From assembly GCF_016887565.1 (NCBI RefSeq), contig NZ_CP069396.1, positions 11,948,001 through 12,012,000 of the forward strand: 64,000 nt of DNA, written 5' to 3'. The stretch's first letter is position 1. The number at the start of each line of letters is the position of its first letter. Position numbers and translations under genes: made by a program. This document shows, in pieces, positions 1 through 64,000 of this stretch. The notes below the pieces were generated by a model that saw only the letters and a program-made list of their open reading frames with translations, had not been told where the DNA came from and did no database searches. Origin of the DNA: Archangium violaceum. Lineage in GTDB: Bacteria > Myxococcota > Myxococcia > Myxococcales > Myxococcaceae.

Positions 1-1483
1 CCTCGCGGACCTTCGTCATGGGCAACGTGCCCTTCTCGCGAAGAGTGACGGTGTCCTCGATCGCTTTCACGGGTCCATCGGACCAACGGAGCCGCCAGGC
101 ATGCTCACGGCTGGAACGCAGCCGAGCCAGGAGTGCGAAGCCGTTCCGGTCCTCCCCTTTGGCCAACTGCTCCGCACGCCGCCCCAGGTCCAGCAGGTCT
201 CCAAGGCTCTCCAGCACATGACCTACCCCCAGCCCCACCGACAGCGTGGGCTCTTTCACACCCCGGCCTTCGAGTCCCCGTTTCATGGCGGCGGAAAAGG
301 CCCGCGACAGCTCAGCGGCGCAGCCCAGCGCGTCCGGAAGACAGACGAAGCCGACCACGTCATCCCCTCCGGCGTAGACCAGCACGCCCCTGTGCTGCTC
401 CTCGATGATGCGCCGGGCCTCGGAGGCAAACCCGGAGAGCGTGCGAGACAGGGACTGGTGCGCGGTGGGGCCATGAGAAGCCAGGGTTTGAAGCGTCTCT
501 CCCATCTTGTCGCCGTCCGCCATAAGGCAGGCCACATAGGGGAAGGGCTCACCCAGGGTGGCAAGCAAGGGCCGCACGAAGTCCTGGCCGAAGCGCTCCG
601 CGACCTCGCGCTCCAATTCTTGCTCTTCCAGGTACGTGCTCCACCGGCCGGGCAGCAGGAGCTGCGCGTCAAAGGGGAAGTCGCGCACCCATTCTCTTTT
701 CCCCGGCTGGACTGGCGTCAGGAACCGAGAGCACTCCCGGCGAAGCCTCTCCATCGCCGGAGCCTTCGTCTCCTTCGCGAGCGCCGTATAGGCAGCGAGG
801 CCGATGGTCGGGACGGGGATGAACTGCCCGGGCTTCCCGCCAGTGCGCTTGAGCAGACCGATGGCGTCCAGCTCCTCGCGCCGACCAATGCGGAAGCGGC
901 TCCAGTCGCCGCCCTCACGCCTCCCCTCGACCAGCACGGACTCACGTGCACCATCCAGGCTGGACTTGTGACGGCCTCCCCGCTGGTGCTTCCACGGAGC
1001 GAATGGGCGCAGCCGCTTGCGCTCGGCCAGCGCGGCTTCCACGAAACTCAGGGCGTTGCGGTATTCGTCTGGCGGCGAGAAGGAACACCAGGCGGCATGG
1101 AACTCCAAGAGGGTGCCCAGTTGCTCCTGGGCGGTGCCAAGAGCACCAGCGTCCACGAGTTGGGGATGCTTGTACCAGACCTCCATGCCCCAATCGCGCA
1201 GCCGTGTGCGCGCCGCCTCCCGGGCGGCCCGGGCCACCTCGCGCGGGTCTCCCTGCCGCACGAGCACCAGGAGCTTGTTGGGGACGCTGGGAGCGGCCTC
1301 CTCGCCTTCCACGAGCGCGGGGAAGATGAGCTCCGCCTGAAGCTTCTGGGCGGTACGGGCGGCCTCGAGGCTCAACTCACTGAGCACATGGCTGCCGAAC
1401 CACAGGTCCCGGGTTCGCCGGGCCTGGGCGATGAAGTCCTGCACGGGACCAAGGCTCATGAGGAGCAGGTGCGCGGTGCTCAC
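1..1483 (-). CDS. cmr2: Type III-B CRISPR Cas10/Cmr2 subunit, 3' end cut by window
   Basis: Cas10 is the large subunit of the Cmr complex; its palm domain makes cyclic oligoadenylates when target RNA is bound. I read the minus strand from the GTG at 1483, which overlaps the cmr1 stop (GTGA), and found an open frame of 494 codons to the window edge. The N-terminus begins at once with the Cmr2 signature LGPVQDFIAQARRTRDLW (about residues 11-28). An A-D-G-D palm motif lies at 322-325 and the catalytic GGDD at 372-375 (context VYAGGDDVVGF). There is no HD nuclease domain ahead of the GPVQDFI motif, so this Cas10 probably signals but does not cut DNA. The C-terminus and presumably cmr3-cmr6 lie left of the window. 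The frame was checked at both motifs and at the left edge, with no frameshift. Confidence 0.93.
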   Translation of the reverse strand, partial: MSTAHLLLMSLGPVQDFIAQARRTRDLWFGSHVLSELSLEAARTAQKLQAELIFPALVEGEEAAPSVPNKLLVLVRQGDPREVARAAREAARTRLRDWGMEVWYKHPQLVDAGALGTAQEQLGTLLEFHAAWCSFSPPDEYRNALSFVEAALAERKRLRPFAPWKHQRGGRHKSSLDGARESVLVEGRREGGDWSRFRIGRREELDAIGLLKRTGGKPGQFIPVPTIGLAAYTALAKETKAPAMERLRRECSRFLTPVQPGKREWVRDFPFDAQLLLPGRWSTYLEEQELEREVAERFGQDFVRPLLATLGEPFPYVACLMADGDKMGETLQTLASHGPTAHQSLSRTLSGFASEARRIIEEQHRGVLVYAGGDDVVGFVCLPDALGCAAELSRAFSAAMKRGLEGRGVKEPTLSVGLGVGHVLESLGDLLDLGRRAEQLAKGEDRNGFALLARLRSSREHAWRLRWSDGPVKAIEDTVTLREKGTLPMTKVRE

Positions 1484-2898
1484 GTCGACTCCTTCACGTC
1501 GCGAAAACCCTTCACCCAGTTGAGAAAAGCCTCCTCCAGGCTCGATTCCATGAGGGGCGCATAGAGCGGGGTGTCACCCGAGGCCAGGAGCGGGCCGAAA
1601 GGGGCCTCTGAGTCACGGACCTGGACACGCTTGTTCACCAGGACGACACGGCCCCGGCCTGGCCAGGCACGACGCAACCAGAGCGCGATGGGAACGAAAG
1701 AACCGTTCGCCAGCGGCATGGCCTTGACGATCAGCGGTGAGGCAAGCCGCTCGTGCAGCCGCTCCCCGTCATGCCAATGCAGCTCGACATCCGGGGGCTC
1801 TCCTTCTGGATAGCGCGCTCCGTTCTTCTCTCCTCTGTTGGGCCGGGCGAAGCGCTGGAAGCGAATGGCCAGGGGCAGGCCAAAACCCGCGCGCGGCCAA
1901 GCCATGGCCCTGCTCGCATACTGGGGTCGAGGCGGGTGAGCCCATGGGGTGCCATCCGGCTTGCGCAGCAATTGGCGTATCTTGTCGGCCTCGGGCCAGA
2001 AGGAGCGCCCCGGGCGATTGGGCTCCCCCTGCTCCCGAGCGAACGCTCCGCTCCTACCCCTCTCGGGCACATCCCGGCGCGAGCCGGGCGGGAAAGGCCC
2101 TTGCCCCTGACGGAAGTCGCGCAGCCAGCCCAGGGCCCGCGTCCAGGCATCCTCGGCCTTCGGTCGCGGAGCGCCGTAGAACAAGCGAGCCCCCCGCAGC
2201 ACAGGCATCTGGCGGGCACCGTCCGAGGGGCGCGCGCCGAACAGAGGCAGACCCGGGAAGAGGCGCGACCACTCCTCGCGCGTGGGCTGTGAAGGCAACC
2301 ACGCCGTGGCATCCTCCACGACGGTGAGCGAGCCGAGCCCACGCCGCGTGCGGCTCCCATATCCTCCCCAGAGCACCCAGGCCCGGAGAGCGCTCTCCAC
2401 CTCGGAGACACGATCCGTGGGCGCCAGGACATGGACCCAGAAGCAGAGGGAGGGCCGCCAGCGTGGAGCAGGCGGCTTCTCCTCCACGGCCTGCTTCTTC
2501 TGTGCGCTCGCGACCCAGAGGGCATAGGCGCCCGGAGTGTTCTGGCGGATATCGTCGGGATCATCGGACAGGGTCCGGGAATCCACCTCCACGCGAATGT
2601 CCACACGTGAGCGGGTCCCCGCGTCCTTGCCCATACCACCCCAGAGCTCGCGCTCTCGGCGGGCCAGTTCCGCGGACGTGGCGCACTCGTGCCCATGGAG
2701 TGCCCGCCACCAGAAGCGCAGGTGGCCGCGAATCGAGGGCACACGGATGGGATCGAGCTTCTCCAACTCCCGGGGAGCGGAGGACCCCGCGAGGAGCGGA
2801 GTGGTCGTCATCAATCGCACCCTCAGCGACTTCATCGGAGGTCCGCCCGAGAAGCGTCGTGCTCGTGGTGCCGGATCTGGCAGCGGGCCAGTGCTCAC
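1480..2898 (-). CDS. cmr1: Type III-B CRISPR RAMP protein Cmr1
   Basis: Cmr1 caps the Cmr filament and contacts the 3' part of crRNA and target. The N-terminal half has the Cmr1 pattern TTTPLLAGSS followed by RVPSIRGHLRFWWRALHG, and a RAMP-type Gly-rich stretch GYGSRTRRGLGSL lies near residue 195. The length (472 aa) fits the family. The start chosen is the GTG at 2898: AAGGAG lies 9 nt upstream and it overlaps the stop of the SAVED gene as GTGA. The internal ATG at 2835 is an alternative but has no visible ribosome site. Its stop overlaps the cmr2 GTG in the same manner, so three genes are translationally coupled. Confidence 0.92.
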   Translation of the reverse strand: MSTGPLPDPAPRARRFSGGPPMKSLRVRLMTTTPLLAGSSAPRELEKLDPIRVPSIRGHLRFWWRALHGHECATSAELARRERELWGGMGKDAGTRSRVDIRVEVDSRTLSDDPDDIRQNTPGAYALWVASAQKKQAVEEKPPAPRWRPSLCFWVHVLAPTDRVSEVESALRAWVLWGGYGSRTRRGLGSLTVVEDATAWLPSQPTREEWSRLFPGLPLFGARPSDGARQMPVLRGARLFYGAPRPKAEDAWTRALGWLRDFRQGQGPFPPGSRRDVPERGRSGAFAREQGEPNRPGRSFWPEADKIRQLLRKPDGTPWAHPPRPQYASRAMAWPRAGFGLPLAIRFQRFARPNRGEKNGARYPEGEPPDVELHWHDGERLHERLASPLIVKAMPLANGSFVPIALWLRRAWPGRGRVVLVNKRVQVRDSEAPFGPLLASGDTPLYAPLMESSLEEAFLNWVKGFRDVKEST

Positions 2899-4706
2899 GT
2901 GGAATGACTCCTTCCCGGGGAGCCGAGCAGGGAGCGGTGCTGATCGAATAGCGCTTCGAAGAGCTTCCGCACCTCGTCCTGGCTCTGTTCCCGAGGGCGC
3001 TCGTCCCAGCGGCGGAGCGCGAGCAGCAAATGACGCACCCAGCCGGGGTTCTCCATGCGAACCAACTCTCTGCGGTAGTAGAGAGCCAGTATCAGGGTGT
3101 CATTCTTGTCCAACCCCTCCAACTTGACGCGCTGTTGGTTGTAGCTCTCGTGAGGATCCGGGAAGGTGGGCAGCCCCGCGATTTCGATGAACACCCGCTC
3201 CAAGTCGGGATGAGCTTCCCTGGACAGGGAGGCCGTAGAGAACCGGCAGGCATGGAAGAGCCAGATGAGGTAGCGCCGCAACCGGCGCTCGGGAAGGCTC
3301 TGGATGGGTCGCTCCGGCTCGAAGATACGAACGCTCTCCAATGCATTCCAGATGATGGCCTCGAGGGCTTGCGACGGAGGCCGGGCGGTCTCGGCTCGAT
3401 GTCTCTGCCGCCAAGCCAACGCCACCTCGACGGATACCGCGTCCGCGTCGTAATCCACTGCTTCGAGCACCCAACCCGTGCGTCCACTCCCGCTGTAGCT
3501 GTAGGAGGTCGGGCCGCGCTGCTGGACATGGTAGGCCTCGTGGACGAGGAGCAGCCGAATGCACTCCTCCCAGTCTTCTTTCGAGCCCAGGCGCTGGCGC
3601 AATGTCCGGAAGCTGTCCAGCAGGTCGACGGGGAACTTCCAGCTTCCAGCCTGGTAGCGGAACAGGGGCGTTCTCTCCATCGCGGGCGTGGTGTCGATTT
3701 GACTGTCCAGGAGGATCCTCCCTCCAAGGCGCTCAACCAGTGGCTGTTGCTCGGGTTGGCCCAGCCACTCGACCAGTTGCCGGTGGACGGCGCTCACCTT
3801 CTTGAGCTCTTCCTGGATCTCCTGCCACTGCGTGGGAGTGAGGGCCTCTTCCCGCGCGGCGGCCAGACGGCGCCGGGGGCTGATCTGGTGGACGGCGAGA
3901 TACTTGCGCTGATCTGGATTGAAGTGGTGCAGCCACAGGGGGTGCTGAGTCTGGGCGTTGATCGCGGTCCCCAGCGCGGCGGCGAGGCTACCGGGGCAGT
4001 CCATGGCCAGGAGTACGGACTCGGCCCCCTCCAACCGGTCATGCAGGGTGTCGAGCACGGCGCGGAATTGCTCCGCCGCACGCGAGACCTCAGCAGGGTT
4101 CTGGACGGCTTGCACGGAGGGCCCCTGGACAGGCCGCAGGTAGACCGTGGCCAGGAGTTCCGAGGGATGGCGCGCCTGGAACTCCGCGAGGGCCGTGTCT
4201 CGAATGGAGTTGGTGACCTCGACGATGAGCGCCACGTGCCCACGGCCTCCCTGCCGCGTGGAGGGAAGACCCTCGACGATGAAGAAGGGCTCTGGCGTGG
4301 CGGGATGGGATCTGCCCGCCATGAGGGACCAGGAGCCGTCCTCCCGCGACTGCTGGTAGACATACAGGGGCCGGCGCGGCAGACACCAGGCCAGGTGCAG
4401 CATCAACACCAGCGGTGCGCACCCGAACAGGTGGATGGGCAGGTCGAGTCCAAGCTCGCGCTCCCGGGCCACGAGCGCCTCGGCGAACCGCTCGTTCTCG
4501 TCGAAGGCCCAGCCCCAGTCCTGCTCCCGCTGTGCGCGGACGAGCGCATCCTTGTCATACGGATGCAGCACCACGGCCGCGACGTCCCTGTCTCCCTCGA
4601 AGCCACTGCGCCTCAAAGCGTCTCGCGCGGTGTTCTCGGCAACAGGGCGGTCGTGCTCGTAACGAAGGATGAGGGCCTGGGTTCTGGGCGTCAGGGGAAT
4701 GTCCAT
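2895..4706 (-). CDS. SAVED-domain effector fused to HExxH metallopeptidase-like domain
   Basis: A 603-aa protein. Residues about 85-265 look like a SAVED sensor of cyclic nucleotides, itself two CARF-like halves: IHLFGCAPLVLMLHLAW near 91-107, and RGHVALIVEV (155-164) leading to SVLLAMDCPGSLAAALGTAI near 230-249. A helical linker follows. The C-terminal part has LLLVHEAYH with HEAYH at 389-393, the HExxH zinc-peptidase motif, and EAVDYDADA (415-423) offers an acidic third ligand. The inference is a second messenger activating a protease. Related architectures are known (Lon-SAVED CalpL in type III systems, SAVED nucleases in CBASS); I cannot say whether this zincin form is described. The ATG at 4706 is preceded by AGGAG at 7 nt; the ORF extends to 4775 but lacks such a site. 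It lies 40 nt after the CD-NTase and overlaps cmr1 by 4 nt. Confidence 0.82.
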   Translation of the reverse strand: MDIPLTPRTQALILRYEHDRPVAENTARDALRRSGFEGDRDVAAVVLHPYDKDALVRAQREQDWGWAFDENERFAEALVARERELGLDLPIHLFGCAPLVLMLHLAWCLPRRPLYVYQQSREDGSWSLMAGRSHPATPEPFFIVEGLPSTRQGGRGHVALIVEVTNSIRDTALAEFQARHPSELLATVYLRPVQGPSVQAVQNPAEVSRAAEQFRAVLDTLHDRLEGAESVLLAMDCPGSLAAALGTAINAQTQHPLWLHHFNPDQRKYLAVHQISPRRRLAAAREEALTPTQWQEIQEELKKVSAVHRQLVEWLGQPEQQPLVERLGGRILLDSQIDTTPAMERTPLFRYQAGSWKFPVDLLDSFRTLRQRLGSKEDWEECIRLLLVHEAYHVQQRGPTSYSYSGSGRTGWVLEAVDYDADAVSVEVALAWRQRHRAETARPPSQALEAIIWNALESVRIFEPERPIQSLPERRLRRYLIWLFHACRFSTASLSREAHPDLERVFIEIAGLPTFPDPHESYNQQRVKLEGLDKNDTLILALYYRRELVRMENPGWVRHLLLALRRWDERPREQSQDEVRKLFEALFDQHRSLLGSPGRSHST

Positions 4707-4746
4707 GAGAGGGCTCCTGGAGGGACAGGGAACTGCAAGAACAGAC

Positions 4747-5637
4747 TCAGGGACCCCGATCCCGATAGAATTCACCGAAGAGCTTCTTCAAGCGCCCGTG
4801 GGCACTCGGGGGATTGGAGTCGCTCTCTTCCCTTGCGAGCCGCACCTCCCTCGCCGCGCTCGCCAGCACCTGCTGGGCTGAGGTCTTCTGGAGGGGCTTC
4901 ATTCGAGCATCCACGTCGGGACCCAACCGGGCGGGGTCCGGACACGTGCCCAGCACCTTCTGACTCAAGTGGGAGAAGAGTATCTCCAGACCCTCGAGGT
5001 AGTCCCCGGGCGGAGAGGGGAACGCGCTGTAGCTCATCACCTCCAGATGAAAGGAGCGCAGAGGGCTGGACGAGTGGTTCCGGTTCCAATGCTTGACGGC
5101 CTTGAGGAGTGGCTTGAGCTTCTTGCCCGCAGCCTCGTTGGCTTCCGTGCTCAACGTCTGGTGAATGCGGGGGTTGGTGAGGATCCACTGCCCTGTGTGC
5201 CGCTCGGGAATGAGGTAGGCATTCCGGTTGGGCACCTCGAAAGCGGGCACGACATCGAACTCGACGCCAGACTTCGAAAAGCCGATGTGCACCGAATGCT
5301 GCTGAAGAGTGGGGGATTCCTTCTGCCGCCACTCCGCGTGGAGCGCCTGCCGGACCTGCTTGAGCCCCGCATCCGGTGTCAGGCTGCCTCCGGGGGAAGA
5401 CGAGGCGGAGGAAGTAAGAACGGCATCGCCCAACACGACGAAGAGGTCGATGTCGTGTAGCGGCCGGATGGCGGTGTTACGGCTGTAGGAGCCAGCAAGG
5501 AAATCCGTCTTCGTATCGAGCCGCTGTCGCAAGCTCTCGCGCACCAGGGTGTGTTGGCGGCTGACCTCGTCCCGCTGTCCCTGTGTCAACTCCAGGGACT
5601 GGATGAACTTCTCCAGTGCCTCACGCACACTCCACAT
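4747..5637 (-). CDS. CBASS CD-NTase (SMODS) cyclic nucleotide synthase
   Basis: A nucleotidyltransferase of the cGAS/DncV-like family, which makes cyclic di- or trinucleotides on phage infection. The 296-aa protein shows GSYSRNTAIRPLHDIDLF: G49-S50 and the metal-binding D62 and D64, with the third acidic residue D128 in VEFDVVPAF. This is the full CD-NTase active site, followed by a helical OAS-like half containing KHWNRNHSSSPLRSFHLEVM. The ATG at 5637 has AAGGAG 5 nt upstream. The next gene is the SAVED protein, the usual cyclase-effector order of CBASS. No Cap2/Cap3 (E1/E2/JAB) or HORMA/TRIP13 accessory gene is present; Cmr genes follow instead. The nucleotide product cannot be predicted from sequence alone. 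Confidence 0.9.
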   Translation of the reverse strand: MWSVREALEKFIQSLELTQGQRDEVSRQHTLVRESLRQRLDTKTDFLAGSYSRNTAIRPLHDIDLFVVLGDAVLTSSASSSPGGSLTPDAGLKQVRQALHAEWRQKESPTLQQHSVHIGFSKSGVEFDVVPAFEVPNRNAYLIPERHTGQWILTNPRIHQTLSTEANEAAGKKLKPLLKAVKHWNRNHSSSPLRSFHLEVMSYSAFPSPPGDYLEGLEILFSHLSQKVLGTCPDPARLGPDVDARMKPLQKTSAQQVLASAAREVRLAREESDSNPPSAHGRLKKLFGEFYRDRGP

Positions 5638-5767
5638 GTCCGCTCCTTGGGTTCTTCCTCGTCCAAGGAGAAGGACGTCAAAAAGGGTGGCGAACCATCG
5701 CGGCCCGATGCTTTTTTCCGAGGACCCCCCTCCCCTCCCGGACAAACCCTCGATTTTCGGGGCGATT

Positions 5768-6634
5768 TCAGCCGTCGGAGGAAGGCAGTAGGCGCAGAAC
5801 GTCCGCCATGGAGGGACGTTCCAACACCTTCTTGGCCAGCATGCGGGCCAGCAACGAGCGAAGAGCCTCGGGCGCCACCCCCTCCAGGAGCTCCAGCGGT
5901 GGTGGCCGTACCACATGGCAGAACATCAGGCCCTGCTGTTCGTTGGAGATGAAGGGCAGACGGCCTGTGAGCAACTGAAACCCAAGGACTCCCAGCGAAT
6001 AGACGTCGGCCCGGTCATCCACGCTCTTAGGACTGCGCCACTGCTCGGGTGCCATGTAATCCCAGGTGCCCAGGAGCGCGCTGCCCGCCGTCGAGACCGG
6101 AAGCGCGGCGGCGGGCCCGCTCCCGGTAGCGAGCCTCTTGGCGAGTCCGAGGTCGGCGAGCTGGATCTTCCACGCCCCAGGCTTCCGCTGAGAAACCAGG
6201 ATGTTGGCGGGCTTCAGATCCCGGTGGACGAGGCCACGCGCATGCAACAGGGCCAGGACCTCCGCCAACTGCCGGACCACCTGGATGCAGTCCTGGACCT
6301 GGAGCCGCCCTCCTTCGCGGGCGAGCGCATGGTGGAGATCCTCCGGTTGCCACTCCAGGACCATGAAGGGACGGCCCTCCGGGAGCACTCCGGAGGTCAG
6401 GGCACGAACCAGGTGCGGGTGCTGGAGTTCCTGGAGCGTCCGTGCCTCGTTGAGGAAACGGGCCACCACTTCGGGGTGGAGGCACCATTCCGGGCTCAAC
6501 ACCTTCACCGCCACGGGCTCACCCGAAGTGGCATGCCGTCCCGCGTAGACCTCACTCGTGGCGCCCACCGCCACACAGCGCGCGAGGAGGTACTCACCCA
6601 CGCAGGTTCCGGATGCCAGCATCGAGGACGCCAT
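5768..6634 (-). CDS. Cytosolic Ser/Thr protein kinase
   Basis: A 288-aa kinase domain with little else. The catalytic Lys is in VAVKVLS (K44), the catalytic loop is HRDLKPAN (138-145), the metal motif is DLG (161-163) in place of DFG, and DYMAPEQ marks the activation-segment end. No transmembrane segment is seen. The start chosen is the ATG at 6634, which overlaps the sigma-factor stop (TGATG), so the two are translationally coupled; the frame is also open from 6679. It lies 130 nt upstream of the CD-NTase on the same strand. Ser/Thr kinases paired with ECF factors that carry a C-terminal extension are known, so this kinase may control the sigma factor just upstream. Confidence 0.85.
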   Translation of the reverse strand: MASSMLASGTCVGEYLLARCVAVGATSEVYAGRHATSGEPVAVKVLSPEWCLHPEVVARFLNEARTLQELQHPHLVRALTSGVLPEGRPFMVLEWQPEDLHHALAREGGRLQVQDCIQVVRQLAEVLALLHARGLVHRDLKPANILVSQRKPGAWKIQLADLGLAKRLATGSGPAAALPVSTAGSALLGTWDYMAPEQWRSPKSVDDRADVYSLGVLGFQLLTGRLPFISNEQQGLMFCHVVRPPPLELLEGVAPEALRSLLARMLAKKVLERPSMADVLRLLPSSDG

Positions 6635-7440
6635 CAGGAGTCGGTGGAAGGCTGGAGGGCCCGCAGCTTCTCCAGCCAATGCAACAGCCCTCGAAGCTCA
6701 TCGGCACACTCTGGATAGCCCGCGGCGAAGGTATCGGGCTCCAGGGGCTTTCCCTCCTCGCGCCGTCGGAAGTAGACGGACAGGGCCGCATCCACCTGGT
6801 TGCGGATGAGGATCGCATCGGGATTTTCCTCGGACTCCAGCTCCGCCACGCCTTCCATGCGCGCACGGAGGGTCCGCAGGCCCCGCTGCAGCAGCGAGTC
6901 CACGGCTTCCCTGGAGCGGCCGAGCCGCTGCGCGATGCCCATCACCGTCGAGTCATGGAGGTAGTAGAGCGACAGGGCCTCTCGCTGGGCATCGGGGAGC
7001 TCGTAGAAGCACGCCAGCAACCGACGCCACTCCTCCTGGTGGAAGGAGACCGTGCTCGGACTGCGTTGGGGCGCGGGGATGTCCTGGGCCTCGCTGGCAT
7101 CCAGGGGAAGCGCCCCCACGTCATTCCTCTTCTGACTGCCCGCCTTGCGCAGCAGGTCCACCCACCGGGAGTGGAGGACCTGCTCGAGCCAGACCCGCCA
7201 CTCGCCCTCGCTCGTGCCCCGGAAGGAGGCGAAGCGTTGGAACGCGCCCAGTGCTGCTTCCTGGGTGACGTCCGAGGCACGAATCCCTCCCGGGGCAGCG
7301 TTCCCGATGCGCCGGGCCGCCCAATCCTCCAGATTGGATTCACTGCGGCGGAGCAACGCCTCCCAGGCTCCCTGCTCCCCCTCGCGCACCCGGTTCAGGA
7401 GCGCCTCAATGGACAGCTCAGATGGCTTCGATGAGCTCAT
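6634..7440 (-). CDS. ECF-type sigma factor with C-terminal extension
   Basis: A 268-aa sigma-70 family protein. Region 2 spans about residues 30-98 (DVTQEAALGAFQRFASFRG), and region 4 spans about 140-195 with LPDAQREALSLYYLHDSTVMGIAQRLGRS and the helix-turn-helix. Residues 205-262 form an extra domain (VYFRRREEGKPLEPDTFAAGYPECADELR). That pattern resembles a segment often found just before Ser/Thr kinase domains, which fits the kinase encoded next. The ATG at 7440 has GGAGG 5 nt upstream. It starts 23 nt after the upstream kinase gene and overlaps the downstream one. No classical anti-sigma gene is adjacent. Confidence 0.87.
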   Translation of the reverse strand: MSSSKPSELSIEALLNRVREGEQGAWEALLRRSESNLEDWAARRIGNAAPGGIRASDVTQEAALGAFQRFASFRGTSEGEWRVWLEQVLHSRWVDLLRKAGSQKRNDVGALPLDASEAQDIPAPQRSPSTVSFHQEEWRRLLACFYELPDAQREALSLYYLHDSTVMGIAQRLGRSREAVDSLLQRGLRTLRARMEGVAELESEENPDAILIRNQVDAALSVYFRRREEGKPLEPDTFAAGYPECADELRGLLHWLEKLRALQPSTDS

Positions 7441-7463
7441 GGTCCCTCCGCACTCCGCCCATC

Positions 7464-10400
7464 CTATGGGCAGTCCGCGAACCTGAAGCGTACATCTTCT
7501 CCATCCTTGTCCTTGAAGTCCCTGGCCAGGGCGCACCGGTCGGTGCGCAGGCGCGAGGCCATGTCCCGATCTCCCGTAAGTGACTCCTGTCCGGCCAGGG
7601 CGTGAAGCCAAACCAATGCGAAGCGCTTACTGGGGGGCTCCCCGTCCCGCAGCCGCTCGCCCAGCTCCCGCGCCTTCTTGTAGTTCACCTCCGCCTCCTC
7701 ACGCTGGCCCTGAGCGACCTGGAACGAGGCGACGTCCATGAGGACCCGGGCAAGTACCCACCGGCTGTATTGGTCCCCCGCCGGAGCCTCCCTGAAACTG
7801 CTCCACCCCAGGCTCAACTCCCGCTCAAGGAACTTCCGCGCCGCGTCTGGCTCACCCGCCGCCCGCGCCACGCTCGCGCGCATTCCAAGCGCCTCAGCGA
7901 GAAGGGCTTTGTTATAGGACTCGCCGTTCTGTTCATGGAGCTGGATGGCCTCGTCCAGGAGGCCGGCGGCGGCGTCCAACCTTCCCGTGATGAGTTCGCA
8001 CCCGGCCAGTTCAGAGTCACTCACCGCCAGGGTGCGCCGGTCGTCCACCGGGTCGTGGGTCCGTACCTCGGGACGCTTCAGCGCCCGCACGGCCTCGGCG
8101 AAGTGCGCGCGAGCCTGGTCGAGGTTGCCTTGCGCCTGCTCCACCTTGCCACGCTTGGAGTGGCCGAGGGCCCGTAGCCGCAACAGCCTTCCATCCGCAG
8201 GCCGTTCCGCGAGCGCCGCGTCCAATTCCTCCCGCGCCTCGTCCAGGAACTGGCGGGCTTGCGCCAGACTTCCATCATGGAAGGCGAGATCCGCCTGCCG
8301 ATGAATGATCTGGACGGCCACGCGCCGCACCTCGGGGCGTTCGCGTTGCTGGGGCGTCAGCTTCGCCAGAGAGTCACGAAAGCCCTTCAACCTCTCCTTG
8401 CGCAGTTCCAGCGTGTACGGCAGCCAGCTGAGCTTCCAGTCCAAGTCATCAGAGAACTCGTCCATCGTGTCGATGAGCTGCTGCAGGGACGCCTCCGCGA
8501 GCTGCCGCTCATGGCGCGCGAGGGCCGCGTAGAAGAGGATGGCCAGGAGCGCCAGTCCGGCCGCCGCGGTGAGCAAGGCCCGGTTGAAGGTGCGCCGCCG
8601 CTCCAACCGCCGGGCGGCCTTGAGGAAGCTGGCCACCTCGGAGCTCTCCCGCCGACCCTCGGCCTGGGGAACGTGGGCCGGAGCCACGCCCCCAAGGTAG
8701 TAGGTGAGCAGGGTGCCCGTGGGCAATCCCTCCACCGGACACTCCGCCTGATGCCAGCCATGCGCGGCGGCCTCGAGAAGCGCTTGGCGCTCGAGCGACG
8801 TCCGCTCCTTCTCGATCCACGTGGCAATGGAGTGCACCCGGTACAGCAGCAGCTCGTGCACCAGTTCCACACGTTGCTCCGCGTCGCTGGCTCCGCCTGA
8901 CAGCTGGAGCAACCGCAACCCCGCTGGCGCTCCCGAGGTGCTAGTGGACAGCCCGGACAGCCGCAACAGCACGTCCTCGGCCCGCTCGTCATTCCCGCCT
9001 GCCGCGCGCACATCGCGCCGCGAGCGGGGACGGCGGGTATCCGGCACGCCCCGGCCTATCTGCACCAGGGACAGGCTCATCCACTTGGCGCGCTCCCGCC
9101 CCTCCGCCCCCAGACTGTCGAGCAGGGCCTCGGCCTGCTGGGCCAGGGCGCCGCCCACGCCCCCAAGCCGCTCATAATGCGCGTGCGTCAGCGGCGCGCC
9201 GCCACTCAGCACCCACAGCCCTCGCAGCGCCTGCCCGAGCAGCGGCAGGCGGCCCGCCTCGCTCCGCGCGTCCTGCACCATGCGCTGGGCCAGCCCTTCG
9301 CTCAGCCGAAGCCCGGCGTGAGAGGCCATGCCCTGGACGACCTGGGTCAGCGCGGCGGGCTCCATGGGCAGCAAGGGGAAGCGCACGGCGCGCGAAAGGT
9401 GCCGCGCCAGGGCGGGCACCTGCTCGATGCGGTGCAGGAAGTCGGCGCGCACGCAGGTGAGCAGCCGTACCGGTGAGCCGGAGTCCTCGATCGCGGCACT
9501 CAACAGCGCGTCCAGCGTGAGGCATTCGGCCACTCCTAGCGTGAACAGCTCCTCCAACGGCTCGATCACCAACAGGAGGCGGCATCCCTGGGGTGTATGG
9601 GCGGCGGCGAAGTCGCGCAGGGCCCCGGCGCCCGTCCGCAGCAGGCGCTCCACCGTCTCCGCGCTCTCCCCCTCTTTCAGCTGGAGGGGGCCAGAGGCGA
9701 GCGCCCGGGCCACGGCGCGGATCGGCTCGTCACCGGGGCGAACGCACACCACTCGCCACGTCGATAGCTGGACGAGCCGGGGTAGGAGGCCCGCTTGGAT
9801 CAACGAGGACTTGCCCACCCCGCTGGGCCCCTCCACCTGGAGCCACCGCCGCTGCCCTCCGTGGAGCTCTCCGAGCAGGGCGAGCAGGGTCTGGAGCTCC
9901 TCATCCCGGCCAAAGAACAGCTCCGCCTGCGCCTCGGTGAAGGGGGCCAGTCCGGGAACGGGGCACGACTCCCGATCGTCTTCCCACGGCCGGCTGAGCA
10001 TGTCGTGGCAACGCCGCATCGTCGGCCGCCGCGCGGGCTCCTTGGCGAGCATGGAGGCGATGAAGGCGCACAGGCGGCCGGGCAGCGTGGGCACGAACTG
10101 CTGCAGCGGGGGTGGCTCCTCGTGCACGTGCGCGGAGAGGACCTCGACGGGCTCCTCGGACACGAAGGGCGTACGGCCCGCGAGCATCTCGAAGAGCATG
10201 ACGCCCAGGGCGTAGACGTCCGCGCTGGCGTCCACGCGGGCGGCACTCCGGAACTGCTCCGGCGCCATGTACGGGTAGGTGCCGATGAAAGCCGACTCGT
10301 GGGTGTGGACCTGGGTGGGGCCGAGCGCATCCACCGCCACCGGTGGCAGCTTGGCGATACCGAAGTCCAGCAGTTTGACCCGGTAACCGGGGTGGCCTTC

Positions 10401-10841
10401 CTCCTGGCAGAGGAAGACGTTCTCGGGCTTCAGATCGCGGTGGACGATTCCCTGGGCATGGACCTCCCCCATGGCGTCCGCGATCTGCGCGCCCAGGGCC
10501 ACCGTGTCCCGGAGGGATACCGGGCCTGCCTGCCGTCGCATCCACTCGCGCAGGGACAGGCCGTCCAGGTACTCCATGGCGAGAAAGGCCGTGTCTCCCT
10601 GCCGCGCCGAGTGCAGGACGCGCACGACCCCCGGATGCTGGAGCCGCTCCAGGGCCTGGGCCTCTTGCAGGAAGCGGGCAACGAGGTGCGGCTCGCGTGC
10701 CGCCTCGGGGGACAGGAGTTTGAGGGCCACACGTTGCCCCTGAGGCCCGTGTTCAGCGGCATAGACGCTTGCCATGCCCCCGCTGCCAAGCAGGTGCAAC
10801 AGCCGGTAGGGACCAACATGAGTGGGGGGGCTGGGCTCCAT
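7464..10841 (-). CDS. Kinase - STAND ATPase - TPR signalling protein
   Basis: A 1125-aa multidomain protein. Residues 10-285 are a Ser/Thr kinase: Gly loop LGSGGMASVY at 18-27, K41, HRDLKPEN at 134-141, DFG at 159-161, YMAPEQ near 191. Residues about 310-560 are a STAND-type NTPase with FFGRDEEL ahead of Walker A GPSGVGKSS (338-346) and a Walker B-like LLLVIEPLEE (422-431); this resembles the nSTAND1 group often found in conflict systems. A single membrane segment lies near 754-775, then about 300 residues of helical TPR-like repeats (AEAVRALKRPE, LGEAIQLHEQN style). The start is the ATG at 10841; the ORF runs on upstream, but the kinase domain begins here. It heads the minus-strand run that continues through sigma factor, kinase and CBASS/Cmr genes. 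Confidence 0.87.
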   Translation of the reverse strand: MEPSPPTHVGPYRLLHLLGSGGMASVYAAEHGPQGQRVALKLLSPEAAREPHLVARFLQEAQALERLQHPGVVRVLHSARQGDTAFLAMEYLDGLSLREWMRRQAGPVSLRDTVALGAQIADAMGEVHAQGIVHRDLKPENVFLCQEEGHPGYRVKLLDFGIAKLPPVAVDALGPTQVHTHESAFIGTYPYMAPEQFRSAARVDASADVYALGVMLFEMLAGRTPFVSEEPVEVLSAHVHEEPPPLQQFVPTLPGRLCAFIASMLAKEPARRPTMRRCHDMLSRPWEDDRESCPVPGLAPFTEAQAELFFGRDEELQTLLALLGELHGGQRRWLQVEGPSGVGKSSLIQAGLLPRLVQLSTWRVVCVRPGDEPIRAVARALASGPLQLKEGESAETVERLLRTGAGALRDFAAAHTPQGCRLLLVIEPLEELFTLGVAECLTLDALLSAAIEDSGSPVRLLTCVRADFLHRIEQVPALARHLSRAVRFPLLPMEPAALTQVVQGMASHAGLRLSEGLAQRMVQDARSEAGRLPLLGQALRGLWVLSGGAPLTHAHYERLGGVGGALAQQAEALLDSLGAEGRERAKWMSLSLVQIGRGVPDTRRPRSRRDVRAAGGNDERAEDVLLRLSGLSTSTSGAPAGLRLLQLSGGASDAEQRVELVHELLLYRVHSIATWIEKERTSLERQALLEAAAHGWHQAECPVEGLPTGTLLTYYLGGVAPAHVPQAEGRRESSEVASFLKAARRLERRRTFNRALLTAAAGLALLAILFYAALARHERQLAEASLQQLIDTMDEFSDDLDWKLSWLPYTLELRKERLKGFRDSLAKLTPQQRERPEVRRVAVQIIHRQADLAFHDGSLAQARQFLDEAREELDAALAERPADGRLLRLRALGHSKRGKVEQAQGNLDQARAHFAEAVRALKRPEVRTHDPVDDRRTLAVSDSELAGCELITGRLDAAAGLLDEAIQLHEQNGESYNKALLAEALGMRASVARAAGEPDAARKFLERELSLGWSSFREAPAGDQYSRWVLARVLMDVASFQVAQGQREEAEVNYKKARELGERLRDGEPPSKRFALVWLHALAGQESLTGDRDMASRLRTDRCALARDFKDKDGEDVRFRFADCP

Positions 10842-11074
10842 CGCGGGACCATGATCGCCGCTCCCGCGCTCAAGGGCAAAAGCCCTGTTCCCGGCAACGC
10901 AGAGCTTGTGGTGCGTCGAACTCTCCTTGTCCAGCGTCGTATGCCTGCTCGCTTGCTGCTCCTCCTTGCCCCACTCGCGACCCTCGCCAGGAGCACCGCC
11001 CTCCCCCCTCTTCAAGCCACTACCTCAACACCGAACTCCGGCCAGGTACTGCGGCTCGGCTGGCGCTCGTCCTC

Positions 11075-13618
11075 GTGCTCAACGCCTCTCGGCATCACGG
11101 CGAGGGGGACCGCGCGTCGTGGTCACGAAGAAGCGGTTCGTGTCGTTGTGCTCAACGCCTCTCAGCATCACTGCGAGGGGGACCCCTCATCACGCCCACT
11201 TGGAGGGGCTGGTGCTCTCGGTGCTCAACGCCTCTCAGCATCACTGCGAGGGGACCTTCCACTCGATGCCGTCGACACGCCAGCCTTCCTGGTGCTCAAC
11301 GCCTCTCGGCATCTCGGCGAGGGGGACATCTCCTGAGAGAACCAGATCAGGCGGATGGACCGGTGCTCAACGCCTCTCGGCATCACAGCGAGGGGGACCC
11401 TCCTTGGTGGTCATGTGCACCACGATGAAGTTGGGTGCTCAACGCCTCTCGGCATCTCGGCCAGGGGGACGACAGGGGCCCGGTGGTGAGGTTGAGAGCG
11501 CCGCTGTGCTCAACGCCTCTCGGCATCTCGGCGGGGGACCAACGTCTTCAACAACTCGGAGTTCGACCCCCGGGAGTGCTCAACGCCTCTCGGCATCTCG
11601 GCCAGGGGGACCTGAGCGCGTGCGGTCATCAAGCGTCGCGGCCGTTGTGCTCAACGCCTCTCGGCATCTCGGCCAGGGGGACCAGAACATGCCGTACACG
11701 GCCGACACGACTTCCATGTGCTCGACGCCTCTCGGCATCTCGGAGAGGGGGACTGACCAGAAGCTCAAGACCAAGAATGTCTATCGCAGGTGCTCAACGC
11801 CTCTCGGCATCTCGGCCAGGGAGACCAGCGGCGCGCGATGCGCGTCCCGTCAGCTCCGCCCAGTGCTCAACGCCTCTCGGCATCACAGTGAGGGGGACGA
11901 CCGGTACCGAGTACGACAACGTGGCGCTGGAGCAGTGCTCAACGCCTCTCGGCATCTCGGCGAGGGGGACTACGAGCGCGAGTGATTCAACGTCCCCGCC
12001 AACTCGTGCTCAACGCCTCCCGGCATCACGGAAAGGGGGACGACTCTCCTTCCGCAGCAACAAGTACCTCGACAGGTAGTGCTCAATGCCTCTCGGCATC
12101 ACGGCGGGGGGACCCCCGCGCGGCAGTGGTACTCTCCACCCTCGCAATAAAGTGCTCAACGCCTCTCGGCATCTCGGCCAGGGGGACGTCGCCGCATTCG
12201 CCTTCGTCGTCAACCTCGTGGGCAGGTGCTCAACGCCTCTCGGCATCACGGTGAGAGGGACTGAGGTGCTGAAGCCGAACGCGGCCACGATCGCCGAGTG
12301 CTCAACGCCTCTCGGCATCTCGGCCAGGGGGACCCGTGCGAGGACGCCTATACCTGCCGCGACTTCGCCGTGTGCTCAACGCCTCTCGGCATCACGACGA
12401 GGGAGACCAGGGCTTCACCGCGGGCGGTCCACTGGGCGCAGCGTGCTCAACGCCTCTCGGCATCTCGGCCAGGGGGACGGTCGGTGCCGGCGGGGCCATC
12501 GCCTACCAGTACCTATGCTCAACGCCTCTCGGCATCTCGGCCAGGGGGACCCCGTGACGGGCGGCAACACGCCACGGGCCTGGGCTCCGGTGCTCAACGC
12601 CTCTCGGCATCTCGGCCAGGGGGACGGAAGCAGAAGAAACTGGAGACCACGAACTACGATGAGTGCTCAACGCCTCTCGGCATCTCGGCAAGGGGGATAT
12701 CCACCCGCAGACAGCGTCGGTGCGGGAGTGGTAGTGCTCAACGCCTCTCGGCATCTCGGCCAGGGGGACAGCGCTGATGGCCGACGACTGGTGGAAGGAG
12801 TGCTCAACGCCTCTCGACATCACAGCGAGGGGGACTGGACGGCCAAGGCAGCAAGGGAGTGATGCGCGACACGCGATCAACGCCTCTCTGCATCTCGGCA
12901 AGGGATGAACAACGACCCTGGAGCCTCAAGCGTGTCGAACTGTGCTCAACGCCTCTCGGCATCTCGGTGAGGGACTCAGGAAAAGAACTCGCTGCTGAGC
13001 TTCGGCGAGATGTGCTCAACGCCTCTCGGCAAGGGGGACTTGCGTCAGGTCGGCCTGGAAGCCCTTGGTGAGGTGCTCAACGCCTCTCGGCATCTCGGCG
13101 AGGGTAACTGGAGGTGCCCAACATGCCGGCCGAGGCCTACCTGTGCTCAACGCCTCTCGGCATCTCGGCGAGGGGGACCTCGCTGCGATGGCGCACGAGA
13201 ACGCGGACGTGCGGGTGTGCTCAACGCCTCTCGGCATCACGGCGAGGGGGACTCAGTCAGCATCGGCCACAGCGAGACGAAGGAGGGCGGGGTGCTCAAC
13301 ACCTCTCGGCATCTCAGCCAAGGAGACCTTCCTTCGTCCAGGAGATGCTCGACCACCAGGAGTGCTCAACACCTCTCGACATCTCGGCTAGGGGACTTCG
13401 CGCTCCAGGCTGACGGGTGGTGGCTGCGCTCGGAGTGATCAACGCCTCTCGGCATCACGGCGAGGGGGGGAACATGAACTCTACACCGGAGGTCGTGGAC
13501 ACGGACACAAGTGATCAACGCCTCTCGGCATCTCAGCCAGGGGCACTGCTCGGTTCTACATCCTGAACCAAACGAAGCTCTAGTACTCAACGCCTCTCGG
13601 CATCTGAGCGAGGAGGTT
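11075..13618 (-). CRISPR. CRISPR array, 36 repeats and 35 spacers, strongly variable repeats
   Basis: I count 36 repeats of mostly 36 nt (starts at 11075, 11148, 11221, 11292 ... 13511, 13583) with spacers of 34-40 nt; one spacer is only 30 nt (12770-12799). On the plus strand each repeat opens with GTGCTCAACGCCTCTCGGCA and ends in GGGGGAC. The first 20 positions are nearly constant, while the next 10 vary (CATCACGGCGAGG, CATCTCGGCCAGG, CATCTCGGCGAGG and others). The repeat at 13012-13039 has lost 8 nt. Repeats near 12873 and 13435-13618 are decayed. Read on the minus strand, the constant part is a GCC-GAGA-GGC hairpin followed by the 8-nt TTGAGCAC, the layout expected for Cas6 cutting and a 5' crRNA handle, so minus-strand transcription is inferred. 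No cas1, cas2 or cas6 is in the window. Confidence 0.95.
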
Positions 13619-13760
13619 CCCTATCTCCCTCGGCACATCATCATGAGCGCTCGCCCGGTGAGTCCTCGGCAATCTTCTTTGAAGCAGCTATTCACCTGTC
13701 AAAGAGCATCCACCCTCGATTCTATTAACCATTCCTCTGCCCGGCCACCACCCCACGACG
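13619..13760 (-). promoter_or_regulatory. Candidate CRISPR leader and promoter
   Basis: This stretch beside the array is clearly richer in A/T than its surroundings (for example the part around 13670-13735). On the minus strand it carries a perfect -35 hexamer TTGACA at 13702-13697, pointing into the array, about 80 nt from the last repeat. The -10 region is weak (AAGAAG-like). An inverted repeat TCTTTGA / TCAAAGA lies at 13676-13705. A leader here fits minus-strand transcription but not the decay of the adjacent repeats. Confidence 0.4.
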
Positions 13761-13916
13761 CAGATGCATCCAGATGCTGTTCATACCGCCAGGAAACCAT
13801 GGGCCCCCACGGCCTATATCCATCGCTCGATTTCCAACGCTCGCCGGCCGTCACTTCGTGCACGGGTTGTCGACGAGGCGCTGGACTCCGCTCCCTCCGT
13901 GCCTTACCGAAGCCCC

Positions 13917-14195
13917 ATGAGCCCCTTCGTCCGCCTTCAGTTGCTGCTCCTGCTCGGCAACGTCGCCTTCATCGCCGCCTGGGCCGTCGCCCTCACTCGG
14001 CCCTCGGGCTGGCAGTGGATTGGCGTGCTCCTGCTCGCGTTCTTCGTCGTCGTGCGCGTGGGCGGCATGTGGCTCCGCGCTCGGAAGTATCCGGACCAGG
14101 CCGGACGCTCTCGCAAGGCCGCCGTCCTCTCCACTGTCGTCGCCGTGCTCGCCGTCGCCCTGTGGGTGTACACGGCCCTGCGCGGGCCCGCTTGA
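13917..14195 (+). CDS. Small two-helix membrane protein, unknown function
   Basis: A 92-aa protein beginning MSPFVRLQLLLLLGN. Two or three hydrophobic segments are visible (about residues 5-24, 28-46 and 68-87) separated by a basic loop WLRARKYPDQAGRSRKA. The frame is open upstream to 13764, but that part is Arg/Pro-rich and shows no coding character, so the start at 13917 is preferred. It sits between the CRISPR flank and two hairpin terminators. I do not recognise the family, and no defence role can be claimed. Confidence 0.55.
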   Translation: MSPFVRLQLLLLLGNVAFIAAWAVALTRPSGWQWIGVLLLAFFVVVRVGGMWLRARKYPDQAGRSRKAAVLSTVVAVLAVALWVYTALRGPA

Positions 14196-14254
14196 GGTCC
14201 GTGCGACTTGTGGATTTTGGGGTTCTTCCTGGGGAACCCGGGGGGATCCTGTAG

Positions 14255-14289
14255 ACCCTCACCCCGTCCCTCTCCCAGAGGGAGAGGGT
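14255..14289. terminator. Dispersed hairpin repeat, copy 1
   Basis: Contains CCCTCTCCC-AGA-GGGAGAGGG, a 9-bp GC-rich stem with a 3-nt loop, preceded by CCCTCACCCCG. It lies between convergent genes (small membrane protein and ychF) and probably ends transcription from both sides. Confidence 0.6.
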
Positions 14290-14312
14290 GATCGGAACCC
14301 GTGGTCCTCGAT

Positions 14313-14347
14313 ACCCTCACCCCGTCCCTCTCCCGAAGGGAGAGGGG
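14313..14347. terminator. Dispersed hairpin repeat, copy 2
   Basis: Second copy of the same element in the same intergenic gap, with loop bases GAA (CCCTCTCCC-GAA-GGGAGAGGG). A T/G-rich run follows on the plus strand. Confidence 0.6.
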
Positions 14348-14383
14348 TTGTTGTGCTGTGTTGTGTTGTGTTGGGTTGCTTCG

Positions 14384-15493
14384 CTACACGTTGAAGCGGA
14401 AGTGCATGCAGTCGCCGTCCTGCACCACGTACTCCTTGCCTTCTACTCGCAGCAGGCCCTTCTCCTTCACCGCGCTCTCGCTGCCGTACTTGATGAGGTC
14501 TTCCCACCTCATCACCTCGGCCTTGATGAAGCCTCGCTCGAAGTCCGAGTGGATGACCCCCGCCGCCTGCGGCGCCTTGTCACCCTTGTGGATCGTCCAC
14601 GCACGGCACTCCTGCTCGCCCACCGTGAAGTACGTCTGCAGGCCCAGCAGCTTGTAGCCCTCCCGCACCACCTTGTGCAGGCCCGGCTCGCTCAACCCCG
14701 CGCTCTCCAGGAAGCCCGGGCGCTCCTCCTCGGGCAGCTGCTGGATTTCGGCCTCCATCGCCGCCGCCAACGCCACCACCCCGGCCCCCTCCTTCGCCGC
14801 CATCTCCCGCACCCGCTGCACCATCGGGTCCGTGTCTTCCTTGCCGATCTGCTTCTCGCTGATGTTCGCCACGTACAGCACCGGCTTGTCCGTCAGCAGG
14901 AACAAGTCCTTCAGGACCACCCGCTCCTCGGCCGTCAGCTTCTGCGCGCGCACCGTGATGGCCGAGTCCAACCCCGCCTTCACCTTGTCCAGCACCGCCA
15001 GCTCCGCCTTCGCCTCGTCGCCCGCCTTGCCGCCCATCTTGGCGTTCTTCTGGGTGCGCTCGCGCCGCTTCTCCACCGTCTCCAGATCCTTCAGGCACAG
15101 CTCCGTGTCCACCACGTCCCGGTCTCGCACCGGATCCACGCCACCCTCCACGTGGGTCACGTTGTCGTCCACGAAGCAGCGCAGCACGTGCAGCACCGCG
15201 TCCACCTGCCGGATGTTCCCCAGGAACTGGTTGCCCAGTCCCTCGCCCTTCGACGCGCCTCGCACCAGGCCCGCGATGTCCACGAACTCCAGCGACGTGG
15301 GGATCTTCTTGAGCGGCTTCACCAGCGCCGTCAGCTTGTCCAGCCGATCGTCCGGCACCGGCACCACGCCCACGTTCGGTTCGATGGTGCAGAACGGGTA
15401 GTTGGCCGCCTGGGCCCCCGCCGCCGAGAGTGCGTTGAACAGGGTGGACTTGCCCACGTTGGGCAGACCGACGATGCCGATGGAAAGCGCCAT
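14384..15493 (-). CDS. ychF: Ribosome-binding ATPase YchF
   Basis: A 369-aa OLA1/YchF P-loop protein of the Obg family, normally about 363-370 aa, which binds ATP and ribosomes and is involved in stress control. The P-loop GLPNVGKST is at residues 8-16. Switch regions with YPFCTIEPNVG and DIAGLVRGASKGEGLGNQFL are intact. The NISEK segment replaces the NKxD guanine specificity motif, as expected for YchF. The C-terminal TGS domain ends in VEGKEYVVQDGDCMHFRFNV. It follows atpF by 45 nt on the same strand and may be read from the ATP synthase operon. Its end faces two hairpin terminators. Confidence 0.97.
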   Translation of the reverse strand: MALSIGIVGLPNVGKSTLFNALSAAGAQAANYPFCTIEPNVGVVPVPDDRLDKLTALVKPLKKIPTSLEFVDIAGLVRGASKGEGLGNQFLGNIRQVDAVLHVLRCFVDDNVTHVEGGVDPVRDRDVVDTELCLKDLETVEKRRERTQKNAKMGGKAGDEAKAELAVLDKVKAGLDSAITVRAQKLTAEERVVLKDLFLLTDKPVLYVANISEKQIGKEDTDPMVQRVREMAAKEGAGVVALAAAMEAEIQQLPEEERPGFLESAGLSEPGLHKVVREGYKLLGLQTYFTVGEQECRAWTIHKGDKAPQAAGVIHSDFERGFIKAEVMRWEDLIKYGSESAVKEKGLLRVEGKEYVVQDGDCMHFRFNV

Positions 15494-15538
15494 ATTGGAT
15501 TCCTGAACAGCGTTGCGCGGACCCGGAAATCCGGGTGG

Positions 15539-16075
15539 TTACGCCCGGGTCGTCGGCGAGCCCTTGGGCAGGCCCTGCACGAACTGCTCGGCCAGCGCGC
15601 GGTGCTTGCTGTCGTCCAGGCGCTCGTTGATCAGCTTGCCCGCCACTTCCATCGCCAGGTCCACCGCCATCGCCTTCACCTCGGCGATCGCCTTGGACTT
15701 CTGCTCCTCGATCTCACGCTGCGCCGACGCCTTGAACTCCTCGGCCTCCTTGCGGCTCTTGGCCATCAGCTCCTCGCGGAACTTCTCCACCTCCTGCTGG
15801 TTGCGGCGGAGCATCTCCTGCGCGTCGCGACGGGCCTCGGCGATGGCCGTCTTCTGCTCGGCGAGCAGCTTCTCGGCCTCGGCGCGCTCCCGCTTGGCCG
15901 CCTCGATGGAGCTGGCGATCTGCTTCTCGCGCTCCTCCACCAGCGACAGGATGGGGCCCCAGGCCTTCCAGCGCAGGATGATCGCGACGATGATGAAGGT
16001 GACGAGGGTCCAGAAGATGAGGCCCGGGCGGACCTCGACGAAGCTGCTGGCGGCGAGAACGTTGGGCAGGAACAT
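15539..16075 (-). CDS. atpF: ATP synthase F0 subunit b
   Basis: A 178-aa peripheral stalk subunit. One N-terminal membrane helix (PGLIFWTLVTFIIVAIILRW, about residues 18-37) is followed by a long charged coiled coil rich in Glu, Lys, Arg and Ala through about residue 150, the usual b-subunit form. It links the F0 ring to F1. It lies downstream of atpE, separated by 139 nt. No delta subunit follows; ychF comes instead, so F1 genes must be elsewhere in the genome. Confidence 0.95.
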   Translation of the reverse strand: MFLPNVLAASSFVEVRPGLIFWTLVTFIIVAIILRWKAWGPILSLVEEREKQIASSIEAAKRERAEAEKLLAEQKTAIAEARRDAQEMLRRNQQEVEKFREELMAKSRKEAEEFKASAQREIEEQKSKAIAEVKAMAVDLAMEVAGKLINERLDDSKHRALAEQFVQGLPKGSPTTRA

Positions 16076-16214
16076 GGCGGCCTTCGCGGGTGCGACGTCA
16101 GGGGTACTGCGGGTACGACATAAACGACTCGACGACTCTCTACTACGAGGACCGGCGCCCCCCGCCTGAGCGAGCGAGCGCCGGACCCGGAGTCCTACTC
16201 GACCAGAACCCGAA

Positions 16215-16445
16215 TCAGGTCTTGATGGCGAGCAGGATGCAGACGACCAGCGCGAACAGCGTGGCGCCTTCGATGAGCGCCGCGGCGATGATCATGGTGG
16301 TGCGGATGTCACCGCCGGCGGCCGGCTGACGGCCCGTGGCGTCCATGGCGGCGGCGGCCAGCTTACCGATACCCAGGGCGGCGCCGATGATGGCGAGGCC
16401 GGCACCGATGCCGGCGGCGAGGAAGGCGAGAGCGACGTTGGTCAT
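16215..16445 (-). CDS. atpE: ATP synthase F0 subunit c
   Basis: A 76-aa proteolipid with two membrane helices. Helix 1 has the Gly-rich AAGIGAGLAIIGAALGIG; the polar loop has R39-Q40-P41; helix 2 holds the proton-binding Glu at residue 59 (ALIEGATLFALVV). The start chosen at 16445 gives the normal length; the longer frame to 16559 is not needed. Glu, not Asp, is at the ion site, and no extra sodium-binding residues are obvious, so proton coupling is likely. Confidence 0.96.
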   Translation of the reverse strand: MTNVALAFLAAGIGAGLAIIGAALGIGKLAAAAMDATGRQPAAGGDIRTTMIIAAALIEGATLFALVVCILLAIKT

Positions 16446-16588
16446 GGGAGTGCTTCTTCTTTCTTCGGAGGGGACCCACTTGTGGGGGGGTCGTTGCTGC
16501 CCTTTGGGACGACCTCCGGCGACCTTTCGAATCGCCGGGTACTCACCGGGGCCCCACACCTCGGAGCCCCGCTAACTCGGAGAGGACC

Positions 16589-17680
16589 TCAGGAGCCCAG
16601 CATGTGGGCCTTGCCATGGTCGTGGCTGTGGCCCGTCTCCTTGTGGTCCGCGTGCTCGTGCTCACCGTGGCCGTGGTGGCCCATGGCCACGCCCATGCCG
16701 ATGAAGAGCGCCGAGAGCATCGTGAAGACGTACGCCTGCACGAAGGCCACGAACAGCTCCAGCAGGTAGATGCCCAGCGCGAAGGGCACGCTCACCAGCG
16801 CCACCGCCGGATGGCCGAGCATGAAGATGAGGCCCAGCAGGAAGAAGATGACGATGTGGCCCGCCAGCATGTTGGCGAAGAGACGGATGGTGAGCGCGAA
16901 GGGCTTGGTGAACAGGCCCAGGATCTCCACCGGCACCATGATGGGCCACAGCCAGGGGGCCACGCCGCCCGTCAGGTGCGCCAGGTAGCCGCCGAAGCCC
17001 GCGGCGCGGATGCCCGCCACCTGCGTCAGCACGAAGGTGCACAGCGCCAGGCCGCAGGTCACCGCGATGTTGCCCGTGGCCGTCGCCATCCAGGGGAACA
17101 GGCCCAGCAGGTTCATGAAGAGGATGAAGAAGAACGCCGTCAGCAGGTAGGGCGTGTAGCGCGGCCCCTCCTCCTTGCCGATGTTCTTGATGGCCAGCTC
17201 GTCACGCACGAACAGCACGAGCATCTCGAAGAGGTTGGCCCCGGTGCCCCGCGGCACCAGCTTCGTCTTGTCCCGGTTGCTGAAGAGCAGCAGCGAGCCG
17301 ATGAGCAGCAGCGCCGCCAGCCACATCATCACCGTGTGCTTCGTGATGGACAGGTCCAGGCAGCCCGCCCCCAGGCCCGGCACCACCATGCCGTGGTCCG
17401 TCTGCTGCGGCGCGCACGCCCCGTCGTGGAACGGGATGAGGATCTGCGGCAGGTGGATGGAGCGGTGGTCGCGGCTCAGCGGAACCTCGATCTCGTACTC
17501 CGGCGAGTCCGAGACGTGGTGGAGGATGTAGCCCGCCACGTCCTCCTCCTCGTGCTCCAGGCGCGTCTCCCCGTGCCCGCCCTCGGCGGCCGTGGACCCG
17601 TGCTCGTCCTGAGCGCTCGGCGAGGCGAACGCCACACCGGCCATCAACCCGACGAGAAGAACCATTGCCTTGCGCATCAC
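16589..17680 (-). CDS. atpB: ATP synthase F0 subunit a with His-rich tail
   Basis: A 363-aa stator channel subunit. It begins with a cleavable-looking signal ([20 protein letters not shown]), then a His/Glu-rich external part, then membrane helices from residue 118. The essential Arg is R266 in [15 protein letters not shown], with the conserved [22 protein letters not shown] helix after it. The last 26 residues are highly rich in His, Gly, Asp and Glu ([24 protein letters not shown]). Such tails often bind metal, but function is not shown here. The gene begins within the last codons of the AtpI-like gene (overlap 17677-17680), indicating coupling. Confidence 0.96.
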
Positions 17681-18075
17681 TCGTCTCCGCCCGCCGCGTC
17701 CCGGGACGCGGCCATCACGTAGCTCACTTCAATCCACTGCAGCACGAAGTAGGTGCCGAAGAACCCCGCCACGAACGCCACCGCACCCAATCCCCTCTGC
17801 ACCACCCACAGCAGCCCCACCACCACGCCCACTGCCCGCAGCCCGAACACCACCCCCACCACCTTCAGCGCGGCATTCAAGTCCTTGCGCACCGCCCGCC
17901 GCTTGAGCACCAGGCTCACCACCCCCGTCACCGCCGCCAACGTCACCCCGATGACCGCCGACTGCCGCGCCTCCGCCTCCCTCGGGAGGAAGGCCGCGAG
18001 CGCCAGCCCCACCACCATCACCCCCGCCGCCAGTCCGGCATGCGTCCGGAACGTCTCCGCGCCCTGGTGCCTCAC
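17677..18075 (-). CDS. atpI: AtpI-like small membrane protein of the ATP synthase operon
   Basis: A 132-aa protein with about four hydrophobic segments ([71 protein letters not shown]). Proteins of this place and shape (AtpI) help c-ring assembly or magnesium uptake in other bacteria. The GTG start at 18075 overlaps the atpZ stop as GTGA. The frame is open upstream to 18381, but that part is antisense-like to atpZ and is not used. Sequence similarity to AtpI is weak; the assignment rests mainly on position and topology. Confidence 0.7.
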
Positions 18076-18335
18076 CGCTTCCGCTTCCCCAACCGCGCCA
18101 TCTCGTGGAGGAACCCGTAGAAACCCGCGGAGATCCCCACCAGACTCAACCCCAGCAAGAACCAGGGAGACGTCCCCAGCCACTTGTCCAGGAAGTACCC
18201 ACCCAGCACCCCCACCACCGCCCCACCCGTCAGCTTCCACACCGCGGCGATGTACGGCTCCGCCGCCCTCATCTGCCGGGCCGTCTCGCCCAGCTCGCTT
18301 CCTTCCGTGTCCTTCCCGGGCTCCTTCTCCGCCAT
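18072..18335 (-). CDS. atpZ: AtpZ/AtpI-family F0F1 assembly protein
   Basis: An 87-aa protein. A charged N-terminus is followed by two membrane helices: AAVWKLTGGAVVGVLGGYFLDKWLGTSPWFLLGLSLVGISAGFYGF contains the GGYFLDKWLGTSPW hallmark of the AtpZ family (also called FoF1 ATP synthase gene 1). It is the first gene of the F0 operon. The ATG at 18335 has GAGG close upstream. It is likely co-transcribed and coupled with the next gene through the GTGA overlap. Confidence 0.85.
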   Translation of the reverse strand: MAEKEPGKDTEGSELGETARQMRAAEPYIAAVWKLTGGAVVGVLGGYFLDKWLGTSPWFLLGLSLVGISAGFYGFLHEMARLGKRKR

Positions 18336-18480
18336 GCCTCGACAACCCCCGGGAAAACCACGGGTTTCCTCGCCGCCCCACCCCACCCTTCCTACGCGCG
18401 GGCGCCGCTTAGCATTGAAAACGAGCGGGACGCAACCGCCACGCTCCCGGAGTGCTCCGATCTAGAAGGGAGGGGAATGC

Positions 18481-19908
18481 CTAGGGCAAGCCGAAGTCCG
18501 GATGGAAGTCGGCCTTGAAGCCGACGGCCGTCCCCGTGGTGGAGGTGGCCGCCGGCTGGACCAGCACCTCCACCCGCTTCACCTGGCGGAGCACGCCCTG
18601 GACGTCCGAGGTGCTGTTGGCGCCAATGACCCAGGCCCCCCCGTCCGGAGGCGGCAGGGGGATGCTCTGGGTGATGGAGACCGTCCCCGCCGAGTTGAGC
18701 AGGGGGGCGGGGTGCACCAGCCGGAGGAAGCCCCCCGGCCCACACAGGAGCACGACCGGCTGGCTGTGGGAGGCCCAACGGTTCAGCCCTCCATCCGGGT
18801 TGCTGTAGGTACCTCCGGAGCTGGTGAAGGTGGCCCACAGCTTGAGCGTGGTCTGGGGACGCGTCAGGTCCCACGTCCCCCCGTCCCGCTCCGCCCAGAA
18901 GACGTGGCTGTACTGGTCCGAGCCGGACCACACATCGCCCGACACCGTGTCCGCCGGGGAGGCATTCGTGTAGGCGGTGTTGTCCTTCAAGCACCCGCCC
19001 ACCACGCCATTGAGGGCCGAGTTCAGGTGCCGGGCGCCGACCACCACCGTGGAGTCCGCGAAGAACCGGGTGGGCCCACCGCAGTCGGGCCTTTCGTCCG
19101 TGACGCCATCGCAGTCGTCGTCCTTCGCGTTGCACGTGTCCTGCGACGCGGGGTTGACGAGCTGGCGGCAGGTGTCCTTCCCGCCGACACACGCCCGGCG
19201 TCCCTCGGCGCATACCCCGAGGCGGCTGGAATCGACGCACGGCTGGTTCAGCTCGGGGATGTCGTCCGTCTGCAGGTTGCAGTCATCGTCCAGGCCGTTG
19301 CACACCTCGAGAGCCCCGGGATGGACGGCGCCGTTGTCCACGCGGCAGTCCTGCGCGTTGTCCGCCCAGCCCACGGGCTTCTGACAGAACGTTCCCGGCT
19401 GCGCGGGGTCGCCGAAGCCGTCGTTGTCCTGGTCGCGGTAGTAGCGGCCACCGTCGAGCCCCTCGTCGATGACGCCGTCACAGCTGTTGTCCAGGCCGTC
19501 GCACTGCTCGGGGGCGTTCGGGAAGAAGAGCCGGCCACCCGCGGCCGGGTTGTCGTTGCAGTCGTCGCTGTTGGTGACCGTCGGCACCGACTGGGGCGGC
19601 GAGCAGCGGTAGAGCGGCTGGGTGAGGTTGCCGAAGCCGTCCTCGTCCAGATCCTCGAAGAACGTCATCGGCGTGCCGCCATCCAGACAGGTGCCCCCAT
19701 CCAGCACCCGGCCGATGCACAGCGGATCCTCCTGCTCGCGGCAGCACACCCCGTCGTCACAGACGAAGCCGCCGTCACCACACTCCGCGTCCGCATTGCA
19801 GGAGTAGTAGCCGTCGACCCTGGGCACCTCGTAGCAGGCGATGGCCAACGCGACGCACGCGCCGAGCGCGAGCAGGGAGAGACGGACGAGGCGATCGGTC
19901 GAGGGCAT
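18481..19908 (-). CDS. MopE-like Cys/Asp-rich lipoprotein
   Basis: A 475-aa lipoprotein: signal peptide with lipobox LAIAC, then Cys-rich segments. It carries several copies of the putative metal-binding motif seen in MopE-like and myxobacterial proteins: DCNDNPAAGG, EQCDGLDNSCDGVIDE, DCRVDNGAVHPGALEVCNGLDDDCN and CNAKDDDCDGVTDE, plus calcium-like loops DLDEDGFGN and DQDNDGFGD. The last 200 residues are a different beta-rich domain without clear family. It is probably a surface protein holding calcium or copper. It starts 5 nt after the upstream gene, so the two form an operon. Confidence 0.75.
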   Translation of the reverse strand: MPSTDRLVRLSLLALGACVALAIACYEVPRVDGYYSCNADAECGDGGFVCDDGVCCREQEDPLCIGRVLDGGTCLDGGTPMTFFEDLDEDGFGNLTQPLYRCSPPQSVPTVTNSDDCNDNPAAGGRLFFPNAPEQCDGLDNSCDGVIDEGLDGGRYYRDQDNDGFGDPAQPGTFCQKPVGWADNAQDCRVDNGAVHPGALEVCNGLDDDCNLQTDDIPELNQPCVDSSRLGVCAEGRRACVGGKDTCRQLVNPASQDTCNAKDDDCDGVTDERPDCGGPTRFFADSTVVVGARHLNSALNGVVGGCLKDNTAYTNASPADTVSGDVWSGSDQYSHVFWAERDGGTWDLTRPQTTLKLWATFTSSGGTYSNPDGGLNRWASHSQPVVLLCGPGGFLRLVHPAPLLNSAGTVSITQSIPLPPPDGGAWVIGANSTSDVQGVLRQVKRVEVLVQPAATSTTGTAVGFKADFHPDFGLP

Positions 19909-19913
19909 GGACG

Positions 19914-20867
19914 CTACTCGGACGGGGTGGAGAGGAGGTCGAAGACGAAGAGGCCGGCGCCCACCGCCGCGAGGCCCGCACCCGCGCCGAGCAGCACGTT
20001 GCCCGTGCGCGCGTAGCGCCCGGCCTGCTCATACGCGGGGCCCGCCCGGGTGAAGGAGGTGCAGTCGCGCTCGCGGCCCTCGCAGGACTCCACCCCCCGC
20101 AGGGAGCCCCGCGACAGCCCGCCAGCCACCAGCGAGCCCGCCACCGCGAGCGCTCCCACGCTGAAGGTGACGTAGGAGGCCGCCCGCAGTCCCTTGCCGC
20201 GCGGGGCCCGCGACTCCGTGGCGCCCGGCAGGAAGTCCGGCCTCGGCTCCAGGCGCAGGAGCACGCCCTCCTGGACCTGCTCGCGCGTGAGGGTCGCCTC
20301 ACCCGAGGGCAGCAGCACATCCACCTCGTGCGGGCCCGCCGTCAGCGCCACCACCTCGCCCGGCCCGGTCATCATCCGTCCATCCACGCGCAGCCGCGCC
20401 GTGCCCGGCGCCACCACGCCCCCCCATCCCTTGCGCGCGAAGGCCGGCACCAGCGCCGCCACCGCCGGCCGCAAGTCCCGCGCGAGCATCGCTGGCGCGA
20501 GGCCCGTCACCGGGCGCCTCGCCACTTCCCCGCGCACCGTGTCCACCCAGGCCACGTCCACGTCCAGCGAGCCCTGGCGCCTCGGCACCACCCCCAGCAC
20601 CAGCACGTGCTCGGTGCGCTCCTCCGCCGCCACCGCGCGCAGGCACGCGTCCTCCGCGCCACAGCGGCCCTCGAGCGTCACCTCCCGCCCCGAGGAAACC
20701 AGCAGCCCCGTCAGCTCGCGCGCCAGCCCCTCGGCGATACCCCGCACGCGCTCCGCCTCGGCCGCGCCGAGAGTGCCCCCGTGCTGCAGCCGCACCGCGA
20801 GCCGCTCCGCCGCCACGGCGGGCAGGGACAGACACAGCAAGAGGAACAGGAACGGAAGTCGCTTCAC
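19914..20867 (-). CDS. Secreted PEGA-like protein with C-terminal membrane segments
   Basis: A 317-aa protein beginning at GTG 20867 with a clear signal peptide (VKRLPFLFLLLCLSLPAVAA). Residues about 25-170 look like a periplasmic domain with a Cys pair (GRCGAEDACLRAVA). Residues about 185-235 have the PEGA-type pattern ARLRVDGRMMTGPGEVVALTAGPHEVDVLLP. The end carries two hydrophobic segments (AASYVTFSVGALAVAGSLVAGG and TGNVLLGAGAGLAAVGAGLFVFDL), a common layout in myxobacterial proteins. Function unknown; it is likely the partner of the MopE-like lipoprotein encoded directly downstream. Confidence 0.6.
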   Translation of the reverse strand: MKRLPFLFLLLCLSLPAVAAERLAVRLQHGGTLGAAEAERVRGIAEGLARELTGLLVSSGREVTLEGRCGAEDACLRAVAAEERTEHVLVLGVVPRRQGSLDVDVAWVDTVRGEVARRPVTGLAPAMLARDLRPAVAALVPAFARKGWGGVVAPGTARLRVDGRMMTGPGEVVALTAGPHEVDVLLPSGEATLTREQVQEGVLLRLEPRPDFLPGATESRAPRGKGLRAASYVTFSVGALAVAGSLVAGGLSRGSLRGVESCEGRERDCTSFTRAGPAYEQAGRYARTGNVLLGAGAGLAAVGAGLFVFDLLSTPSE

Positions 20868-21069
20868 GGCGGCGCACTGTAGCGCAGGAGCGCGGCCCCG
20901 GTAGCCCGTGCATCCGCGCACATTCCCGATGCACCCGGGGAAACGGCCAACCCGGCGCCGGGGGGGATGATTGGCGCCGCACCCGTCCGCCAGGCCCACC
21001 TCGCCGCGAGGTCCCACCGTTTCCAGCTTCCAACGTGAAGCCTCTCTTCACGTGCAGGAGGAGCACACC

Positions 21070-21555
21070 ATGCCACTGCAGATCAGCTCGCCCCGCTTCG
21101 CGGATGGAAACCCCATTCCCATCGCCTACACCTGCGAGGGAGATGACCTGCCCCCGCCACTCCACTGGGAAGGCGAGCCCGCGGGCACCAGGAGCTTCGC
21201 GCTCGTGGTGGAGGACCCCGACGCGCCAGACCCGAAGAACCCCCAGCGCACCTGGGTGCATTGGGTGCTCTACAACCTGCCCCCCAACCTCCATGACATC
21301 CCCGAGTCCCTCCTGCCCGGTGGACTCCCCCAGCAGGTGCGCCAGGGCCTCAATGACTGGAAGCGGGCAGGCTACGGAGGGCCTTGCCCCCCCATCGGCC
21401 GCCATCGCTACTTCTACCGCGTGTTCGCCCTGGACACCGTCCTGCCCGACATGGGGCCCGTCACCCGCCAACAGCTGGAGCGCGCCATGGAAGGCCACAT
21501 CCTCGCCCAGGCGGAGCTGATCGGCACCTACGAGAAGGTGCACCACCACCACTGA
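21070..21555 (+). CDS. PEBP/YbhB family protein
   Basis: A 161-aa phosphatidylethanolamine-binding-like protein of the bacterial YbhB/YbcL type. Family motifs are present: AYTCEGDDLPPPLHW, ALVVEDPDAPD, TWVHWVLYNLP and GPCPPIGRHRYFYRVFALD. The ATG at 21070 has AGGAGGA at a good distance; a longer frame to 20971 has no such site. No signal peptide is seen. The biological role of bacterial members is poorly defined (possible kinase inhibitor or ligand-binding). It is divergent from the PEGA-like gene and followed closely by a histidine kinase. Confidence 0.9.
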   Translation: MPLQISSPRFADGNPIPIAYTCEGDDLPPPLHWEGEPAGTRSFALVVEDPDAPDPKNPQRTWVHWVLYNLPPNLHDIPESLLPGGLPQQVRQGLNDWKRAGYGGPCPPIGRHRYFYRVFALDTVLPDMGPVTRQQLERAMEGHILAQAELIGTYEKVHHHH

Positions 21556-21621
21556 AGGCTCCCAAGTGAAGGCTCCCGAACCCGGAAAACGTCGCGGACC
21601 GCTTCCCCCCGGAGGGCGCGA

Positions 21622-23775
21622 GTGCCATCCTCATCCGCCGTGATGACGCCTGATGGACCCGGGGGGGCCCCGTACCAGCATCTCGAGACGCTGCCTTTCG
21701 CGCTGGGCGTCATCCGTGACAGCCACATCGTCCACGCCAACGCGGCGTTGCTCGGATTGCTGGGCCTGCCTCGCGAGGAGGTGCTCGGAAGATCCTTCGA
21801 TCTGCTGTCTCCTTCCCAGAGACAGCTCGGCTCCGAGCTGTACGCGCGCATGCAGCGCGGCGAGGCGGGCCTGGCGGACACCTACGAGACGGTGCTCCGC
21901 ACCGCCACGGGCGAGCGGCGCGTGGAGCTCACCCTCTCCCCGTACGGGCCGGACACGCTGGTGCTGGTGAGAGACCTCACCCCCCGTCTGGCCCACCGCC
22001 AGTTGCTGCAACGCATGGCCTCGCTGGGCGCCTCGCTGCCCGGCATCCACTCCGAGGATGAGGTGCTCCGCCGCGTCTTCGAGGGCCTGGCCGAGCTGGA
22101 GCTGTCCTACGGCTACCTCGTACCGGATGGGAATCGGGTGTGGCTGGGTCACGCCTTCGTGGCACTCGGGGCCGCCGCGGGCGAGCAGCGCCTCACCGGC
22201 CAGCACCTGGTGGACGTGCCGGGCGCCTGGTCTCCCGTGCTGGAGCGCGCCTGGCACGAGGGCTCCGCCTACGGGGAGGACTTCGCCTGGGAGGCCTCCC
22301 GGTTCGTGGGCCCGGACTGGGCCGAGCCGGTGCGCACGCACCTGCTGCGCGTGGGGCCGCTGCGCGCCGTCTGCGTCCGCATCGACATGGAGGGCTTGCC
22401 CCGGGCCCTCCTGGTGGTGGCCGCCGACTGGCTGCGCGAGGAGGAGTTGCCCTCGCTGCGCCTCTTCGCCGCCCAGGTGTCCGCCGCCCTGGAGTCCGCC
22501 CGCACCATCTCCCGCCTCTTCACCCGCAACACCGCGCTCGCCGCCCTCAACCGGCTGGCCGAGGTGGCCGCCACCGCTCCGGAACCTCGCGCCTTCTTCG
22601 AGCCCGGCGCCGAGGAGATCATCGGGCTGCTGCGCTGCAACGCGGTGCTCCTCTTCCTGACCACCGAGAACGCCCAGGCGCTCGAGCTGGTCTGGCACCA
22701 CGGCGTGAACGAGGAGATGGCGCGCGCCTACAAGCGGGTGCCCATGCGCGACAGCGCGTCCCAGCGGGTGATGGAGGAGGGCGTCCCCCGGGTGCTGTCC
22801 GCCGAGGAATTCCCCGACTTCATCCGCGAGGGCCTCAAGCGCGCCAGCCGCACCACCCTCGCCCTGGTGCCCCTCAAGGCGCGCTCGCGCATGGTGGGCA
22901 CGCTCGTCATCACCTTCCAACAGCACCGCATCCTGTCCTCCCTGGAGCTGGAGACGCTCCAGGCCATGGGCTCCCACTTCGCCGCCGCCATCGAGTCCCA
23001 CCGCCTCCTCCAGGAGGTGCGCGGGCGCGCCGAGGAGCTCGCCCGCCTCCACACGGAGCTCAAGCACGCCCAGCAGCAACTGGTGGAGCACGAGCGCCTG
23101 GCCGCGCTCGGCGCGCTGTCCGCCGTGGTGGCCCACGAGGTGCGCAATCCCCTGGGCGCCATCTTCAACGCCCTGGCCACCCTGCGCCGCTTCGTCGGGC
23201 CCTCCGCCCCCGCCGACACCCTGGTCGGCATCCTCGAGGAGGAGGCCAACCGCCTCAACCGGCTGGTGGATGACCTGCTCGACTTCGCCCGCCCCACCTC
23301 GCCCCTGCCCCAGCCCGTCCCCCTCGCCCACCTGCTGGAGGAGGCCGTGCGCACCGCCACCAGTGGCCAGTCCCGCGTGCGCGTGGAGTGGGCCCTCGCC
23401 CCGGACGTGCCCCCCGTCCCCGTGGACGAGCGGATGATGCGGCAGGCCTTCCTCAACCTCGCCCTCAACGCCGTGCAGGCCATGCCGCAAGGCGGCACGC
23501 TGCGCGTCGCCGCGCGCCGCGGCACCGAGCACCCCGGGGCCGTGGTGGAATTCACCGACACCGGCCCCGGCATCCCCCAGCAGCTGCGCGAGCGCCTCTT
23601 CGAACCCTTCTTCACCACCAAGGCCACCGGCACCGGCCTGGGCCTCGCCATCGTCAAGCGCACCCTGGATGCCCACCGGGGGCAGATCCGCATCGAATCG
23701 CCTCCCAGTGGCGGGACCACCGTCGTGCTGATGCTGCCGCTCACCCAGGAGTCCACCCCCGCGCACGCGGGGTGA
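21622..23775 (+). CDS. PAS/GAF sensor histidine kinase (soluble)
   Basis: A 717-aa protein with no membrane helix, so it probably senses cytoplasmic signals. A PAS domain lies at about residues 15-115 (IRDSHIVHANAALLGLLGLPREEVLG). Two GAF-like regions follow (about 150-290 and 305-470). A coiled region leads to the HisKA domain with H505 in AHEVRNPLGAI, then HATPase with the N box FLNLALNAVQAM and G boxes DTGPGIP and GTGLGLAIVKR. The start is GTG 21622 with GGAGG 9 nt upstream. No response regulator is adjacent, as is common in myxobacteria. A hairpin terminator follows at 23804. Confidence 0.93.
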   Translation: MPSSSAVMTPDGPGGAPYQHLETLPFALGVIRDSHIVHANAALLGLLGLPREEVLGRSFDLLSPSQRQLGSELYARMQRGEAGLADTYETVLRTATGERRVELTLSPYGPDTLVLVRDLTPRLAHRQLLQRMASLGASLPGIHSEDEVLRRVFEGLAELELSYGYLVPDGNRVWLGHAFVALGAAAGEQRLTGQHLVDVPGAWSPVLERAWHEGSAYGEDFAWEASRFVGPDWAEPVRTHLLRVGPLRAVCVRIDMEGLPRALLVVAADWLREEELPSLRLFAAQVSAALESARTISRLFTRNTALAALNRLAEVAATAPEPRAFFEPGAEEIIGLLRCNAVLLFLTTENAQALELVWHHGVNEEMARAYKRVPMRDSASQRVMEEGVPRVLSAEEFPDFIREGLKRASRTTLALVPLKARSRMVGTLVITFQQHRILSSLELETLQAMGSHFAAAIESHRLLQEVRGRAEELARLHTELKHAQQQLVEHERLAALGALSAVVAHEVRNPLGAIFNALATLRRFVGPSAPADTLVGILEEEANRLNRLVDDLLDFARPTSPLPQPVPLAHLLEEAVRTATSGQSRVRVEWALAPDVPPVPVDERMMRQAFLNLALNAVQAMPQGGTLRVAARRGTEHPGAVVEFTDTGPGIPQQLRERLFEPFFTTKATGTGLGLAIVKRTLDAHRGQIRIESPPSGGTTVVLMLPLTQESTPAHAG

Positions 23776-23803
23776 GCACGGGCGGCGGGACGGAGGGGAC
23801 GGC

Positions 23804-23840
23804 TACCCTCACCCCGACCCTCTCCCGGAGGGAGAGGGAG
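23804..23840. terminator. Dispersed hairpin repeat, copy 3
   Basis: CCCTCTCCC-GGA-GGGAGAGGG stem-loop with the usual CCCTCACCCCG lead, 30 nt after the histidine kinase stop. It probably terminates that gene. Confidence 0.6.
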
Positions 23841-23928
23841 TGGAGGCTCGGACTCCTGCCCGCCCACCAGGCGCTTGTCTGTCTTTGTCGGGTAGAGCAC
23901 TTTCTACCGTCGTGCTGGAATCACTTTC

Positions 23929-23946
23929 AATCCTTTATCAAGGATT
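23929..23946. promoter_or_regulatory. Perfect 7-bp hairpin in AT-rich gap
   Basis: AATCCTT-TATC-AAGGATT forms a perfect 7-bp stem with a 4-nt loop. The gap 23776-24110 otherwise holds only the terminator at 23804 and no gene. The hairpin lies about 165 nt before the next gene and could be an operator or an RNA structure in its leader. Confidence 0.35.
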
Positions 23947-24113
23947 CTTCCCGCCCCTCCCTGGTAATCCAGGAACATGAGGAGTAGAACAGGCCCCTCC
24001 CAGGCCTCCGTTCCGACGCTCGGCGTGGCCGGCGCCCTGTCGCCGCCTGGGAACAATTCATCTCCAGGTGCCGGACCGCCGAGTCCCGATCCCGTACTCC
24101 GGGAGGTGTCGTG

Positions 24114-25142
24114 ATGCGCCGTCTGCTCGCAGGTAATGTCGTGGTGGCCGTGCTGTCGCTGGCGGGAACCGCCCAGGCCGAAGGGGAATGTGGCTGGACG
24201 TCCGCTGGCTGGAACGCGCCCAACGGCGCGGCCGTGTTCGACCGGGGCCCCGGTCCCATCCGTGACGTGCTGGACGCGATCGGCGAGTACCGCACCCACT
24301 CGATGCTCTCTCATGGCCCCGGCAGCACCGTGTCTCACGCCACCCTGAGGACCCCCACCCAGGCCAGCTGGCCCGGCGTCTGTACCAAGCCCATCACCCC
24401 CACCGACATCCAGTACGGCTACCCCGGTCTCGAGCAGGTCAACCAGGGCGGCATCTACATGTACATGTACGGGGACAGCTCCGCAGGTGCCGAGTGGACG
24501 GGCTGGCAGCAGGGCAACCCCAGCCATGCGGCCCTCATCGGCGACTCCATCTGGTACAACCACCCGTTCGTCAGCGACATCTCCCGCACCGACCCGAACC
24601 AGTACATCGACCGGCCGGTCCGCAACAGCTACCGCGTCAACTACTCGCTCTTCCAGTACCGCGACCTGCAGAGCGCCCACGAGATTCCGGGCAACGCGGA
24701 CAACAATGGCATGGTGTGCTCCACCTTCCTCGCCTACGCGCACAACTACGCGGGCCGCGGCCTGGTGACGCCGCACACCTACTCGCACGCGCAGATCGCC
24801 AACGCCGCCAACTCGCTCTACACGGGCGTCTACAACCAGTGCAAACAGTCGCTCGGCTGGTTCACCAACGCGCTGCTCACCGTGGCCTGCCCCTTCTACA
24901 ACGTGTGCGGCAACGCCGGTAACCAGGTAGCCAACTGCATGTCCGCCAACCGCTGCGACACCTCCGACGCCAAGCACTGGAAGGCCGTGCGCGACGACGG
25001 CAACACCACCGCCACCTCCATCAGCCCGGATCGCATCGGCGGCTGGGGCGTGCACCCCATGAACAACACCATCTGGGGCCCGGACTACTCGCACCAGCTC
25101 CAGTGGAACTCGGGCGGCAACGTCTACGGCTGCTGGCAGTAA
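24114..25142 (+). CDS. Secreted protein, possible permuted papain-like (NlpC/P60 or YiiX-type) hydrolase
   Basis: A 342-aa exported protein with a signal peptide ending AGTAQA. I do not recognise a firm family. Possible catalytic residues: H62/H67 in YRTHSMLSHGPG and C202 in NNGMVCSTFLAYAH. A His before a Cys in a V-C-S-x-(L/F)-like helix is the order of permuted papain-fold amidases such as YiiX. The end is Cys-rich (ACPFYNVCGNAG, NCMSANRC), suggesting disulfides. ATG 24114 has GGAGG 8 nt upstream; GTG 24111 is also possible. It is followed 47 nt later by a membrane-anchored protein and may be a secreted hydrolase used in predation or wall turnover, but this is inference. Confidence 0.5.
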   Translation: MRRLLAGNVVVAVLSLAGTAQAEGECGWTSAGWNAPNGAAVFDRGPGPIRDVLDAIGEYRTHSMLSHGPGSTVSHATLRTPTQASWPGVCTKPITPTDIQYGYPGLEQVNQGGIYMYMYGDSSAGAEWTGWQQGNPSHAALIGDSIWYNHPFVSDISRTDPNQYIDRPVRNSYRVNYSLFQYRDLQSAHEIPGNADNNGMVCSTFLAYAHNYAGRGLVTPHTYSHAQIANAANSLYTGVYNQCKQSLGWFTNALLTVACPFYNVCGNAGNQVANCMSANRCDTSDAKHWKAVRDDGNTTATSISPDRIGGWGVHPMNNTIWGPDYSHQLQWNSGGNVYGCWQ

Positions 25143-25189
25143 CCCCCACACACCCTTTCGTCCCACACCCGGAGAGGAGCCCACCCCCG

Positions 25190-26632
25190 ATGACCTCGAC
25201 CCCCGAGACCCGCTCCCAACGGCCCTGGCGCTGGATGCTGCCCCTGGCCCTCCTGCTGCTCGGAGTGGTCGCGGGCTGGCTCCTCTCCCGGCAACAACCC
25301 GCGCCGGAGTCCTCACCGCCCCAGGCACGCACGCACGCCCAGGCCCCCGGTGAGGACGCTCCGCCGCCCACGCTGGCCGCCGCGCCCACGCCCGCGCCGG
25401 CCGCACCACCCTCCGGCGGCTCCGAGCCCGCTCCTCCCATCGTGGATGAGATCCTCGTGGAGAAGCCGGAGGTGTGCTCGGGCGAGGACAACCTCATCAC
25501 CATCCGCGCCCACACGCCGGATGGCAACGACGCCTATCTGCACTACACCGTCGGCGATGGCACCGGCCAACGCATCCCCCTGCGCGTCTGGCGCAACGAC
25601 GCGGACGGCTCGTACGAGATTCCCAAGGTGACCGTGTTCACCAAGAACAACGTGTCCGTCACCGTGCCCGTCCCCGCTTACACGGTGAAGGACTGCGAGC
25701 CCGAGCGCCTCGTCCACGTCATGTCCCGCCGCCTGCCCAACGCCGAGGACGACTTCGAGTTCTTCGCCAGGCTGCTCGACCGGCCCGTCAAACCCGGCCA
25801 GCCCGCCCCCAAGCCCTTCGTCCCCATTCGCTACGTGTGGACCTTCGACGACTCGGCCACCGAGACGACCACCACCCCCCTCGTCTCTCATACCCTGCTG
25901 GGCAAGACGGGCGCCGAGGGCATGTACACCCAACACCTCATCCGCGTGGACGTCTATGACGCCTCCGGCCGCAAGTTCACCGGCCGCTCCTCGCTCCAGG
26001 TGCTCAACACCTCCTTCGAGAACTTCGACAAGAAGGGCATCGTCACCCTGCTCGCCGTGGGCACCCCGCGCTTCCCCGTGCTCGACACGGACGGCGTCGT
26101 CCGGCAGACCTTCCGCCTCTACCACCGCTTCCGCGGACCCGTTCGCCTCACCAAGGTGACCACCATCCGCGCCTTCCGCGGCAACGACGAGGGGCCTCCT
26201 CCTCCGGAGCAGGTGGATGTCTCCTCCCTCCCCATCTCCGAGGTTCCCGAGGGCAAGGGCTCCGAGGTCCAGGTCTCCTTCGACACGAACGCCGAGCCCG
26301 ACGTCTTCGCCATCACCTACTCGCTGGAAGGTCTCAGCTCCGATGGCCACCCCGCTCGCGGCACCTTCTCCATCATGCGGCCCCCTCCCAAGCCCACCCG
26401 GGAGAACAGCACCCGCATCTCCGACCCCGTCCTCCTCGCCAAGGTCAAACGCGCGCGCGAGCTCCTCAAGCAGGAGTACGTCACCGACGAGGACATCCTC
26501 CGCCTCGACCGCGAGGGACGGTTCGCTGATTTGAAGATCGACCCCTCACAGAAGCCCTCCGATACCGTCGCTCCCGCCAGCGGGACCTCCACTGGACGCC
26601 TTCGCGGCTCGGGCTCCGGCTCGGGGCATTGA
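25190..26632 (+). CDS. Membrane-anchored protein of unknown function
   Basis: A 480-aa protein with a single N-terminal membrane anchor (about residues 14-32, MLPLALLLLGVVAGWLL), then a Pro/Ala-rich linker to about residue 80 and a long extracytoplasmic part of beta-rich segments. The stretch DEILVEKPEVCSGEDNLITIRAHT through about residue 170 looks like an Ig-like or PKD-like fold; RYVWTFDDSATETTTTP also fits a PKD-type pattern. The last 80 residues are helical and charged (RISDPVLLAKVKRARELLKQEYVTDEDIL). The ATG at 25190 has GGAGAGGAG upstream. No enzyme motif was found. It is likely co-transcribed with the secreted protein before it. Confidence 0.6.
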   Translation: MTSTPETRSQRPWRWMLPLALLLLGVVAGWLLSRQQPAPESSPPQARTHAQAPGEDAPPPTLAAAPTPAPAAPPSGGSEPAPPIVDEILVEKPEVCSGEDNLITIRAHTPDGNDAYLHYTVGDGTGQRIPLRVWRNDADGSYEIPKVTVFTKNNVSVTVPVPAYTVKDCEPERLVHVMSRRLPNAEDDFEFFARLLDRPVKPGQPAPKPFVPIRYVWTFDDSATETTTTPLVSHTLLGKTGAEGMYTQHLIRVDVYDASGRKFTGRSSLQVLNTSFENFDKKGIVTLLAVGTPRFPVLDTDGVVRQTFRLYHRFRGPVRLTKVTTIRAFRGNDEGPPPPEQVDVSSLPISEVPEGKGSEVQVSFDTNAEPDVFAITYSLEGLSSDGHPARGTFSIMRPPPKPTRENSTRISDPVLLAKVKRARELLKQEYVTDEDILRLDREGRFADLKIDPSQKPSDTVAPASGTSTGRLRGSGSGSGH

Positions 26633-26655
26633 CTCGGGTTCGGCACGGGCTCGGA

Positions 26656-26690
26656 TACCCTCACCCCGACCCTCTCCCAGAGGGAGAGGG
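26656..26690. terminator. Dispersed hairpin repeat, copy 4
   Basis: CCCTCTCCC-AGA-GGGAGAGGG with the usual lead, 24 nt after the preceding stop. When read as protein it gives the well-known artefact peptide PHPDPLPEGEG, so the ankyrin gene start was placed after it. Confidence 0.6.
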
Positions 26691-26721
26691 AGGGTGGTGG
26701 CGCGCGTCCGGGGAAAGCGAC

Positions 26722-27207
26722 ATGATCTCGATCATGTCCCTCTTCGATGCCGTCCTGGCCGGTGACCTGGCCCGCGTTCAGGTGCTCCTCGATGGTGGCG
26801 CCGACCCCAACCCCTTCGACGCTGAAGGTCGCACCCCCCTCATGCTCGCCGCCGAGCTCGGCCGGGAAGACATCGTCCGCTCCCTGCTCGCCGGTGGCGC
26901 CGACCCCATCCTCACCGATCGCGTCGGAGAGACCGCTCTCGGCAAGGCCGCCGCTCACGGCCACGGCCGCATCGCCGCCATCCTCTACCCCCTCGCCTCC
27001 GAGGACGAGCAGCTCATGGCTCGCGCACTCCTCAAGGTCGGCACCGACTTCTTCAACCTCCCCGCCCAACCCGCTCAGCCCCCGGACGAGTTCCGCCGCA
27101 AGCTCGCCTCCGCCAGCGCCTATATCGCCGGCAAGCTCGGCGATGACTCCCCCTCCCAACGGCTCGAGCGCCTGCACCGCGCCGAGAAGAACTCCAAGAA
27201 GTCTTGA
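26722..27207 (+). CDS. Small ankyrin-repeat protein
   Basis: A 161-aa soluble protein with two to three ankyrin repeats: DAVLAGDLARVQVLLDGGADPNPFDAEGRTPLMLAAELGREDIVRSLLAGGADP and a following GETALGKAAAHGH unit. The C-terminal 60 residues are charged and helical and belong to no clear family. The start at 26722 (MISIMSLFDAV) is preferred, with MSLF at 26734 as an alternative; the longer frame to 26629 runs through the terminator repeat. Ankyrin repeats mediate protein binding; the partner is unknown. Confidence 0.75.
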   Translation: MISIMSLFDAVLAGDLARVQVLLDGGADPNPFDAEGRTPLMLAAELGREDIVRSLLAGGADPILTDRVGETALGKAAAHGHGRIAAILYPLASEDEQLMARALLKVGTDFFNLPAQPAQPPDEFRRKLASASAYIAGKLGDDSPSQRLERLHRAEKNSKKS

Positions 27208-27417
27208 ACGGGCCGTCACCGGTTTTTCTTGAAATCGGCCCCTCGTGTCCGGTTTCCAGCGGCCCATCCGCTCACGGCTGAACATCTCCCCCGGCGGGTT
27301 TCCGGCGTGTCACATCACTCCGTGTCACCATGCCCGCCATGTCGGTGCGGCCCTGTGGGTCGCATGGTGCTACTCCGCCTCTCCTGTGGGGGGGCCTCGT
27401 TCACCAGGGGGACATGC

Positions 27418-27972
27418 ATGCTGATGACGGATGAGCGCGTGGTATTCGGCAACGCCTTCCATGGCGTCTTCCAGATTGCACTCAACGGAAAGCTTTCCGC
27501 CGCGGCTCGAAGCGCGCTCGGCCGCATGGGGCTCCACATCGACCGGCAGCCCCTCTCCTTCTACCCGCTGTCCGTCTGGCGCCCCTCGCTCGACATCATC
27601 GTCCGCGACCTCTTCCCCAACCTGCCTCTCGAGGAGGCCTACCGCCTGCTCGGCCGGAAGATGGTGCTCGACGTCAGTGAAACCGTGCTCGGCCGCGGCG
27701 CGCTCGCCCTCGGCCGCGCCCTCGGGCCCCGCCGCCTTCTCATGCGGATGAACCACAACTTCCGCAACATCGACAACTACGTGCAGATGCAGCTCACCGA
27801 GCTGGCTCCTACCCAGTACGAGGTCTTCATCAACGAGACCCTCGGCGTGCCCTCCTACTACCAGGGCCTCCTCGAGGCCGCCCTCGGCTCCACCGGCGCC
27901 CGTGAGCCCCATGTCCAGCGCGTCCGCACCGACGGCACCAGTTGCACGTACCGCGTCGAGTGGCGCTCGTAG
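27418..27972 (+). CDS. DUF2378 (TIGR02265) myxobacterial protein
   Basis: A 184-aa soluble protein with the layout of the TIGR02265/DUF2378 family, which is largely limited to myxobacteria: PLSVWRPSLDIIVRDLFPNLPLEEAYRLLGRKMV, ETVLGRGALALGRALGPRRLLMRMNHNFRNIDNY and ELAPTQYEVFINE, ending GTSCTYRVEW. The family has no known function. The start at 27418 is one of several (27424 is also possible), preceded by AGGGGGAC. The frame extends upstream to 27229, but that part is Cys/Pro-rich without coding look. It faces an anti-sigma gene across a hairpin terminator. Confidence 0.72.
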   Translation: MLMTDERVVFGNAFHGVFQIALNGKLSAAARSALGRMGLHIDRQPLSFYPLSVWRPSLDIIVRDLFPNLPLEEAYRLLGRKMVLDVSETVLGRGALALGRALGPRRLLMRMNHNFRNIDNYVQMQLTELAPTQYEVFINETLGVPSYYQGLLEAALGSTGAREPHVQRVRTDGTSCTYRVEWRS

Positions 27973-27987
27973 GCACGGCGGGGAAAA

Positions 27988-28023
27988 GACCCTCACCCCA
28001 GCCCTCTCCCAGAGGGAGAGGGG
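27988..28023. terminator. Dispersed hairpin repeat, copy 5
   Basis: CCCTCTCCC-AGA-GGGAGAGGG between two convergent genes (DUF2378 gene and the anti-sigma gene), with a bidirectional terminator role likely. Confidence 0.6.
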
Positions 28024-28032
28024 GCCTCTGGC

Positions 28033-28680
28033 TCAGTGGCGCAGGAGGGACGCGGTCCTCTGGAGGACGCCCCACCAGCCGGAGAGCCGCACCGCATCTC
28101 GCTCCTCTCGCACCAGCGTCCAGCACCCTTCCTTCGCGTCCGCGATCACCTCGTGCCTCGAGCCCGCCGGCGCGCTTCCCCAGTCTCCCTCCTCCAGGAA
28201 GCGTCCCCGGTCCCACGCTCCTCCCGCGACCACCAGCCCCTCCTCCACCCCGAGGTGCGCGTGCCTCGGAAAACGCGCCCCCGGATTCATCTGAATCAGG
28301 TAGAGCCCACTCCCGCCCGACACGTCCTTCACCAGGCGCGCCATCCGGCAGCCCCCTCCCGGTACCGGGTGCCAATGCCAGCGCTCCGGCGGCGGCAGCT
28401 CCGCCAGCAGCCCCGGCGGCAGTGGCAACCCCTCCACGCGTCTCGGCTGCTCGTGCCGGCCCGCCTCCGCCCAGATGCGCCCGAAGAGGTCCTCCGGCAC
28501 CGGTTCCTCCGGCACGGCCTCCAGCAGCGTGCCTCCGGGCTCTCCCAGGCGCCCCACCTCCCGCGCGCATCGGGCACAGAAGGACAGGTGCGTCTCCACC
28601 AGCAGGCGCATGGGCACGTCCACGGCCCCCGTGGCATAGGCCAGGAGCCGCTCGGTAGGGGGATGGTTCGCGGGCTTCAT
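28033..28680 (-). CDS. ChrR-like zinc anti-sigma factor with cupin domain
   Basis: A 215-aa protein. The N-terminal 60 residues carry the zinc anti-sigma motif as HLSFCARC (His-x3-Cys-x2-Cys at about 31-38), which holds the partner sigma factor. Residues about 100-200 form a cupin: MNPGARFPRHAHLGVEEGLVVAGGAWDRGRFLEEGDWGSAPAGSRHEV has the paired His/Glu metal ligands. This is the ChrR architecture, which in other bacteria releases its ECF factor on singlet oxygen or related stress. The ATG at 28680 lies 4 nt after the sigma gene stop, so the pair is an operon. Confidence 0.88.
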   Translation of the reverse strand: MKPANHPPTERLLAYATGAVDVPMRLLVETHLSFCARCAREVGRLGEPGGTLLEAVPEEPVPEDLFGRIWAEAGRHEQPRRVEGLPLPPGLLAELPPPERWHWHPVPGGGCRMARLVKDVSGGSGLYLIQMNPGARFPRHAHLGVEEGLVVAGGAWDRGRFLEEGDWGSAPAGSRHEVIADAKEGCWTLVREERDAVRLSGWWGVLQRTASLLRH

Positions 28681-28684
28681 CGCT

Positions 28685-29206
28685 TCACTCCGTCAGCAGG
28701 GCGCGCAGGTGCCGCAGGGCCATCCGGACTCGGGACTTGAGCGTGCCCAGCGGCACCGCCAGCTCCACCGCCGCCTCCTCGTGCGTGTAGCCGCCCAGTA
28801 CCGCCAGCTCGACCGCCTGGCGCTGCTCGGGGTTGAGCCCCTCCAGCGCCCGCTCCAGGCTCATCGACAGCACCGGGTCCGCCTGCACGAGCGCCAGCAA
28901 CGGGCGTTCCGCCTCCGGCTGCATGGACTCTCCGCCCGGCGCTCGGCGGCGCCATCGGTCCACCAGCTTGTTGCGCGCGATCATGTACATCCACGCCAGG
29001 GGCGTTCCCTGCTCGGAACGGTAGCTGGAGGCCTTCAGCCAGACGGCGGTGAAGACCTCCTGCACCACGTCCTCGGCCAGTGCCCGGTCCTTCGTCACGC
29101 GCAGCACGTAGCCCAGCAACCGGCCCACGTGCCGCTCGTAATAGGACTGAAAGGCCACCTTGCTGCCGCGGGCGATGGCGCCGAGCAGCGCCCCATCCTC
29201 CTCCAT
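28685..29206 (-). CDS. ECF sigma factor paired with ChrR-like anti-sigma
   Basis: A 173-aa RpoE-type factor. Region 2 is at about residues 20-90 (FQSYYERHVGRLLGYVLRVTKDRALAEDVVQEVFTAVWLKA) and region 4 at about 115-170 (LNPEQRQAVELAVLGGYTHEEAAVELAVPLGTLKSRVRMALRHLR). ATG 29206 has GGAGGAG 8 nt upstream; the longer frame to 29245 is not needed. By partner it belongs near the ECF11/ChrR-type group, controlling photo-oxidative or lipid-peroxide stress genes; the actual target promoters cannot be assigned here. Confidence 0.9.
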   Translation of the reverse strand: MEEDGALLGAIARGSKVAFQSYYERHVGRLLGYVLRVTKDRALAEDVVQEVFTAVWLKASSYRSEQGTPLAWMYMIARNKLVDRWRRRAPGGESMQPEAERPLLALVQADPVLSMSLERALEGLNPEQRQAVELAVLGGYTHEEAAVELAVPLGTLKSRVRMALRHLRALLTE

Positions 29207-29346
29207 GGCTCCCACTCCTCCGGACGCACGCGCGCCGCGCGCCATCCGGGTTCATCCAGAGGCCATACGGAGAACAGGGTGGGTTTGGATGAGTCGGGCC
29301 GACAGGGGAGGTCGCCTGCACGCACCTCCCCCGGGGGACGGACGGC

Positions 29347-30306
29347 CTAGTCGTTGAAACGGCCGGCGCGCGCCTCCTCGAAGGGCACCCGGTGCTTCAT
29401 GTACGTGCCCTGGAAGTTGTGGTTGGCCGCGAGGTTGAGGCCGCCGTCGCCGAAGCGGTGCACCACCGCGCCCTTGCCCGCGTCCTTCAGGAAGCCCGCC
29501 GGATCGAAGCTGCCACCCAGGCCCGTGAGCGTGGGCACCGCGTCCCGGTTGTTCACGTAGTGCACGTAGTTGGGCCCGTCCGGGTACTTCGTCGAGGCCG
29601 CCCCGAAGGTCTCCACGTTCAGCTTGCTCATCAGCTTCTGCGTGTCCGCCTTGGACAACCCATCTTCGATGCGCAGCCTGCGCTCCACGTCGAAGAGCGC
29701 CCGCGCCGTGATGAGGCCTCCCTGGCTGTAGCCCATCAGGTGCACGTCCCGGCCCGCCTTCAGCTCCGAGTAGACCGTGTCCGCCAGCGTGTCCACCGCC
29801 GGGTTGCGGCCCTTGTCCAGCTTGTCCTTCACGCACTGGGCCAGGTCCGAGATGACACCCTCGGTGGAGTTGTGGATGCCAATGGCCTTGGCGTTCGCCT
29901 TGTCGGCGATGGCCTGGAGGTCGCTGGACTGCGACTCCTTGGGCGTCAGGATGCCGTTGACGTAGATGATGGTCTTCGCCGGGTTGGGGTTGTCGCGCGG
30001 CGTGACGCCCGGAATCTGGCTCAGCGGCGTGCCCGGCGGGAACGTCTGCCCGTTGGCCCCCACGAACTGGCCGTCATGCACCTTGTCCGACGGCTTGCTC
30101 CCGCCGCCCAGCAGGTTCGCCGTCTGGCGCGCCGGAGCCGACTCGAAGGCATCCGCCCCCTGCTTGGCCACCTTGGCGTTCGGGGCCACCGTGTTCTTCA
30201 CGGTGTTGGCCGCCGTGCCGGCGGGCTGCTGCGTCTTGTCGAGGCTCGGGCGCGTTCCCTGCGTCACCTGGGGCAGGGTCTTGCGGTTGCGGTCGATGAG
30301 GCTCAT
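29347..30306 (-). CDS. Alpha/beta-hydrolase-like protein without signal peptide
   Basis: A 319-aa protein. The first 100 residues are polar and of low complexity (Gln, Thr, Ala, Lys) with no signal peptide. From about residue 110 there is an alpha/beta-hydrolase core: KTIIYVNGIL, then the nucleophile elbow GYSQGG with S194, and a late His in VHYVNN or VHRFGDGG. This shape is seen in esterase/lipase-like proteins and in some secreted toxins with disordered N-termini, but no secretion signal is visible. The ATG at 30306 has AGGAG 6 nt upstream. It is divergent from a glycosidase gene. Confidence 0.6.
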   Translation of the reverse strand: MSLIDRNRKTLPQVTQGTRPSLDKTQQPAGTAANTVKNTVAPNAKVAKQGADAFESAPARQTANLLGGGSKPSDKVHDGQFVGANGQTFPPGTPLSQIPGVTPRDNPNPAKTIIYVNGILTPKESQSSDLQAIADKANAKAIGIHNSTEGVISDLAQCVKDKLDKGRNPAVDTLADTVYSELKAGRDVHLMGYSQGGLITARALFDVERRLRIEDGLSKADTQKLMSKLNVETFGAASTKYPDGPNYVHYVNNRDAVPTLTGLGGSFDPAGFLKDAGKGAVVHRFGDGGLNLAANHNFQGTYMKHRVPFEEARAGRFND

Positions 30307-30510
30307 GGGGGGCTCCTGCTTTTCGGCGAAAGTACCTTTCCTCCATTGTCCCATGGAGCGGTGCGGAAGTTGCGTACCCCCCACATTTTTCCCGGGCGGG
30401 TGAGGGCCCACCCACTGTCTCGTGGAAAACATGGAATACGGTTAAAACACTTTTACTGCGACAACCCTCCATGACATAGGGGCGGCCCTTCATCCAGGAG
30501 GGATGGCTTC

Positions 30511-32214
30511 ATGAACGTCATACGCCGGTTGCTCGGGATGGCCTTCGTCGCGATGAGCGTCATGGCCCAGGAGGCCCACGCGGGCCGACTTCCGGAGTCG
30601 CTCACCGTCTCCAACAAACAGCTGCTGCTCGCGGGCAAGCCCTTCGTCGCGCGCGGGGTCAACTACCAGCCCGTGCCCAGGACGGGGCCCAACAACTGGC
30701 CCGATGACTGGACCATGGACACAGGCGTCGTCATCAACGACTTCATCAAGATGAAGGAGATGGGCGTCAATACCCTGCGCGTCTACGTGAAGTACGACCG
30801 GCTGTTCCAGAACTGGAACGAGCAGAACGATCCCTCCCTCGACATGTCCCGGGTGGACCCGGCGGTCCTCGCCCGCTACCGCACCGTCATGGCCGAGGCG
30901 GACAAGCAGGGCATCTACGTCATCATGAACTACTGGCTGCCCGACGGCGTGGACCTCCGCCCGGGCCAGCAGGTGAAGTTCAACAAGGACGCGCGGACCC
31001 GCCACAAGCTCCAGTTCCGCAACATCATCGACGTCTTCAAGAACCGGAACGACTTCCCGATGGTCCTCATGTGGGCCTTCGGCAACGAGAACAACTTCGA
31101 CGGCAAGCGGGGACCGCTCACCCCCGCGGAGCTCTTCAGCTTCTACCAGGAAGCGGTGAGCGAGGCGAAGAGCCAGGCGGATGCCTCGCACCCCTATACC
31201 GTGGTGCTGGGAGACAACCCCGCGCTCGACATCCACAACACCAGTCTGCTCAATCGCGCGCCCGCCGTGGATGTCTGGTCCCTCAACATCTACAACACCG
31301 AGCAGGGCTTCAAGAACATCATCCAGGGCTACCCGCTCAACAAGCCGCTGCTGTTCACGGAGTTCGGCTACGACGCCTGCGACAACACCGTGGGCTGTGA
31401 CCACGGCACGTGGGATGGCCAGGGCTTCGCGCAGGCCCAGCAGAACCAGGCCAACTTCTACAAGAACCGCTGGGAGAACACGATGCTGCCCAACCTGAGC
31501 GCCACCACCTCGCGCGCGCTGCTCGGGGGCGTGGTCTTCGAGTGGAACGACGAGTGGTGGAAGTCCGCTGGGGATTGGAGCGTCCACAACGATGGAGGCT
31601 TCAACAACGGGAACCTCGGGCCCGACTACTTCATGAACGAGGAATGGTTCGGGCTCTCCACGGCGCTCGAAGGCGGAGTGACCAGTGGACGCTACTACCG
31701 CTCCGCGTTCCAGGAGCTGAAGCGGATGTGGACCGCCCCGATCACGCCTCCTCCCACCGGCACGGTCCAGGTCGTCAACCCGAGCTTCGATCGGGAGGGC
31801 GGGACGCAGCAGCCCTCCGGGTGGAGCACCTGGTCTCCCAATGGCTCGGAGGACGCGGACTTCACCGAGACCCATGGCGGGCGGCAGGCGAACAACCTCC
31901 ACGGCACGCACTACAAGACCGTGCCCTACCATGTCTTCACCTACCAGACCCTCTCCGGACTGGCGAACGGCACCTATACGCTGCGTGCCTGGGTCTACTC
32001 CTCGGGTGGACAGACGCGCGCGGAGATGCATGCCAAGGACTACGACGGCACGGGCAACATCATCCGTCTGCCCGTCGCGAAGACGTCCGCCTGGACCCAG
32101 GTCTCCATCCCCAACATCCAGGTCACCGCCGGACAGCTCACCCTCGGCTTCCTGTCCGAGTCGCCGGCCTACTCCGCATTCTACTTCGACGATGTCGAGG
32201 TGTTCCGCCAGTAG
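30511..32214 (+). CDS. Secreted GH2/GH5-like glycoside hydrolase with C-terminal carbohydrate-binding domain
   Basis: A 567-aa exported enzyme with signal peptide (MNVIRRLLGMAFVAMSVMAQEAHA). A TIM-barrel catalytic domain covers about residues 30-400: FVARGVNYQPVP at the start, proposed acid/base E193 in MWAFGNENN and proposed nucleophile E284 in LLFTEFGYDAC. The pattern fits GH clan A; the exact family (GH2, GH5 or glucanosyltransferase-like) is not certain. A short Pro/Thr linker (ITPPPTGTV) leads to a 140-residue jelly-roll-like module starting VVNPSFDREGG and ending FYFDDVEVFRQ, typical of CBM4/9-like domains. It likely degrades polysaccharide outside the cell. The start at 30511 follows GGAGG. 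Confidence 0.8.
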   Translation: MNVIRRLLGMAFVAMSVMAQEAHAGRLPESLTVSNKQLLLAGKPFVARGVNYQPVPRTGPNNWPDDWTMDTGVVINDFIKMKEMGVNTLRVYVKYDRLFQNWNEQNDPSLDMSRVDPAVLARYRTVMAEADKQGIYVIMNYWLPDGVDLRPGQQVKFNKDARTRHKLQFRNIIDVFKNRNDFPMVLMWAFGNENNFDGKRGPLTPAELFSFYQEAVSEAKSQADASHPYTVVLGDNPALDIHNTSLLNRAPAVDVWSLNIYNTEQGFKNIIQGYPLNKPLLFTEFGYDACDNTVGCDHGTWDGQGFAQAQQNQANFYKNRWENTMLPNLSATTSRALLGGVVFEWNDEWWKSAGDWSVHNDGGFNNGNLGPDYFMNEEWFGLSTALEGGVTSGRYYRSAFQELKRMWTAPITPPPTGTVQVVNPSFDREGGTQQPSGWSTWSPNGSEDADFTETHGGRQANNLHGTHYKTVPYHVFTYQTLSGLANGTYTLRAWVYSSGGQTRAEMHAKDYDGTGNIIRLPVAKTSAWTQVSIPNIQVTAGQLTLGFLSESPAYSAFYFDDVEVFRQ

Positions 32215-32239
32215 CGCCCAGGGGCGCCAGGCCGGGAGA

Positions 32240-32259
32240 GCGAGGTGACGTCACCTCGC
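32240..32259. promoter_or_regulatory. Perfect 20-bp palindrome before P450 gene
   Basis: GCGAGGTGACGTCACCTCGC is a perfect palindrome without spacer, 13 nt before the P450 start codon. The zero spacer and place suggest an operator for a dimeric repressor, although it could also form a stem ending the glycosidase transcript 25 nt upstream. Confidence 0.5.
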
Positions 32260-32272
32260 CTATGCTCCCGTC

Positions 32273-33502
32273 ATGCCCACCCCCAGTCGCGACCTCAACC
32301 CGGTCAGCCCCGAGAATCTCGCCAACAGAGTTCCTCTCTACAATGAGTTACGGCAGACCGACCCCGTGCATTGGTCGGACGCGATGCAGGCCTGGGTCAT
32401 CACCCGCTACGACGACATGATGGCGGGCTGCCGGGATCCTCGCCTGACGGGGGACCGCTCCAAGTTCTACGAGCGCCAGGTCCAGGCGCTGGGCCCCGCG
32501 GCCATCGAGGGGTTCATGCGCTTCGCGCGCCTGCAGATGACCACGCTGGATGGGCCGGAGCACGTGCGCGTGCGCCGTCCCGCCCAGACGGCCTTCACGG
32601 CGCAGGCGCTCGAGATCTGGCGTCCCGCCATCCGCCGCATCACGGAGGAGCTCCTGGCTCCGCTGCTCCCGTCGGGACGGATGGACCTGGTGGCGGACTT
32701 CTCCCATCTGCTGCCCCCGATCGTCATCGCCGAGATCCTCGGCGTGCCTCCCGCCGACCATCAGCGCTTCCGTGAATGGTCCGTGGCCCTGGGCGAGTTC
32801 TCCTCCCCCGCGCCCGGCAAGGACATGCGGGAGGTGGCGGAACGGGCCAATGTGGCGACAGCGGAGCTCGGCAATTTCCTCCTCACGGCCTCCGAGCAGC
32901 GCCGCCGCTGTCCCGGCAAGGATGCCCTCAGCCACATGATCCTCGCCGGGGATGAGGGAAAGATCACCCCGGAGGAGATGCTGGCCAACGCCACCACCGT
33001 GCTCGTGGCCGGGCACCTGACCACCACCGATCAGATCAGCAATAGCATCTACGATCTGCTGACACACCCCGAGCAACTGCGGCTGTTGCGCGAGAATCCC
33101 CGTCTGATGACGTCGGCCGTGGAGGAGATGCTGCGCTTCAGCCCGGCGGTGACCACCGTCTTCCGAGTGGCCTCCGAGACCTTCCAGCTGCGCGGCCGGA
33201 CCATTCGCGAAGGAGATCTCGTGTGCTTCTTCGCGGGCGCCGCCAATCGGGACCCGGAGCACTTCCCCGACCCGGACCGCTTCGACATCACCCGCGACTT
33301 CTCCCAGCAGAGAATCATGACCTTCAGCTTCGGGCCCCACCAATGCCTGGGCGCCAGCCTGGCCCGCATGGAGCTGGAGATCGCCATCGAGCTGCTTATC
33401 CAGCACATGCCCGGGTTGCGTCTGGACCCGGAGCAGCCCCCCCGGCGCAAGAGCGGCAATCTGCTCTTCCATGGTTTCGAGCGGATGCCCCTCCAGTGGT
33501 GA
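32273..33502 (+). CDS. Cytochrome P450
   Basis: A 409-aa bacterial class I P450. The heme ligand loop is FSFGPHQCLGASLAR with C358. The I-helix oxygen-binding segment is VAGHLTTTDQ, where His replaces the usual Glu/Asp after AG. The ExxR motif is EEMLRFSP preceded by VASET, and the meander NRDPEHFPDPDRFD is intact. It hydroxylates or epoxidises an unknown small molecule and needs a ferredoxin and reductase, none of which are adjacent. The start at 32273 has no clear ribosome site. A second P450 lies at 38296, on the other side of a transporter operon. Confidence 0.95.
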   Translation: MPTPSRDLNPVSPENLANRVPLYNELRQTDPVHWSDAMQAWVITRYDDMMAGCRDPRLTGDRSKFYERQVQALGPAAIEGFMRFARLQMTTLDGPEHVRVRRPAQTAFTAQALEIWRPAIRRITEELLAPLLPSGRMDLVADFSHLLPPIVIAEILGVPPADHQRFREWSVALGEFSSPAPGKDMREVAERANVATAELGNFLLTASEQRRRCPGKDALSHMILAGDEGKITPEEMLANATTVLVAGHLTTTDQISNSIYDLLTHPEQLRLLRENPRLMTSAVEEMLRFSPAVTTVFRVASETFQLRGRTIREGDLVCFFAGAANRDPEHFPDPDRFDITRDFSQQRIMTFSFGPHQCLGASLARMELEIAIELLIQHMPGLRLDPEQPPRRKSGNLLFHGFERMPLQW

Positions 33503-33509
33503 CGTGACG

Positions 33510-33545
33510 ACCCTCACCCCAGCCCTCTCCCAGAGGGAGAGGGAG
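33510..33545. terminator. Dispersed hairpin repeat, copy 6
   Basis: CCCTCTCCC-AGA-GGGAGAGGG with the CCCTCACCCC lead, 7 nt after the P450 stop. The rest of the gap to 33754 shows no gene. Confidence 0.6.
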
Positions 33546-33754
33546 CACCCCCTCGGGCTCTCATGTGTTGACTCGACATCACACAGAGAAGGGTTTCAGC
33601 GACCGGGCGAGCATTCGCCCCTCCCCCAGGTAGGGGACGGGCCCTCTTCTGGCCGCCTGTCGCACCTTGGCTGTTGAGGGTCTCATCCCCACCTTCATCG
33701 AGCCTCACCCGTCCCACGCTTCAGCTTCACTTCACGGACGGAAGGAGAGCGACG

Positions 33755-35452
33755 ATGGAACGCAGCCCACCGACCAGCTTGCAGGCGATGGACGCTGCTC
33801 TCTCAGCCGAGTCCGACGCGTCCGTCCCTCCCCGCTCCCTCTCTTTGAGACAGTTCATTCTCCGACTCAGGGAAGCCTCCCGCCGCGGAGGTCCCGAGGC
33901 CATCGAGCAGCTGCTCCGGGATGGCAGCCTGCACCGGCGCGCCGTCGAGTCCTTCGCGCTCCTGAGGGATGGGAGGTACACGCGCACGCTCGTCTACCGG
34001 GATGAGGACCTCGAGGTCCTGGTGCTGGGCTGGGGCCGCGATGCGCGGGCCCCCATCCACGGGCACGACGGCCAGGAGTGTTTCCTGATGACCGTGGCCG
34101 GCGAGCTGGAGGTCGCCGACTACCGCCTGGTGGCGGGCGGCCAGGAGCCCGGCTACGCGCTCGTCGAGCGCATGGGCCCACGCCGCACGCTGCTGCCCGG
34201 CGCCATGGACCACCGCAGCCCCCAGCAGGAGCTGCACTCGGTGCGCACGGGCGCTCGCAGCGGCTTCGCCATCTCCCTGCACATCTACTCGCGCCCCATC
34301 GACTCCTGCCTCATCTATGACCCGCGCCGTTCCAGTTGCGAGCTGCGCCAACTCCATTACGACCGTGTGATGCGCCTCGCCGACCCGCCCACCCCGACCT
34401 CCTCCCCGCGCGCCTCGTCCAAGCCCCGCCCGGGACGCTTCGCCCGTGTCTGGCGTGCCCTCTTCCGTCGCGTGCAGGAGGTGAAGGAGACGGTCAAGGA
34501 GACCCTCGTTCCCGCCCGCGTGGCCGAGGACTCGGCGAAGATCGCCATCAAGCGCGTGGAACACCGCTACGCCAACAAGGTGGTGGCGCTCCGGGACGTC
34601 AACCTCAACATCCGCTCCGGTGAGTTCGTCTGTCTCCTGGGGCCCTCGGGCTGCGGCAAGTCCACCCTGCTGTACGCCCTGGCGGGCCACATCGCCCCCA
34701 CTGGCGGACAGGTGCGCATCGATGGCAGGCCCATCATCGGCCCGGGGCCGGAACGGCTCCTCATGTTCCAGGATGCGGCCCTCTTCCCCTGGCTCACCGT
34801 GCGGCAGAACATCGAGTTCGTGCTCGCCGCCCGCGGCCTCTCCAAGAAGGAGCGGACCGAGCGCGCCAACCGCTACATCCACTACGTCCAGCTCACCGGC
34901 TTCGAAGACACGCTGCCCCATGAGCTGTCGGGCGGCATGAAGATGCGCACCGCGCTCGCCCGCGCGCTGGCGGTGGACTCGCCCGTGCTCCTCATGGACG
35001 AGCCCTTCGGCTCGCTCGACGCGCAGACGCGCCTGCACATGCACGAGCTGCTGCAGCGCGTGTGGATGGAGACGCACAAGACGATCGTCTTCGTCACCCA
35101 TGACGTCACCGAGGCGCTGATGCTGGCCAACCGGGTGGTGGTGATGGCGCCCCGGCCCGGCCGCATCGTGAGGGACCTCGAGGTGCGGCTGCCCATGCCG
35201 CGAGGCCCCGATGACGTGGAGCTGGTGGGAATGGCGCGGCAGATCCGCGTGATGCTCCACGAGAGCGAATCCATGGGCGAGGCCGGGCCAGGAGCCCGGA
35301 CGGAACGAGGGACGCACCATGAAGGCCGTGAAGGCGTGGCACCTGAGCCAGAAGCTGCTGTTCCTCGCCGGACTCCTGGGAGTCTGGGCGCTGCTGGCCC
35401 GGTTCGGCCCGTGGCCACACCACCTCTTCCCGGGCCCGAAGGCAGTCACTGA
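33755..35452 (+). CDS. Cysteine-dioxygenase domain fused to SsuB/TauB-type ABC ATPase
   Basis: A 565-aa fusion. Residues about 25-200 match cysteine dioxygenase-type cupins: PIHGHDGQEC places H102, H104 and C109 with the spacing of H86, H88 and C93 in mammalian CDO; the third His is H161, and SLHIYSRP gives H176 and Y178, matching CDO H155 and Y157. Residues about 262-500 are a NitT/TauT-type transport ATPase: Walker A GPSGCGKST at 296-304, signature LSGGM at 391-395, Walker B VLLMDEP at 411-417, switch His in FVTHD. The permease and binding protein follow. The inference is import of a sulfonate or thiol-related compound coupled to cysteine oxidation or sensing. ATG 33755 has AAGGAG 8 nt upstream. 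The last 45 codons overlap the permease gene, so the C-terminal tail is suspect. Confidence 0.85.
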   Translation: MERSPPTSLQAMDAALSAESDASVPPRSLSLRQFILRLREASRRGGPEAIEQLLRDGSLHRRAVESFALLRDGRYTRTLVYRDEDLEVLVLGWGRDARAPIHGHDGQECFLMTVAGELEVADYRLVAGGQEPGYALVERMGPRRTLLPGAMDHRSPQQELHSVRTGARSGFAISLHIYSRPIDSCLIYDPRRSSCELRQLHYDRVMRLADPPTPTSSPRASSKPRPGRFARVWRALFRRVQEVKETVKETLVPARVAEDSAKIAIKRVEHRYANKVVALRDVNLNIRSGEFVCLLGPSGCGKSTLLYALAGHIAPTGGQVRIDGRPIIGPGPERLLMFQDAALFPWLTVRQNIEFVLAARGLSKKERTERANRYIHYVQLTGFEDTLPHELSGGMKMRTALARALAVDSPVLLMDEPFGSLDAQTRLHMHELLQRVWMETHKTIVFVTHDVTEALMLANRVVVMAPRPGRIVRDLEVRLPMPRGPDDVELVGMARQIRVMLHESESMGEAGPGARTERGTHHEGREGVAPEPEAAVPRRTPGSLGAAGPVRPVATPPLPGPEGSH

Positions 35453-36092
35453 GAGCCTCGTCGCCATGGCGCTCGATGGCCGGCTGTGGGACGGCATCTC
35501 GCGCTCCATGGGACGGCTCGCGCAGGGCTACGCCATCTCCGTGCTCATCGGCGTGCCGCTCGGCATCCTCATGGGACGCGTGCGCACCTTGAGGCGCGCG
35601 CTGCGGCCGCTGGTGGTGGGCCTGCAGGCGCTGCCCTCCATCTGCTGGCTGCCCCTGGCCCTGCTGTGGTTCGGCCTCACCGAGACGTCCATCATCTTCG
35701 TGGTGGTGATGGGCTCGGTGCTCGCCATCGCCATCGCCGTGGAGGATGGCGTGATGAACGTGGACCCGCTGCTCTTGCGCGTGTCCTCCACGTACGGCAT
35801 CCGCGGGGCGCGCTTCTATGGAGGTGTGCTGCTGCCCGCGGCGCTGCCGGGCATCGTCACCGGGCTCAAGCTGGGGTGGAGCTTCGCCTGGAGGGCCCTC
35901 ATGGCCGGCGAGCTGCTGTACGTGTCCGGAGGCCTCGGCCAGCTGCTCACCATGGGCCGCGAGCTGATGGAGATTCCCCAGGTGATGGCGGTGATGGTGT
36001 GCATCATCCTCGTGGGCACCCTCATCGACCGCGTCCTCTTCCAGTCGGTGGAGACGCGCGTGCGCCGCCGCTGGGGACTGGCCGCTACCTGA
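35319..36092 (+). CDS. ABC transporter permease, SsuC/TauC type
   Basis: A 257-aa inner-membrane protein with about six helices. It carries the binding-protein-dependent permease loop as GARFYGGVLLPAALPGIVTGLKLGWSFAWRALMAGELL (EAA-like motif for contact with the ATPase). The N-terminus is a short cytoplasmic stretch MKAVKAWHLSQKLLFLAGLLG. ATG 35319 lies after GGAACGAGGGACG. The gene starts 134 nt inside the end of the ATPase ORF, a larger overlap than usual. With its neighbours it forms an aliphatic sulfonate, taurine or nitrate-type importer; the substrate is not known. Confidence 0.92.
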   Translation: MKAVKAWHLSQKLLFLAGLLGVWALLARFGPWPHHLFPGPKAVTESLVAMALDGRLWDGISRSMGRLAQGYAISVLIGVPLGILMGRVRTLRRALRPLVVGLQALPSICWLPLALLWFGLTETSIIFVVVMGSVLAIAIAVEDGVMNVDPLLLRVSSTYGIRGARFYGGVLLPAALPGIVTGLKLGWSFAWRALMAGELLYVSGGLGQLLTMGRELMEIPQVMAVMVCIILVGTLIDRVLFQSVETRVRRRWGLAAT

Positions 36093-36153
36093 CAGAGTCC
36101 TCGTACCCAGGTCCATGTGCGGCGAGCCCCGACCCGCACCACCCTCGCCCTAT

Positions 36154-37158
36154 ATGCGTATCGGATTCCTCGTCGCGAGTCTCACCGTCCTCTGTCTGTC
36201 CGTCGCTGGCTGCAAGAAGGAGCCGTCGAAAGAAGAAGCGGCGAAGCAGGCCGCCGCACAGCCGCTCCGGGTGGGCTTCTTCCCCAACATCACCCATGCC
36301 CAGGCACTGGTGGGCAACGGCTCGGGCGCGTTCAAGCAGGCCGTGCCCAACATCGAGCTGAAGATGTTCAACGCCGGACCGGCGGCCATGGAGGCGCTCA
36401 CCTCCGGTTCGCTCGAGGCCTCGTACGTGGGCACGGGGCCGGCCATCAACACCTTCCTCAAGGCGGGGCGCGAGCTGCGCATCATCGCGGTGGCGGTGGA
36501 CGGCGGCGCGGTGCTGGTGACGAAGACGGCGCGCTCCCCCGCGGAGCTCAAGGGCAAGACGCTGGCCAGCCCGCAGCTGGGCAACACCCAGGACATCGCG
36601 CTGCGGCACTGGCTGGGCCAGCAGGGGCTGAAGGTGGGGCAGGACGTCACCGTCACCCCGCTGTCCAACCCGGACATCCTCGGCCTCTTCCTCAACGGTA
36701 AAATCGAAGGCGCCTGGGTGCCCGAGCCCTGGGGCGCGCGCATGGTCGCCGAGGGCGGTGGTCACATCCTCGTGGACGAGCGCGACCTGTGGCCCGACAA
36801 GCGCTTCCACACCACCGTGCTCGTCACCACGCGCAAGGCGCTGGAGGAGCGGCGCGAGCAGCTCAAGCAACTGCTGCGCGCCCACGTGGCCCTCACCCAG
36901 CAGTGGCAGCAACAGCCCGACGCCTTCGTCTCGCGCGTCAACGAGGCCTTCGGCAAGGTGACCGGGCATCCCATCTCCGAACCCATCCTGAAGGACTCCT
37001 TCAGCCGCCTGGATCCCGCGCTGGAGGCGATGCCCGCTCAGCTCGAGCAGGCAGCCAGACACGCACAGCAGCTCGGCTTCATCCCGAGCTCGGACCTGTC
37101 GGGCCTGGTGGACACCTCGCTCCTGCGCGAGGTGATGGCGCCGGACGCGAAGCCCTAG
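36154..37158 (+). CDS. Substrate-binding lipoprotein, SsuA/TauA type
   Basis: A 334-aa lipoprotein: signal peptide with lipobox SVAGC, then a Lys/Glu-rich linker and a periplasmic-binding fold of the NMT1/SsuA type (PLRVGFFPNITHAQALVGNGSGAFK, GPAAMEALTSGSLEASYVGTGPAINTFLKAG, GKTLASPQLGNTQDIALRHWL, GAWVPEPWG). It delivers substrate to the permease. The ATG at 36154 is preferred over 36115 because the signal peptide begins there. This is the last gene of the CDO-transporter operon; a weak hairpin (GACAAG/CTTGTC, 37164-37182) follows. Confidence 0.92.
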   Translation: MRIGFLVASLTVLCLSVAGCKKEPSKEEAAKQAAAQPLRVGFFPNITHAQALVGNGSGAFKQAVPNIELKMFNAGPAAMEALTSGSLEASYVGTGPAINTFLKAGRELRIIAVAVDGGAVLVTKTARSPAELKGKTLASPQLGNTQDIALRHWLGQQGLKVGQDVTVTPLSNPDILGLFLNGKIEGAWVPEPWGARMVAEGGGHILVDERDLWPDKRFHTTVLVTTRKALEERREQLKQLLRAHVALTQQWQQQPDAFVSRVNEAFGKVTGHPISEPILKDSFSRLDPALEAMPAQLEQAARHAQQLGFIPSSDLSGLVDTSLLREVMAPDAKP

Positions 37159-37335
37159 TCAGCGACAAGGAAGGCACTTGTCCGACGGGTAGGTGGGCAT
37201 CCGAGCATCGCCCCGGGTGAGACGGCACCTCATGGGGCCCGATGACCCGGGACGCGCACGGGGGGCTCCTCGACACGTGGATGATCGCGACATGGCCTCG
37301 GGCTTGCTCCACATCCGCCCGAGGAGTCTCCGTTC

Positions 37336-37797
37336 ATGTCGCATGGCACCTACATCCACTTCGATGACTCGCGATGGCCCCTGCTCATCGTCCAGTACGC
37401 GGGCACTCCGACGAACGAGCAGTTCGCGGAGTCACTCGCGCGAAGGTCGAGCTACCTCGACCGGGGACCGCATGTCACCGTGCTCGACCTGAGCGGAGCG
37501 CCGAACCCCGGCCCTCCCGAGCAGCGCCACATGCAGGTGGATTGGCTCAAGCGGAACGAGGCGCGGCTGAGAGACCAGTCGCTGGGCGTGGCCTTCGTCA
37601 CCGACTCCGCCGTGATGAAGCTGCTTCTGAGCATCATCCAGCACCTCAAGCCCATGCCCACCCCCTATGTCACCTTCAAGCACCTCTCCGAGGCGGTGAC
37701 GTGGGCCGCGGAGTGTCTCGAGCGCGCCGGGCGCACCACCGAGGCCCGGCACGCCCGCGAACACGTGGGCCCGCTCGCCGGCAGACGCTCCGCCTGA
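37336..37797 (+). CDS. Small SpoIIAA/STAS-like protein, unknown role
   Basis: A 153-aa soluble protein. The pattern WPLLIVQYAGTPTNEQFAESLARR, then HVTVLDLSGAPNPGPPEQRHMQVDWLKRNEARLRDQSLGVAFVTDSAVMKLLLSIIQHL, resembles the STAS/SpoIIAA-like folds common as stand-alone proteins in myxobacteria. No enzymatic motif. The ATG at 37336 has GAGGAG about 11 nt upstream; that site is partly inside a potential hairpin CCTCGGGC/GCCCGAGG (37295-37323), so translation could be modulated. Confidence 0.65.
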   Translation: MSHGTYIHFDDSRWPLLIVQYAGTPTNEQFAESLARRSSYLDRGPHVTVLDLSGAPNPGPPEQRHMQVDWLKRNEARLRDQSLGVAFVTDSAVMKLLLSIIQHLKPMPTPYVTFKHLSEAVTWAAECLERAGRTTEARHAREHVGPLAGRRSA

Positions 37798-37839
37798 GCG
37801 CCTCCGTCGTGCTCCACGGAGCCCATGCCCGGGGAACGG

Positions 37840-37877
37840 ATACCCTCACCCCGTCCCTCTCCCAGAGGGAGAGGGGT
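37840..37877. terminator. Dispersed hairpin repeat, copy 7
   Basis: CCCTCTCCC-AGA-GGGAGAGGG between two convergent genes (37797 end and 37884 end), likely bidirectional. Confidence 0.6.
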
Positions 37878-37883
37878 GGGGGC

Positions 37884-38192
37884 TCAGCGCAGCTTCGGCG
37901 GGACCCGGTAGATCTCCTCCACGTCCTCGTGGTTGAAGAGCCCCATCGCCTCCCGCTGCACGATCAGCGTCCACTTCCGGTACTCGGCGTCGCGCCGCTT
38001 CTCCTCGTACTCGGCCAGCCGCTTGTCCCTCGCCGGGCTCGGCGCCATCGCGCGCACCTGCTCCCCCAGTTGTTTCAGCTCCGTGAGCTGGCGATCCAAC
38101 CGGTGCCCCAGCGCCTTCAGACTGTTGGCCGCCTCCGCCTTCAGGGCGACTTCAATGGCGAGCGCTCCACCTATGGGTGCCTTGCCCGACAT
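37884..38192 (-). CDS. Small coiled-coil hypothetical protein
   Basis: A 102-aa protein, mostly helical and charged. Residues about 18-85 have heptad-like spacing (ALKAEAANSLKALGHRLDRQLTELKQLGEQV, then RDKRLAEYEEKRRDAEYRKWTLIVQREAMG). It ends HEDVEEIYRVPPKLR. No membrane segment, no Cys and no known family was recognised. The start codon at 38192 is the first Met. It may be a structural or regulatory helper; no partner is evident. Confidence 0.55.
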   Translation of the reverse strand: MSGKAPIGGALAIEVALKAEAANSLKALGHRLDRQLTELKQLGEQVRAMAPSPARDKRLAEYEEKRRDAEYRKWTLIVQREAMGLFNHEDVEEIYRVPPKLR

Positions 38193-38295
38193 ATGTCTCC
38201 ACCTCGTTCCGTGACTCCAGAACGAAGGATATGGGACCCCTCGTCCGAGAGCTTGAACGGACGCGACACGCGATGCGCCGCTCTAATGGATGACA

Positions 38296-39543
38296 CTACG
38301 CCGTGGCGCGCACCGGCCCGGTGGCCTCCGCCCGCAGCCGCAGCGCCTTGGGGCCTCGGATGGAGAAGTGGTTGGTGATCTCCACCCGCTCGCGCTGGCC
38401 GGGTGCGAAGGAGAACCGGCGCCCCGGCTCGAGCAGCTCCTCCAGCGCCACCTTCGCCTCCAGCCGAGCCAGCGGCGCTCCCAGGCAGAAGTGGATGCCG
38501 TGGCCGAAGGAGACCATGCCCTGGGCATTGCGCGTCACGTCGAAGCGCTCCGGGTCCGTGTACTTCCGCGGGTCGCGGTTGGCGGACCCCAGCAGCGTCA
38601 TGACGTTCGAGCCCGCGGGGATGCGGGTGCCGGCGATCTCCACGTCCTGGAGGACGTACCGGGAGACCGCCTGCACGGGCGAGTCGTACCGCAGCATCTC
38701 CTCCACCGCGTTCGGAATCAGCGCCGGCTCCGCGGTGAGCCGCTCCAGTTGCTCGGGGTTCGACAGCAGCGCGCGCATGCCGTTGCCCAGCAGGTTGGTG
38801 GTGGTCTCGTTGCCCGCCACCAGCAGCAGCCGGCAGAAGTCGACCACGGTCTCCGCCGTGAGCACGCCCTCCTTCTCACCGTTCTCCAGCAGCGCGCTGA
38901 TGAGGTCGTCCCGCGGCTCCTTCCGGCGCGCGGCGATCACCCCCTCCAGGTAGTCCCGCATCTCCCGGATTCCCGGCTCCACGAGGGCCGGGTCTCCCCC
39001 GTTGAGCAGCACCGTGGTGGAGGCGACGGTGTCGTCGGACCAGCGCTTGAAGTCGAGCCTCCGCGCCGGCTCCACCCCGAGCATCTCCGCGATGACGATG
39101 ATGGGCAGCGGCTCGGCCAGCTCCTTCATCAGGTCGAACTCGCCCGACTCCGGCAGCTGGGAGATCAGCTCCCGGGACAGCCGCCGGATGAACGGCTCCA
39201 TGTCCGCGACGCGGCGGGGCGTGAAGGCCCGGCTGACCAGATTGCGCAGCCGCGTGTGGATCGGCGGATCCGCGGTGAGCATGCTCCCCCTGCGCAGCGT
39301 GCCCACGAGGACCGGAGCCACCGTCTCGGCCGCGGCGTACTGCTCCTCGCGCACCAGCGACCGCTTGGACGAGAAGAGGGCCGGGCTCTTCGTGACGAAG
39401 AGGACGTCCTCGAAGCGGCTGACGAGGTGGACCCGGAGCTGCTCGTTCCAATAGACGGGCGCCGTCTCCCGGAGCACCTCGTAATAGGGATAGGGATTGG
39501 CCCGGACCGTGGGCGAGAACGGATTGAAGTCGCTGGCTTGCAC
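38296..39543 (-). CDS. Cytochrome P450 (second)
   Basis: A 415-aa soluble P450. Heme loop VSFGHGIHFCLGAPLAR with C353; I-helix LLVAGNETTTNLL with the usual acid and Thr; ExxR in EEMLRYDSP; meander NRDPRKYTDPERFD. It resembles the bacterial CYP107/CYP109-like groups, which often hydroxylate fatty acids, terpenes or macrolides. The ATG at 39543 gives a normal N-terminus. It is divergent from the lanthipeptide cluster, and two inverted repeats lie 57-97 nt upstream. A role in that cluster is possible from position only. Confidence 0.95.
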   Translation of the reverse strand: MQASDFNPFSPTVRANPYPYYEVLRETAPVYWNEQLRVHLVSRFEDVLFVTKSPALFSSKRSLVREEQYAAAETVAPVLVGTLRRGSMLTADPPIHTRLRNLVSRAFTPRRVADMEPFIRRLSRELISQLPESGEFDLMKELAEPLPIIVIAEMLGVEPARRLDFKRWSDDTVASTTVLLNGGDPALVEPGIREMRDYLEGVIAARRKEPRDDLISALLENGEKEGVLTAETVVDFCRLLLVAGNETTTNLLGNGMRALLSNPEQLERLTAEPALIPNAVEEMLRYDSPVQAVSRYVLQDVEIAGTRIPAGSNVMTLLGSANRDPRKYTDPERFDVTRNAQGMVSFGHGIHFCLGAPLARLEAKVALEELLEPGRRFSFAPGQRERVEITNHFSIRGPKALRLRAEATGPVRATA

Positions 39544-39599
39544 TGCGTGCTCCTTCTACGAACCTCGGGTGAGCCCCCTTCTGAGGCCAGACTCACGGC

Positions 39600-39640
39600 A
39601 TGAGGCAAACCTCATTGGCTGAATATAGATTCAGCCAATG
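39600..39640. promoter_or_regulatory. Two adjacent inverted repeats in P450/lanA divergent region
   Basis: ATGAGG-CAAA-CCTCAT (39600-39615) abuts CATTGGCTGAAT-ATAG-ATTCAGCCAATG (39613-39640), whose 12-bp arms are perfect. The latter has the size of a TetR- or LysR-type operator. It lies 57-97 nt from the P450 start and about 200 nt before lanA. The gap 39544-39837 holds no other gene. Confidence 0.55.
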
Positions 39641-39778
39641 GGCAGGGCAACGCGAAGAACCTGCTCGTGGGTGAAAAGAGGTATGACGGGTTGTGCGACC
39701 CAGCCAGACACACACCGGCCACTTCGGACGCACACCGCCTCCGGCCAATACAAGCTACACGGACTTAACACGAATTCT

Positions 39779-39806
39779 TTGACTGTACTGGCCTTTACTG
39801 TAGTCT
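39779..39806 (+). promoter_or_regulatory. Possible promoter of the lanthipeptide cluster
   Basis: TTGACT (39779-39784) and TAGTCT (39801-39806) are separated by 16 nt in an AT-rich stretch, 32 nt before the lanA start. The -35 box is good, the -10 box weak. Confidence 0.35.
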
Positions 39807-39837
39807 CACTTTCCAAGTACTTCCCTGGAGGTCCGCC

Positions 39838-39990
39838 ATGAACCCGCTACAGACGCAGACCCAGAAGAAGCTCGTGCTGAACAAGGAGACCCTGCGCAAC
39901 CTCCAGGGCTCCGAGGCGAAGGCCAAGAAGGACGAGCGGGTGATGAACTCCGACCTGTACACCCGCACCTGCACGCGCGCCTGCGACTGA
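39838..39990 (+). CDS. Class I lanthipeptide precursor, 50 aa
   Basis: Too short for usual ORF calling, but well supported: ATG 39838 with GGAGG 7 nt upstream, followed by LanC and LanB genes. The leader contains KKLVLNKETLRNLQ (residues 10-23), a leader motif shared by many class I precursors (L-x-L-N-K-E-T-L-R-x-L). The C-terminal core includes NSDLYTRTCTRACD (37-50). Cys45 and Cys49 with Thr42, Thr44 and Thr46 allow two consecutive T-x-x-C rings (TRTC then TRAC). LanB would dehydrate the Thr residues and LanC would close the thioether rings. The cleavage site is not obvious; no GG, GA or PR motif precedes the core. Confidence 0.85.
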   Translation: MNPLQTQTQKKLVLNKETLRNLQGSEAKAKKDERVMNSDLYTRTCTRACD

Positions 39991-40022
39991 GGCGGCACCG
40001 GTCGTTCCCGTGAGAGGCCGGG

Positions 40023-41279
40023 GTGGAACCCTCCCCGAGTGGCGCCCCCGACCTCCCCACGAAGGGCCTGGCCCGGATGAGTCCCCCGACGACACGCTGG
40101 CGCCCCCTGCTGGTGGGTGACACGGCCGCGCGGGCCTGGGCCGCCATCGACTCCATCGCCGGGCAACTGCGCGCGCTGCCCTCCGGGCACCCGCGGGATG
40201 CGTCCCTGGCCAACGGCCACGCGGGACAGGCCCTCTTCTTCTCCCTCCTCGACACGCGGCGCCCGGGACAGGGCCACGCGGCCCACGCGGCGGCGCTGCT
40301 CGACGCGGCCACCACCGCCGTCGCGGAGACGCCCATGGAGCCCTCGCTCTACGAGGGCTTCACCGGAGTGGCCTGGGCCCTCGAGCACCTGGGGCCACGA
40401 GGCGAGGACGTGAGCGTCGACCTCGATGCGGCGCTGCTGGAGCTGCTCGGCCAGTCGCCCTGGAGCGGCGCGTACGACCTGGTGGAGGGACTGGTGGGGC
40501 TGGGCGTATACGCGCTGGAGCGGCTGGCGCGGCCCTCGGGAGCCCCGCTGCTGGAGCGCGTGGTGGAGCGGCTGGGCGAGCTGGCGCGGCCCCTCGGGCC
40601 GGGGCTGACGTGGTGGACGTCGCCCGAGTGGATGCGGCCGGGACTGCGCGCCCACCACCCGGAGGGCTGGTTCAACCTGGGCGTGGCGCATGGCGTGCCC
40701 GGCGTGGTGGGGGTGCTGGGAGCGGCCTGCGCGCACGGCGTGGCGGTGGCGAGCGCCCGTCCCCTGCTGGAGGGCGCGGTGCGCTGGCTGCTCGCGCAGG
40801 AGGAGCCCGGCGACGCGGGCGGCTTCCCTTCCTGGATGGAGCCGGGCGGTGGACGGGGGCCGGTGGCGCGCACGGCGTGGTGCTATGGCGATCCGGGAGT
40901 GGCCGCGGTGCTGCTCTCGGTGGCGAGGGCCCTGGACGTGCCGGAGTGGGAGGCGCGCGCGCTGACCATCGCGAGGCGGGCGGCGGCGCGCGTGCCGGAG
41001 CGGACGCGGGTGGCGGACGCGGGCCTGTGCCACGGCGCCGCGGGACTGGGGCACCTGCTCCACCGGGTGGCCCACACCACGGGTGACGAGGCCCTGGCCG
41101 GAGCCGCGCGGGCGTGGTTCGAACGTGCGTTGGAGCTGCGACGGCCCGTGAACGAGGACGGCCCGGGGCTGCTGACGGGCGTGACGGGGACGGGGCTCGC
41201 CCTGCTGGCGGCGGTGGGCGGAGAGGAGCCCGGGTGGGACAAGGTGCTGCTCGCCTCGCTGCCCGGCCCTCCGGCGTAG
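40023..41279 (+). CDS. Lanthipeptide cyclase LanC
   Basis: A 418-aa LanC-like protein with the alpha/alpha barrel. The zinc ligands are present: C287 in AWCYGDPG, C336 and H337 in GLCHGAAG. H223 in LGVAHGVPGVVG corresponds to the catalytic His of NisC. Repeated GxxG barrel motifs are seen (YEGFTGVAWAL, LVEGLVGLGVYAL). It catalyses Cys addition to dehydrobutyrine in the precursor. The GTG at 40023 follows AGAGG and gives the length stated; the ATG at 40077 is also possible. It begins 32 nt after the precursor and ends 1 nt before lanB. Confidence 0.93.
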   Translation: MEPSPSGAPDLPTKGLARMSPPTTRWRPLLVGDTAARAWAAIDSIAGQLRALPSGHPRDASLANGHAGQALFFSLLDTRRPGQGHAAHAAALLDAATTAVAETPMEPSLYEGFTGVAWALEHLGPRGEDVSVDLDAALLELLGQSPWSGAYDLVEGLVGLGVYALERLARPSGAPLLERVVERLGELARPLGPGLTWWTSPEWMRPGLRAHHPEGWFNLGVAHGVPGVVGVLGAACAHGVAVASARPLLEGAVRWLLAQEEPGDAGGFPSWMEPGGGRGPVARTAWCYGDPGVAAVLLSVARALDVPEWEARALTIARRAAARVPERTRVADAGLCHGAAGLGHLLHRVAHTTGDEALAGAARAWFERALELRRPVNEDGPGLLTGVTGTGLALLAAVGGEEPGWDKVLLASLPGPPA

Positions 41280-41280
41280 C

Positions 41281-44200
41281 ATGGAGGACATGGGAGAACG
41301 ACCAGGCGTGCGGCCCGCGGGATTCTTCGTGCTGCGCACGCCGCTGCTGCCCCATGACGTGCTGAGGGAGTGGAGCACGGGCGCCGGGGATTCCGGAGCG
41401 CCCGGTGGGGATGACGCGACCCTGGAGGCGGCACTCGCGACGGACCGGCGGCGCACGCGCGAGCGGCTGCGCGAGGTGGTGACGCGGCCCGAGGTGCGCG
41501 AGGCCCTCTTCCTGGCCTCGCCCTCGCTGGAGGAGAGCCTCGGGACATGGTGGGAGGCGCCCGAGAGCGAGCGCGGACAGAAGGTGGAGCGGACCCTGGT
41601 GCGCTACCTGTCGCGCATGGCGGGGAGGGCCACGCCCTTCGGACTCTTCGCGGGCTGCACGATGGGCGAGCTGGGTGCCCGGACACGCCTGGTGCTGGGC
41701 CCGCTGGAGGAAGCGCGGCGGCACACCCGGCTGGACATGGACTACCTCTTCTCCCTCACCGAGACGCTGGCCTCGCGGCCGGAGTGGCGGAGGGGGCTGC
41801 GCTTCCGGCCCAACTCCAGCCTGTACCGGGTGGCGGGAAGGCTGCGGTACGCGGAGGCGCGGCGGGAGGGCCAGGCGCGCGACTACCACCTGGTGGCGGT
41901 GGAGCCGACGCTCTACCTGGAGGCCACGCTGGCTCGCGCCGCGCGGGGAGCGAGCCTGGAGGAGCTGACGGCCGCGCTGTGCGAGGCGGACGCCGAGGTG
42001 CCACGAGAGGAGGCCGAGGCCTACGTGGAAGCACTGGCGGACGCGCAGCTCCTGGTGCCGGAGCTGTCGCCAACCGTCACCGGGCCGGAGCCCATCCACG
42101 AGGTGCTGACCCAGCTGCGCCAGCTTCCCGGAGGTGAGCCCCTGGTGGAGCGGCTGGAGCAGGCGCGCGCGACGCTGGAGTCCCTGGATGGACAGGGCCT
42201 GGGCGTGCACCCGAGGCGCTACCGCGAGGTGGCGGAGCGGCTGGAGGCGCTGCCGGCCCGGCCCGCGCTGCCGCGCCTCTTCCAGGTGGACCTGGTGAGG
42301 CCGGCATCGGAGGCGGTGCTGGGCGAGGCGGTGGTGAAGGAGGTGGTGCGCGGGGTGGAGCTGCTGCGGCGGCTGGTGCCCGCCCGAGGCGGTGGAGAGG
42401 CCCTGCGACGCTTCCGCGACGCCTTCCTGGCGCGCTACGAGGGCCAGGAGGTGCCGCTGGTGGAGGCGCTGGACGAGGAGTCGGGCCTCGGTTTCGGCGG
42501 CATCTCGGATGAAGCGGAGCCGCTGTTGCGCGGGCTCGCCTTCCCCGGACGGGCACAGGAGAAACACTGGAGCGAGCGGCACGCGCACCTGCTGCGGCGC
42601 TGGGAGGAGACGCTCCGGGCGGGAAGGCGCGAGCTGGCGCTGACGGAGGAGGACGAGCGGGCGCTCGCGGTGGAGTCACCGCTGCCGCTGCCGGACGCCT
42701 TCGAGGTGCTGGCCGCGGTGGCGGCCCCCTCGGAGGAGGCACTCGCCGAGGGCCACTTCCGCCTGCACCTCGCGAGCGTGGGAGGCCCTCCGGGTGCACG
42801 GCTGCTGGGGCGCTTCTGCCACGCGGACGCGAAGTTGGAGGAAGCGATACGCAAGCACCTGCGGGAGGAGGAGGCGCTGCGCCCGGGCGTGTGCTTCGCC
42901 GAGGTGGTGCACCTGCCGGAGGGGCGGGTGGGCAACGTGCTGCTGCGCCCGGTGCTGCGCGACCACGAGATCGCGTACCTGGGGCGCTCGGGGGCACCGC
43001 GGGAGCGCCAGGTGCCGATGACGGACCTGCGGGTGTCGGTGGTGGGGAATCGGGTGGTGCTGCGCTCGGAGCGGCTGGGCTGCGAAGTGCTGCCGAGACT
43101 GACGACGGCGCACCACTATGGAGGAAGGAGCCTGGGGCTGTACCGCTTCCTGTGCTCACTGCAGGGACAAGGCGTGGCGGGGAGCCTGGGGTGGGAGTGG
43201 GGACCCCTGGAGGAGGCGGCCTTCCTGCCCCGGGTGACGGCGGGCCGGCTGGTGCTGTCGCTGGCGCGCTGGCGGGTGGAGCCGGCGGAGGTGGAACGGC
43301 TGGAGGGGCTGAGCGGGGTGGCCCGGCACCGCGAGGTACGGCGGTGGCGCGAGCGGCGGGGGATTCCGCGGCACGTGGGGCTGTCGGAGGGAGACAACGT
43401 GCTCCCGCTGGACCTGGAGGGAGAGCTCTGGGTGGACACCTTCCTGCAACTCGCGAAGGGGCACGAGACGGTGACGCTGGTGGAGCCCTTCCCCGGCGGG
43501 CACGAGCTGTGCGTGCGAGGTCCCGAGGGCCGGTACGTGCACGAGCTGGTGCTGCCCTTCACGCGGGCCCGCCCGGAGACACCGCGAGCGCGAGCCCCCC
43601 AGGACTCCCGCCCGGCGGAGCCGGCGCGGATACGGAGACGCTTCACGCCAGGCTCCGAGTGGCTGTACGCGAAGCTGTACGGAGGGAGCGCCTCGGCGGA
43701 TCGGGTGCTGCGCGAGGCGGTGGGGCCGCTCGTGCGGGAGGCGATGGGCGCGGGAATGGCGGACGGGTGGTTCTTCATCCGCTACGACGACCCGGAGCCA
43801 CACCTGCGGGTGCGCCTGCATGGAGACGCGAGGCGGCTGACGGGAGAGGTGCTGCCAGCGTTGGAAGCGCGGATGGAGCCGCTGCTGGAGGAGGGGCTGC
43901 TGTGGCGGGTGCAGCTCGACACGTACGAGCGGGAGGTGGAGCGCTACGGCGGGGGTGAAGGTGTACGGCTGGCCGAGCGGCTCTTCCACGCGGACAGCGA
44001 GGCGGTGCTGTCCATCCTGGAGGGGCTGAGCGGGGATGAGGGAGCCGAGACGCGCTGGCTGCTGGCGCTGAAGGGCGTGACGCTGCTGCTGGAGGACCTG
44101 GGGCTGGAGGCGGAGACGAGGCACGGGGTGCTGTCGCGGGCGCGCGAGGCCCTGGGACGCGAGATGCGGGTGGAGGCGGACTTCACGCACCAGCTCGGAG

Positions 44201-44508
44201 CGAGGTACCGGCAGGAGCGGGCACGCGTCGAGGCGGTGCTGCGCGGAAGCGGGACGGAGGACGGGCCCTTGTCGGCGGGGCTGGCGGCACTGGAGAAGCG
44301 CTCACGGGTGCTCGAGCCCATCACGGCGGAGCTGCGCGGATGCGCCATGGAGGGCCGGTTGGGAGTGCCGCTGGAGGAGCTGGCCTGGAGCTTCCTGCAC
44401 ATGCACGCGAACCGGCTGCTGCGCTCCTCGGCCCGGAGACAGGAATTGGTGCTCTACGACTTCCTGCTGCGCCACCTCGAGTCCATGAAGGCCCGGCGGA
44501 GGACCTGA
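41281..44508 (+). CDS. Full-length lantibiotic dehydratase LanB
   Basis: A 1075-aa class I dehydratase. Residues 1 to about 780 are the glutamylation domain, which uses Glu-tRNA to activate Ser/Thr (RYLSRMAGRATPFGLFAGCTMG and LDMDYLFSLTETL are typical). From about residue 790 the SpaB_C-like elimination domain follows (GSEWLYAKLYGGSASADRVLRE, WFFIRYDDPEPHLRVRLHGDARRL). Both halves are in one chain, unlike split thiopeptide enzymes. The start at 41281 is 1 nt after the lanC stop; ATG 41290 is an alternative. No transporter or leader peptidase gene lies next to it. A small 5-bp hairpin (44501-44514) overlaps the stop. Confidence 0.94.
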   Translation: MEDMGERPGVRPAGFFVLRTPLLPHDVLREWSTGAGDSGAPGGDDATLEAALATDRRRTRERLREVVTRPEVREALFLASPSLEESLGTWWEAPESERGQKVERTLVRYLSRMAGRATPFGLFAGCTMGELGARTRLVLGPLEEARRHTRLDMDYLFSLTETLASRPEWRRGLRFRPNSSLYRVAGRLRYAEARREGQARDYHLVAVEPTLYLEATLARAARGASLEELTAALCEADAEVPREEAEAYVEALADAQLLVPELSPTVTGPEPIHEVLTQLRQLPGGEPLVERLEQARATLESLDGQGLGVHPRRYREVAERLEALPARPALPRLFQVDLVRPASEAVLGEAVVKEVVRGVELLRRLVPARGGGEALRRFRDAFLARYEGQEVPLVEALDEESGLGFGGISDEAEPLLRGLAFPGRAQEKHWSERHAHLLRRWEETLRAGRRELALTEEDERALAVESPLPLPDAFEVLAAVAAPSEEALAEGHFRLHLASVGGPPGARLLGRFCHADAKLEEAIRKHLREEEALRPGVCFAEVVHLPEGRVGNVLLRPVLRDHEIAYLGRSGAPRERQVPMTDLRVSVVGNRVVLRSERLGCEVLPRLTTAHHYGGRSLGLYRFLCSLQGQGVAGSLGWEWGPLEEAAFLPRVTAGRLVLSLARWRVEPAEVERLEGLSGVARHREVRRWRERRGIPRHVGLSEGDNVLPLDLEGELWVDTFLQLAKGHETVTLVEPFPGGHELCVRGPEGRYVHELVLPFTRARPETPRARAPQDSRPAEPARIRRRFTPGSEWLYAKLYGGSASADRVLREAVGPLVREAMGAGMADGWFFIRYDDPEPHLRVRLHGDARRLTGEVLPALEARMEPLLEEGLLWRVQLDTYEREVERYGGGEGVRLAERLFHADSEAVLSILEGLSGDEGAETRWLLALKGVTLLLEDLGLEAETRHGVLSRAREALGREMRVEADFTHQLGARYRQERARVEAVLRGSGTEDGPLSAGLAALEKRSRVLEPITAELRGCAMEGRLGVPLEELAWSFLHMHANRLLRSSARRQELVLYDFLLRHLESMKARRRT

Positions 44509-44977
44509 AGGTCCGCTCGTCGACCTGGGGCGGGTGAAACTGCCCGTGAATATAGCGCCTGCCTCCTCGTCAGTGGCCGCGTCCATTATTCGATACAGGA
44601 GGGGTCGTAGTACGCGGCACACCCCGCGCGTGGGCACGTTTGTCATTGTCGGCCCTGGTCAGAGCGCGAATCGCGAGAAGCCACATCCGCATGAGATTCA
44701 TGCGTCTCCCTCCCGTGCTCCAGGTCTTCAATTGAGGACCCGAGGAAAAGCCGCCGGACCGTGGGGGCGCTCGAAGAATGGGTAGGGCCGAAGCCTCGAC
44801 CCATTGCGTCACGCACCAGGAGAGCGTCATGAGCAGTCATTGCCAACATGTCAGGGTCTCTGGCGTTCCGACGTCGGAGCGCCGTATTCATCCCACGTTC
44901 CCGCGCCATCGCGCCTTCCCGCCTCACGTGGGAGCCGGGTGCTATAGCCCGAATCCTCACCTCCTCTTGGAGCACAC
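44509..44977. other. Intergenic region, no gene seen
   Basis: 469 nt between lanB and the giant CARDB gene. I found no convincing small ORF, RNA gene or strong terminator. The final 40 nt before 44978 include TTGGAG as the ribosome site of the next gene; a TATAGC element at about 44943 could be a -10 box, but no -35 box was identified. Confidence 0.4.
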
Positions 44978-47900
44978 ATGACAACCACACGAGGTCCATC
45001 CTGGTGCCGTCACGGCATGTGGATGACGGTCCTGCTGGCGGCGACTGGCTGCGGCGGACAAGCCCCTGGTAGCGAAACCGGGCTCCTGGGGAAGCTGCGG
45101 AGCGCATTGAGTGACAACGCGCCGGATCTGCGGGTGTCCGCGGTCCACGGGCCGAGCAGCGCCGTACCCGGCCTGCCCTTTTCCGTGGATGTCACCGTGT
45201 GCAACGAGGGCACCGAGACCGCCGACATCAACACCGACGTGTTCCTGTCCGAGGACGCGCTCATCCAGCCCTCCGACATGCTGCTCGCGTCCCGTCCGGT
45301 GAACCTCAAGCCCGGACAGTGCTCCACGCTCGACATGAACGTGGACATGGGCGTGAGCCAGGCGGGGAGCTACCACCTCGGTGCCATCACCGACTCCTTC
45401 GACTACGTGTCCGAGCTCAACGAGGACAACAACTCGCTCGTGGGGAACACCCTCACCGTCGACGCGAAGCCGGACCTCGTCCTCACCGCCGTCACGGGGC
45501 CCTCCCGGCGCTCTCCCTACACGCCCGACGCCCCCGTCTTCTTCACCGTCTGCAACCAGGGCCTGCCCAGTTCCAACACGAACGTGGACCTCTTCCTGTC
45601 CACGGATACGACCATCAGCCGGAACGATGATCTCTTCTTCGCCAACGTCTGGGTGGACGCACTCGCCGCGGGCGAGTGCAGGACGCAGAGCGTCCCCACC
45701 CACACTCCCCCCGAGGGCATCTTCTACCTGGGTGGCATCGTCGACCCCTTCGACTCCCTGCCGGAGATCCTCGAGGACAACAACGTCCTCGTCGGCCACC
45801 GCATGGCCATAGGCTATGGGCCGGATCTCGTCATCACCTCGGTGCAAGCGCCCGCCAGCGCGCGGCCCGGTGAGCCCCTCGGCATCAGCGCCACCGTCTG
45901 CAACCAGGGCTTCCAGCCCAGCTACTTCTCCGAGCTCGCGGTGCGCCTGTCCGACGACGCCACCGTCACCCCGGACGACCCCATGCTCGGCTTCGCCCCC
46001 GTGGGCGACCTCGACTCCGGCATGTGCGCCACCGTTTCCGTGACGGGTCCCGCCACGCCGCCCTCCGGCACCTGGTACCTGGGCACCTTCGCCGATGCCT
46101 CCCAGTTCGTCCTGGAGCTGGACGAGGCCAACAACGCCTCCGCCCCTCGCGCCATCACCTTCGGCTCCGACTCGGACCTGACCGTGTCCCTGAAGGCTCC
46201 CGCCCTCGCGCCGCCCGGAGGGTCCTTCCGCTACACCGCCACCGTCTGCAACCAGGGCACCTCTCTCGGCGAGCCGACGACCCTCGACATCCTCCTCTCC
46301 TCGGATCCCACCTTCTCCGACGACGACCTGTTGCTCGGCGGCGCTCAGGTGCCGCAGCTCGCCGCGGGGGAGTGCACGGAGCTCTCCCAGGAGATTCCCT
46401 CGTACGCCCCGCCGTCCAGCTACTTCCTCGGCGCCCGCGTGGATGGCTCCCACGGCGTGCCCGAGCTGCGCGAGGACAACAACCTCTCCAGCCCCTCCCC
46501 CTTCGTCATCGGCCAGGGAGTCGACCTCATCGTCACCTCCGTGCGCGCTCCCGCCAGCGCCCTGCCGGGCAACCCCTTCGAGGCCACCATCACCGTGTGC
46601 AACCAGGGCTCCGACCTCAGCCCCGGCGCCATGCTGGCCCTGAAGCTGGCTCCTCTCGACGTGGCCACTCCCGTGGACCTCCCCGCTGGTACCGCCTTCG
46701 TGGGCGGCCTGGCCCCGGGTGCCTGCGAGAACGTCACCGCGAGCGTTCTCCCCGACATGCCCATGCCCCTGAGCGGTGCCTGGAAGCTGCTGGCCCTCGC
46801 TGACTCCGACCACTCGGTCCCCGAGCTCATCGAGTCCAACAACTCCGCCTCCAGCAACCGCATCGGCATCAGCTACTCCGCTGACTTCGTCATCACCTCC
46901 GTCAGCGGTCCCACCCGCCTGTCCCCCTACAGCTCTCCGGACACGGTTGCCTTCGTCACCGTCTGCAACCAGGGCACCAGCAGCCAGGGTGCTCAAGCCG
47001 AGCTGTACTTCTCGCAGGATGCCTTCATCACCCTCGATGACATGATGGCCGGCAACGAGCCCGTGGGCTACCTCGACCCCGGCCAGTGCCGCACCACCAG
47101 CGTGCGCATCCACGCGCCTTCCGAGGGCACCTTCTACCTGGGCGCTCGCATCCCTCCCTTGCCCCAGGAGCTGTTCCTGGATGACAACGTCGCCATCGGC
47201 AACCTCGTGGCCATTGGCAACAAGGCCGACCTCGTCGTCACCTCGGTGCAGGCTCCCACCAGCGTCAGGCCCGGCGAGCTCGTCAGTGCCACCGCCACCG
47301 TCTGCAACCAGGGCTTCGCTCCCAGCTACTTCTCCCAGGTCGCGGTGTATCTCTCCCAGGACTCCACGGTGGACCCCACGCAGGACATGCCCATTGGCTT
47401 CGCGCCCGTGGGTCACATCGACATGGGCCAGTGCGCCTCCGCGACCGTGACGGGTACTGCCTTTCCGGCCGGTACCCACTTCCTCATCGCTTCCGCGGAT
47501 GACTCCAACCAGGTTCCCGAGCTGTACGAGGACAACAACACCTCCGCTCCTCGTGCCCTGTCCCTCGGCTCCGGCTCGGACCTGACCGTGTCCCTGCAAG
47601 CGCCCGCCGTTGCTCGGCCCGGTGAGCCTCTCAACCTCACCGCCACCGTCTGCAACCAGGGCAATGCGCTCAGCGCTCCGTCGCACGTCGACTTCCTCTT
47701 CTCCACGGACGCCACGCTCTCTCAGCAGGACGTCTTCCTGGGCGGCATCCCGGTGGATCTACTCGCCCCGGGTGCCTGCGCGACCCTCTCTCAGCAGGTC
47801 CCGGTCCCGCCCGAGAACGGCTTCCTCGGCGCCATCGTCGACGGGCCCAACGTCCTGCCCGAGCTGCGCGAGGACAACAACACCTCCGCTGCTTCCGCTC

Positions 47901-50900
47901 TCGTCACTGGCTTCGGTCCCGACCTCACCGTTACCTCGGTGAAGGCTCCTCCCAGCACCATGCCCGGCAACCCCTTCGAGGCCACCGTCACCGTGTGCAA
48001 CCAGGGCTCCGACTTCAGCCCCGGCTCCATGCTCGCCCTGAAGCTGGCTCCTCTCGACGTGGCCACTCCCGTGGAGCTCCCCGCTGGCACCTCCTTTGTG
48101 GACGGCCTGGCTCCGGGTACCTGCGAGAACGTCACCACGAGCGTCCTGCCCGACATGCCCATGCCCCTGAGCGGTGCCTGGAAGCTGTTGGCCCTCGCTG
48201 ACTCCGACCACCTCGTCTCCGAGCTCATCGAGTCCAACAACTCCGCCTCCAGCAACCGCATCGGCATCAGCTACTCCGCTGACTTCGTCATCACCTCCGT
48301 CAGCGGTCCCACCCGCCTGTCCCCCTACGGCTCTCCGGACACGGTTGCCTTCGTCACCGTCTGCAACCAGGGCACGAGCAGCGCGGGAGCCGACCTCGAG
48401 CTGTACTTCTCGCAGGACGTCTCCATCACCCGCGATGACATGATGGCCGGCAACGAGCCCGCGGGCTACCTCGACCCCGGCCAGTGCCGCACCGCCAGCG
48501 TGCGCATCCACGCGCCTTCCGAGGGCACCTTTTACCTGGGCGCCCGCGTCCGTCCCGCCCCACAGGAGCTGTTCCTGGATGACAACGTCGCCACGGGCAA
48601 CCTCGTGGCCATCGGTAACAAGGCCGACCTCGTCGTCACCTCGGTACAAGCCCCTACCAGCGTTCAGCCAGGCGAGCAGATCAGCGCCACCGCCACCGTC
48701 TGCAACCAGGGCTTCGCTCCCAGCTACTTCTCCCAGGTCGCGGTGTATCTCTCCCAGGACGCCACGGTGGACCCCACGCAGGACCTCCTCATAGACGTGG
48801 CCCCCGTGGGTGACATCGACATGGGCCAGTGCGCCTCCACGACCGTGACGGGTACCGCCTACGTTCCGGCCGGTACCTACTTCCTCGTCGCTTCCGCGGA
48901 TGAGTCCGACCAGGTTCCCGAGCTGTATGAGGACAACAACACCTCCGCTCCTCGTGCCCTGTCCATCGGCTCCGGCTCGGACCTGACCGTGTCCCTGCAG
49001 GCCCCCGCCGTCGCGCGGCCCGGCGAGCCCCTCAGCCTCACCGCCACCGTCTGCAACCAGGGCAATGCGCTCAGCGCTCCGTCGCACGTCGACTTCCTCT
49101 TCTCCACGGACGCCACGCTCTCTCAGCAGGACGTCTTCCTGGGTGGCATCCCGGTGGATCAACTCGCCCCGGGTGCCTGCGCGACCCTCTCTCAGCAGGT
49201 CCCGGTCCCGCCCGAGAATGGCTTCCTCGGCGCCATCGTCGACGGGCCCAACGTCCTGCCCGAGCTGCGCGAGGACAACAACACCTCCGCTGCTTCCGCT
49301 CTCGTCACCGGCTTCGGTCCCGACCTCACCGTTACCTCGGTGAAGGCTCCTCCCAGCACCATGCCCGGCAACCCCTTCGAGGCCACCGTCACCGTGTGCA
49401 ACCAGGGCTCCGACTTCAGCCCCGGCTCCATGCTCGCCCTGAAGCTGGCTCCTCTCGACGTGGCTACTCCCGTGGAGCTCCCCGCTGGCACCTCCTTCGT
49501 GGGCGGCCTGGCCCCGGGTGCCTGCGAGAACGTCACCGCGAGCGTTCTCCCCGACATGCCCATGCCCCTGAGCGGTGCCTGGAAGCTGCTGGCCCTCGCT
49601 GACTCCGACCACTCGGTCCCCGAGCTCATCGAGTCCAACAACTCCGCTTCCAGCAGCCGCATCGGCATCAGCTACTCGGCTGACTTCGTCATCACCTCCG
49701 TCAGCGGCCCCACTCGGCTGTCTCCCTACAGCTCTCCGGACACGGTTGCCTTCGTCACCGTCTGCAACCAGGGGGCTGCGAGCGCGGGGGCCGACCTCGA
49801 GCTGTACTTCTCGCAGGACGCCTCCATCACCCGCGATGACATGATGGCCGGCAACGAGCCCGCGGGCTACCTCGACCCCGGCCAGTGCCGCACCACCAGC
49901 GTGCGCATCCACGCGCCTTCCGAGGGCACCTTCTACCTGGGCGCCCGCGTCCGTCCCGCCCCACAGGAGCTGTTCCTGGATGACAACGTCGCCACGGGCA
50001 ACCTCGTGGCCATCGGCAACAAGGCCGACCTCGTCGTCACCTCGGTGCAGGCCCCCTCCAGTGTGCGGCCCGGCGATCCTCTCAGTCTCACCGCCACCGT
50101 CTGCAACCAGGGCTTCGAACTCAGCTACTACTCCCAGGTCGCGGTGTATCTCTCCCAGGACGCCACGGTGGACCCCACGCAGGACCTCCTCATAGACGTG
50201 GCCCCCGTGGGTGACATCGACATGGGCCAGTGCGCCTCCACGACCGTGACGGGTACCGCCTACGTTCCGGCCGGTACCTACTTCCTCGTCGCTTCCGCGG
50301 ATGAGTCCGACCAGGTTCCCGAGCTGTATGAGGACAACAACACCTCCGCTCCTCGTGCCCTGTCCATCGGCTCCGGCTCGGACCTGACCGTGTCCCTGCA
50401 GGCCCCCGCCGTCGCGCGGCCCGGCGAGCCCCTCAGCCTCACCGCCACCGTCTGCAACCAGGGCAATGCGCTCAGCGCTCCGTCGCACGTCGACTTCCTC
50501 TTCTCCACGGACGCCACGCTCTCTCAGCAGGACGTCTTCCTGGGTGGCATCCCGGTGGATCAACTCGCCCCGGGTGCCTGCGCGACCCTCTCTCAGCAGG
50601 TCCCGGTCCCGCCCGAGAATGGCTTCCTCGGCGCCATCGTCGACGGGCCCAACGTCCTGCCCGAGCTGCGCGAGGACAACAACACCTCCGCTGCTTCCGC
50701 TCTCGTCACCGGCTTCGGTCCCGACCTCACCGTTACCTCGGTGAAGGCTCCTCCCAGCACCATGCCCGGCAACCCCTTCGAGGCCACCGTCACCGTGTGC
50801 AACCAGGGCTCCGACTTCAGCCCCGGCTCCATGCTCGCCCTGAAGCTGGCTCCTCTCGACGTGGCTACTCCCGTGGAGCTCCCCGCTGGCACCTCCTTCG

Positions 50901-53167
50901 TGGGCGGCCTGGCCCCGGGTGCCTGCGAGAACGTCACCGCGAGCGTTCTCCCCGACATGCCCATGCCCCTGAGCGGTGCCTGGAAGCTGCTGGCCCTCGC
51001 TGACTCCGACCACTCGGTCCCCGAGCTCATCGAGTCCAACAACTCCGCCTCCAGCAGCCGCATCGGCATCAGCTACTCCGCTGACTTCGTCATCACCTCC
51101 GTCAGCGGCCCCACTCGGCTGTCTCCCTACGGCTCTCCGGACACGGTTGCCTTCGTCACCGTCTGCAACCAGGGCACGAGCAGCGCGGGGGCCGACGCCG
51201 AGCTGTTCCTCTCACAGGCTGACTCCACCTCCGGCGATGACATGCCCATTGGGTACGACCCCGTGGGCGACCTCGACCCCGGCCAGTGCCGAACCGCCAG
51301 CGTGCACATCGGTGGCATGCCCTCCGAAGGTACCTTCTACCTGGGCGCCCACGTCCGTCCCGCCCCGCAGGAGCTGTTCCTGGATGACAACGCCGTCATC
51401 GGCCACCGCGTGACCATCGGCTCCAGGCCCGACCTCGTCGTCACCTCGGTGCAGGCCCCCGCCAGCGTGCAGCCCGGCGCCCCGCTCGATGCCTCGGCCA
51501 CCGTGTGCAACCAGGGCACCACGCCCAGCTACTACTCCAACGTCGAGGTGCTCCTGTCCCCGGATACCGACGTGAACAAGCACGAGGACTTCCGCGCGGG
51601 CGTCATCCCCGTCGGCATGCTCGAGGCGAGCCAGTGCACCACGGTCCGACTGACGGACTCGGTCCCGCTTCCCTCGGGCACCTGGTACCTGGCCGCGCTC
51701 GCCGATGCCTCCGAATATGAGCCGGAGCTGGACGAGGACAACAACCTCTCCGACCTCGGTGTCCTGGTGGTGGGTCTGGGCGCGGACCTCACCGTGTCCG
51801 TCGACACGCCCACCAGCGCCCGGCCTGGCATGAACTTCGACGTCCTCGCCACCGTGTGCAACCAGGGCACCGCGCCCTCTCAGCACTCCCACGTCGACGT
51901 CGTGCTGTCCTCGGATGAGACCCTCACCCAGTCGGACTTCCTCCTCGGTGGGGCGCCGGTGGAGCCGCTCGCCCCGGGGGCGTGCACCTCGCTCTCCGTG
52001 ACGACCTCCGCCTCGCAGCCCGAGGGCATCTGGTTCCTCGGCGCCATCGTCGACGGGCCCAACGCCCAGCCCGAGCTGCGCGAGGACAACAACGCCTCCA
52101 CGGCCTCTGTCTTCGGCCTCGGCCAGGGACCCGACCTCGTCGTCACCTCGGTGCAGGCGCCCACCGCGAGCCACCCGGACACCACCTTCCCGGCCACGCT
52201 CGAGGTGTGCAACCACGGCACCGCGCCCAGCCCCTCCACCCAGGTGGAGCTGAAGCTGGCCGCGCAGGGCCTGGGCTCTCCGGTGGAGCTGCCCGCGGGC
52301 ACCGCCCCCGTGGGGCCCCTGGCACCGGGTGCCTGTGAGAACGTCGCCGCGAACGTCGCCGCCGCCGTGCCCATGGGGACCTGGAAGCTCCTCGCGCTCG
52401 TGGACGCCCAACACTTCGTCCCCGAGCTCGTCGAGTCCAACAACTCGGCGTCCAGCCAGCGCATCGGCATCGGCTACGCGCCCGACTTCGTCATCACCTC
52501 CGTCGAAGCCCCGGCGCTCATCTCGCCGTGGGAGGGCGCCACCGTCCACATCACCGTCTGCAACCAGGGCTCCGACTCCGGCGCGGGCGCTCCCGACATC
52601 GGGGTGATGCTCTCGCAGGACGCCTCCATCACGCGCAACGACATGCACCTCATGAGCGTTCCCGTGAACGACCTGCCGCCCGGCGAGTGCCGGACGGTGG
52701 ACGCGGCCATCGACTCGACGCCCGAGGGCACCTTCCACCTGGGAGCCATCCTCACCGTCTGGATGCCCGAGCTCTTCCGGGACAACAACACCGCCGTCGG
52801 CCCTCGCGTGGTCATCGGCGCCAGGCCGGAGCTCGTCGTCACCTCGGTGCAGGCTCCCACCAGCGTCCAGGGAGGCGGGGTCTTCACGAGCGCCGTCAAC
52901 GTCTGCAACCAGGGCTTCGACTTCAGCAACCCCACGAACGTGGAGGTGCGGCTGGCGGGCCAGGAGCCCGAGAGCCTGCTCGTGGGCAACGCGATCGTGC
53001 CCGAGCTCGAGCCGGGTCACTGCCAGACGGTCTCCGTGGAGTCCCAAGCCAACGTCCCTCCGGCGGCGTACACGCTGGAGGCCGTGGTGGATCCCCACAA
53101 CCAGGTGTGGGAGCTGCTGGAGGACAACAACCGTGGGACGGGTCACACCGTCACGGTGACGAACTAG
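44978..53167 (+). CDS. Giant CARDB-repeat lipoprotein, 2729 aa
   Basis: A surface-type lipoprotein. The N-terminus has a signal with lipobox AATGC (about residue 25), then 23 domains of roughly 115-118 aa. Each domain has a V-C-N-Q-G motif (once VCNEG, once VCNHG), a D/E-D-N-N near its end, and an aliphatic start such as DLVVTSVQAP. This pattern fits the CARDB (cell adhesion related) Ig-like family. The domains cycle as four subtypes A-B-C-D (see the repeat entry). Each domain has a second Cys in a GxC segment, so a disulfide per domain is likely. No C-terminal anchor or sorting signal is seen. The likely role is adhesion or a stalk on the cell surface. ATG 44978 has TTGGAG upstream; the gene is preceded by 469 nt of empty sequence and ends at a strong hairpin. 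Confidence 0.85.
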   Translation: MTTTRGPSWCRHGMWMTVLLAATGCGGQAPGSETGLLGKLRSALSDNAPDLRVSAVHGPSSAVPGLPFSVDVTVCNEGTETADINTDVFLSEDALIQPSDMLLASRPVNLKPGQCSTLDMNVDMGVSQAGSYHLGAITDSFDYVSELNEDNNSLVGNTLTVDAKPDLVLTAVTGPSRRSPYTPDAPVFFTVCNQGLPSSNTNVDLFLSTDTTISRNDDLFFANVWVDALAAGECRTQSVPTHTPPEGIFYLGGIVDPFDSLPEILEDNNVLVGHRMAIGYGPDLVITSVQAPASARPGEPLGISATVCNQGFQPSYFSELAVRLSDDATVTPDDPMLGFAPVGDLDSGMCATVSVTGPATPPSGTWYLGTFADASQFVLELDEANNASAPRAITFGSDSDLTVSLKAPALAPPGGSFRYTATVCNQGTSLGEPTTLDILLSSDPTFSDDDLLLGGAQVPQLAAGECTELSQEIPSYAPPSSYFLGARVDGSHGVPELREDNNLSSPSPFVIGQGVDLIVTSVRAPASALPGNPFEATITVCNQGSDLSPGAMLALKLAPLDVATPVDLPAGTAFVGGLAPGACENVTASVLPDMPMPLSGAWKLLALADSDHSVPELIESNNSASSNRIGISYSADFVITSVSGPTRLSPYSSPDTVAFVTVCNQGTSSQGAQAELYFSQDAFITLDDMMAGNEPVGYLDPGQCRTTSVRIHAPSEGTFYLGARIPPLPQELFLDDNVAIGNLVAIGNKADLVVTSVQAPTSVRPGELVSATATVCNQGFAPSYFSQVAVYLSQDSTVDPTQDMPIGFAPVGHIDMGQCASATVTGTAFPAGTHFLIASADDSNQVPELYEDNNTSAPRALSLGSGSDLTVSLQAPAVARPGEPLNLTATVCNQGNALSAPSHVDFLFSTDATLSQQDVFLGGIPVDLLAPGACATLSQQVPVPPENGFLGAIVDGPNVLPELREDNNTSAASALVTGFGPDLTVTSVKAPPSTMPGNPFEATVTVCNQGSDFSPGSMLALKLAPLDVATPVELPAGTSFVDGLAPGTCENVTTSVLPDMPMPLSGAWKLLALADSDHLVSELIESNNSASSNRIGISYSADFVITSVSGPTRLSPYGSPDTVAFVTVCNQGTSSAGADLELYFSQDVSITRDDMMAGNEPAGYLDPGQCRTASVRIHAPSEGTFYLGARVRPAPQELFLDDNVATGNLVAIGNKADLVVTSVQAPTSVQPGEQISATATVCNQGFAPSYFSQVAVYLSQDATVDPTQDLLIDVAPVGDIDMGQCASTTVTGTAYVPAGTYFLVASADESDQVPELYEDNNTSAPRALSIGSGSDLTVSLQAPAVARPGEPLSLTATVCNQGNALSAPSHVDFLFSTDATLSQQDVFLGGIPVDQLAPGACATLSQQVPVPPENGFLGAIVDGPNVLPELREDNNTSAASALVTGFGPDLTVTSVKAPPSTMPGNPFEATVTVCNQGSDFSPGSMLALKLAPLDVATPVELPAGTSFVGGLAPGACENVTASVLPDMPMPLSGAWKLLALADSDHSVPELIESNNSASSSRIGISYSADFVITSVSGPTRLSPYSSPDTVAFVTVCNQGAASAGADLELYFSQDASITRDDMMAGNEPAGYLDPGQCRTTSVRIHAPSEGTFYLGARVRPAPQELFLDDNVATGNLVAIGNKADLVVTSVQAPSSVRPGDPLSLTATVCNQGFELSYYSQVAVYLSQDATVDPTQDLLIDVAPVGDIDMGQCASTTVTGTAYVPAGTYFLVASADESDQVPELYEDNNTSAPRALSIGSGSDLTVSLQAPAVARPGEPLSLTATVCNQGNALSAPSHVDFLFSTDATLSQQDVFLGGIPVDQLAPGACATLSQQVPVPPENGFLGAIVDGPNVLPELREDNNTSAASALVTGFGPDLTVTSVKAPPSTMPGNPFEATVTVCNQGSDFSPGSMLALKLAPLDVATPVELPAGTSFVGGLAPGACENVTASVLPDMPMPLSGAWKLLALADSDHSVPELIESNNSASSSRIGISYSADFVITSVSGPTRLSPYGSPDTVAFVTVCNQGTSSAGADAELFLSQADSTSGDDMPIGYDPVGDLDPGQCRTASVHIGGMPSEGTFYLGAHVRPAPQELFLDDNAVIGHRVTIGSRPDLVVTSVQAPASVQPGAPLDASATVCNQGTTPSYYSNVEVLLSPDTDVNKHEDFRAGVIPVGMLEASQCTTVRLTDSVPLPSGTWYLAALADASEYEPELDEDNNLSDLGVLVVGLGADLTVSVDTPTSARPGMNFDVLATVCNQGTAPSQHSHVDVVLSSDETLTQSDFLLGGAPVEPLAPGACTSLSVTTSASQPEGIWFLGAIVDGPNAQPELREDNNASTASVFGLGQGPDLVVTSVQAPTASHPDTTFPATLEVCNHGTAPSPSTQVELKLAAQGLGSPVELPAGTAPVGPLAPGACENVAANVAAAVPMGTWKLLALVDAQHFVPELVESNNSASSQRIGIGYAPDFVITSVEAPALISPWEGATVHITVCNQGSDSGAGAPDIGVMLSQDASITRNDMHLMSVPVNDLPPGECRTVDAAIDSTPEGTFHLGAILTVWMPELFRDNNTAVGPRVVIGARPELVVTSVQAPTSVQGGGVFTSAVNVCNQGFDFSNPTNVEVRLAGQEPESLLVGNAIVPELEPGHCQTVSVESQANVPPAAYTLEAVVDPHNQVWELLEDNNRGTGHTVTVTN
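45125..53164 (+). repeat. 1.4-kb four-domain tandem super-repeat within the CARDB gene
   Basis: A-type domains begin at 45125, 46523, 47921, 49322, 50723 and 52133, giving steps of 1398, 1398, 1401, 1401 and 1410 nt. Each step holds four CARDB domains. The units from 47921, 49322 and 50723 are nearly identical over long stretches; for example the segments near 49065-49343 and 50466-50744 encode identical peptides in all read frames. The outer units (from 45125 and 52133) have diverged. This indicates recent unequal crossing-over in the centre. Confidence 0.9.
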
Positions 53168-53177
53168 TCCGGTATCA

Positions 53178-53208
53178 CGCTCCCCGGCGCCCACACCGCC
53201 GGGGAGCG
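53178..53208. terminator. Strong hairpin after the CARDB gene
   Basis: CGCTCCCCGGCG-CCCACAC-CGCCGGGGAGCG: a perfect 12-bp GC-rich stem with a 7-nt loop, 10 nt after the stop codon. No U-tract follows, as usual for high-GC genomes. Confidence 0.75.
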
Positions 53209-53220
53209 GTTGGATCTTCC

Positions 53221-53261
53221 CCTCGTCCGAGGGCCGGACGGTATCGTCCGGCCCTCCGAGG
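53221..53261 (+). promoter_or_regulatory. Hairpin covering the HD-domain gene ribosome site
   Basis: GAGGGCCGGACG-GTAT-CGTCCGGCCCTC (53229-53256) is a perfect 12-bp stem; CCTCG at 53221-53225 pairs further with CGAGG at 53257-53261. That right arm includes the GAGG that would serve as the ribosome binding site for the ATG at 53271. It may limit translation or insulate the gene from CARDB readthrough. Confidence 0.5.
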
Positions 53262-53270
53262 TGAAGAACC

Positions 53271-53879
53271 ATGCAGACGAAGGCCGCTCCCCCCATCACA
53301 CACCTTCAGGGCCGGCGTACCCTCCCGCTCATCGAGGCGTACTTCGAGCTCAACCACCTCAAGCAGCTCTACCGGCAAGGGTGGCTGCGCGTCGGCCTGT
53401 CGCGGGAGAAGTGCGAGAGCGTCGCCGAGCACTCCTTCGGCATGGCGCTGCTGTGCCTGTTCCTCGCGGACAGCTACTTCCCCGAGGCGGATGCGTCGAA
53501 GGTGGTGCGCATCGCGCTGCTGCACGATCTGGGCGAGGCCTACGTTGGAGACATCACGCCTCACGACCCGGTGAGCCGCGAGGACAAGTACCAGCGCGAG
53601 CGGCAGGCCGTGGAGCGCATCCTCGCCAAGCTGCCGCGAGGCGCCGAGTACCTCGCGCTCTGGGAGGAGTACGAGAACGGCACCTCCTTCGAGGCCCGGC
53701 TCGTGCGCCAGGTGGACCGGCTGGAGATGGGGCTGCAGGCCACCATCTACGAGCACCAGGGCGCGGGGGACCTCTCGCAGTTCTTCGCCTCGGTGCACAA
53801 GGCGCTGGAGACACCCGAGCTGAAGACGGTGCTCGCGGAGTTGGAGAAGCTGCGGCCAGGTACGCCGGGACAGGGCTGA
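53271..53879 (+). CDS. HD-domain nucleotide phosphohydrolase (HDDC2/YfbR-like)
   Basis: A 202-aa HD-superfamily protein. The metal motif is ordered as H in SVAEHSFGMALL, HD in ALLHDLGEAYVGDITP and D in RQVDRLEMGLQA. This matches the HDDC2/YfbR group, which removes phosphate from 5'-deoxynucleotides and similar substrates. No membrane part. The ATG at 53271 follows GAGGTG, which lies in a hairpin arm. It is convergent with a small membrane protein gene. Confidence 0.88.
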   Translation: MQTKAAPPITHLQGRRTLPLIEAYFELNHLKQLYRQGWLRVGLSREKCESVAEHSFGMALLCLFLADSYFPEADASKVVRIALLHDLGEAYVGDITPHDPVSREDKYQRERQAVERILAKLPRGAEYLALWEEYENGTSFEARLVRQVDRLEMGLQATIYEHQGAGDLSQFFASVHKALETPELKTVLAELEKLRPGTPGQG

Positions 53880-53933
53880 GGCAGCGGCCCAGGCCGGGCT
53901 CCAGGAGCGAGCACACTCAACACGGCGGGCTCA

Positions 53934-54347
53934 TCAATGGTAGCGCTGCTGGCAATTCCGCACCTCCGCTGGGGCGAGGACCCACTCACCTTGCCTTGGG
54001 TAGTAGACACGCAAGACCGAGCCCGGAACGGACTCGAGAATGCTCTCGCGGCAATCGTAGATCCCATCCCCTTCCCAATCCCAATCCTGGCGGATGTACA
54101 TGTCATTACCGTAATCGCTCGTACCCGTCAGGTATCGACGAATCCTGAGAGGATTGTCCCTGCCCTTGCTCAGCACGATGATCCGCGTCAGGTGCCATTC
54201 GCCGTCATGTGCTTGGATGAGCGCGTAGAACCGTGACACGAGCAGGGGGGTCACGACGAGGATGAGCAGGAAGAGGACTCCCAGGAGCGCGAGAGTCACC
54301 CGGGTATACAGGCGCTTGACGGCGGGCGTTGAGAGCGCGCGAGGCAT
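53934..54347 (-). CDS. Small single-pass membrane protein, unknown function
   Basis: A 137-aa protein with one membrane helix near residues 16-38 (VTLALLGVLFLLILVVTPLLVSRFY), then an extracytoplasmic 95-residue part rich in Asp, Tyr, Trp and Arg (GDGIYDCRESILESVPGSVLRVYYPRQGEW). The pattern DWDWEGDGIYDCRE resembles a short calcium-like loop. GC content is lower than that of neighbouring genes (the minus-strand codons include more A/T third bases), which hints at recent acquisition. The ATG at 54347 places the hydrophobic helix near the N-terminus; the frame upstream to 54503 is not convincing. Confidence 0.6.
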   Translation of the reverse strand: MPRALSTPAVKRLYTRVTLALLGVLFLLILVVTPLLVSRFYALIQAHDGEWHLTRIIVLSKGRDNPLRIRRYLTGTSDYGNDMYIRQDWDWEGDGIYDCRESILESVPGSVLRVYYPRQGEWVLAPAEVRNCQQRYH

Positions 54348-54538
54348 AGGGCCCGGAGTCTGGCAGAAGCCGTGACCCACGCGCCAGCCGGACCAGGGTG
54401 TCAGACGACTCCGCGGAGGCGAGTCGCTTGAGCCCACGCGAGTATCTCGCCCAGGGCATCGAGCGCCCGAACCACATCCGCGTTGCCGGGTAAAAAGATC
54501 CAAGACGGGGCACGCCCCGCCAGCTCAGGCTCGGGCGC

Positions 54539-55363
54539 ATGCTCATGATGAATCCCGTCGCCACCACCGGGCTCCTCGTCGCCTCGATTCGCTCCGAGGA
54601 GTCCCTGCGCCCTGATCGCCTCTTCGAGGACCCCTTCGCCGCGGCCCTCTCCGGGGACGAAGGACGTGCCGCACTCGCTGCTTATCGCGCCGCCGTGGGG
54701 CCCTCCATTCCCATCATCGAGGTGCGGACACGCTTCTTCGACGAGGCGATCACCCGCGCTTCGACCGCGGGCGTGCGCCAGTTCGTCATCCTCGCCGCGG
54801 GGATGGATGCGCGCGCCTACCGCCTCTCATGGGCGGAGAAGACGCGGGTCTTCGAGGTCGACCAGAGCCAGGTCATGACCCACAAGGAGCGCACGCTCGA
54901 AGGCGTGCCTGCGCGTTGCGCGCGGGTCTCGATCGCTTCGAACCTGGCCGACGACTGGCCGCGGGCTCTCGCGGCGAGCGGGCATGACGCTCGCGCCCCG
55001 ACCTGTTGGCTCGTCGAAGGTCTTCTCCAGTACCTGGAGGCTGGGATGGTCGAGGAGCTCTTCGCGCGCATGGACGCCCTGTCGTCTCCCCGCTCGAGGC
55101 TCCTCTACGACGTCGTCGGCCGAACGCTCCTCGCCTCTCCGATGGCCGCCCCGGTGCTTCGGTTCATGAACGAGCTTGGCGCGCCGTGGCGCTACGGCAC
55201 CGATCAACCGGCGACGCTCGTCGAGGGTCGCGGGTGGCAGGCCGCCCTCACCGACCCCGCGCGGATCGGAGCCGAGTGGGGACGCTGGCCGTTTCCGCCT
55301 GGTCCGTCAGGCGCGCCGGGCTTTCCGCTCGGAGCGCTGGTGGAAGCCACCAAGGAAGGCTGA
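54539..55363 (+). CDS. SAM-dependent methyltransferase, TIGR00027/LCMT-like
   Basis: A 274-aa class I methyltransferase of the leucine carboxyl methyltransferase-like group common in actinobacteria and myxobacteria. The SAM-binding hallmark VILAAGMDARAYRLSW near residues 82-97 matches GxDxRAxR; the acidic residue after strand 2 is in FEVDQSQV, and a second motif is WLVEGLLQYL. The N-terminus TTGLLVASIRSEESLRPDRLFEDPFA is typical. Substrate unknown. It begins at ATG 54539 and is divergent from the gene at 54347. Confidence 0.88.
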   Translation: MLMMNPVATTGLLVASIRSEESLRPDRLFEDPFAAALSGDEGRAALAAYRAAVGPSIPIIEVRTRFFDEAITRASTAGVRQFVILAAGMDARAYRLSWAEKTRVFEVDQSQVMTHKERTLEGVPARCARVSIASNLADDWPRALAASGHDARAPTCWLVEGLLQYLEAGMVEELFARMDALSSPRSRLLYDVVGRTLLASPMAAPVLRFMNELGAPWRYGTDQPATLVEGRGWQAALTDPARIGAEWGRWPFPPGPSGAPGFPLGALVEATKEG

Positions 55364-55450
55364 CAGTGGCACACGCCGGCCCAGGCGGATGAGCCGCGCG
55401 GCGGTGCGGTTGAGTGGCGCGGAGGGCCTCCCTCGGGAATGGGGTGGAGC

Positions 55451-55633
55451 TCATCCCGAACGCGGGGAATACCCTTCGTCTCGCGGTGCGGATTTGGACT
55501 CGCTCGCACGCGCGGCAATCGCGGCGAATGCCAGAGCGATCAGGAGCACGAGCGGGTGACGCTCCATCCACGCCACCGCGGGGCCGGTCGGGTTCGGAAG
55601 TCCCGCCGTTCGCTCGAGGAGCCAGCCGGACAT
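55451..55633 (-). CDS. Possible small membrane peptide, doubtful
   Basis: A 60-aa frame starting MSGWLLERTAGLPNP. It contains one strong hydrophobic segment (HPLVLLIALAFAAIAARAS) flanked by charged residues, as in small anchor proteins. The gap 55364-55879 otherwise holds no gene or clear RNA. No ribosome site or homology supports it, so it is offered only as a candidate. Confidence 0.25.
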   Translation of the reverse strand: MSGWLLERTAGLPNPTGPAVAWMERHPLVLLIALAFAAIAARASESKSAPRDEGYSPRSG

Positions 55634-55879
55634 GAGATGGTCCGTGCCCGTCGTGATGTGCTCGCTCCCCAGCTCACCCTCCGCTGCCCTGCCGCGCACT
55701 CCCCCCGGCCCCGGCAATGGCGTAGAGGATGCACAGCCCACCCTCAGACCCTTCGCACACCCCGAAGCGGCGACCTCCATGTCCCGGTCTCCGCCCATGA
55801 GCACTCATGAAAATAAATCACAACCGCGAGGAGCCCACTCCTTCTCCATGCCCCCGTGTGGGCTCACCAGGAGAAGGAC

Positions 55880-57691
55880 ATGGACAGGAAACGAATCATC
55901 AAGGGGCAGGGTCTGACCGTGCCGGAAATGGCGCCCGCGCCCGTCTCGCTACGGACCGGCCGGGCGTCACGAAGGTCTTTCCCAGTCAACACGCTCTGGA
56001 GGAACCGGGGGAAAGCCTTCCTCTTGCTGCTGACGGGGTGTCTCGGCGTGCTCGCGGCGGCTCCGGCCAGGGCCTTCGATGACGCGGCGGCGGACCGGGT
56101 CCTCCAGGCCGCTCAGCAGAAGCTGCGCGCCACGGCCTCGGACCCGCAGATACCAACGACCCAGTACCCCAAGGCCACGACCAACGGCCCGTGGAGACTC
56201 GTCCCCAACACCGCCAACATCGACTGGGTCCAGGGCTTCTTCCCGGGCCAGCTCTGGCTCATGTACGAGCAGGGCAGAGACCCTTTCTGGCGCACCAAGG
56301 CGGACGCCTGGACGCGCAACCTGGAGCTCCAGAAGAGCAACCCCGATATCCGTCAAATCACCCATGACCTGGGCTTCAAGTTCATGTCCAGCTTCGGCCA
56401 GGCGTACCGGCTCACGGGGGATGACGCCTACCGGCAGGTGCTGCTGACGGCCGCGGGCTCGCTGGCCCGACGCTTCAACTCCACGGTGGGCGTCATCGAT
56501 TGCTGCGACTGGAACGACGGGACCTGGCACGTTCCCATGGTCACGGACACGATGATGAACCTGGAGCTGCTCTTCTGGGGGGCCCGGAATGGAGGCAATC
56601 CCGCCTGGAACGACATGGCGCTCCGTCATGCCTTGAAGACCGCGTCGGACATGGTCCGCGCCGACGGCGGCACCTTCCACGTGGTGGATTACAGCACCTC
56701 GGGCTCCATCCTCTCCCGGGGCACGTTCCAGGGGTTCTCCGCCAGCTCCACCTGGGCCCGTGGGCAGGCCTGGGCCATCTACGGCTTCACCATGGCCTAC
56801 CGGTACACGCGGGACCCGCGCATGCTCCAGGCCGCGCAGAAGGTCACCGACTACTACCTGGCCCGGCTGCCCGCGGACTTCGTCCCCAACTGGGACTTCA
56901 ACGCACCCGCGAACCAGCAGCAGAAGGACTCCTCGGCCGCCGCCATCGTCGCCTCGGCGCTCCAGGAGTTGAGCAGGTATGTCAGCGACCCGGCCGTGGC
57001 CCAGCGCTACCAGAGCGCGGCCCTGGCGACGCTCGACAGCCTCGCCTCCCCGGCCTACCTGGCCCCGGCCACCGGCGGCGGCCCCGGCATCCTCCTGCAC
57101 GGCGTGGCCTTCTACAAGACGGCCATCAAACCCACGGGAGAGGACATCGACAAGAGCCTCATCTACTCGGACTACTACTTCGTCGAGGCGGTGAGCCGCT
57201 TCAAGTTGTGGAATCAGGGTGGGTGGCTCTCGACGCTCGGCTTCCCCGAGAGCGTGCGCGGCCTGGGCACCGGCAACACCGGGGTGCGGATCGTCGAGTT
57301 CGACGTGACGCCGCTCAGCAAGCTCATCGATGGCGTCATCGGCTACGCGGACACCTCGACCAACGTCACCGCCTACTCGAGCCTGGCCATGAGCCTCCGC
57401 ATGAACCCGAGCGGCTTCTTCGACGTGCGCCGGGGCGGAGCGTACGCCGCGCTCGCGAGCGTGCCCTACCAGGCCAACACCACGTACCACGTGAGAATGC
57501 GCACGGACCTGAACGCCAAGACGTACAGCGTCTGGGTGCGACCTCCGGGTGGCGGCGAGGTGCTCGTAGCCGACAGCTTCGCCTTCCGCTCCGACGCGCC
57601 CCCCACCGATGACCTCGGCAAGGTGTCTCTCAAGAGCGGCCACTTCGACAACGAGTTCCGGGTCCGCAACCACACCGTGCGGGCCGAGTGA
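55880..57691 (+). CDS. Secreted GH88/GH105-like unsaturated glucuronyl hydrolase
   Basis: A 603-aa exported protein: long charged N-region, hydrophobic segment near 46-64 ending APARA. The alpha6/alpha6 barrel covers about residues 70-430. The two Asp residues of unsaturated glucuronyl hydrolases (D88 and D149 in the Bacillus enzyme) map to D163 in THDLGFKF and D223 in VTDTMMNLELLFW, with the same 60-residue spacing; WVQGFFPGQLWLMYE and WARGQAWAIYGF are also typical. Residues about 435-603 form a beta-rich C-terminal domain, probably carbohydrate-binding. It removes unsaturated uronic acids left by polysaccharide lyases. ATG 55880 has AGGAGAAGG upstream. Confidence 0.88.
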   Translation: MDRKRIIKGQGLTVPEMAPAPVSLRTGRASRRSFPVNTLWRNRGKAFLLLLTGCLGVLAAAPARAFDDAAADRVLQAAQQKLRATASDPQIPTTQYPKATTNGPWRLVPNTANIDWVQGFFPGQLWLMYEQGRDPFWRTKADAWTRNLELQKSNPDIRQITHDLGFKFMSSFGQAYRLTGDDAYRQVLLTAAGSLARRFNSTVGVIDCCDWNDGTWHVPMVTDTMMNLELLFWGARNGGNPAWNDMALRHALKTASDMVRADGGTFHVVDYSTSGSILSRGTFQGFSASSTWARGQAWAIYGFTMAYRYTRDPRMLQAAQKVTDYYLARLPADFVPNWDFNAPANQQQKDSSAAAIVASALQELSRYVSDPAVAQRYQSAALATLDSLASPAYLAPATGGGPGILLHGVAFYKTAIKPTGEDIDKSLIYSDYYFVEAVSRFKLWNQGGWLSTLGFPESVRGLGTGNTGVRIVEFDVTPLSKLIDGVIGYADTSTNVTAYSSLAMSLRMNPSGFFDVRRGGAYAALASVPYQANTTYHVRMRTDLNAKTYSVWVRPPGGGEVLVADSFAFRSDAPPTDDLGKVSLKSGHFDNEFRVRNHTVRAE

Positions 57692-57720
57692 GTGGGGTTG
57701 CACCTGCTCCCGCCGGGGCC

Positions 57721-57747
57721 GGCTCCAGGCACTCCAAGCCTGGAGCC
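57721..57747. terminator. Bidirectional hairpin terminator
   Basis: GGCTCCAGGC-ACTCCAA-GCCTGGAGCC: a perfect 10-bp stem with a 7-nt loop between the convergent GH88 gene and the lipoprotein gene. The rest of 57692-57897 holds nothing recognisable. Confidence 0.65.
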
Positions 57748-57897
57748 CGCCGCGGACCTGGGGCTCAGGACGCGTCCTGGGCCCGGTGCGCCAGCGACTC
57801 CTTCAGGACGTCGTCGGCGATGCCGCCCTTGCTCAGCAGGCTCCCGGTCAGCAGCGAGCACTGTAGCCAGAGACATGCGAGCGCAAGCTGGGCTGGC

Positions 57898-59244
57898 TCA
57901 GGAGTCGTAGCCGTGGTGCCCGTCGAGCACGATGACCTTGCGGCTGGCCGGGTAGTAGAGGACGCCCCATTCCTTGAAATCGTGGCAGTTGTGGCAGGCC
58001 ACCTCTCCCCCGGAGAACCAGGCCTGGACGTCGCCGCCGCCGGCGTAGGCATCGATTTGCGAGAGCAGCGCGGCGCCTTTGCCGCCGGAGAAGAAGTAGC
58101 TCTGCGCCAGGCCCGCGCGGTTCGTGACGGTGCCGTCAGTGAAGGACGGCAGGGACTGATCCGCCCCGAGGTGCTCCACGATGGCCTGCAGCGTCACCGG
58201 CTGGGCCGGGCACTCGGGCGTGGTGTAGGCGGCGATGGAGGAGATTTCATACCAGGACAAGGGGGTGGACCCCACGTTCCACGCCGCGCGCGCGGGCTCC
58301 AGGGACGAGGCGTCGGCGGCGGTGAGCGAGAACGGCAGGGGCGACACCTCGCAGGCGCTCGCGTACGTGCAGCGCAGGACCTGGCGGTAGGTGCCGCACT
58401 GGCCGAAGTCCGTCGTGCCCGCGGGCTGTGAGTGGTAGCAGTTGTAGACGGCGGGGTCGCAGCCCGGGCTGGGCCAGACGTCGTAGGCGTCGCCATCGGT
58501 GACCGCGAGCTCCGTCACGCGCGCGACGAGGCGCGCCGTCTTCTGCATGGCCACGCCGTCATCGGCGCCCGCGCTGAAGGTGAGCGGGACGGTGTGCGGG
58601 TCGATGGCCTGGTGCAGCGTCGGGTACGACCAGTCGAGGCGGTAGCTGGGCCGGCCGTAGACCTGAGGGATGCCGTCGGGCGCCGTGACGGAGAGCCAGT
58701 CCACGTACCCGGACACCGAGGCGCGGCCGCGATAGAGGAGGTTGGTGTTGCCCTGGACGACGTAGATGGGGTTCACCGCCTCGTCGATCCAGATGCCGCT
58801 GTCACCGCGGAAGTCAAAGAACCGCGGGGCAATCACGATGCGCGCGGTGTACGAGCTCGGCGTGCCCGTGAAGGTGTCGACGCGGACGAAGAGCGGCAGG
58901 CCGGAGAGCACGGTGTTGAGCTCGTGGCCCTCGTGGAGGACGATCTCGAACCGGCGCTCGCTGATGATGCTCGCGTCCCCGAAGGCGTCGTCGGGGACGA
59001 AGCTCAGGACGTTCGAGAGGTAGCGGTTCGCGGTGGCGCGGATGATGAGGGCGCGGACGCCATCACGCTCCTCGAAGGTGCCGAGCGTCTCGAAGCTGAG
59101 CTCGTTGTCGCCCACCGAAGCGTAGAGGCGGGCGGCCGTCGCCGCGGCGGTGCTGACACCGGTCTCCTCCGCGGTCTCGGGAGTGGCATTGGTACAGGCC
59201 GCGAGCGCGGCGAGGCTGGCGAGGGCGAGGGTGCGTAGTTGCAT
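57898..59244 (-). CDS. Lipoprotein with C-terminal CxxCH motif, unknown function
   Basis: A 448-aa lipoprotein with signal and lipobox LAACT. Most of the chain is beta-rich and belongs to no family I can name; it has several Cys residues (CDPAVYNCYHS, GQCGTYRQVLRCTYASACEV). Near the end, EVACHNCHDFKEWGVL contains CHNCH, which meets the c-type heme binding motif CxxCH. A lone motif can occur by chance, but an exported location permits heme attachment. The ATG at 59244 begins the signal peptide; the longer frame to 59355 is not used. It is convergent with the GH88 gene. Confidence 0.6.
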   Translation of the reverse strand: MQLRTLALASLAALAACTNATPETAEETGVSTAAATAARLYASVGDNELSFETLGTFEERDGVRALIIRATANRYLSNVLSFVPDDAFGDASIISERRFEIVLHEGHELNTVLSGLPLFVRVDTFTGTPSSYTARIVIAPRFFDFRGDSGIWIDEAVNPIYVVQGNTNLLYRGRASVSGYVDWLSVTAPDGIPQVYGRPSYRLDWSYPTLHQAIDPHTVPLTFSAGADDGVAMQKTARLVARVTELAVTDGDAYDVWPSPGCDPAVYNCYHSQPAGTTDFGQCGTYRQVLRCTYASACEVSPLPFSLTAADASSLEPARAAWNVGSTPLSWYEISSIAAYTTPECPAQPVTLQAIVEHLGADQSLPSFTDGTVTNRAGLAQSYFFSGGKGAALLSQIDAYAGGGDVQAWFSGGEVACHNCHDFKEWGVLYYPASRKVIVLDGHHGYDS

Positions 59245-59393
59245 GGGGGTCTCCAGGTGAGCCCCCCGAGTACCACACGCCGGTGACACGCCGCAGGCGG
59301 GGACTGTGTCAGTCCCGTGACATGCGTATAGGACGGATAGGGGCCGTGTTGGCACGCCGGTAGGCGCGAGGTGGCGTGACCAGCTGGGGCCAC

Positions 59394-60680
59394 TCAGGGG
59401 TCGTGCAGCAGGCGGATATCCACCGCATTCGCCATGGCCTCGGCGCCCTTGTCACTCGGGTGCAGGCGGTCGCCGCTATCATAGGCTGGCAGCAGGGCCA
59501 GGGGGTCGACTGGATCGCGCAAGGCCTGCTCAAAATCAATCACCCCGTCGACTGTCTTGTTGGCGCGTACCCAGGAATTGTAGGCCTGACGCTTGGCTTC
59601 GCCAGCCTCCGAATAGTAGGGCACACCGCCTGCATTCGCCCCTTTCCAGGGCAGCAGCGTGCCCAGCAGCACCTTGATCCCCCTGGCCTTGGCCTTGTCG
59701 ATCAGCGACTGCGTGCCCGCGGTCATCTGCTCGACCGACACCTCCTGCTCCGGCACGAATGCCGACAGGCCGATGTCATTGATGCCCAGCAGGAAGATCA
59801 CATGGGTGACCCCGGTCTGGCTCAGCACGTCCCGCTCGAAGCGGTTGACGCCACTGGGGCCTATCACGTCCGTGAGTATCCGGCCGCCTGAAATGCCCGC
59901 ATTCAATACGCTGACGGTGCCCGCACTCCCATCCGCTCGCAGGCGGCGCGACAGGTAGTCGGGCCACCGGCGGGAGGTGTCCGGGGTGGTGCCCACCCCA
60001 TCCGTGATGGAATCGCCGAAGGCCACCACCACGTTGGCCTTGGCGCTGCTCCGCACATCAACACCCGAGATGAAATAGTACGAGCCGCGTGTTTCAGCAC
60101 CCGAGAGGGTTTCGGTGGACAGGGCATTGCCGGTGACCACGTAGTGGGTCCGCAGGGCAATCGCGTGCACAGTGGACACGGCGGTTTCAGTCGCGAGGAA
60201 CAGGCTCACCGCCAGGTCTTCCTCGGCCCCCACTTCGAGCTCCACGGCATCGCTCCACAGCTCGCCGCCAGCCGGAATCGTAGCGGAAGCGTTCCCATTG
60301 AAACGCAGCTCCTTGTCAGAAGCCGGTTTGACACTGGAGCCGCCCGCGCTGAGCGCAATGCGTGCCCCAGCGATCTCGAGCGGGCTCGTACCGAACAGGT
60401 TGGAGAAGCGCACGCGTACCTGATCGCCACCAACCGAGGTTCGCAGAACCTGCCGGATCGTCTGGTTGTTGAAGAAGCTGGGAGGTGGAGCGACGGGGAA
60501 CGGCTCGTTGTAGTCCTGCGGTGAAGCGCTCCAGCTTCCGTACCAGTGGGTGACCTTGTCATCATTGTCGCATGCGGTGAGCACGCTTGCCGCCAAGGTT
60601 GCCGCGAGAGCGCCTCTCAGGAGATTGCGGCGCGTGATGGCGAACCAGGTTGGACGTGGATCCACCAAGGCATGTTTCAT
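59394..60680 (-). CDS. SGNH/GDSL hydrolase, Tat-exported lipoprotein-like
   Basis: A 428-aa esterase-type enzyme. The N-terminus has a twin-Arg stretch (ITRRNLLRGALAATLAASVLTAC) ending in a lipobox-like LTAC. Residues about 45-205 are a beta-rich domain. The SGNH catalytic block follows: Ser in FGDSITDG (S224), Gly in ISGGRI, Asn in LLGIND, and D404/H407 in GDRLHPSDKG. It probably deacetylates or de-esterifies polysaccharide or lipids outside the cytoplasm. Its GC content looks several percent below that of its neighbours, with more AT-ending codons, suggesting transfer from another proteobacterium. Confidence 0.88.
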   Translation of the reverse strand: MKHALVDPRPTWFAITRRNLLRGALAATLAASVLTACDNDDKVTHWYGSWSASPQDYNEPFPVAPPPSFFNNQTIRQVLRTSVGGDQVRVRFSNLFGTSPLEIAGARIALSAGGSSVKPASDKELRFNGNASATIPAGGELWSDAVELEVGAEEDLAVSLFLATETAVSTVHAIALRTHYVVTGNALSTETLSGAETRGSYYFISGVDVRSSAKANVVVAFGDSITDGVGTTPDTSRRWPDYLSRRLRADGSAGTVSVLNAGISGGRILTDVIGPSGVNRFERDVLSQTGVTHVIFLLGINDIGLSAFVPEQEVSVEQMTAGTQSLIDKAKARGIKVLLGTLLPWKGANAGGVPYYSEAGEAKRQAYNSWVRANKTVDGVIDFEQALRDPVDPLALLPAYDSGDRLHPSDKGAEAMANAVDIRLLHDP

Positions 60681-60757
60681 GGTCGTCTCCCAGGGGTTGT
60701 CGTGAGGGCAGGATGTTTAGCGCGCCACTCGAGAAAACGCCTCAACGGCCGTCGGCG

Positions 60758-61978
60758 TCATGCCGGGGCTCTCGACGCGGCGGGGGCGGATGTCCAGGTC
60801 AGCCGCACCCGCGTGCCACGGGGCTCCAGGGTGGCGATGGAGATTCCCCACGAGAACCGCCGGGCCAGCCGCTCCACCAGCGACAGCCCGATGCCGAAGC
60901 CCTCCCTGCCGGGCTCGACACGGCCGAAGCCGACGCCGGTGTCCGAGAGGGTCCACGCCGTGGGCTCGATGTCGATGACGATGCGCCCCTCGCTCGTGTA
61001 GGCCAGGGCGTTCTTGAGGAGGTTTCCCAGCATCACCAGGGCCACCGGAGCGGGAATGGGGGCAAGGACCTTCCCGGAGGACTGGATGGTGACTTCCACG
61101 GCGGCGTCCTGCCGCAGGTGCGCGTACCGCGCGACCAGTTGATGCGAGATGTGGAGCAGGTCGCAGCGCTCCTCCGCGCCGCCCTCCCGTGCCAACCAGA
61201 GGATGCCCTCCGTCAGCAGGCCCATCTGGTCCACCGCCTGGCGCAGCCGGCCGAAGGTCTCTGCGTCTCGCGGCGGGTCGAGCTCCAGGATTTCCACCGC
61301 CCCCAGAGCCACGGCCAGAGGCGTGCGCAGCTCGTGGCTGGCGTCGCGGTTGAACCGCCGCTCACGCTCCAGGAGTTCCTGGATGCGCGCGTCCCGGGCG
61401 CGCAGCGCGTCGAGCAGCGCGCGCACCTCCGCCACGCCTCCATCGTCGTCGGGAAGCGCCGCGCCTTCAAGCCGCAGCCGCGCCACCAGCTGCTCCAGCG
61501 GCCGGCCCAGGCGGCGGGCCACGAGGAGGCCGAGCAGCGCGGCGGCCAGCAGCGCCAGCAGCGCGCTGGTGAGCATCAGGCCGGAGGTCCGCCGCAGCTG
61601 GGCGGTGGTGCTCGTCAGCGCGGTCACGTCGAGCACGACGTACCGGGAGCCCCCGTCCGCCGCGCCGGGGCGGACCGCGACGTGGAAGTGTCCATGGCCG
61701 TCGGTGGCCACCTCGTATTCGCCGCGGGGAAGCGTCTCCGCCAGCCGCGCCCCCAACCAGGGCGGCAACGAGGCATGGCCCACATGCGCGGTGAGGCCGG
61801 GGAGGGGCCCCGGCGCGGGCCGGTCCGCCTCGGCGGCGACGAGCCGGTTGAAGAGGGTGTCCTCGAGGTCGTAGCTGAAGAGCGTGAAGAACGCCCCCAT
61901 CAGTGCCAGCGCGAACGCCGCGGACACCGTCATGGCGCGCAGCAGGATGTCACGGACCGGTCTGGCACCTGCTCGCAT
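60758..61978 (-). CDS. Sensor histidine kinase of a two-component pair
   Basis: A 406-aa membrane kinase. Two membrane helices (about residues 18-36 and 135-154) enclose a periplasmic sensor of about 95 residues. A HAMP-like segment follows, then HisKA with H215 in DASHELRTPLAVAL, N box LGNLLKNALAYTS, and G boxes DTGVGFG and GFGIGLSLVERLA. The ATG at 61978 lies 29 nt inside the end of the response regulator, showing co-translation. Ligand unknown. The response regulator partner is 61950-62636. Confidence 0.9.
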   Translation of the reverse strand: MRAGARPVRDILLRAMTVSAAFALALMGAFFTLFSYDLEDTLFNRLVAAEADRPAPGPLPGLTAHVGHASLPPWLGARLAETLPRGEYEVATDGHGHFHVAVRPGAADGGSRYVVLDVTALTSTTAQLRRTSGLMLTSALLALLAAALLGLLVARRLGRPLEQLVARLRLEGAALPDDDGGVAEVRALLDALRARDARIQELLERERRFNRDASHELRTPLAVALGAVEILELDPPRDAETFGRLRQAVDQMGLLTEGILWLAREGGAEERCDLLHISHQLVARYAHLRQDAAVEVTIQSSGKVLAPIPAPVALVMLGNLLKNALAYTSEGRIVIDIEPTAWTLSDTGVGFGRVEPGREGFGIGLSLVERLARRFSWGISIATLEPRGTRVRLTWTSAPAASRAPA

Positions 61979-62636
61979 CCAGGCTGTACCCCTCGTTGCG
62001 TCGCGTGGTGATGGCATGGTCGAGTCCCAGTGTGGCGAGCGCCTTGCGCAGGGCGTAGATGTGGGTCCGCAGCGCGCTCGACTCCGGTGCGTCCTCCCCC
62101 CAGAGCCGCAGCGCCAGTGTCTCCGCCGAGAGCGCGGCGGGCGCGGCCTCCATCAGGAGCCGGAGGAGGAGGACCTCGGTGCGGTGAAGCCGGACGGTGC
62201 GCTCGCCGCAGCGCACCTGGCCGCTCTCCGGCGCCAGCGTGAGGCCGCCCACCTGGAGCCGCCGTCCGCTCGGAGGCACGGGCCGGCGCGCGAGGGCTTC
62301 CAGCCGCCAGCGCAGCTCCCGCAGTGAGAAGGGCTTGACGAGGTAGTCATCCGCGCCCGCCTGGAAGCCCTCCTGCTTGTCCTCCAGCGTGTCCCGGGCG
62401 GTCAGCATGAGGATGGGGACGAGCCGTGGCGCGAGCTGCCGGATGCGCTCGCACACCTCGATGCCGCTCATGCCAGGCAGCATCAGGTCCAGCACGATGA
62501 CGTCGTAGGTGTGGGCCAGCGCGAGCGCGAGCCCCTGCGGGCCGGTGGACGCGAAGTCGAGGACGAAGTCCGGCTCCAGGAACCTCGCGATGTTGGCCTG
62601 GAGGTCACGATGGTCCTCGACGACGAGCACGCGCAT
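61950..62636 (-). CDS. OmpR/PhoB-type response regulator
   Basis: A 228-aa regulator. The receiver domain has acidic residues near E7-D8, phospho-acceptor D50 in DVIVLDLMLPGMSG, Thr in LMLTARD and K101 in DDYLVKPF. The C-terminal winged helix (about 130-222) has the OmpR form: RRLQVGGLTLAPESGQV, TEVLLLRLLMEAAP and SSALRTHIYALRKALATLGLDHAI. It acts with the overlapping histidine kinase. It is divergent from the alpha/beta hydrolase gene, a possible target, because only 111 nt separate them. Confidence 0.95.
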   Translation of the reverse strand: MRVLVVEDHRDLQANIARFLEPDFVLDFASTGPQGLALALAHTYDVIVLDLMLPGMSGIEVCERIRQLAPRLVPILMLTARDTLEDKQEGFQAGADDYLVKPFSLRELRWRLEALARRPVPPSGRRLQVGGLTLAPESGQVRCGERTVRLHRTEVLLLRLLMEAAPAALSAETLALRLWGEDAPESSALRTHIYALRKALATLGLDHAITTRRNEGYSLDASRCQTGP

Positions 62637-62747
62637 GGCGGGAAGGATAACCGCGGCCGCGTCAGCTGAACGTCAACCGGGAATTGACGCGTGGCTGACC
62701 CGCGCGCCGGCAGTGTCGGTGCCCCTTCTTCCGCAAGGAGTATCACG

Positions 62748-63521
62748 ATGATGCGCTCGCTGTTGCTGGGACTCTGGCTGCTGTCCACCTCCGCGGCCCA
62801 CGCCGCCCGCCCCGCCATGCCCATGGAGGTCCAGGCAGGGGATGGGGAACGGATTCCCGTGCAGGTGCTGGAGCCGGAAGGGGACGCGGCGAATCCGCCC
62901 GTGGCCGTCCTGCTGCACGGCCTCACCCGGAGCAAGGAGGACTGGCTGGCGGATGCGCCTCCCACCCATGGCGGGGCCTTGACGGAGCACCTGCTGAAGT
63001 CCGGCTACCGGGTCTACATCCTGGACGCGAGGCGGCATGGGGAACGGGCGACACCCGAGGCGCGTCCCGGCCAGCTCGCGAAGCGCGCGCATGCGGGCGA
63101 TACCGCGCCGTACCAGGCGATGATCGTGGACACCGTGCGGGATGCGCAGGCGCTCCTCGCGAAGGTGCTCGCCGGGAGCAAGCCGCCGCGGGTGCTCGTC
63201 GCCGGCTACAGCATGGGCGCCCAGGTGGGGCTGCTGCTGGCCTCACGCGAGCCGCGCGTCACGCACCTGGTGACCATGGTGCCACCGCACGTGGACCCCG
63301 TGCTGGGAGACGCCGCGCCCGTGAATCGGATGGGCGGCATCCACCAATCCTGGCTGCTGTTGACGGCGGCGCGCGACACGTTCTCCACGGCGGAGAACAA
63401 CCAGGCGCTGTTCGACGCCGCACCCAGCAAGCACAAGGCCCGCAAGGCCTTCGACAGCGGGCACGCGCTGCCACGCGAGTACGTCGACGAGGTCCGCCGC
63501 TGGCTGGCCGAGGCGCGGTAG
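62748..63521 (+). CDS. Exported alpha/beta hydrolase
   Basis: A 257-aa protein with a signal peptide (MMRSLLLGLWLLSTSAAHA). The alpha/beta hydrolase core shows the oxyanion strand VAVLLHGLT, the nucleophile elbow AGYSMGAQ with S155, an acid in LLTAARDTFST and the terminal His in FDSGHALP. It probably hydrolyses esters or peptides in the periplasm or outside. ATG 62748 follows AAGGAG with 7 nt spacing. It is divergent from the two-component operon and may be regulated by it. Confidence 0.87.
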   Translation: MMRSLLLGLWLLSTSAAHAARPAMPMEVQAGDGERIPVQVLEPEGDAANPPVAVLLHGLTRSKEDWLADAPPTHGGALTEHLLKSGYRVYILDARRHGERATPEARPGQLAKRAHAGDTAPYQAMIVDTVRDAQALLAKVLAGSKPPRVLVAGYSMGAQVGLLLASREPRVTHLVTMVPPHVDPVLGDAAPVNRMGGIHQSWLLLTAARDTFSTAENNQALFDAAPSKHKARKAFDSGHALPREYVDEVRRWLAEAR

Positions 63522-63575
63522 CGCTCCTGCTCGGCTGGCCGCACGAGAACAGTGCCCCCATCCCTCTCATGCGCT

Positions 63576-64000
63576 ATGCCCATGGCCATGGCACGCTGGA
63601 ACACCCTCGCCCTGCTCTGCGCCCTCGCGGGCTGCGCTCCGACCGTCCGTATGCCGCCGTCCGCGCCGCCGACCCCGTCATCATCCCCGACACCGGACAT
63701 CGAGGCGGCCGATGCCCGCGTGCGGGCCGCCGTCGCCTCGGGCGAGCTCGAGGGGCTGGCGCTGGCCTTCATCGAGGACGGCCAGGTGAAGACGGTCCGC
63801 AGCTACGGCCAGCGCAACGCCGCCGGCCAGCCGCTGCAGACCGAGACCGTGATGTACGGCGCCTCGCTGACCAAGGCGGTCTTCGCCTACACCGTGATGC
63901 AGCTCGTGGACGAGGGCCGCATCGACCTGGACACCTCCATCGCGCGATACCTGGACCGCCCGCTGCCGGACCATCCACGCGACCCGCGCTCCGGCCCCTG
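63576..64000 (+). CDS. Beta-lactamase-family serine hydrolase lipoprotein, 3' end cut
   Basis: An open frame of 141 codons running off the window. Signal peptide with lipobox CALAGC, a Pro/Ser-rich linker, then the beta-lactamase/esterase class C start: ADARVRAAVASGELEGLALAFIEDGQVK. The SxxK active-site motif is S97-L-T-K100 in YGASLTKAVFAYTVMQLVDEG, followed by RIDLDTSIARYL. Members are esterases, DD-peptidases or lactamases; the later YxN and KTG motifs lie beyond the window, so the activity cannot be decided. Several in-frame ATGs (63576, 63582, 63588) could be the start. Confidence 0.85.
   Translation, partial: MPMAMARWNTLALLCALAGCAPTVRMPPSAPPTPSSSPTPDIEAADARVRAAVASGELEGLALAFIEDGQVKTVRSYGQRNAAGQPLQTETVMYGASLTKAVFAYTVMQLVDEGRIDLDTSIARYLDRPLPDHPRDPRSGP

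What the first reader, a model, noticed from the sequence alone, without database searches (positions are those of the whole stretch)
39838..39990. Tiny lanthipeptide with tandem TRTC-TRAC rings
The core end YTRTCTRACD allows two adjacent four-residue rings of the same size, each with an Arg inside. This is a very small class I lanthipeptide with basic rings, and I do not recognise it as a described compound. Lack of a Ser/Thr-rich core makes the prediction testable.
Basis: partly seen in the sequence, partly recalled or inferred. Interest (0 to 1): 0.75.

Follow-up and report, generated by a model that had tools for sequence, protein, structure and literature searches.

The report
Small class I lanthipeptide, two rings
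A myxobacterium-type genome carries a compact three-gene operon that most likely makes a very small ringed (lanthionine) peptide; the gene set is a known kind, and its two-ring end resembles the tail of the known antibiotic lacticin 3147, so it is a testable new member rather than a new system.

Summary
At 39838-39990 (+) a 50-aa ORF with a good Shine-Dalgarno site ends YTRTCTRACD, the only TxxCTxxC in six frames of the window. It matches NCBIfam lant_leader_L1a at the cut-off, has the published LxLxKx5L class I leader motif, and is followed by a LanC (40077-41279) and a full-length LanB (41281-44508) with catalytic motifs present. A second species of the genus keeps the locus, with a 98% identical precursor gene and an identical core; LanB and LanC show purifying selection. 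A class I lanthipeptide precursor is well supported. The ring topology (Thr42-Cys45, Thr46-Cys49) is most likely but inferred.

The novelty claim is only partly right. Two abutting four-residue MeLan rings are the classical C-terminus of class II two-peptide beta-components (CPTxxC[T/S]xxC); lacticin 3147 A2 ends TTKCTRAC, sharing CTRAC. Here the pair sits in an unrelated class I precursor with no GG leader, LanM, alpha partner, transporter or protease nearby. A family of 48-49 aa myxobacterial class I precursors has a similar [ST]xxC-T-x(n)-C-[DE] plan, but an HMM and the LanB/LanC trees do not show that the window peptide belongs to it. New member of a known kind.

The parts
39765..39792 (+). 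upstream block identical in the sister species (TTAACACGAATTCTTTGACTGTACTGGC), candidate promoter region
   Evidence: pairwise DNA alignment; a sigma-70 consensus scan found no + strand site, so promoter role is inference
39827..39831 (+). Shine-Dalgarno GGAGG, 6 nt before the ATG
   Evidence: sequence; identical in sister species
39838..39990 (+). lanthipeptide precursor gene (LanA), 50 aa
39871..39903 (+). leader motif LVLNKETLRNL (residues 12-22) = LxLxKx5L class I leader motif
   Evidence: sequence; NF038153 hit residues 7-23; motif described in PMC7268733
39961..39972 (+). predicted ring A, Thr42-Arg-Thr-Cys45
   Evidence: sequence; topology inferred from known abutting TxxC-TxxC rings
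39973..39984 (+). predicted ring B, Thr46-Arg-Ala-Cys49, followed by C-terminal Asp50
   Evidence: sequence; topology inferred
40077..41279 (+). LanC cyclase (400 aa from ATG 40077; the 40023 GTG frame is not conserved in the sister species)
   Evidence: PF05147 E 4e-37; NisC and 8byk matches with VAHG/LAHG/LSHG, WCYG and CHG motifs; start
41281..44508 (+). full-length LanB dehydratase, 1075 aa (glutamylation and elimination domains)
   Evidence: PF04738 and PF14028; matches MibB 5ehk, 9g04 and NisB 4wd9 with RxTPFGLF, ExERYGG and HxxxNRL motifs
38296..39543 (-). divergently transcribed cytochrome P450; membership in the cluster uncertain
   Evidence: PF00067; kept next to the operon in G005 only; absent from the other LanB/LanC loci examined

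Best explanation
A minimal class I lanthipeptide operon, lanA-lanC-lanB. LanB binds the LxLxKx5L leader, glutamylates Thr side chains of the C-terminal core with Glu-tRNA and eliminates glutamate, giving dehydrobutyrines. The zinc cyclase LanC then adds Cys45 to Dhb42 and Cys49 to Dhb46, giving two abutting four-residue methyllanthionine rings, each with one Arg, at the C-terminus; Thr44 may stay as Dhb or Thr. Leader removal and export must use proteins encoded elsewhere, because none lie beside the operon. Shown here: the genes, domain content, conserved catalytic motifs, conservation in a second species and purifying selection on the enzymes. Inferred: dehydration, ring topology, cleavage, export and activity. 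The most likely role is a small secreted bioactive peptide whose ring pair copies the C-terminal end of lacticin-3147-type beta-peptides by convergence; the target is unknown.
For: Leader family at cut-off and LxLxKx5L motif. Adjacent LanC and full LanB with both dehydratase domains. Catalytic motifs aligned with NisC, NisB, MibB and 9g04. Ortholog with identical core and 98% identical precursor DNA, dN/dS about 0.2 for LanB and 0.4 for LanC. LanB/LanC homologues elsewhere are also accompanied by short LxLxKx5L Cys/Thr precursors. TxxCTxxC is unique in the window. Abutting four-residue MeLan rings are precedented.
Against: No transporter, protease or immunity gene beside the operon. No clear cleavage site; GG is absent. 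T44 and S38 allow other topologies (for example T44-C49). The leader hit is only at the cut-off, and the six-frame scan gives 21.5 bits, just below it. No expression or mass data.
Confidence: 0.75

Rival explanations
1. It is a class I lanthipeptide but with a different topology, for example an overlapping or larger ring (T44-C49, T42-C49 or S38-C45), with other Thr residues left as Dhb.
For: S38, T42, T44 and T46 all precede a Cys and could be dehydrated; PMC10885120 cites a class I study from Pedobacter reporting an unusual ring pattern (reference title only).
Against: T42-C45 and T46-C49 are the simplest local pairing and match the known beta-peptide pattern; [ST] at -3 and Thr at +1 of the first Cys recur in other compact myxobacterial precursors.
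Confidence: 0.2
2. The divergent P450 at 38296-39543 is part of the pathway and further oxidises the peptide (for example at Tyr41 or Arg).
For: Directly adjacent and sharing the upstream region; the P450 ortholog in G005 is 87% identical and next to the operon, while the best match in the other same-genus genomes is about 56%.
Against: In G005 the flanking region is conserved as a whole (STAS-like, ABC and DUF6665 genes too), so linkage is not specific; no P450 at the other LanB/LanC loci examined; divergent orientation; the genome holds other P450s of this type.
Confidence: 0.12
3. The window peptide is a member of the compact myxobacterial TSPxCT precursor family, sharing by descent the plan [ST]xxC-T-x(n)-C-[DE].
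For: 16 distinct precursors of that family and the two window-type peptides match the plan; none of the other about 33 LxLxKx5L precursors does; shuffled window cores match in 0.3%. Similar length and leader.
Against: The template was drawn after seeing the peptides. An HMM of the family without the window peptides does not rank them above other precursors, full length or core only. LanB and LanC trees do not place the window enzymes in that clade. Its precursor genes are divergent from lanC, the window's is co-directional.
Confidence: 0.25
4. The short ORF is a chance ORF or decayed precursor and LanB/LanC act on something else.
For: Leader score only at the cut-off.
Against: 98% identical gene in a second species, stronger conservation than flanks, good SD site, position directly upstream of lanC, unique TxxCTxxC.
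Confidence: 0.03

Closest known systems
Class I lanthipeptides with LxLxKx5L leaders (NCBIfam lant_leader_L1a; Walker et al. 2020, PMC7268733)
   Same: Leader motif, separate LanC and full LanB, short Cys/Thr core
   Different: No GG site and no C39 transporter/protease nearby, which many Bacteroidetes members have; very short core with only two Cys
Two-peptide lantibiotic beta-components (lacticin 3147 A2, lichenicidin beta, vagococcin T beta; class II)
   Same: C-terminal pair of abutting four-residue TxxC-TxxC rings; CTRAC shared letter for letter with lacticin 3147 A2
   Different: Those are made by LanM, have GG-type leaders, an upstream Cys-Pro and further rings, and an alpha partner; none of this is present here
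Nisin/gallidermin rings A and B (SxxxCTP(G/S)C)
   Same: Two abutting rings with Thr directly after the first Cys; class I enzymes
   Different: First ring five residues in nisin, four here; no Pro-Gly in ring B; nisin leader has FxLD
Compact myxobacterial precursors of 48-49 aa with cores such as ELTSPICTDYGTKCDL (found here)
   Same: Length, leader, LanB/LanC partners, [ST]xxC followed by Thr, acidic residue after the last Cys
   Different: Pro in ring 1, longer second ring, no TxxCTxxC, divergent gene order, separate LanB/LanC clade
Known myxobacterial lanthipeptides (boletupeptin from Melittangium boletus; the peptide of Wang et al. 2023)
   Same: Myxobacterial origin, lanthipeptide
   Different: Boletupeptin's source study is cited for class III (LanKC) clusters (PMC12328550); the Wang et al. 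paper could not be read

Membership tests
Class I lanthipeptide cluster | Full-length LanB with glutamylation and elimination domains | tested here: met
   PF04738 and PF14028 in one 1075-aa protein; conserved motifs versus NisB, MibB and 9g04
Class I lanthipeptide cluster | Stand-alone LanC cyclase with zinc ligands (Cys, Cys-His) | tested here: met
   PF05147; WCYG and CHG motifs aligned with NisC
Class I lanthipeptide cluster | Precursor with class I leader motif and Ser/Thr plus Cys core | tested here: met
   NF038153 at cut-off; LxLxKx5L
Class I lanthipeptide cluster | (Methyl)lanthionine in the product | not testable with these tools
   needs expression and mass spectrometry
Two-peptide lantibiotic beta-peptide (lacticin 3147 type) | CPTxxC[T/S]xxC C-terminal motif | tested here: not met
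   window core YTRTCTRACD has TxxCTxxC but no preceding Cys-Pro, and has an added Asp (motif from PMC9431498)
Two-peptide lantibiotic beta-peptide (lacticin 3147 type) | LanM enzyme, GG leader and alpha partner in the cluster | tested here: not met
   only LanB/LanC and one precursor at the locus
Nisin-type lipid II binder | SxxxCTP(G/S)C motif | tested here: not met
   sequence; motif from PMC7268733
Compact TSPxCT myxobacterial precursor family | Detected by an HMM of the family built without it | tested here: not met
   window peptides rank among unrelated LxLxKx5L precursors; not in the top hits of the core-only search
Compact TSPxCT myxobacterial precursor family | LanB and LanC inside the family's clade | tested here: inconclusive
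   placed outside; backbone weakly supported and one origin not ruled out (the LanB tree is the quick version)

The most novel reading that the evidence does not exclude
A class I, myxobacterial lanthipeptide that consists of little more than the isolated two-ring end of a lacticin-3147-type beta-peptide, evolved independently, and that acts alone without an alpha partner, dedicated exporter or protease, possibly as a signal rather than an antibiotic.
Probability: 0.25. Interest if true: 0.55.

Novelty: new member of a known kind. Interest (0 to 1): 0.36.

Why it matters
If the product is made as predicted, it would be a very small class I lanthipeptide and a natural test of whether the TxxC-TxxC ring pair of beta-peptides has a function of its own. 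I found no characterised class I lanthipeptide from myxobacteria in the papers searched, though most subscription papers are not held. The three-gene operon is compact and suited to E. coli co-expression.

Tried and rejected
Family HMM test of homology with the TSPxCT precursors: negative, so I do not claim it. The template match is post hoc. LanB tree: the careful search did not finish, so the quick tree was used. P450 as a core cluster member: no support outside the sister species. Promoter scan: no + strand sigma-70 site. Own-genome search with NF038153 found no second precursor of this type. The Pedobacter ring-pattern paper is not held. A survey of conserved Myxococcota clusters does not mention lanthipeptides. 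Structure prediction was not run, since the folds of LanB and LanC are clear from sequence and a 50-aa modified peptide would not be informative.

Full report
What is there. The ORF at 39838-39990 (+) reads MNPLQTQTQKKLVLNKETLRNLQGSEAKAKKDERVMNSDLYTRTCTRACD. It starts 6 nt after GGAGG. It matches NCBIfam NF038153, class I lanthipeptide leader L1a, at 22.0 bits with a cut-off of 22; the six-frame genome scan gives 21.5 bits. Residues 12-22 fit the LxLxKx5L class I leader motif reported by Walker et al. (PMC7268733). TxxCTxxC occurs only here in six frames of the window and in 1 of 272 short ATG ORFs.

Partners. LanC lies at 40077-41279 and LanB at 41281-44508. LanC matches PF05147 (E 4e-37) and LanB matches PF04738 and PF14028 over nearly their full length. 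The sequence alignments to solved structures show the LanC motifs AHG, WCYG and CHG against NisC and 8byk, and the LanB motifs RxTPFGLF, ExERYGG and HxxxNRL against NisB and in part MibB and 9g04. That these are the catalytic regions is established knowledge of NisB and NisC, not tested here. The listed GTG start of LanC at 40023 is unlikely: in the sister species the extended frame holds a stop and the alignment is well conserved from ATG 40077 on. No transporter, protease or immunity gene lies next to the operon. The neighbours are a divergent P450 and a 2729-aa protein with CARDB repeats.

Conservation. The window lies in a single-contig 13.2-Mb genome. Of five other genomes of the genus searched, one (G005) has the whole region. 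Precursor DNA is 98% identical and the last 15 residues are identical; upstream DNA diverges much more. dN/dS is about 0.21 for LanB and 0.37 for LanC; the precursor has too few changes for a ratio. P450 orthologs are likewise confined to these two genomes at this identity, so the P450 may be linked by synteny alone.

Relatives. LanC homologues were found in 19 of 98 related genomes and in other phyla, mostly beside a LanB. Many are accompanied by short precursors with the same leader type. A search with an alignment of compact precursors recovered about 20 peptides of 48-50 aa in three genera, with cores such as ELTSPICTDYGTKCDL and ATTPVCTEYGPRCEL. Most of these and the window peptides fit [ST]xxC-T-x(n)-C-[DE] near the C-terminus; other LxLxKx5L precursors do not. 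I treat this as a resemblance only: the template was made after the fact, an HMM of that family without the window peptides does not pick them out, and the LanB and LanC trees leave the window enzymes outside that clade with weak backbone support. The strict leader-plus-TxxCTxxC-[DE] DNA pattern occurs in 2 of 195 genomes of the phylum, the window genome and G005; that pattern also fixes some codon positions, so it is a conservative count.

Known counterparts. Two abutting four-residue MeLan rings are not new. PMC9431498 gives CPTxxC[T/S]xxC as typical of all two-peptide beta-peptides. PMC5487065 gives bridges 25-28 and 29-32 for lichenicidin beta. The lacticin 3147 precursor listed in PMC11476732 ends TNTCPTTKCTRAC, so CTRAC is shared with the window peptide. 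Those are class II products of LanM with GG leaders and an alpha partner. The window peptide meets none of those other features and is therefore not a member; convergence is the likely reading, and a five-residue match can also be chance.

Mechanism. Shown: genes, domains, motifs, conservation. Inferred from established class I chemistry: LanB dehydrates Thr by glutamylation and elimination, and LanC closes Cys45 onto Dhb42 and Cys49 onto Dhb46. T44 and S38 leave other topologies open. Leader removal is probably by a protease encoded elsewhere, for which PMC10885120 gives precedents in other RiPPs. Activity is unknown.

Verdict. Observation confirmed; interpretation partly supported; a new member of a known kind with a ring pair known from another class.

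Noticed in passing
L068 (G000:C1:2262000-2280000), 6759-12719 (-): A second LanB/LanC pair in the same genome is preceded by a radical SAM/SPASM protein close to nif11-class maturase 3 (TIGR04103, 620 bits, cut-off 725) and a short ORF with TVRGG and a C-terminal SPTKTPTTK; the ortholog in G005 (L069) has a different C-terminus. Possible LanB+LanC+radical SAM hybrid RiPP.
   Followed up: partly
L075 (G000:C1:7682000-7698000), 5526-8633 (+): A third full LanB in the genome, about 40% identical to the window LanB, with no LanC match nearby in the stretch fetched.
   Followed up: no
L044, 2946-6702 and 6817-7014: An Acidobacteria contig with three consecutive LanC homologues next to a precursor with a Cys/Thr-rich repetitive core (CTGACTAGTIACTACTAACTACTAGC).
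   Followed up: no
L052, 4019-5515: An Acidobacteria contig with six tandem class I precursors of similar sequence upstream of LanC/LanB.
   Followed up: no
window 44978-53167 (+): A 2729-aa protein, with CARDB repeats matched in its first 841 residues (the part scanned), follows lanB directly; also present after the operon in G005.
   Followed up: no
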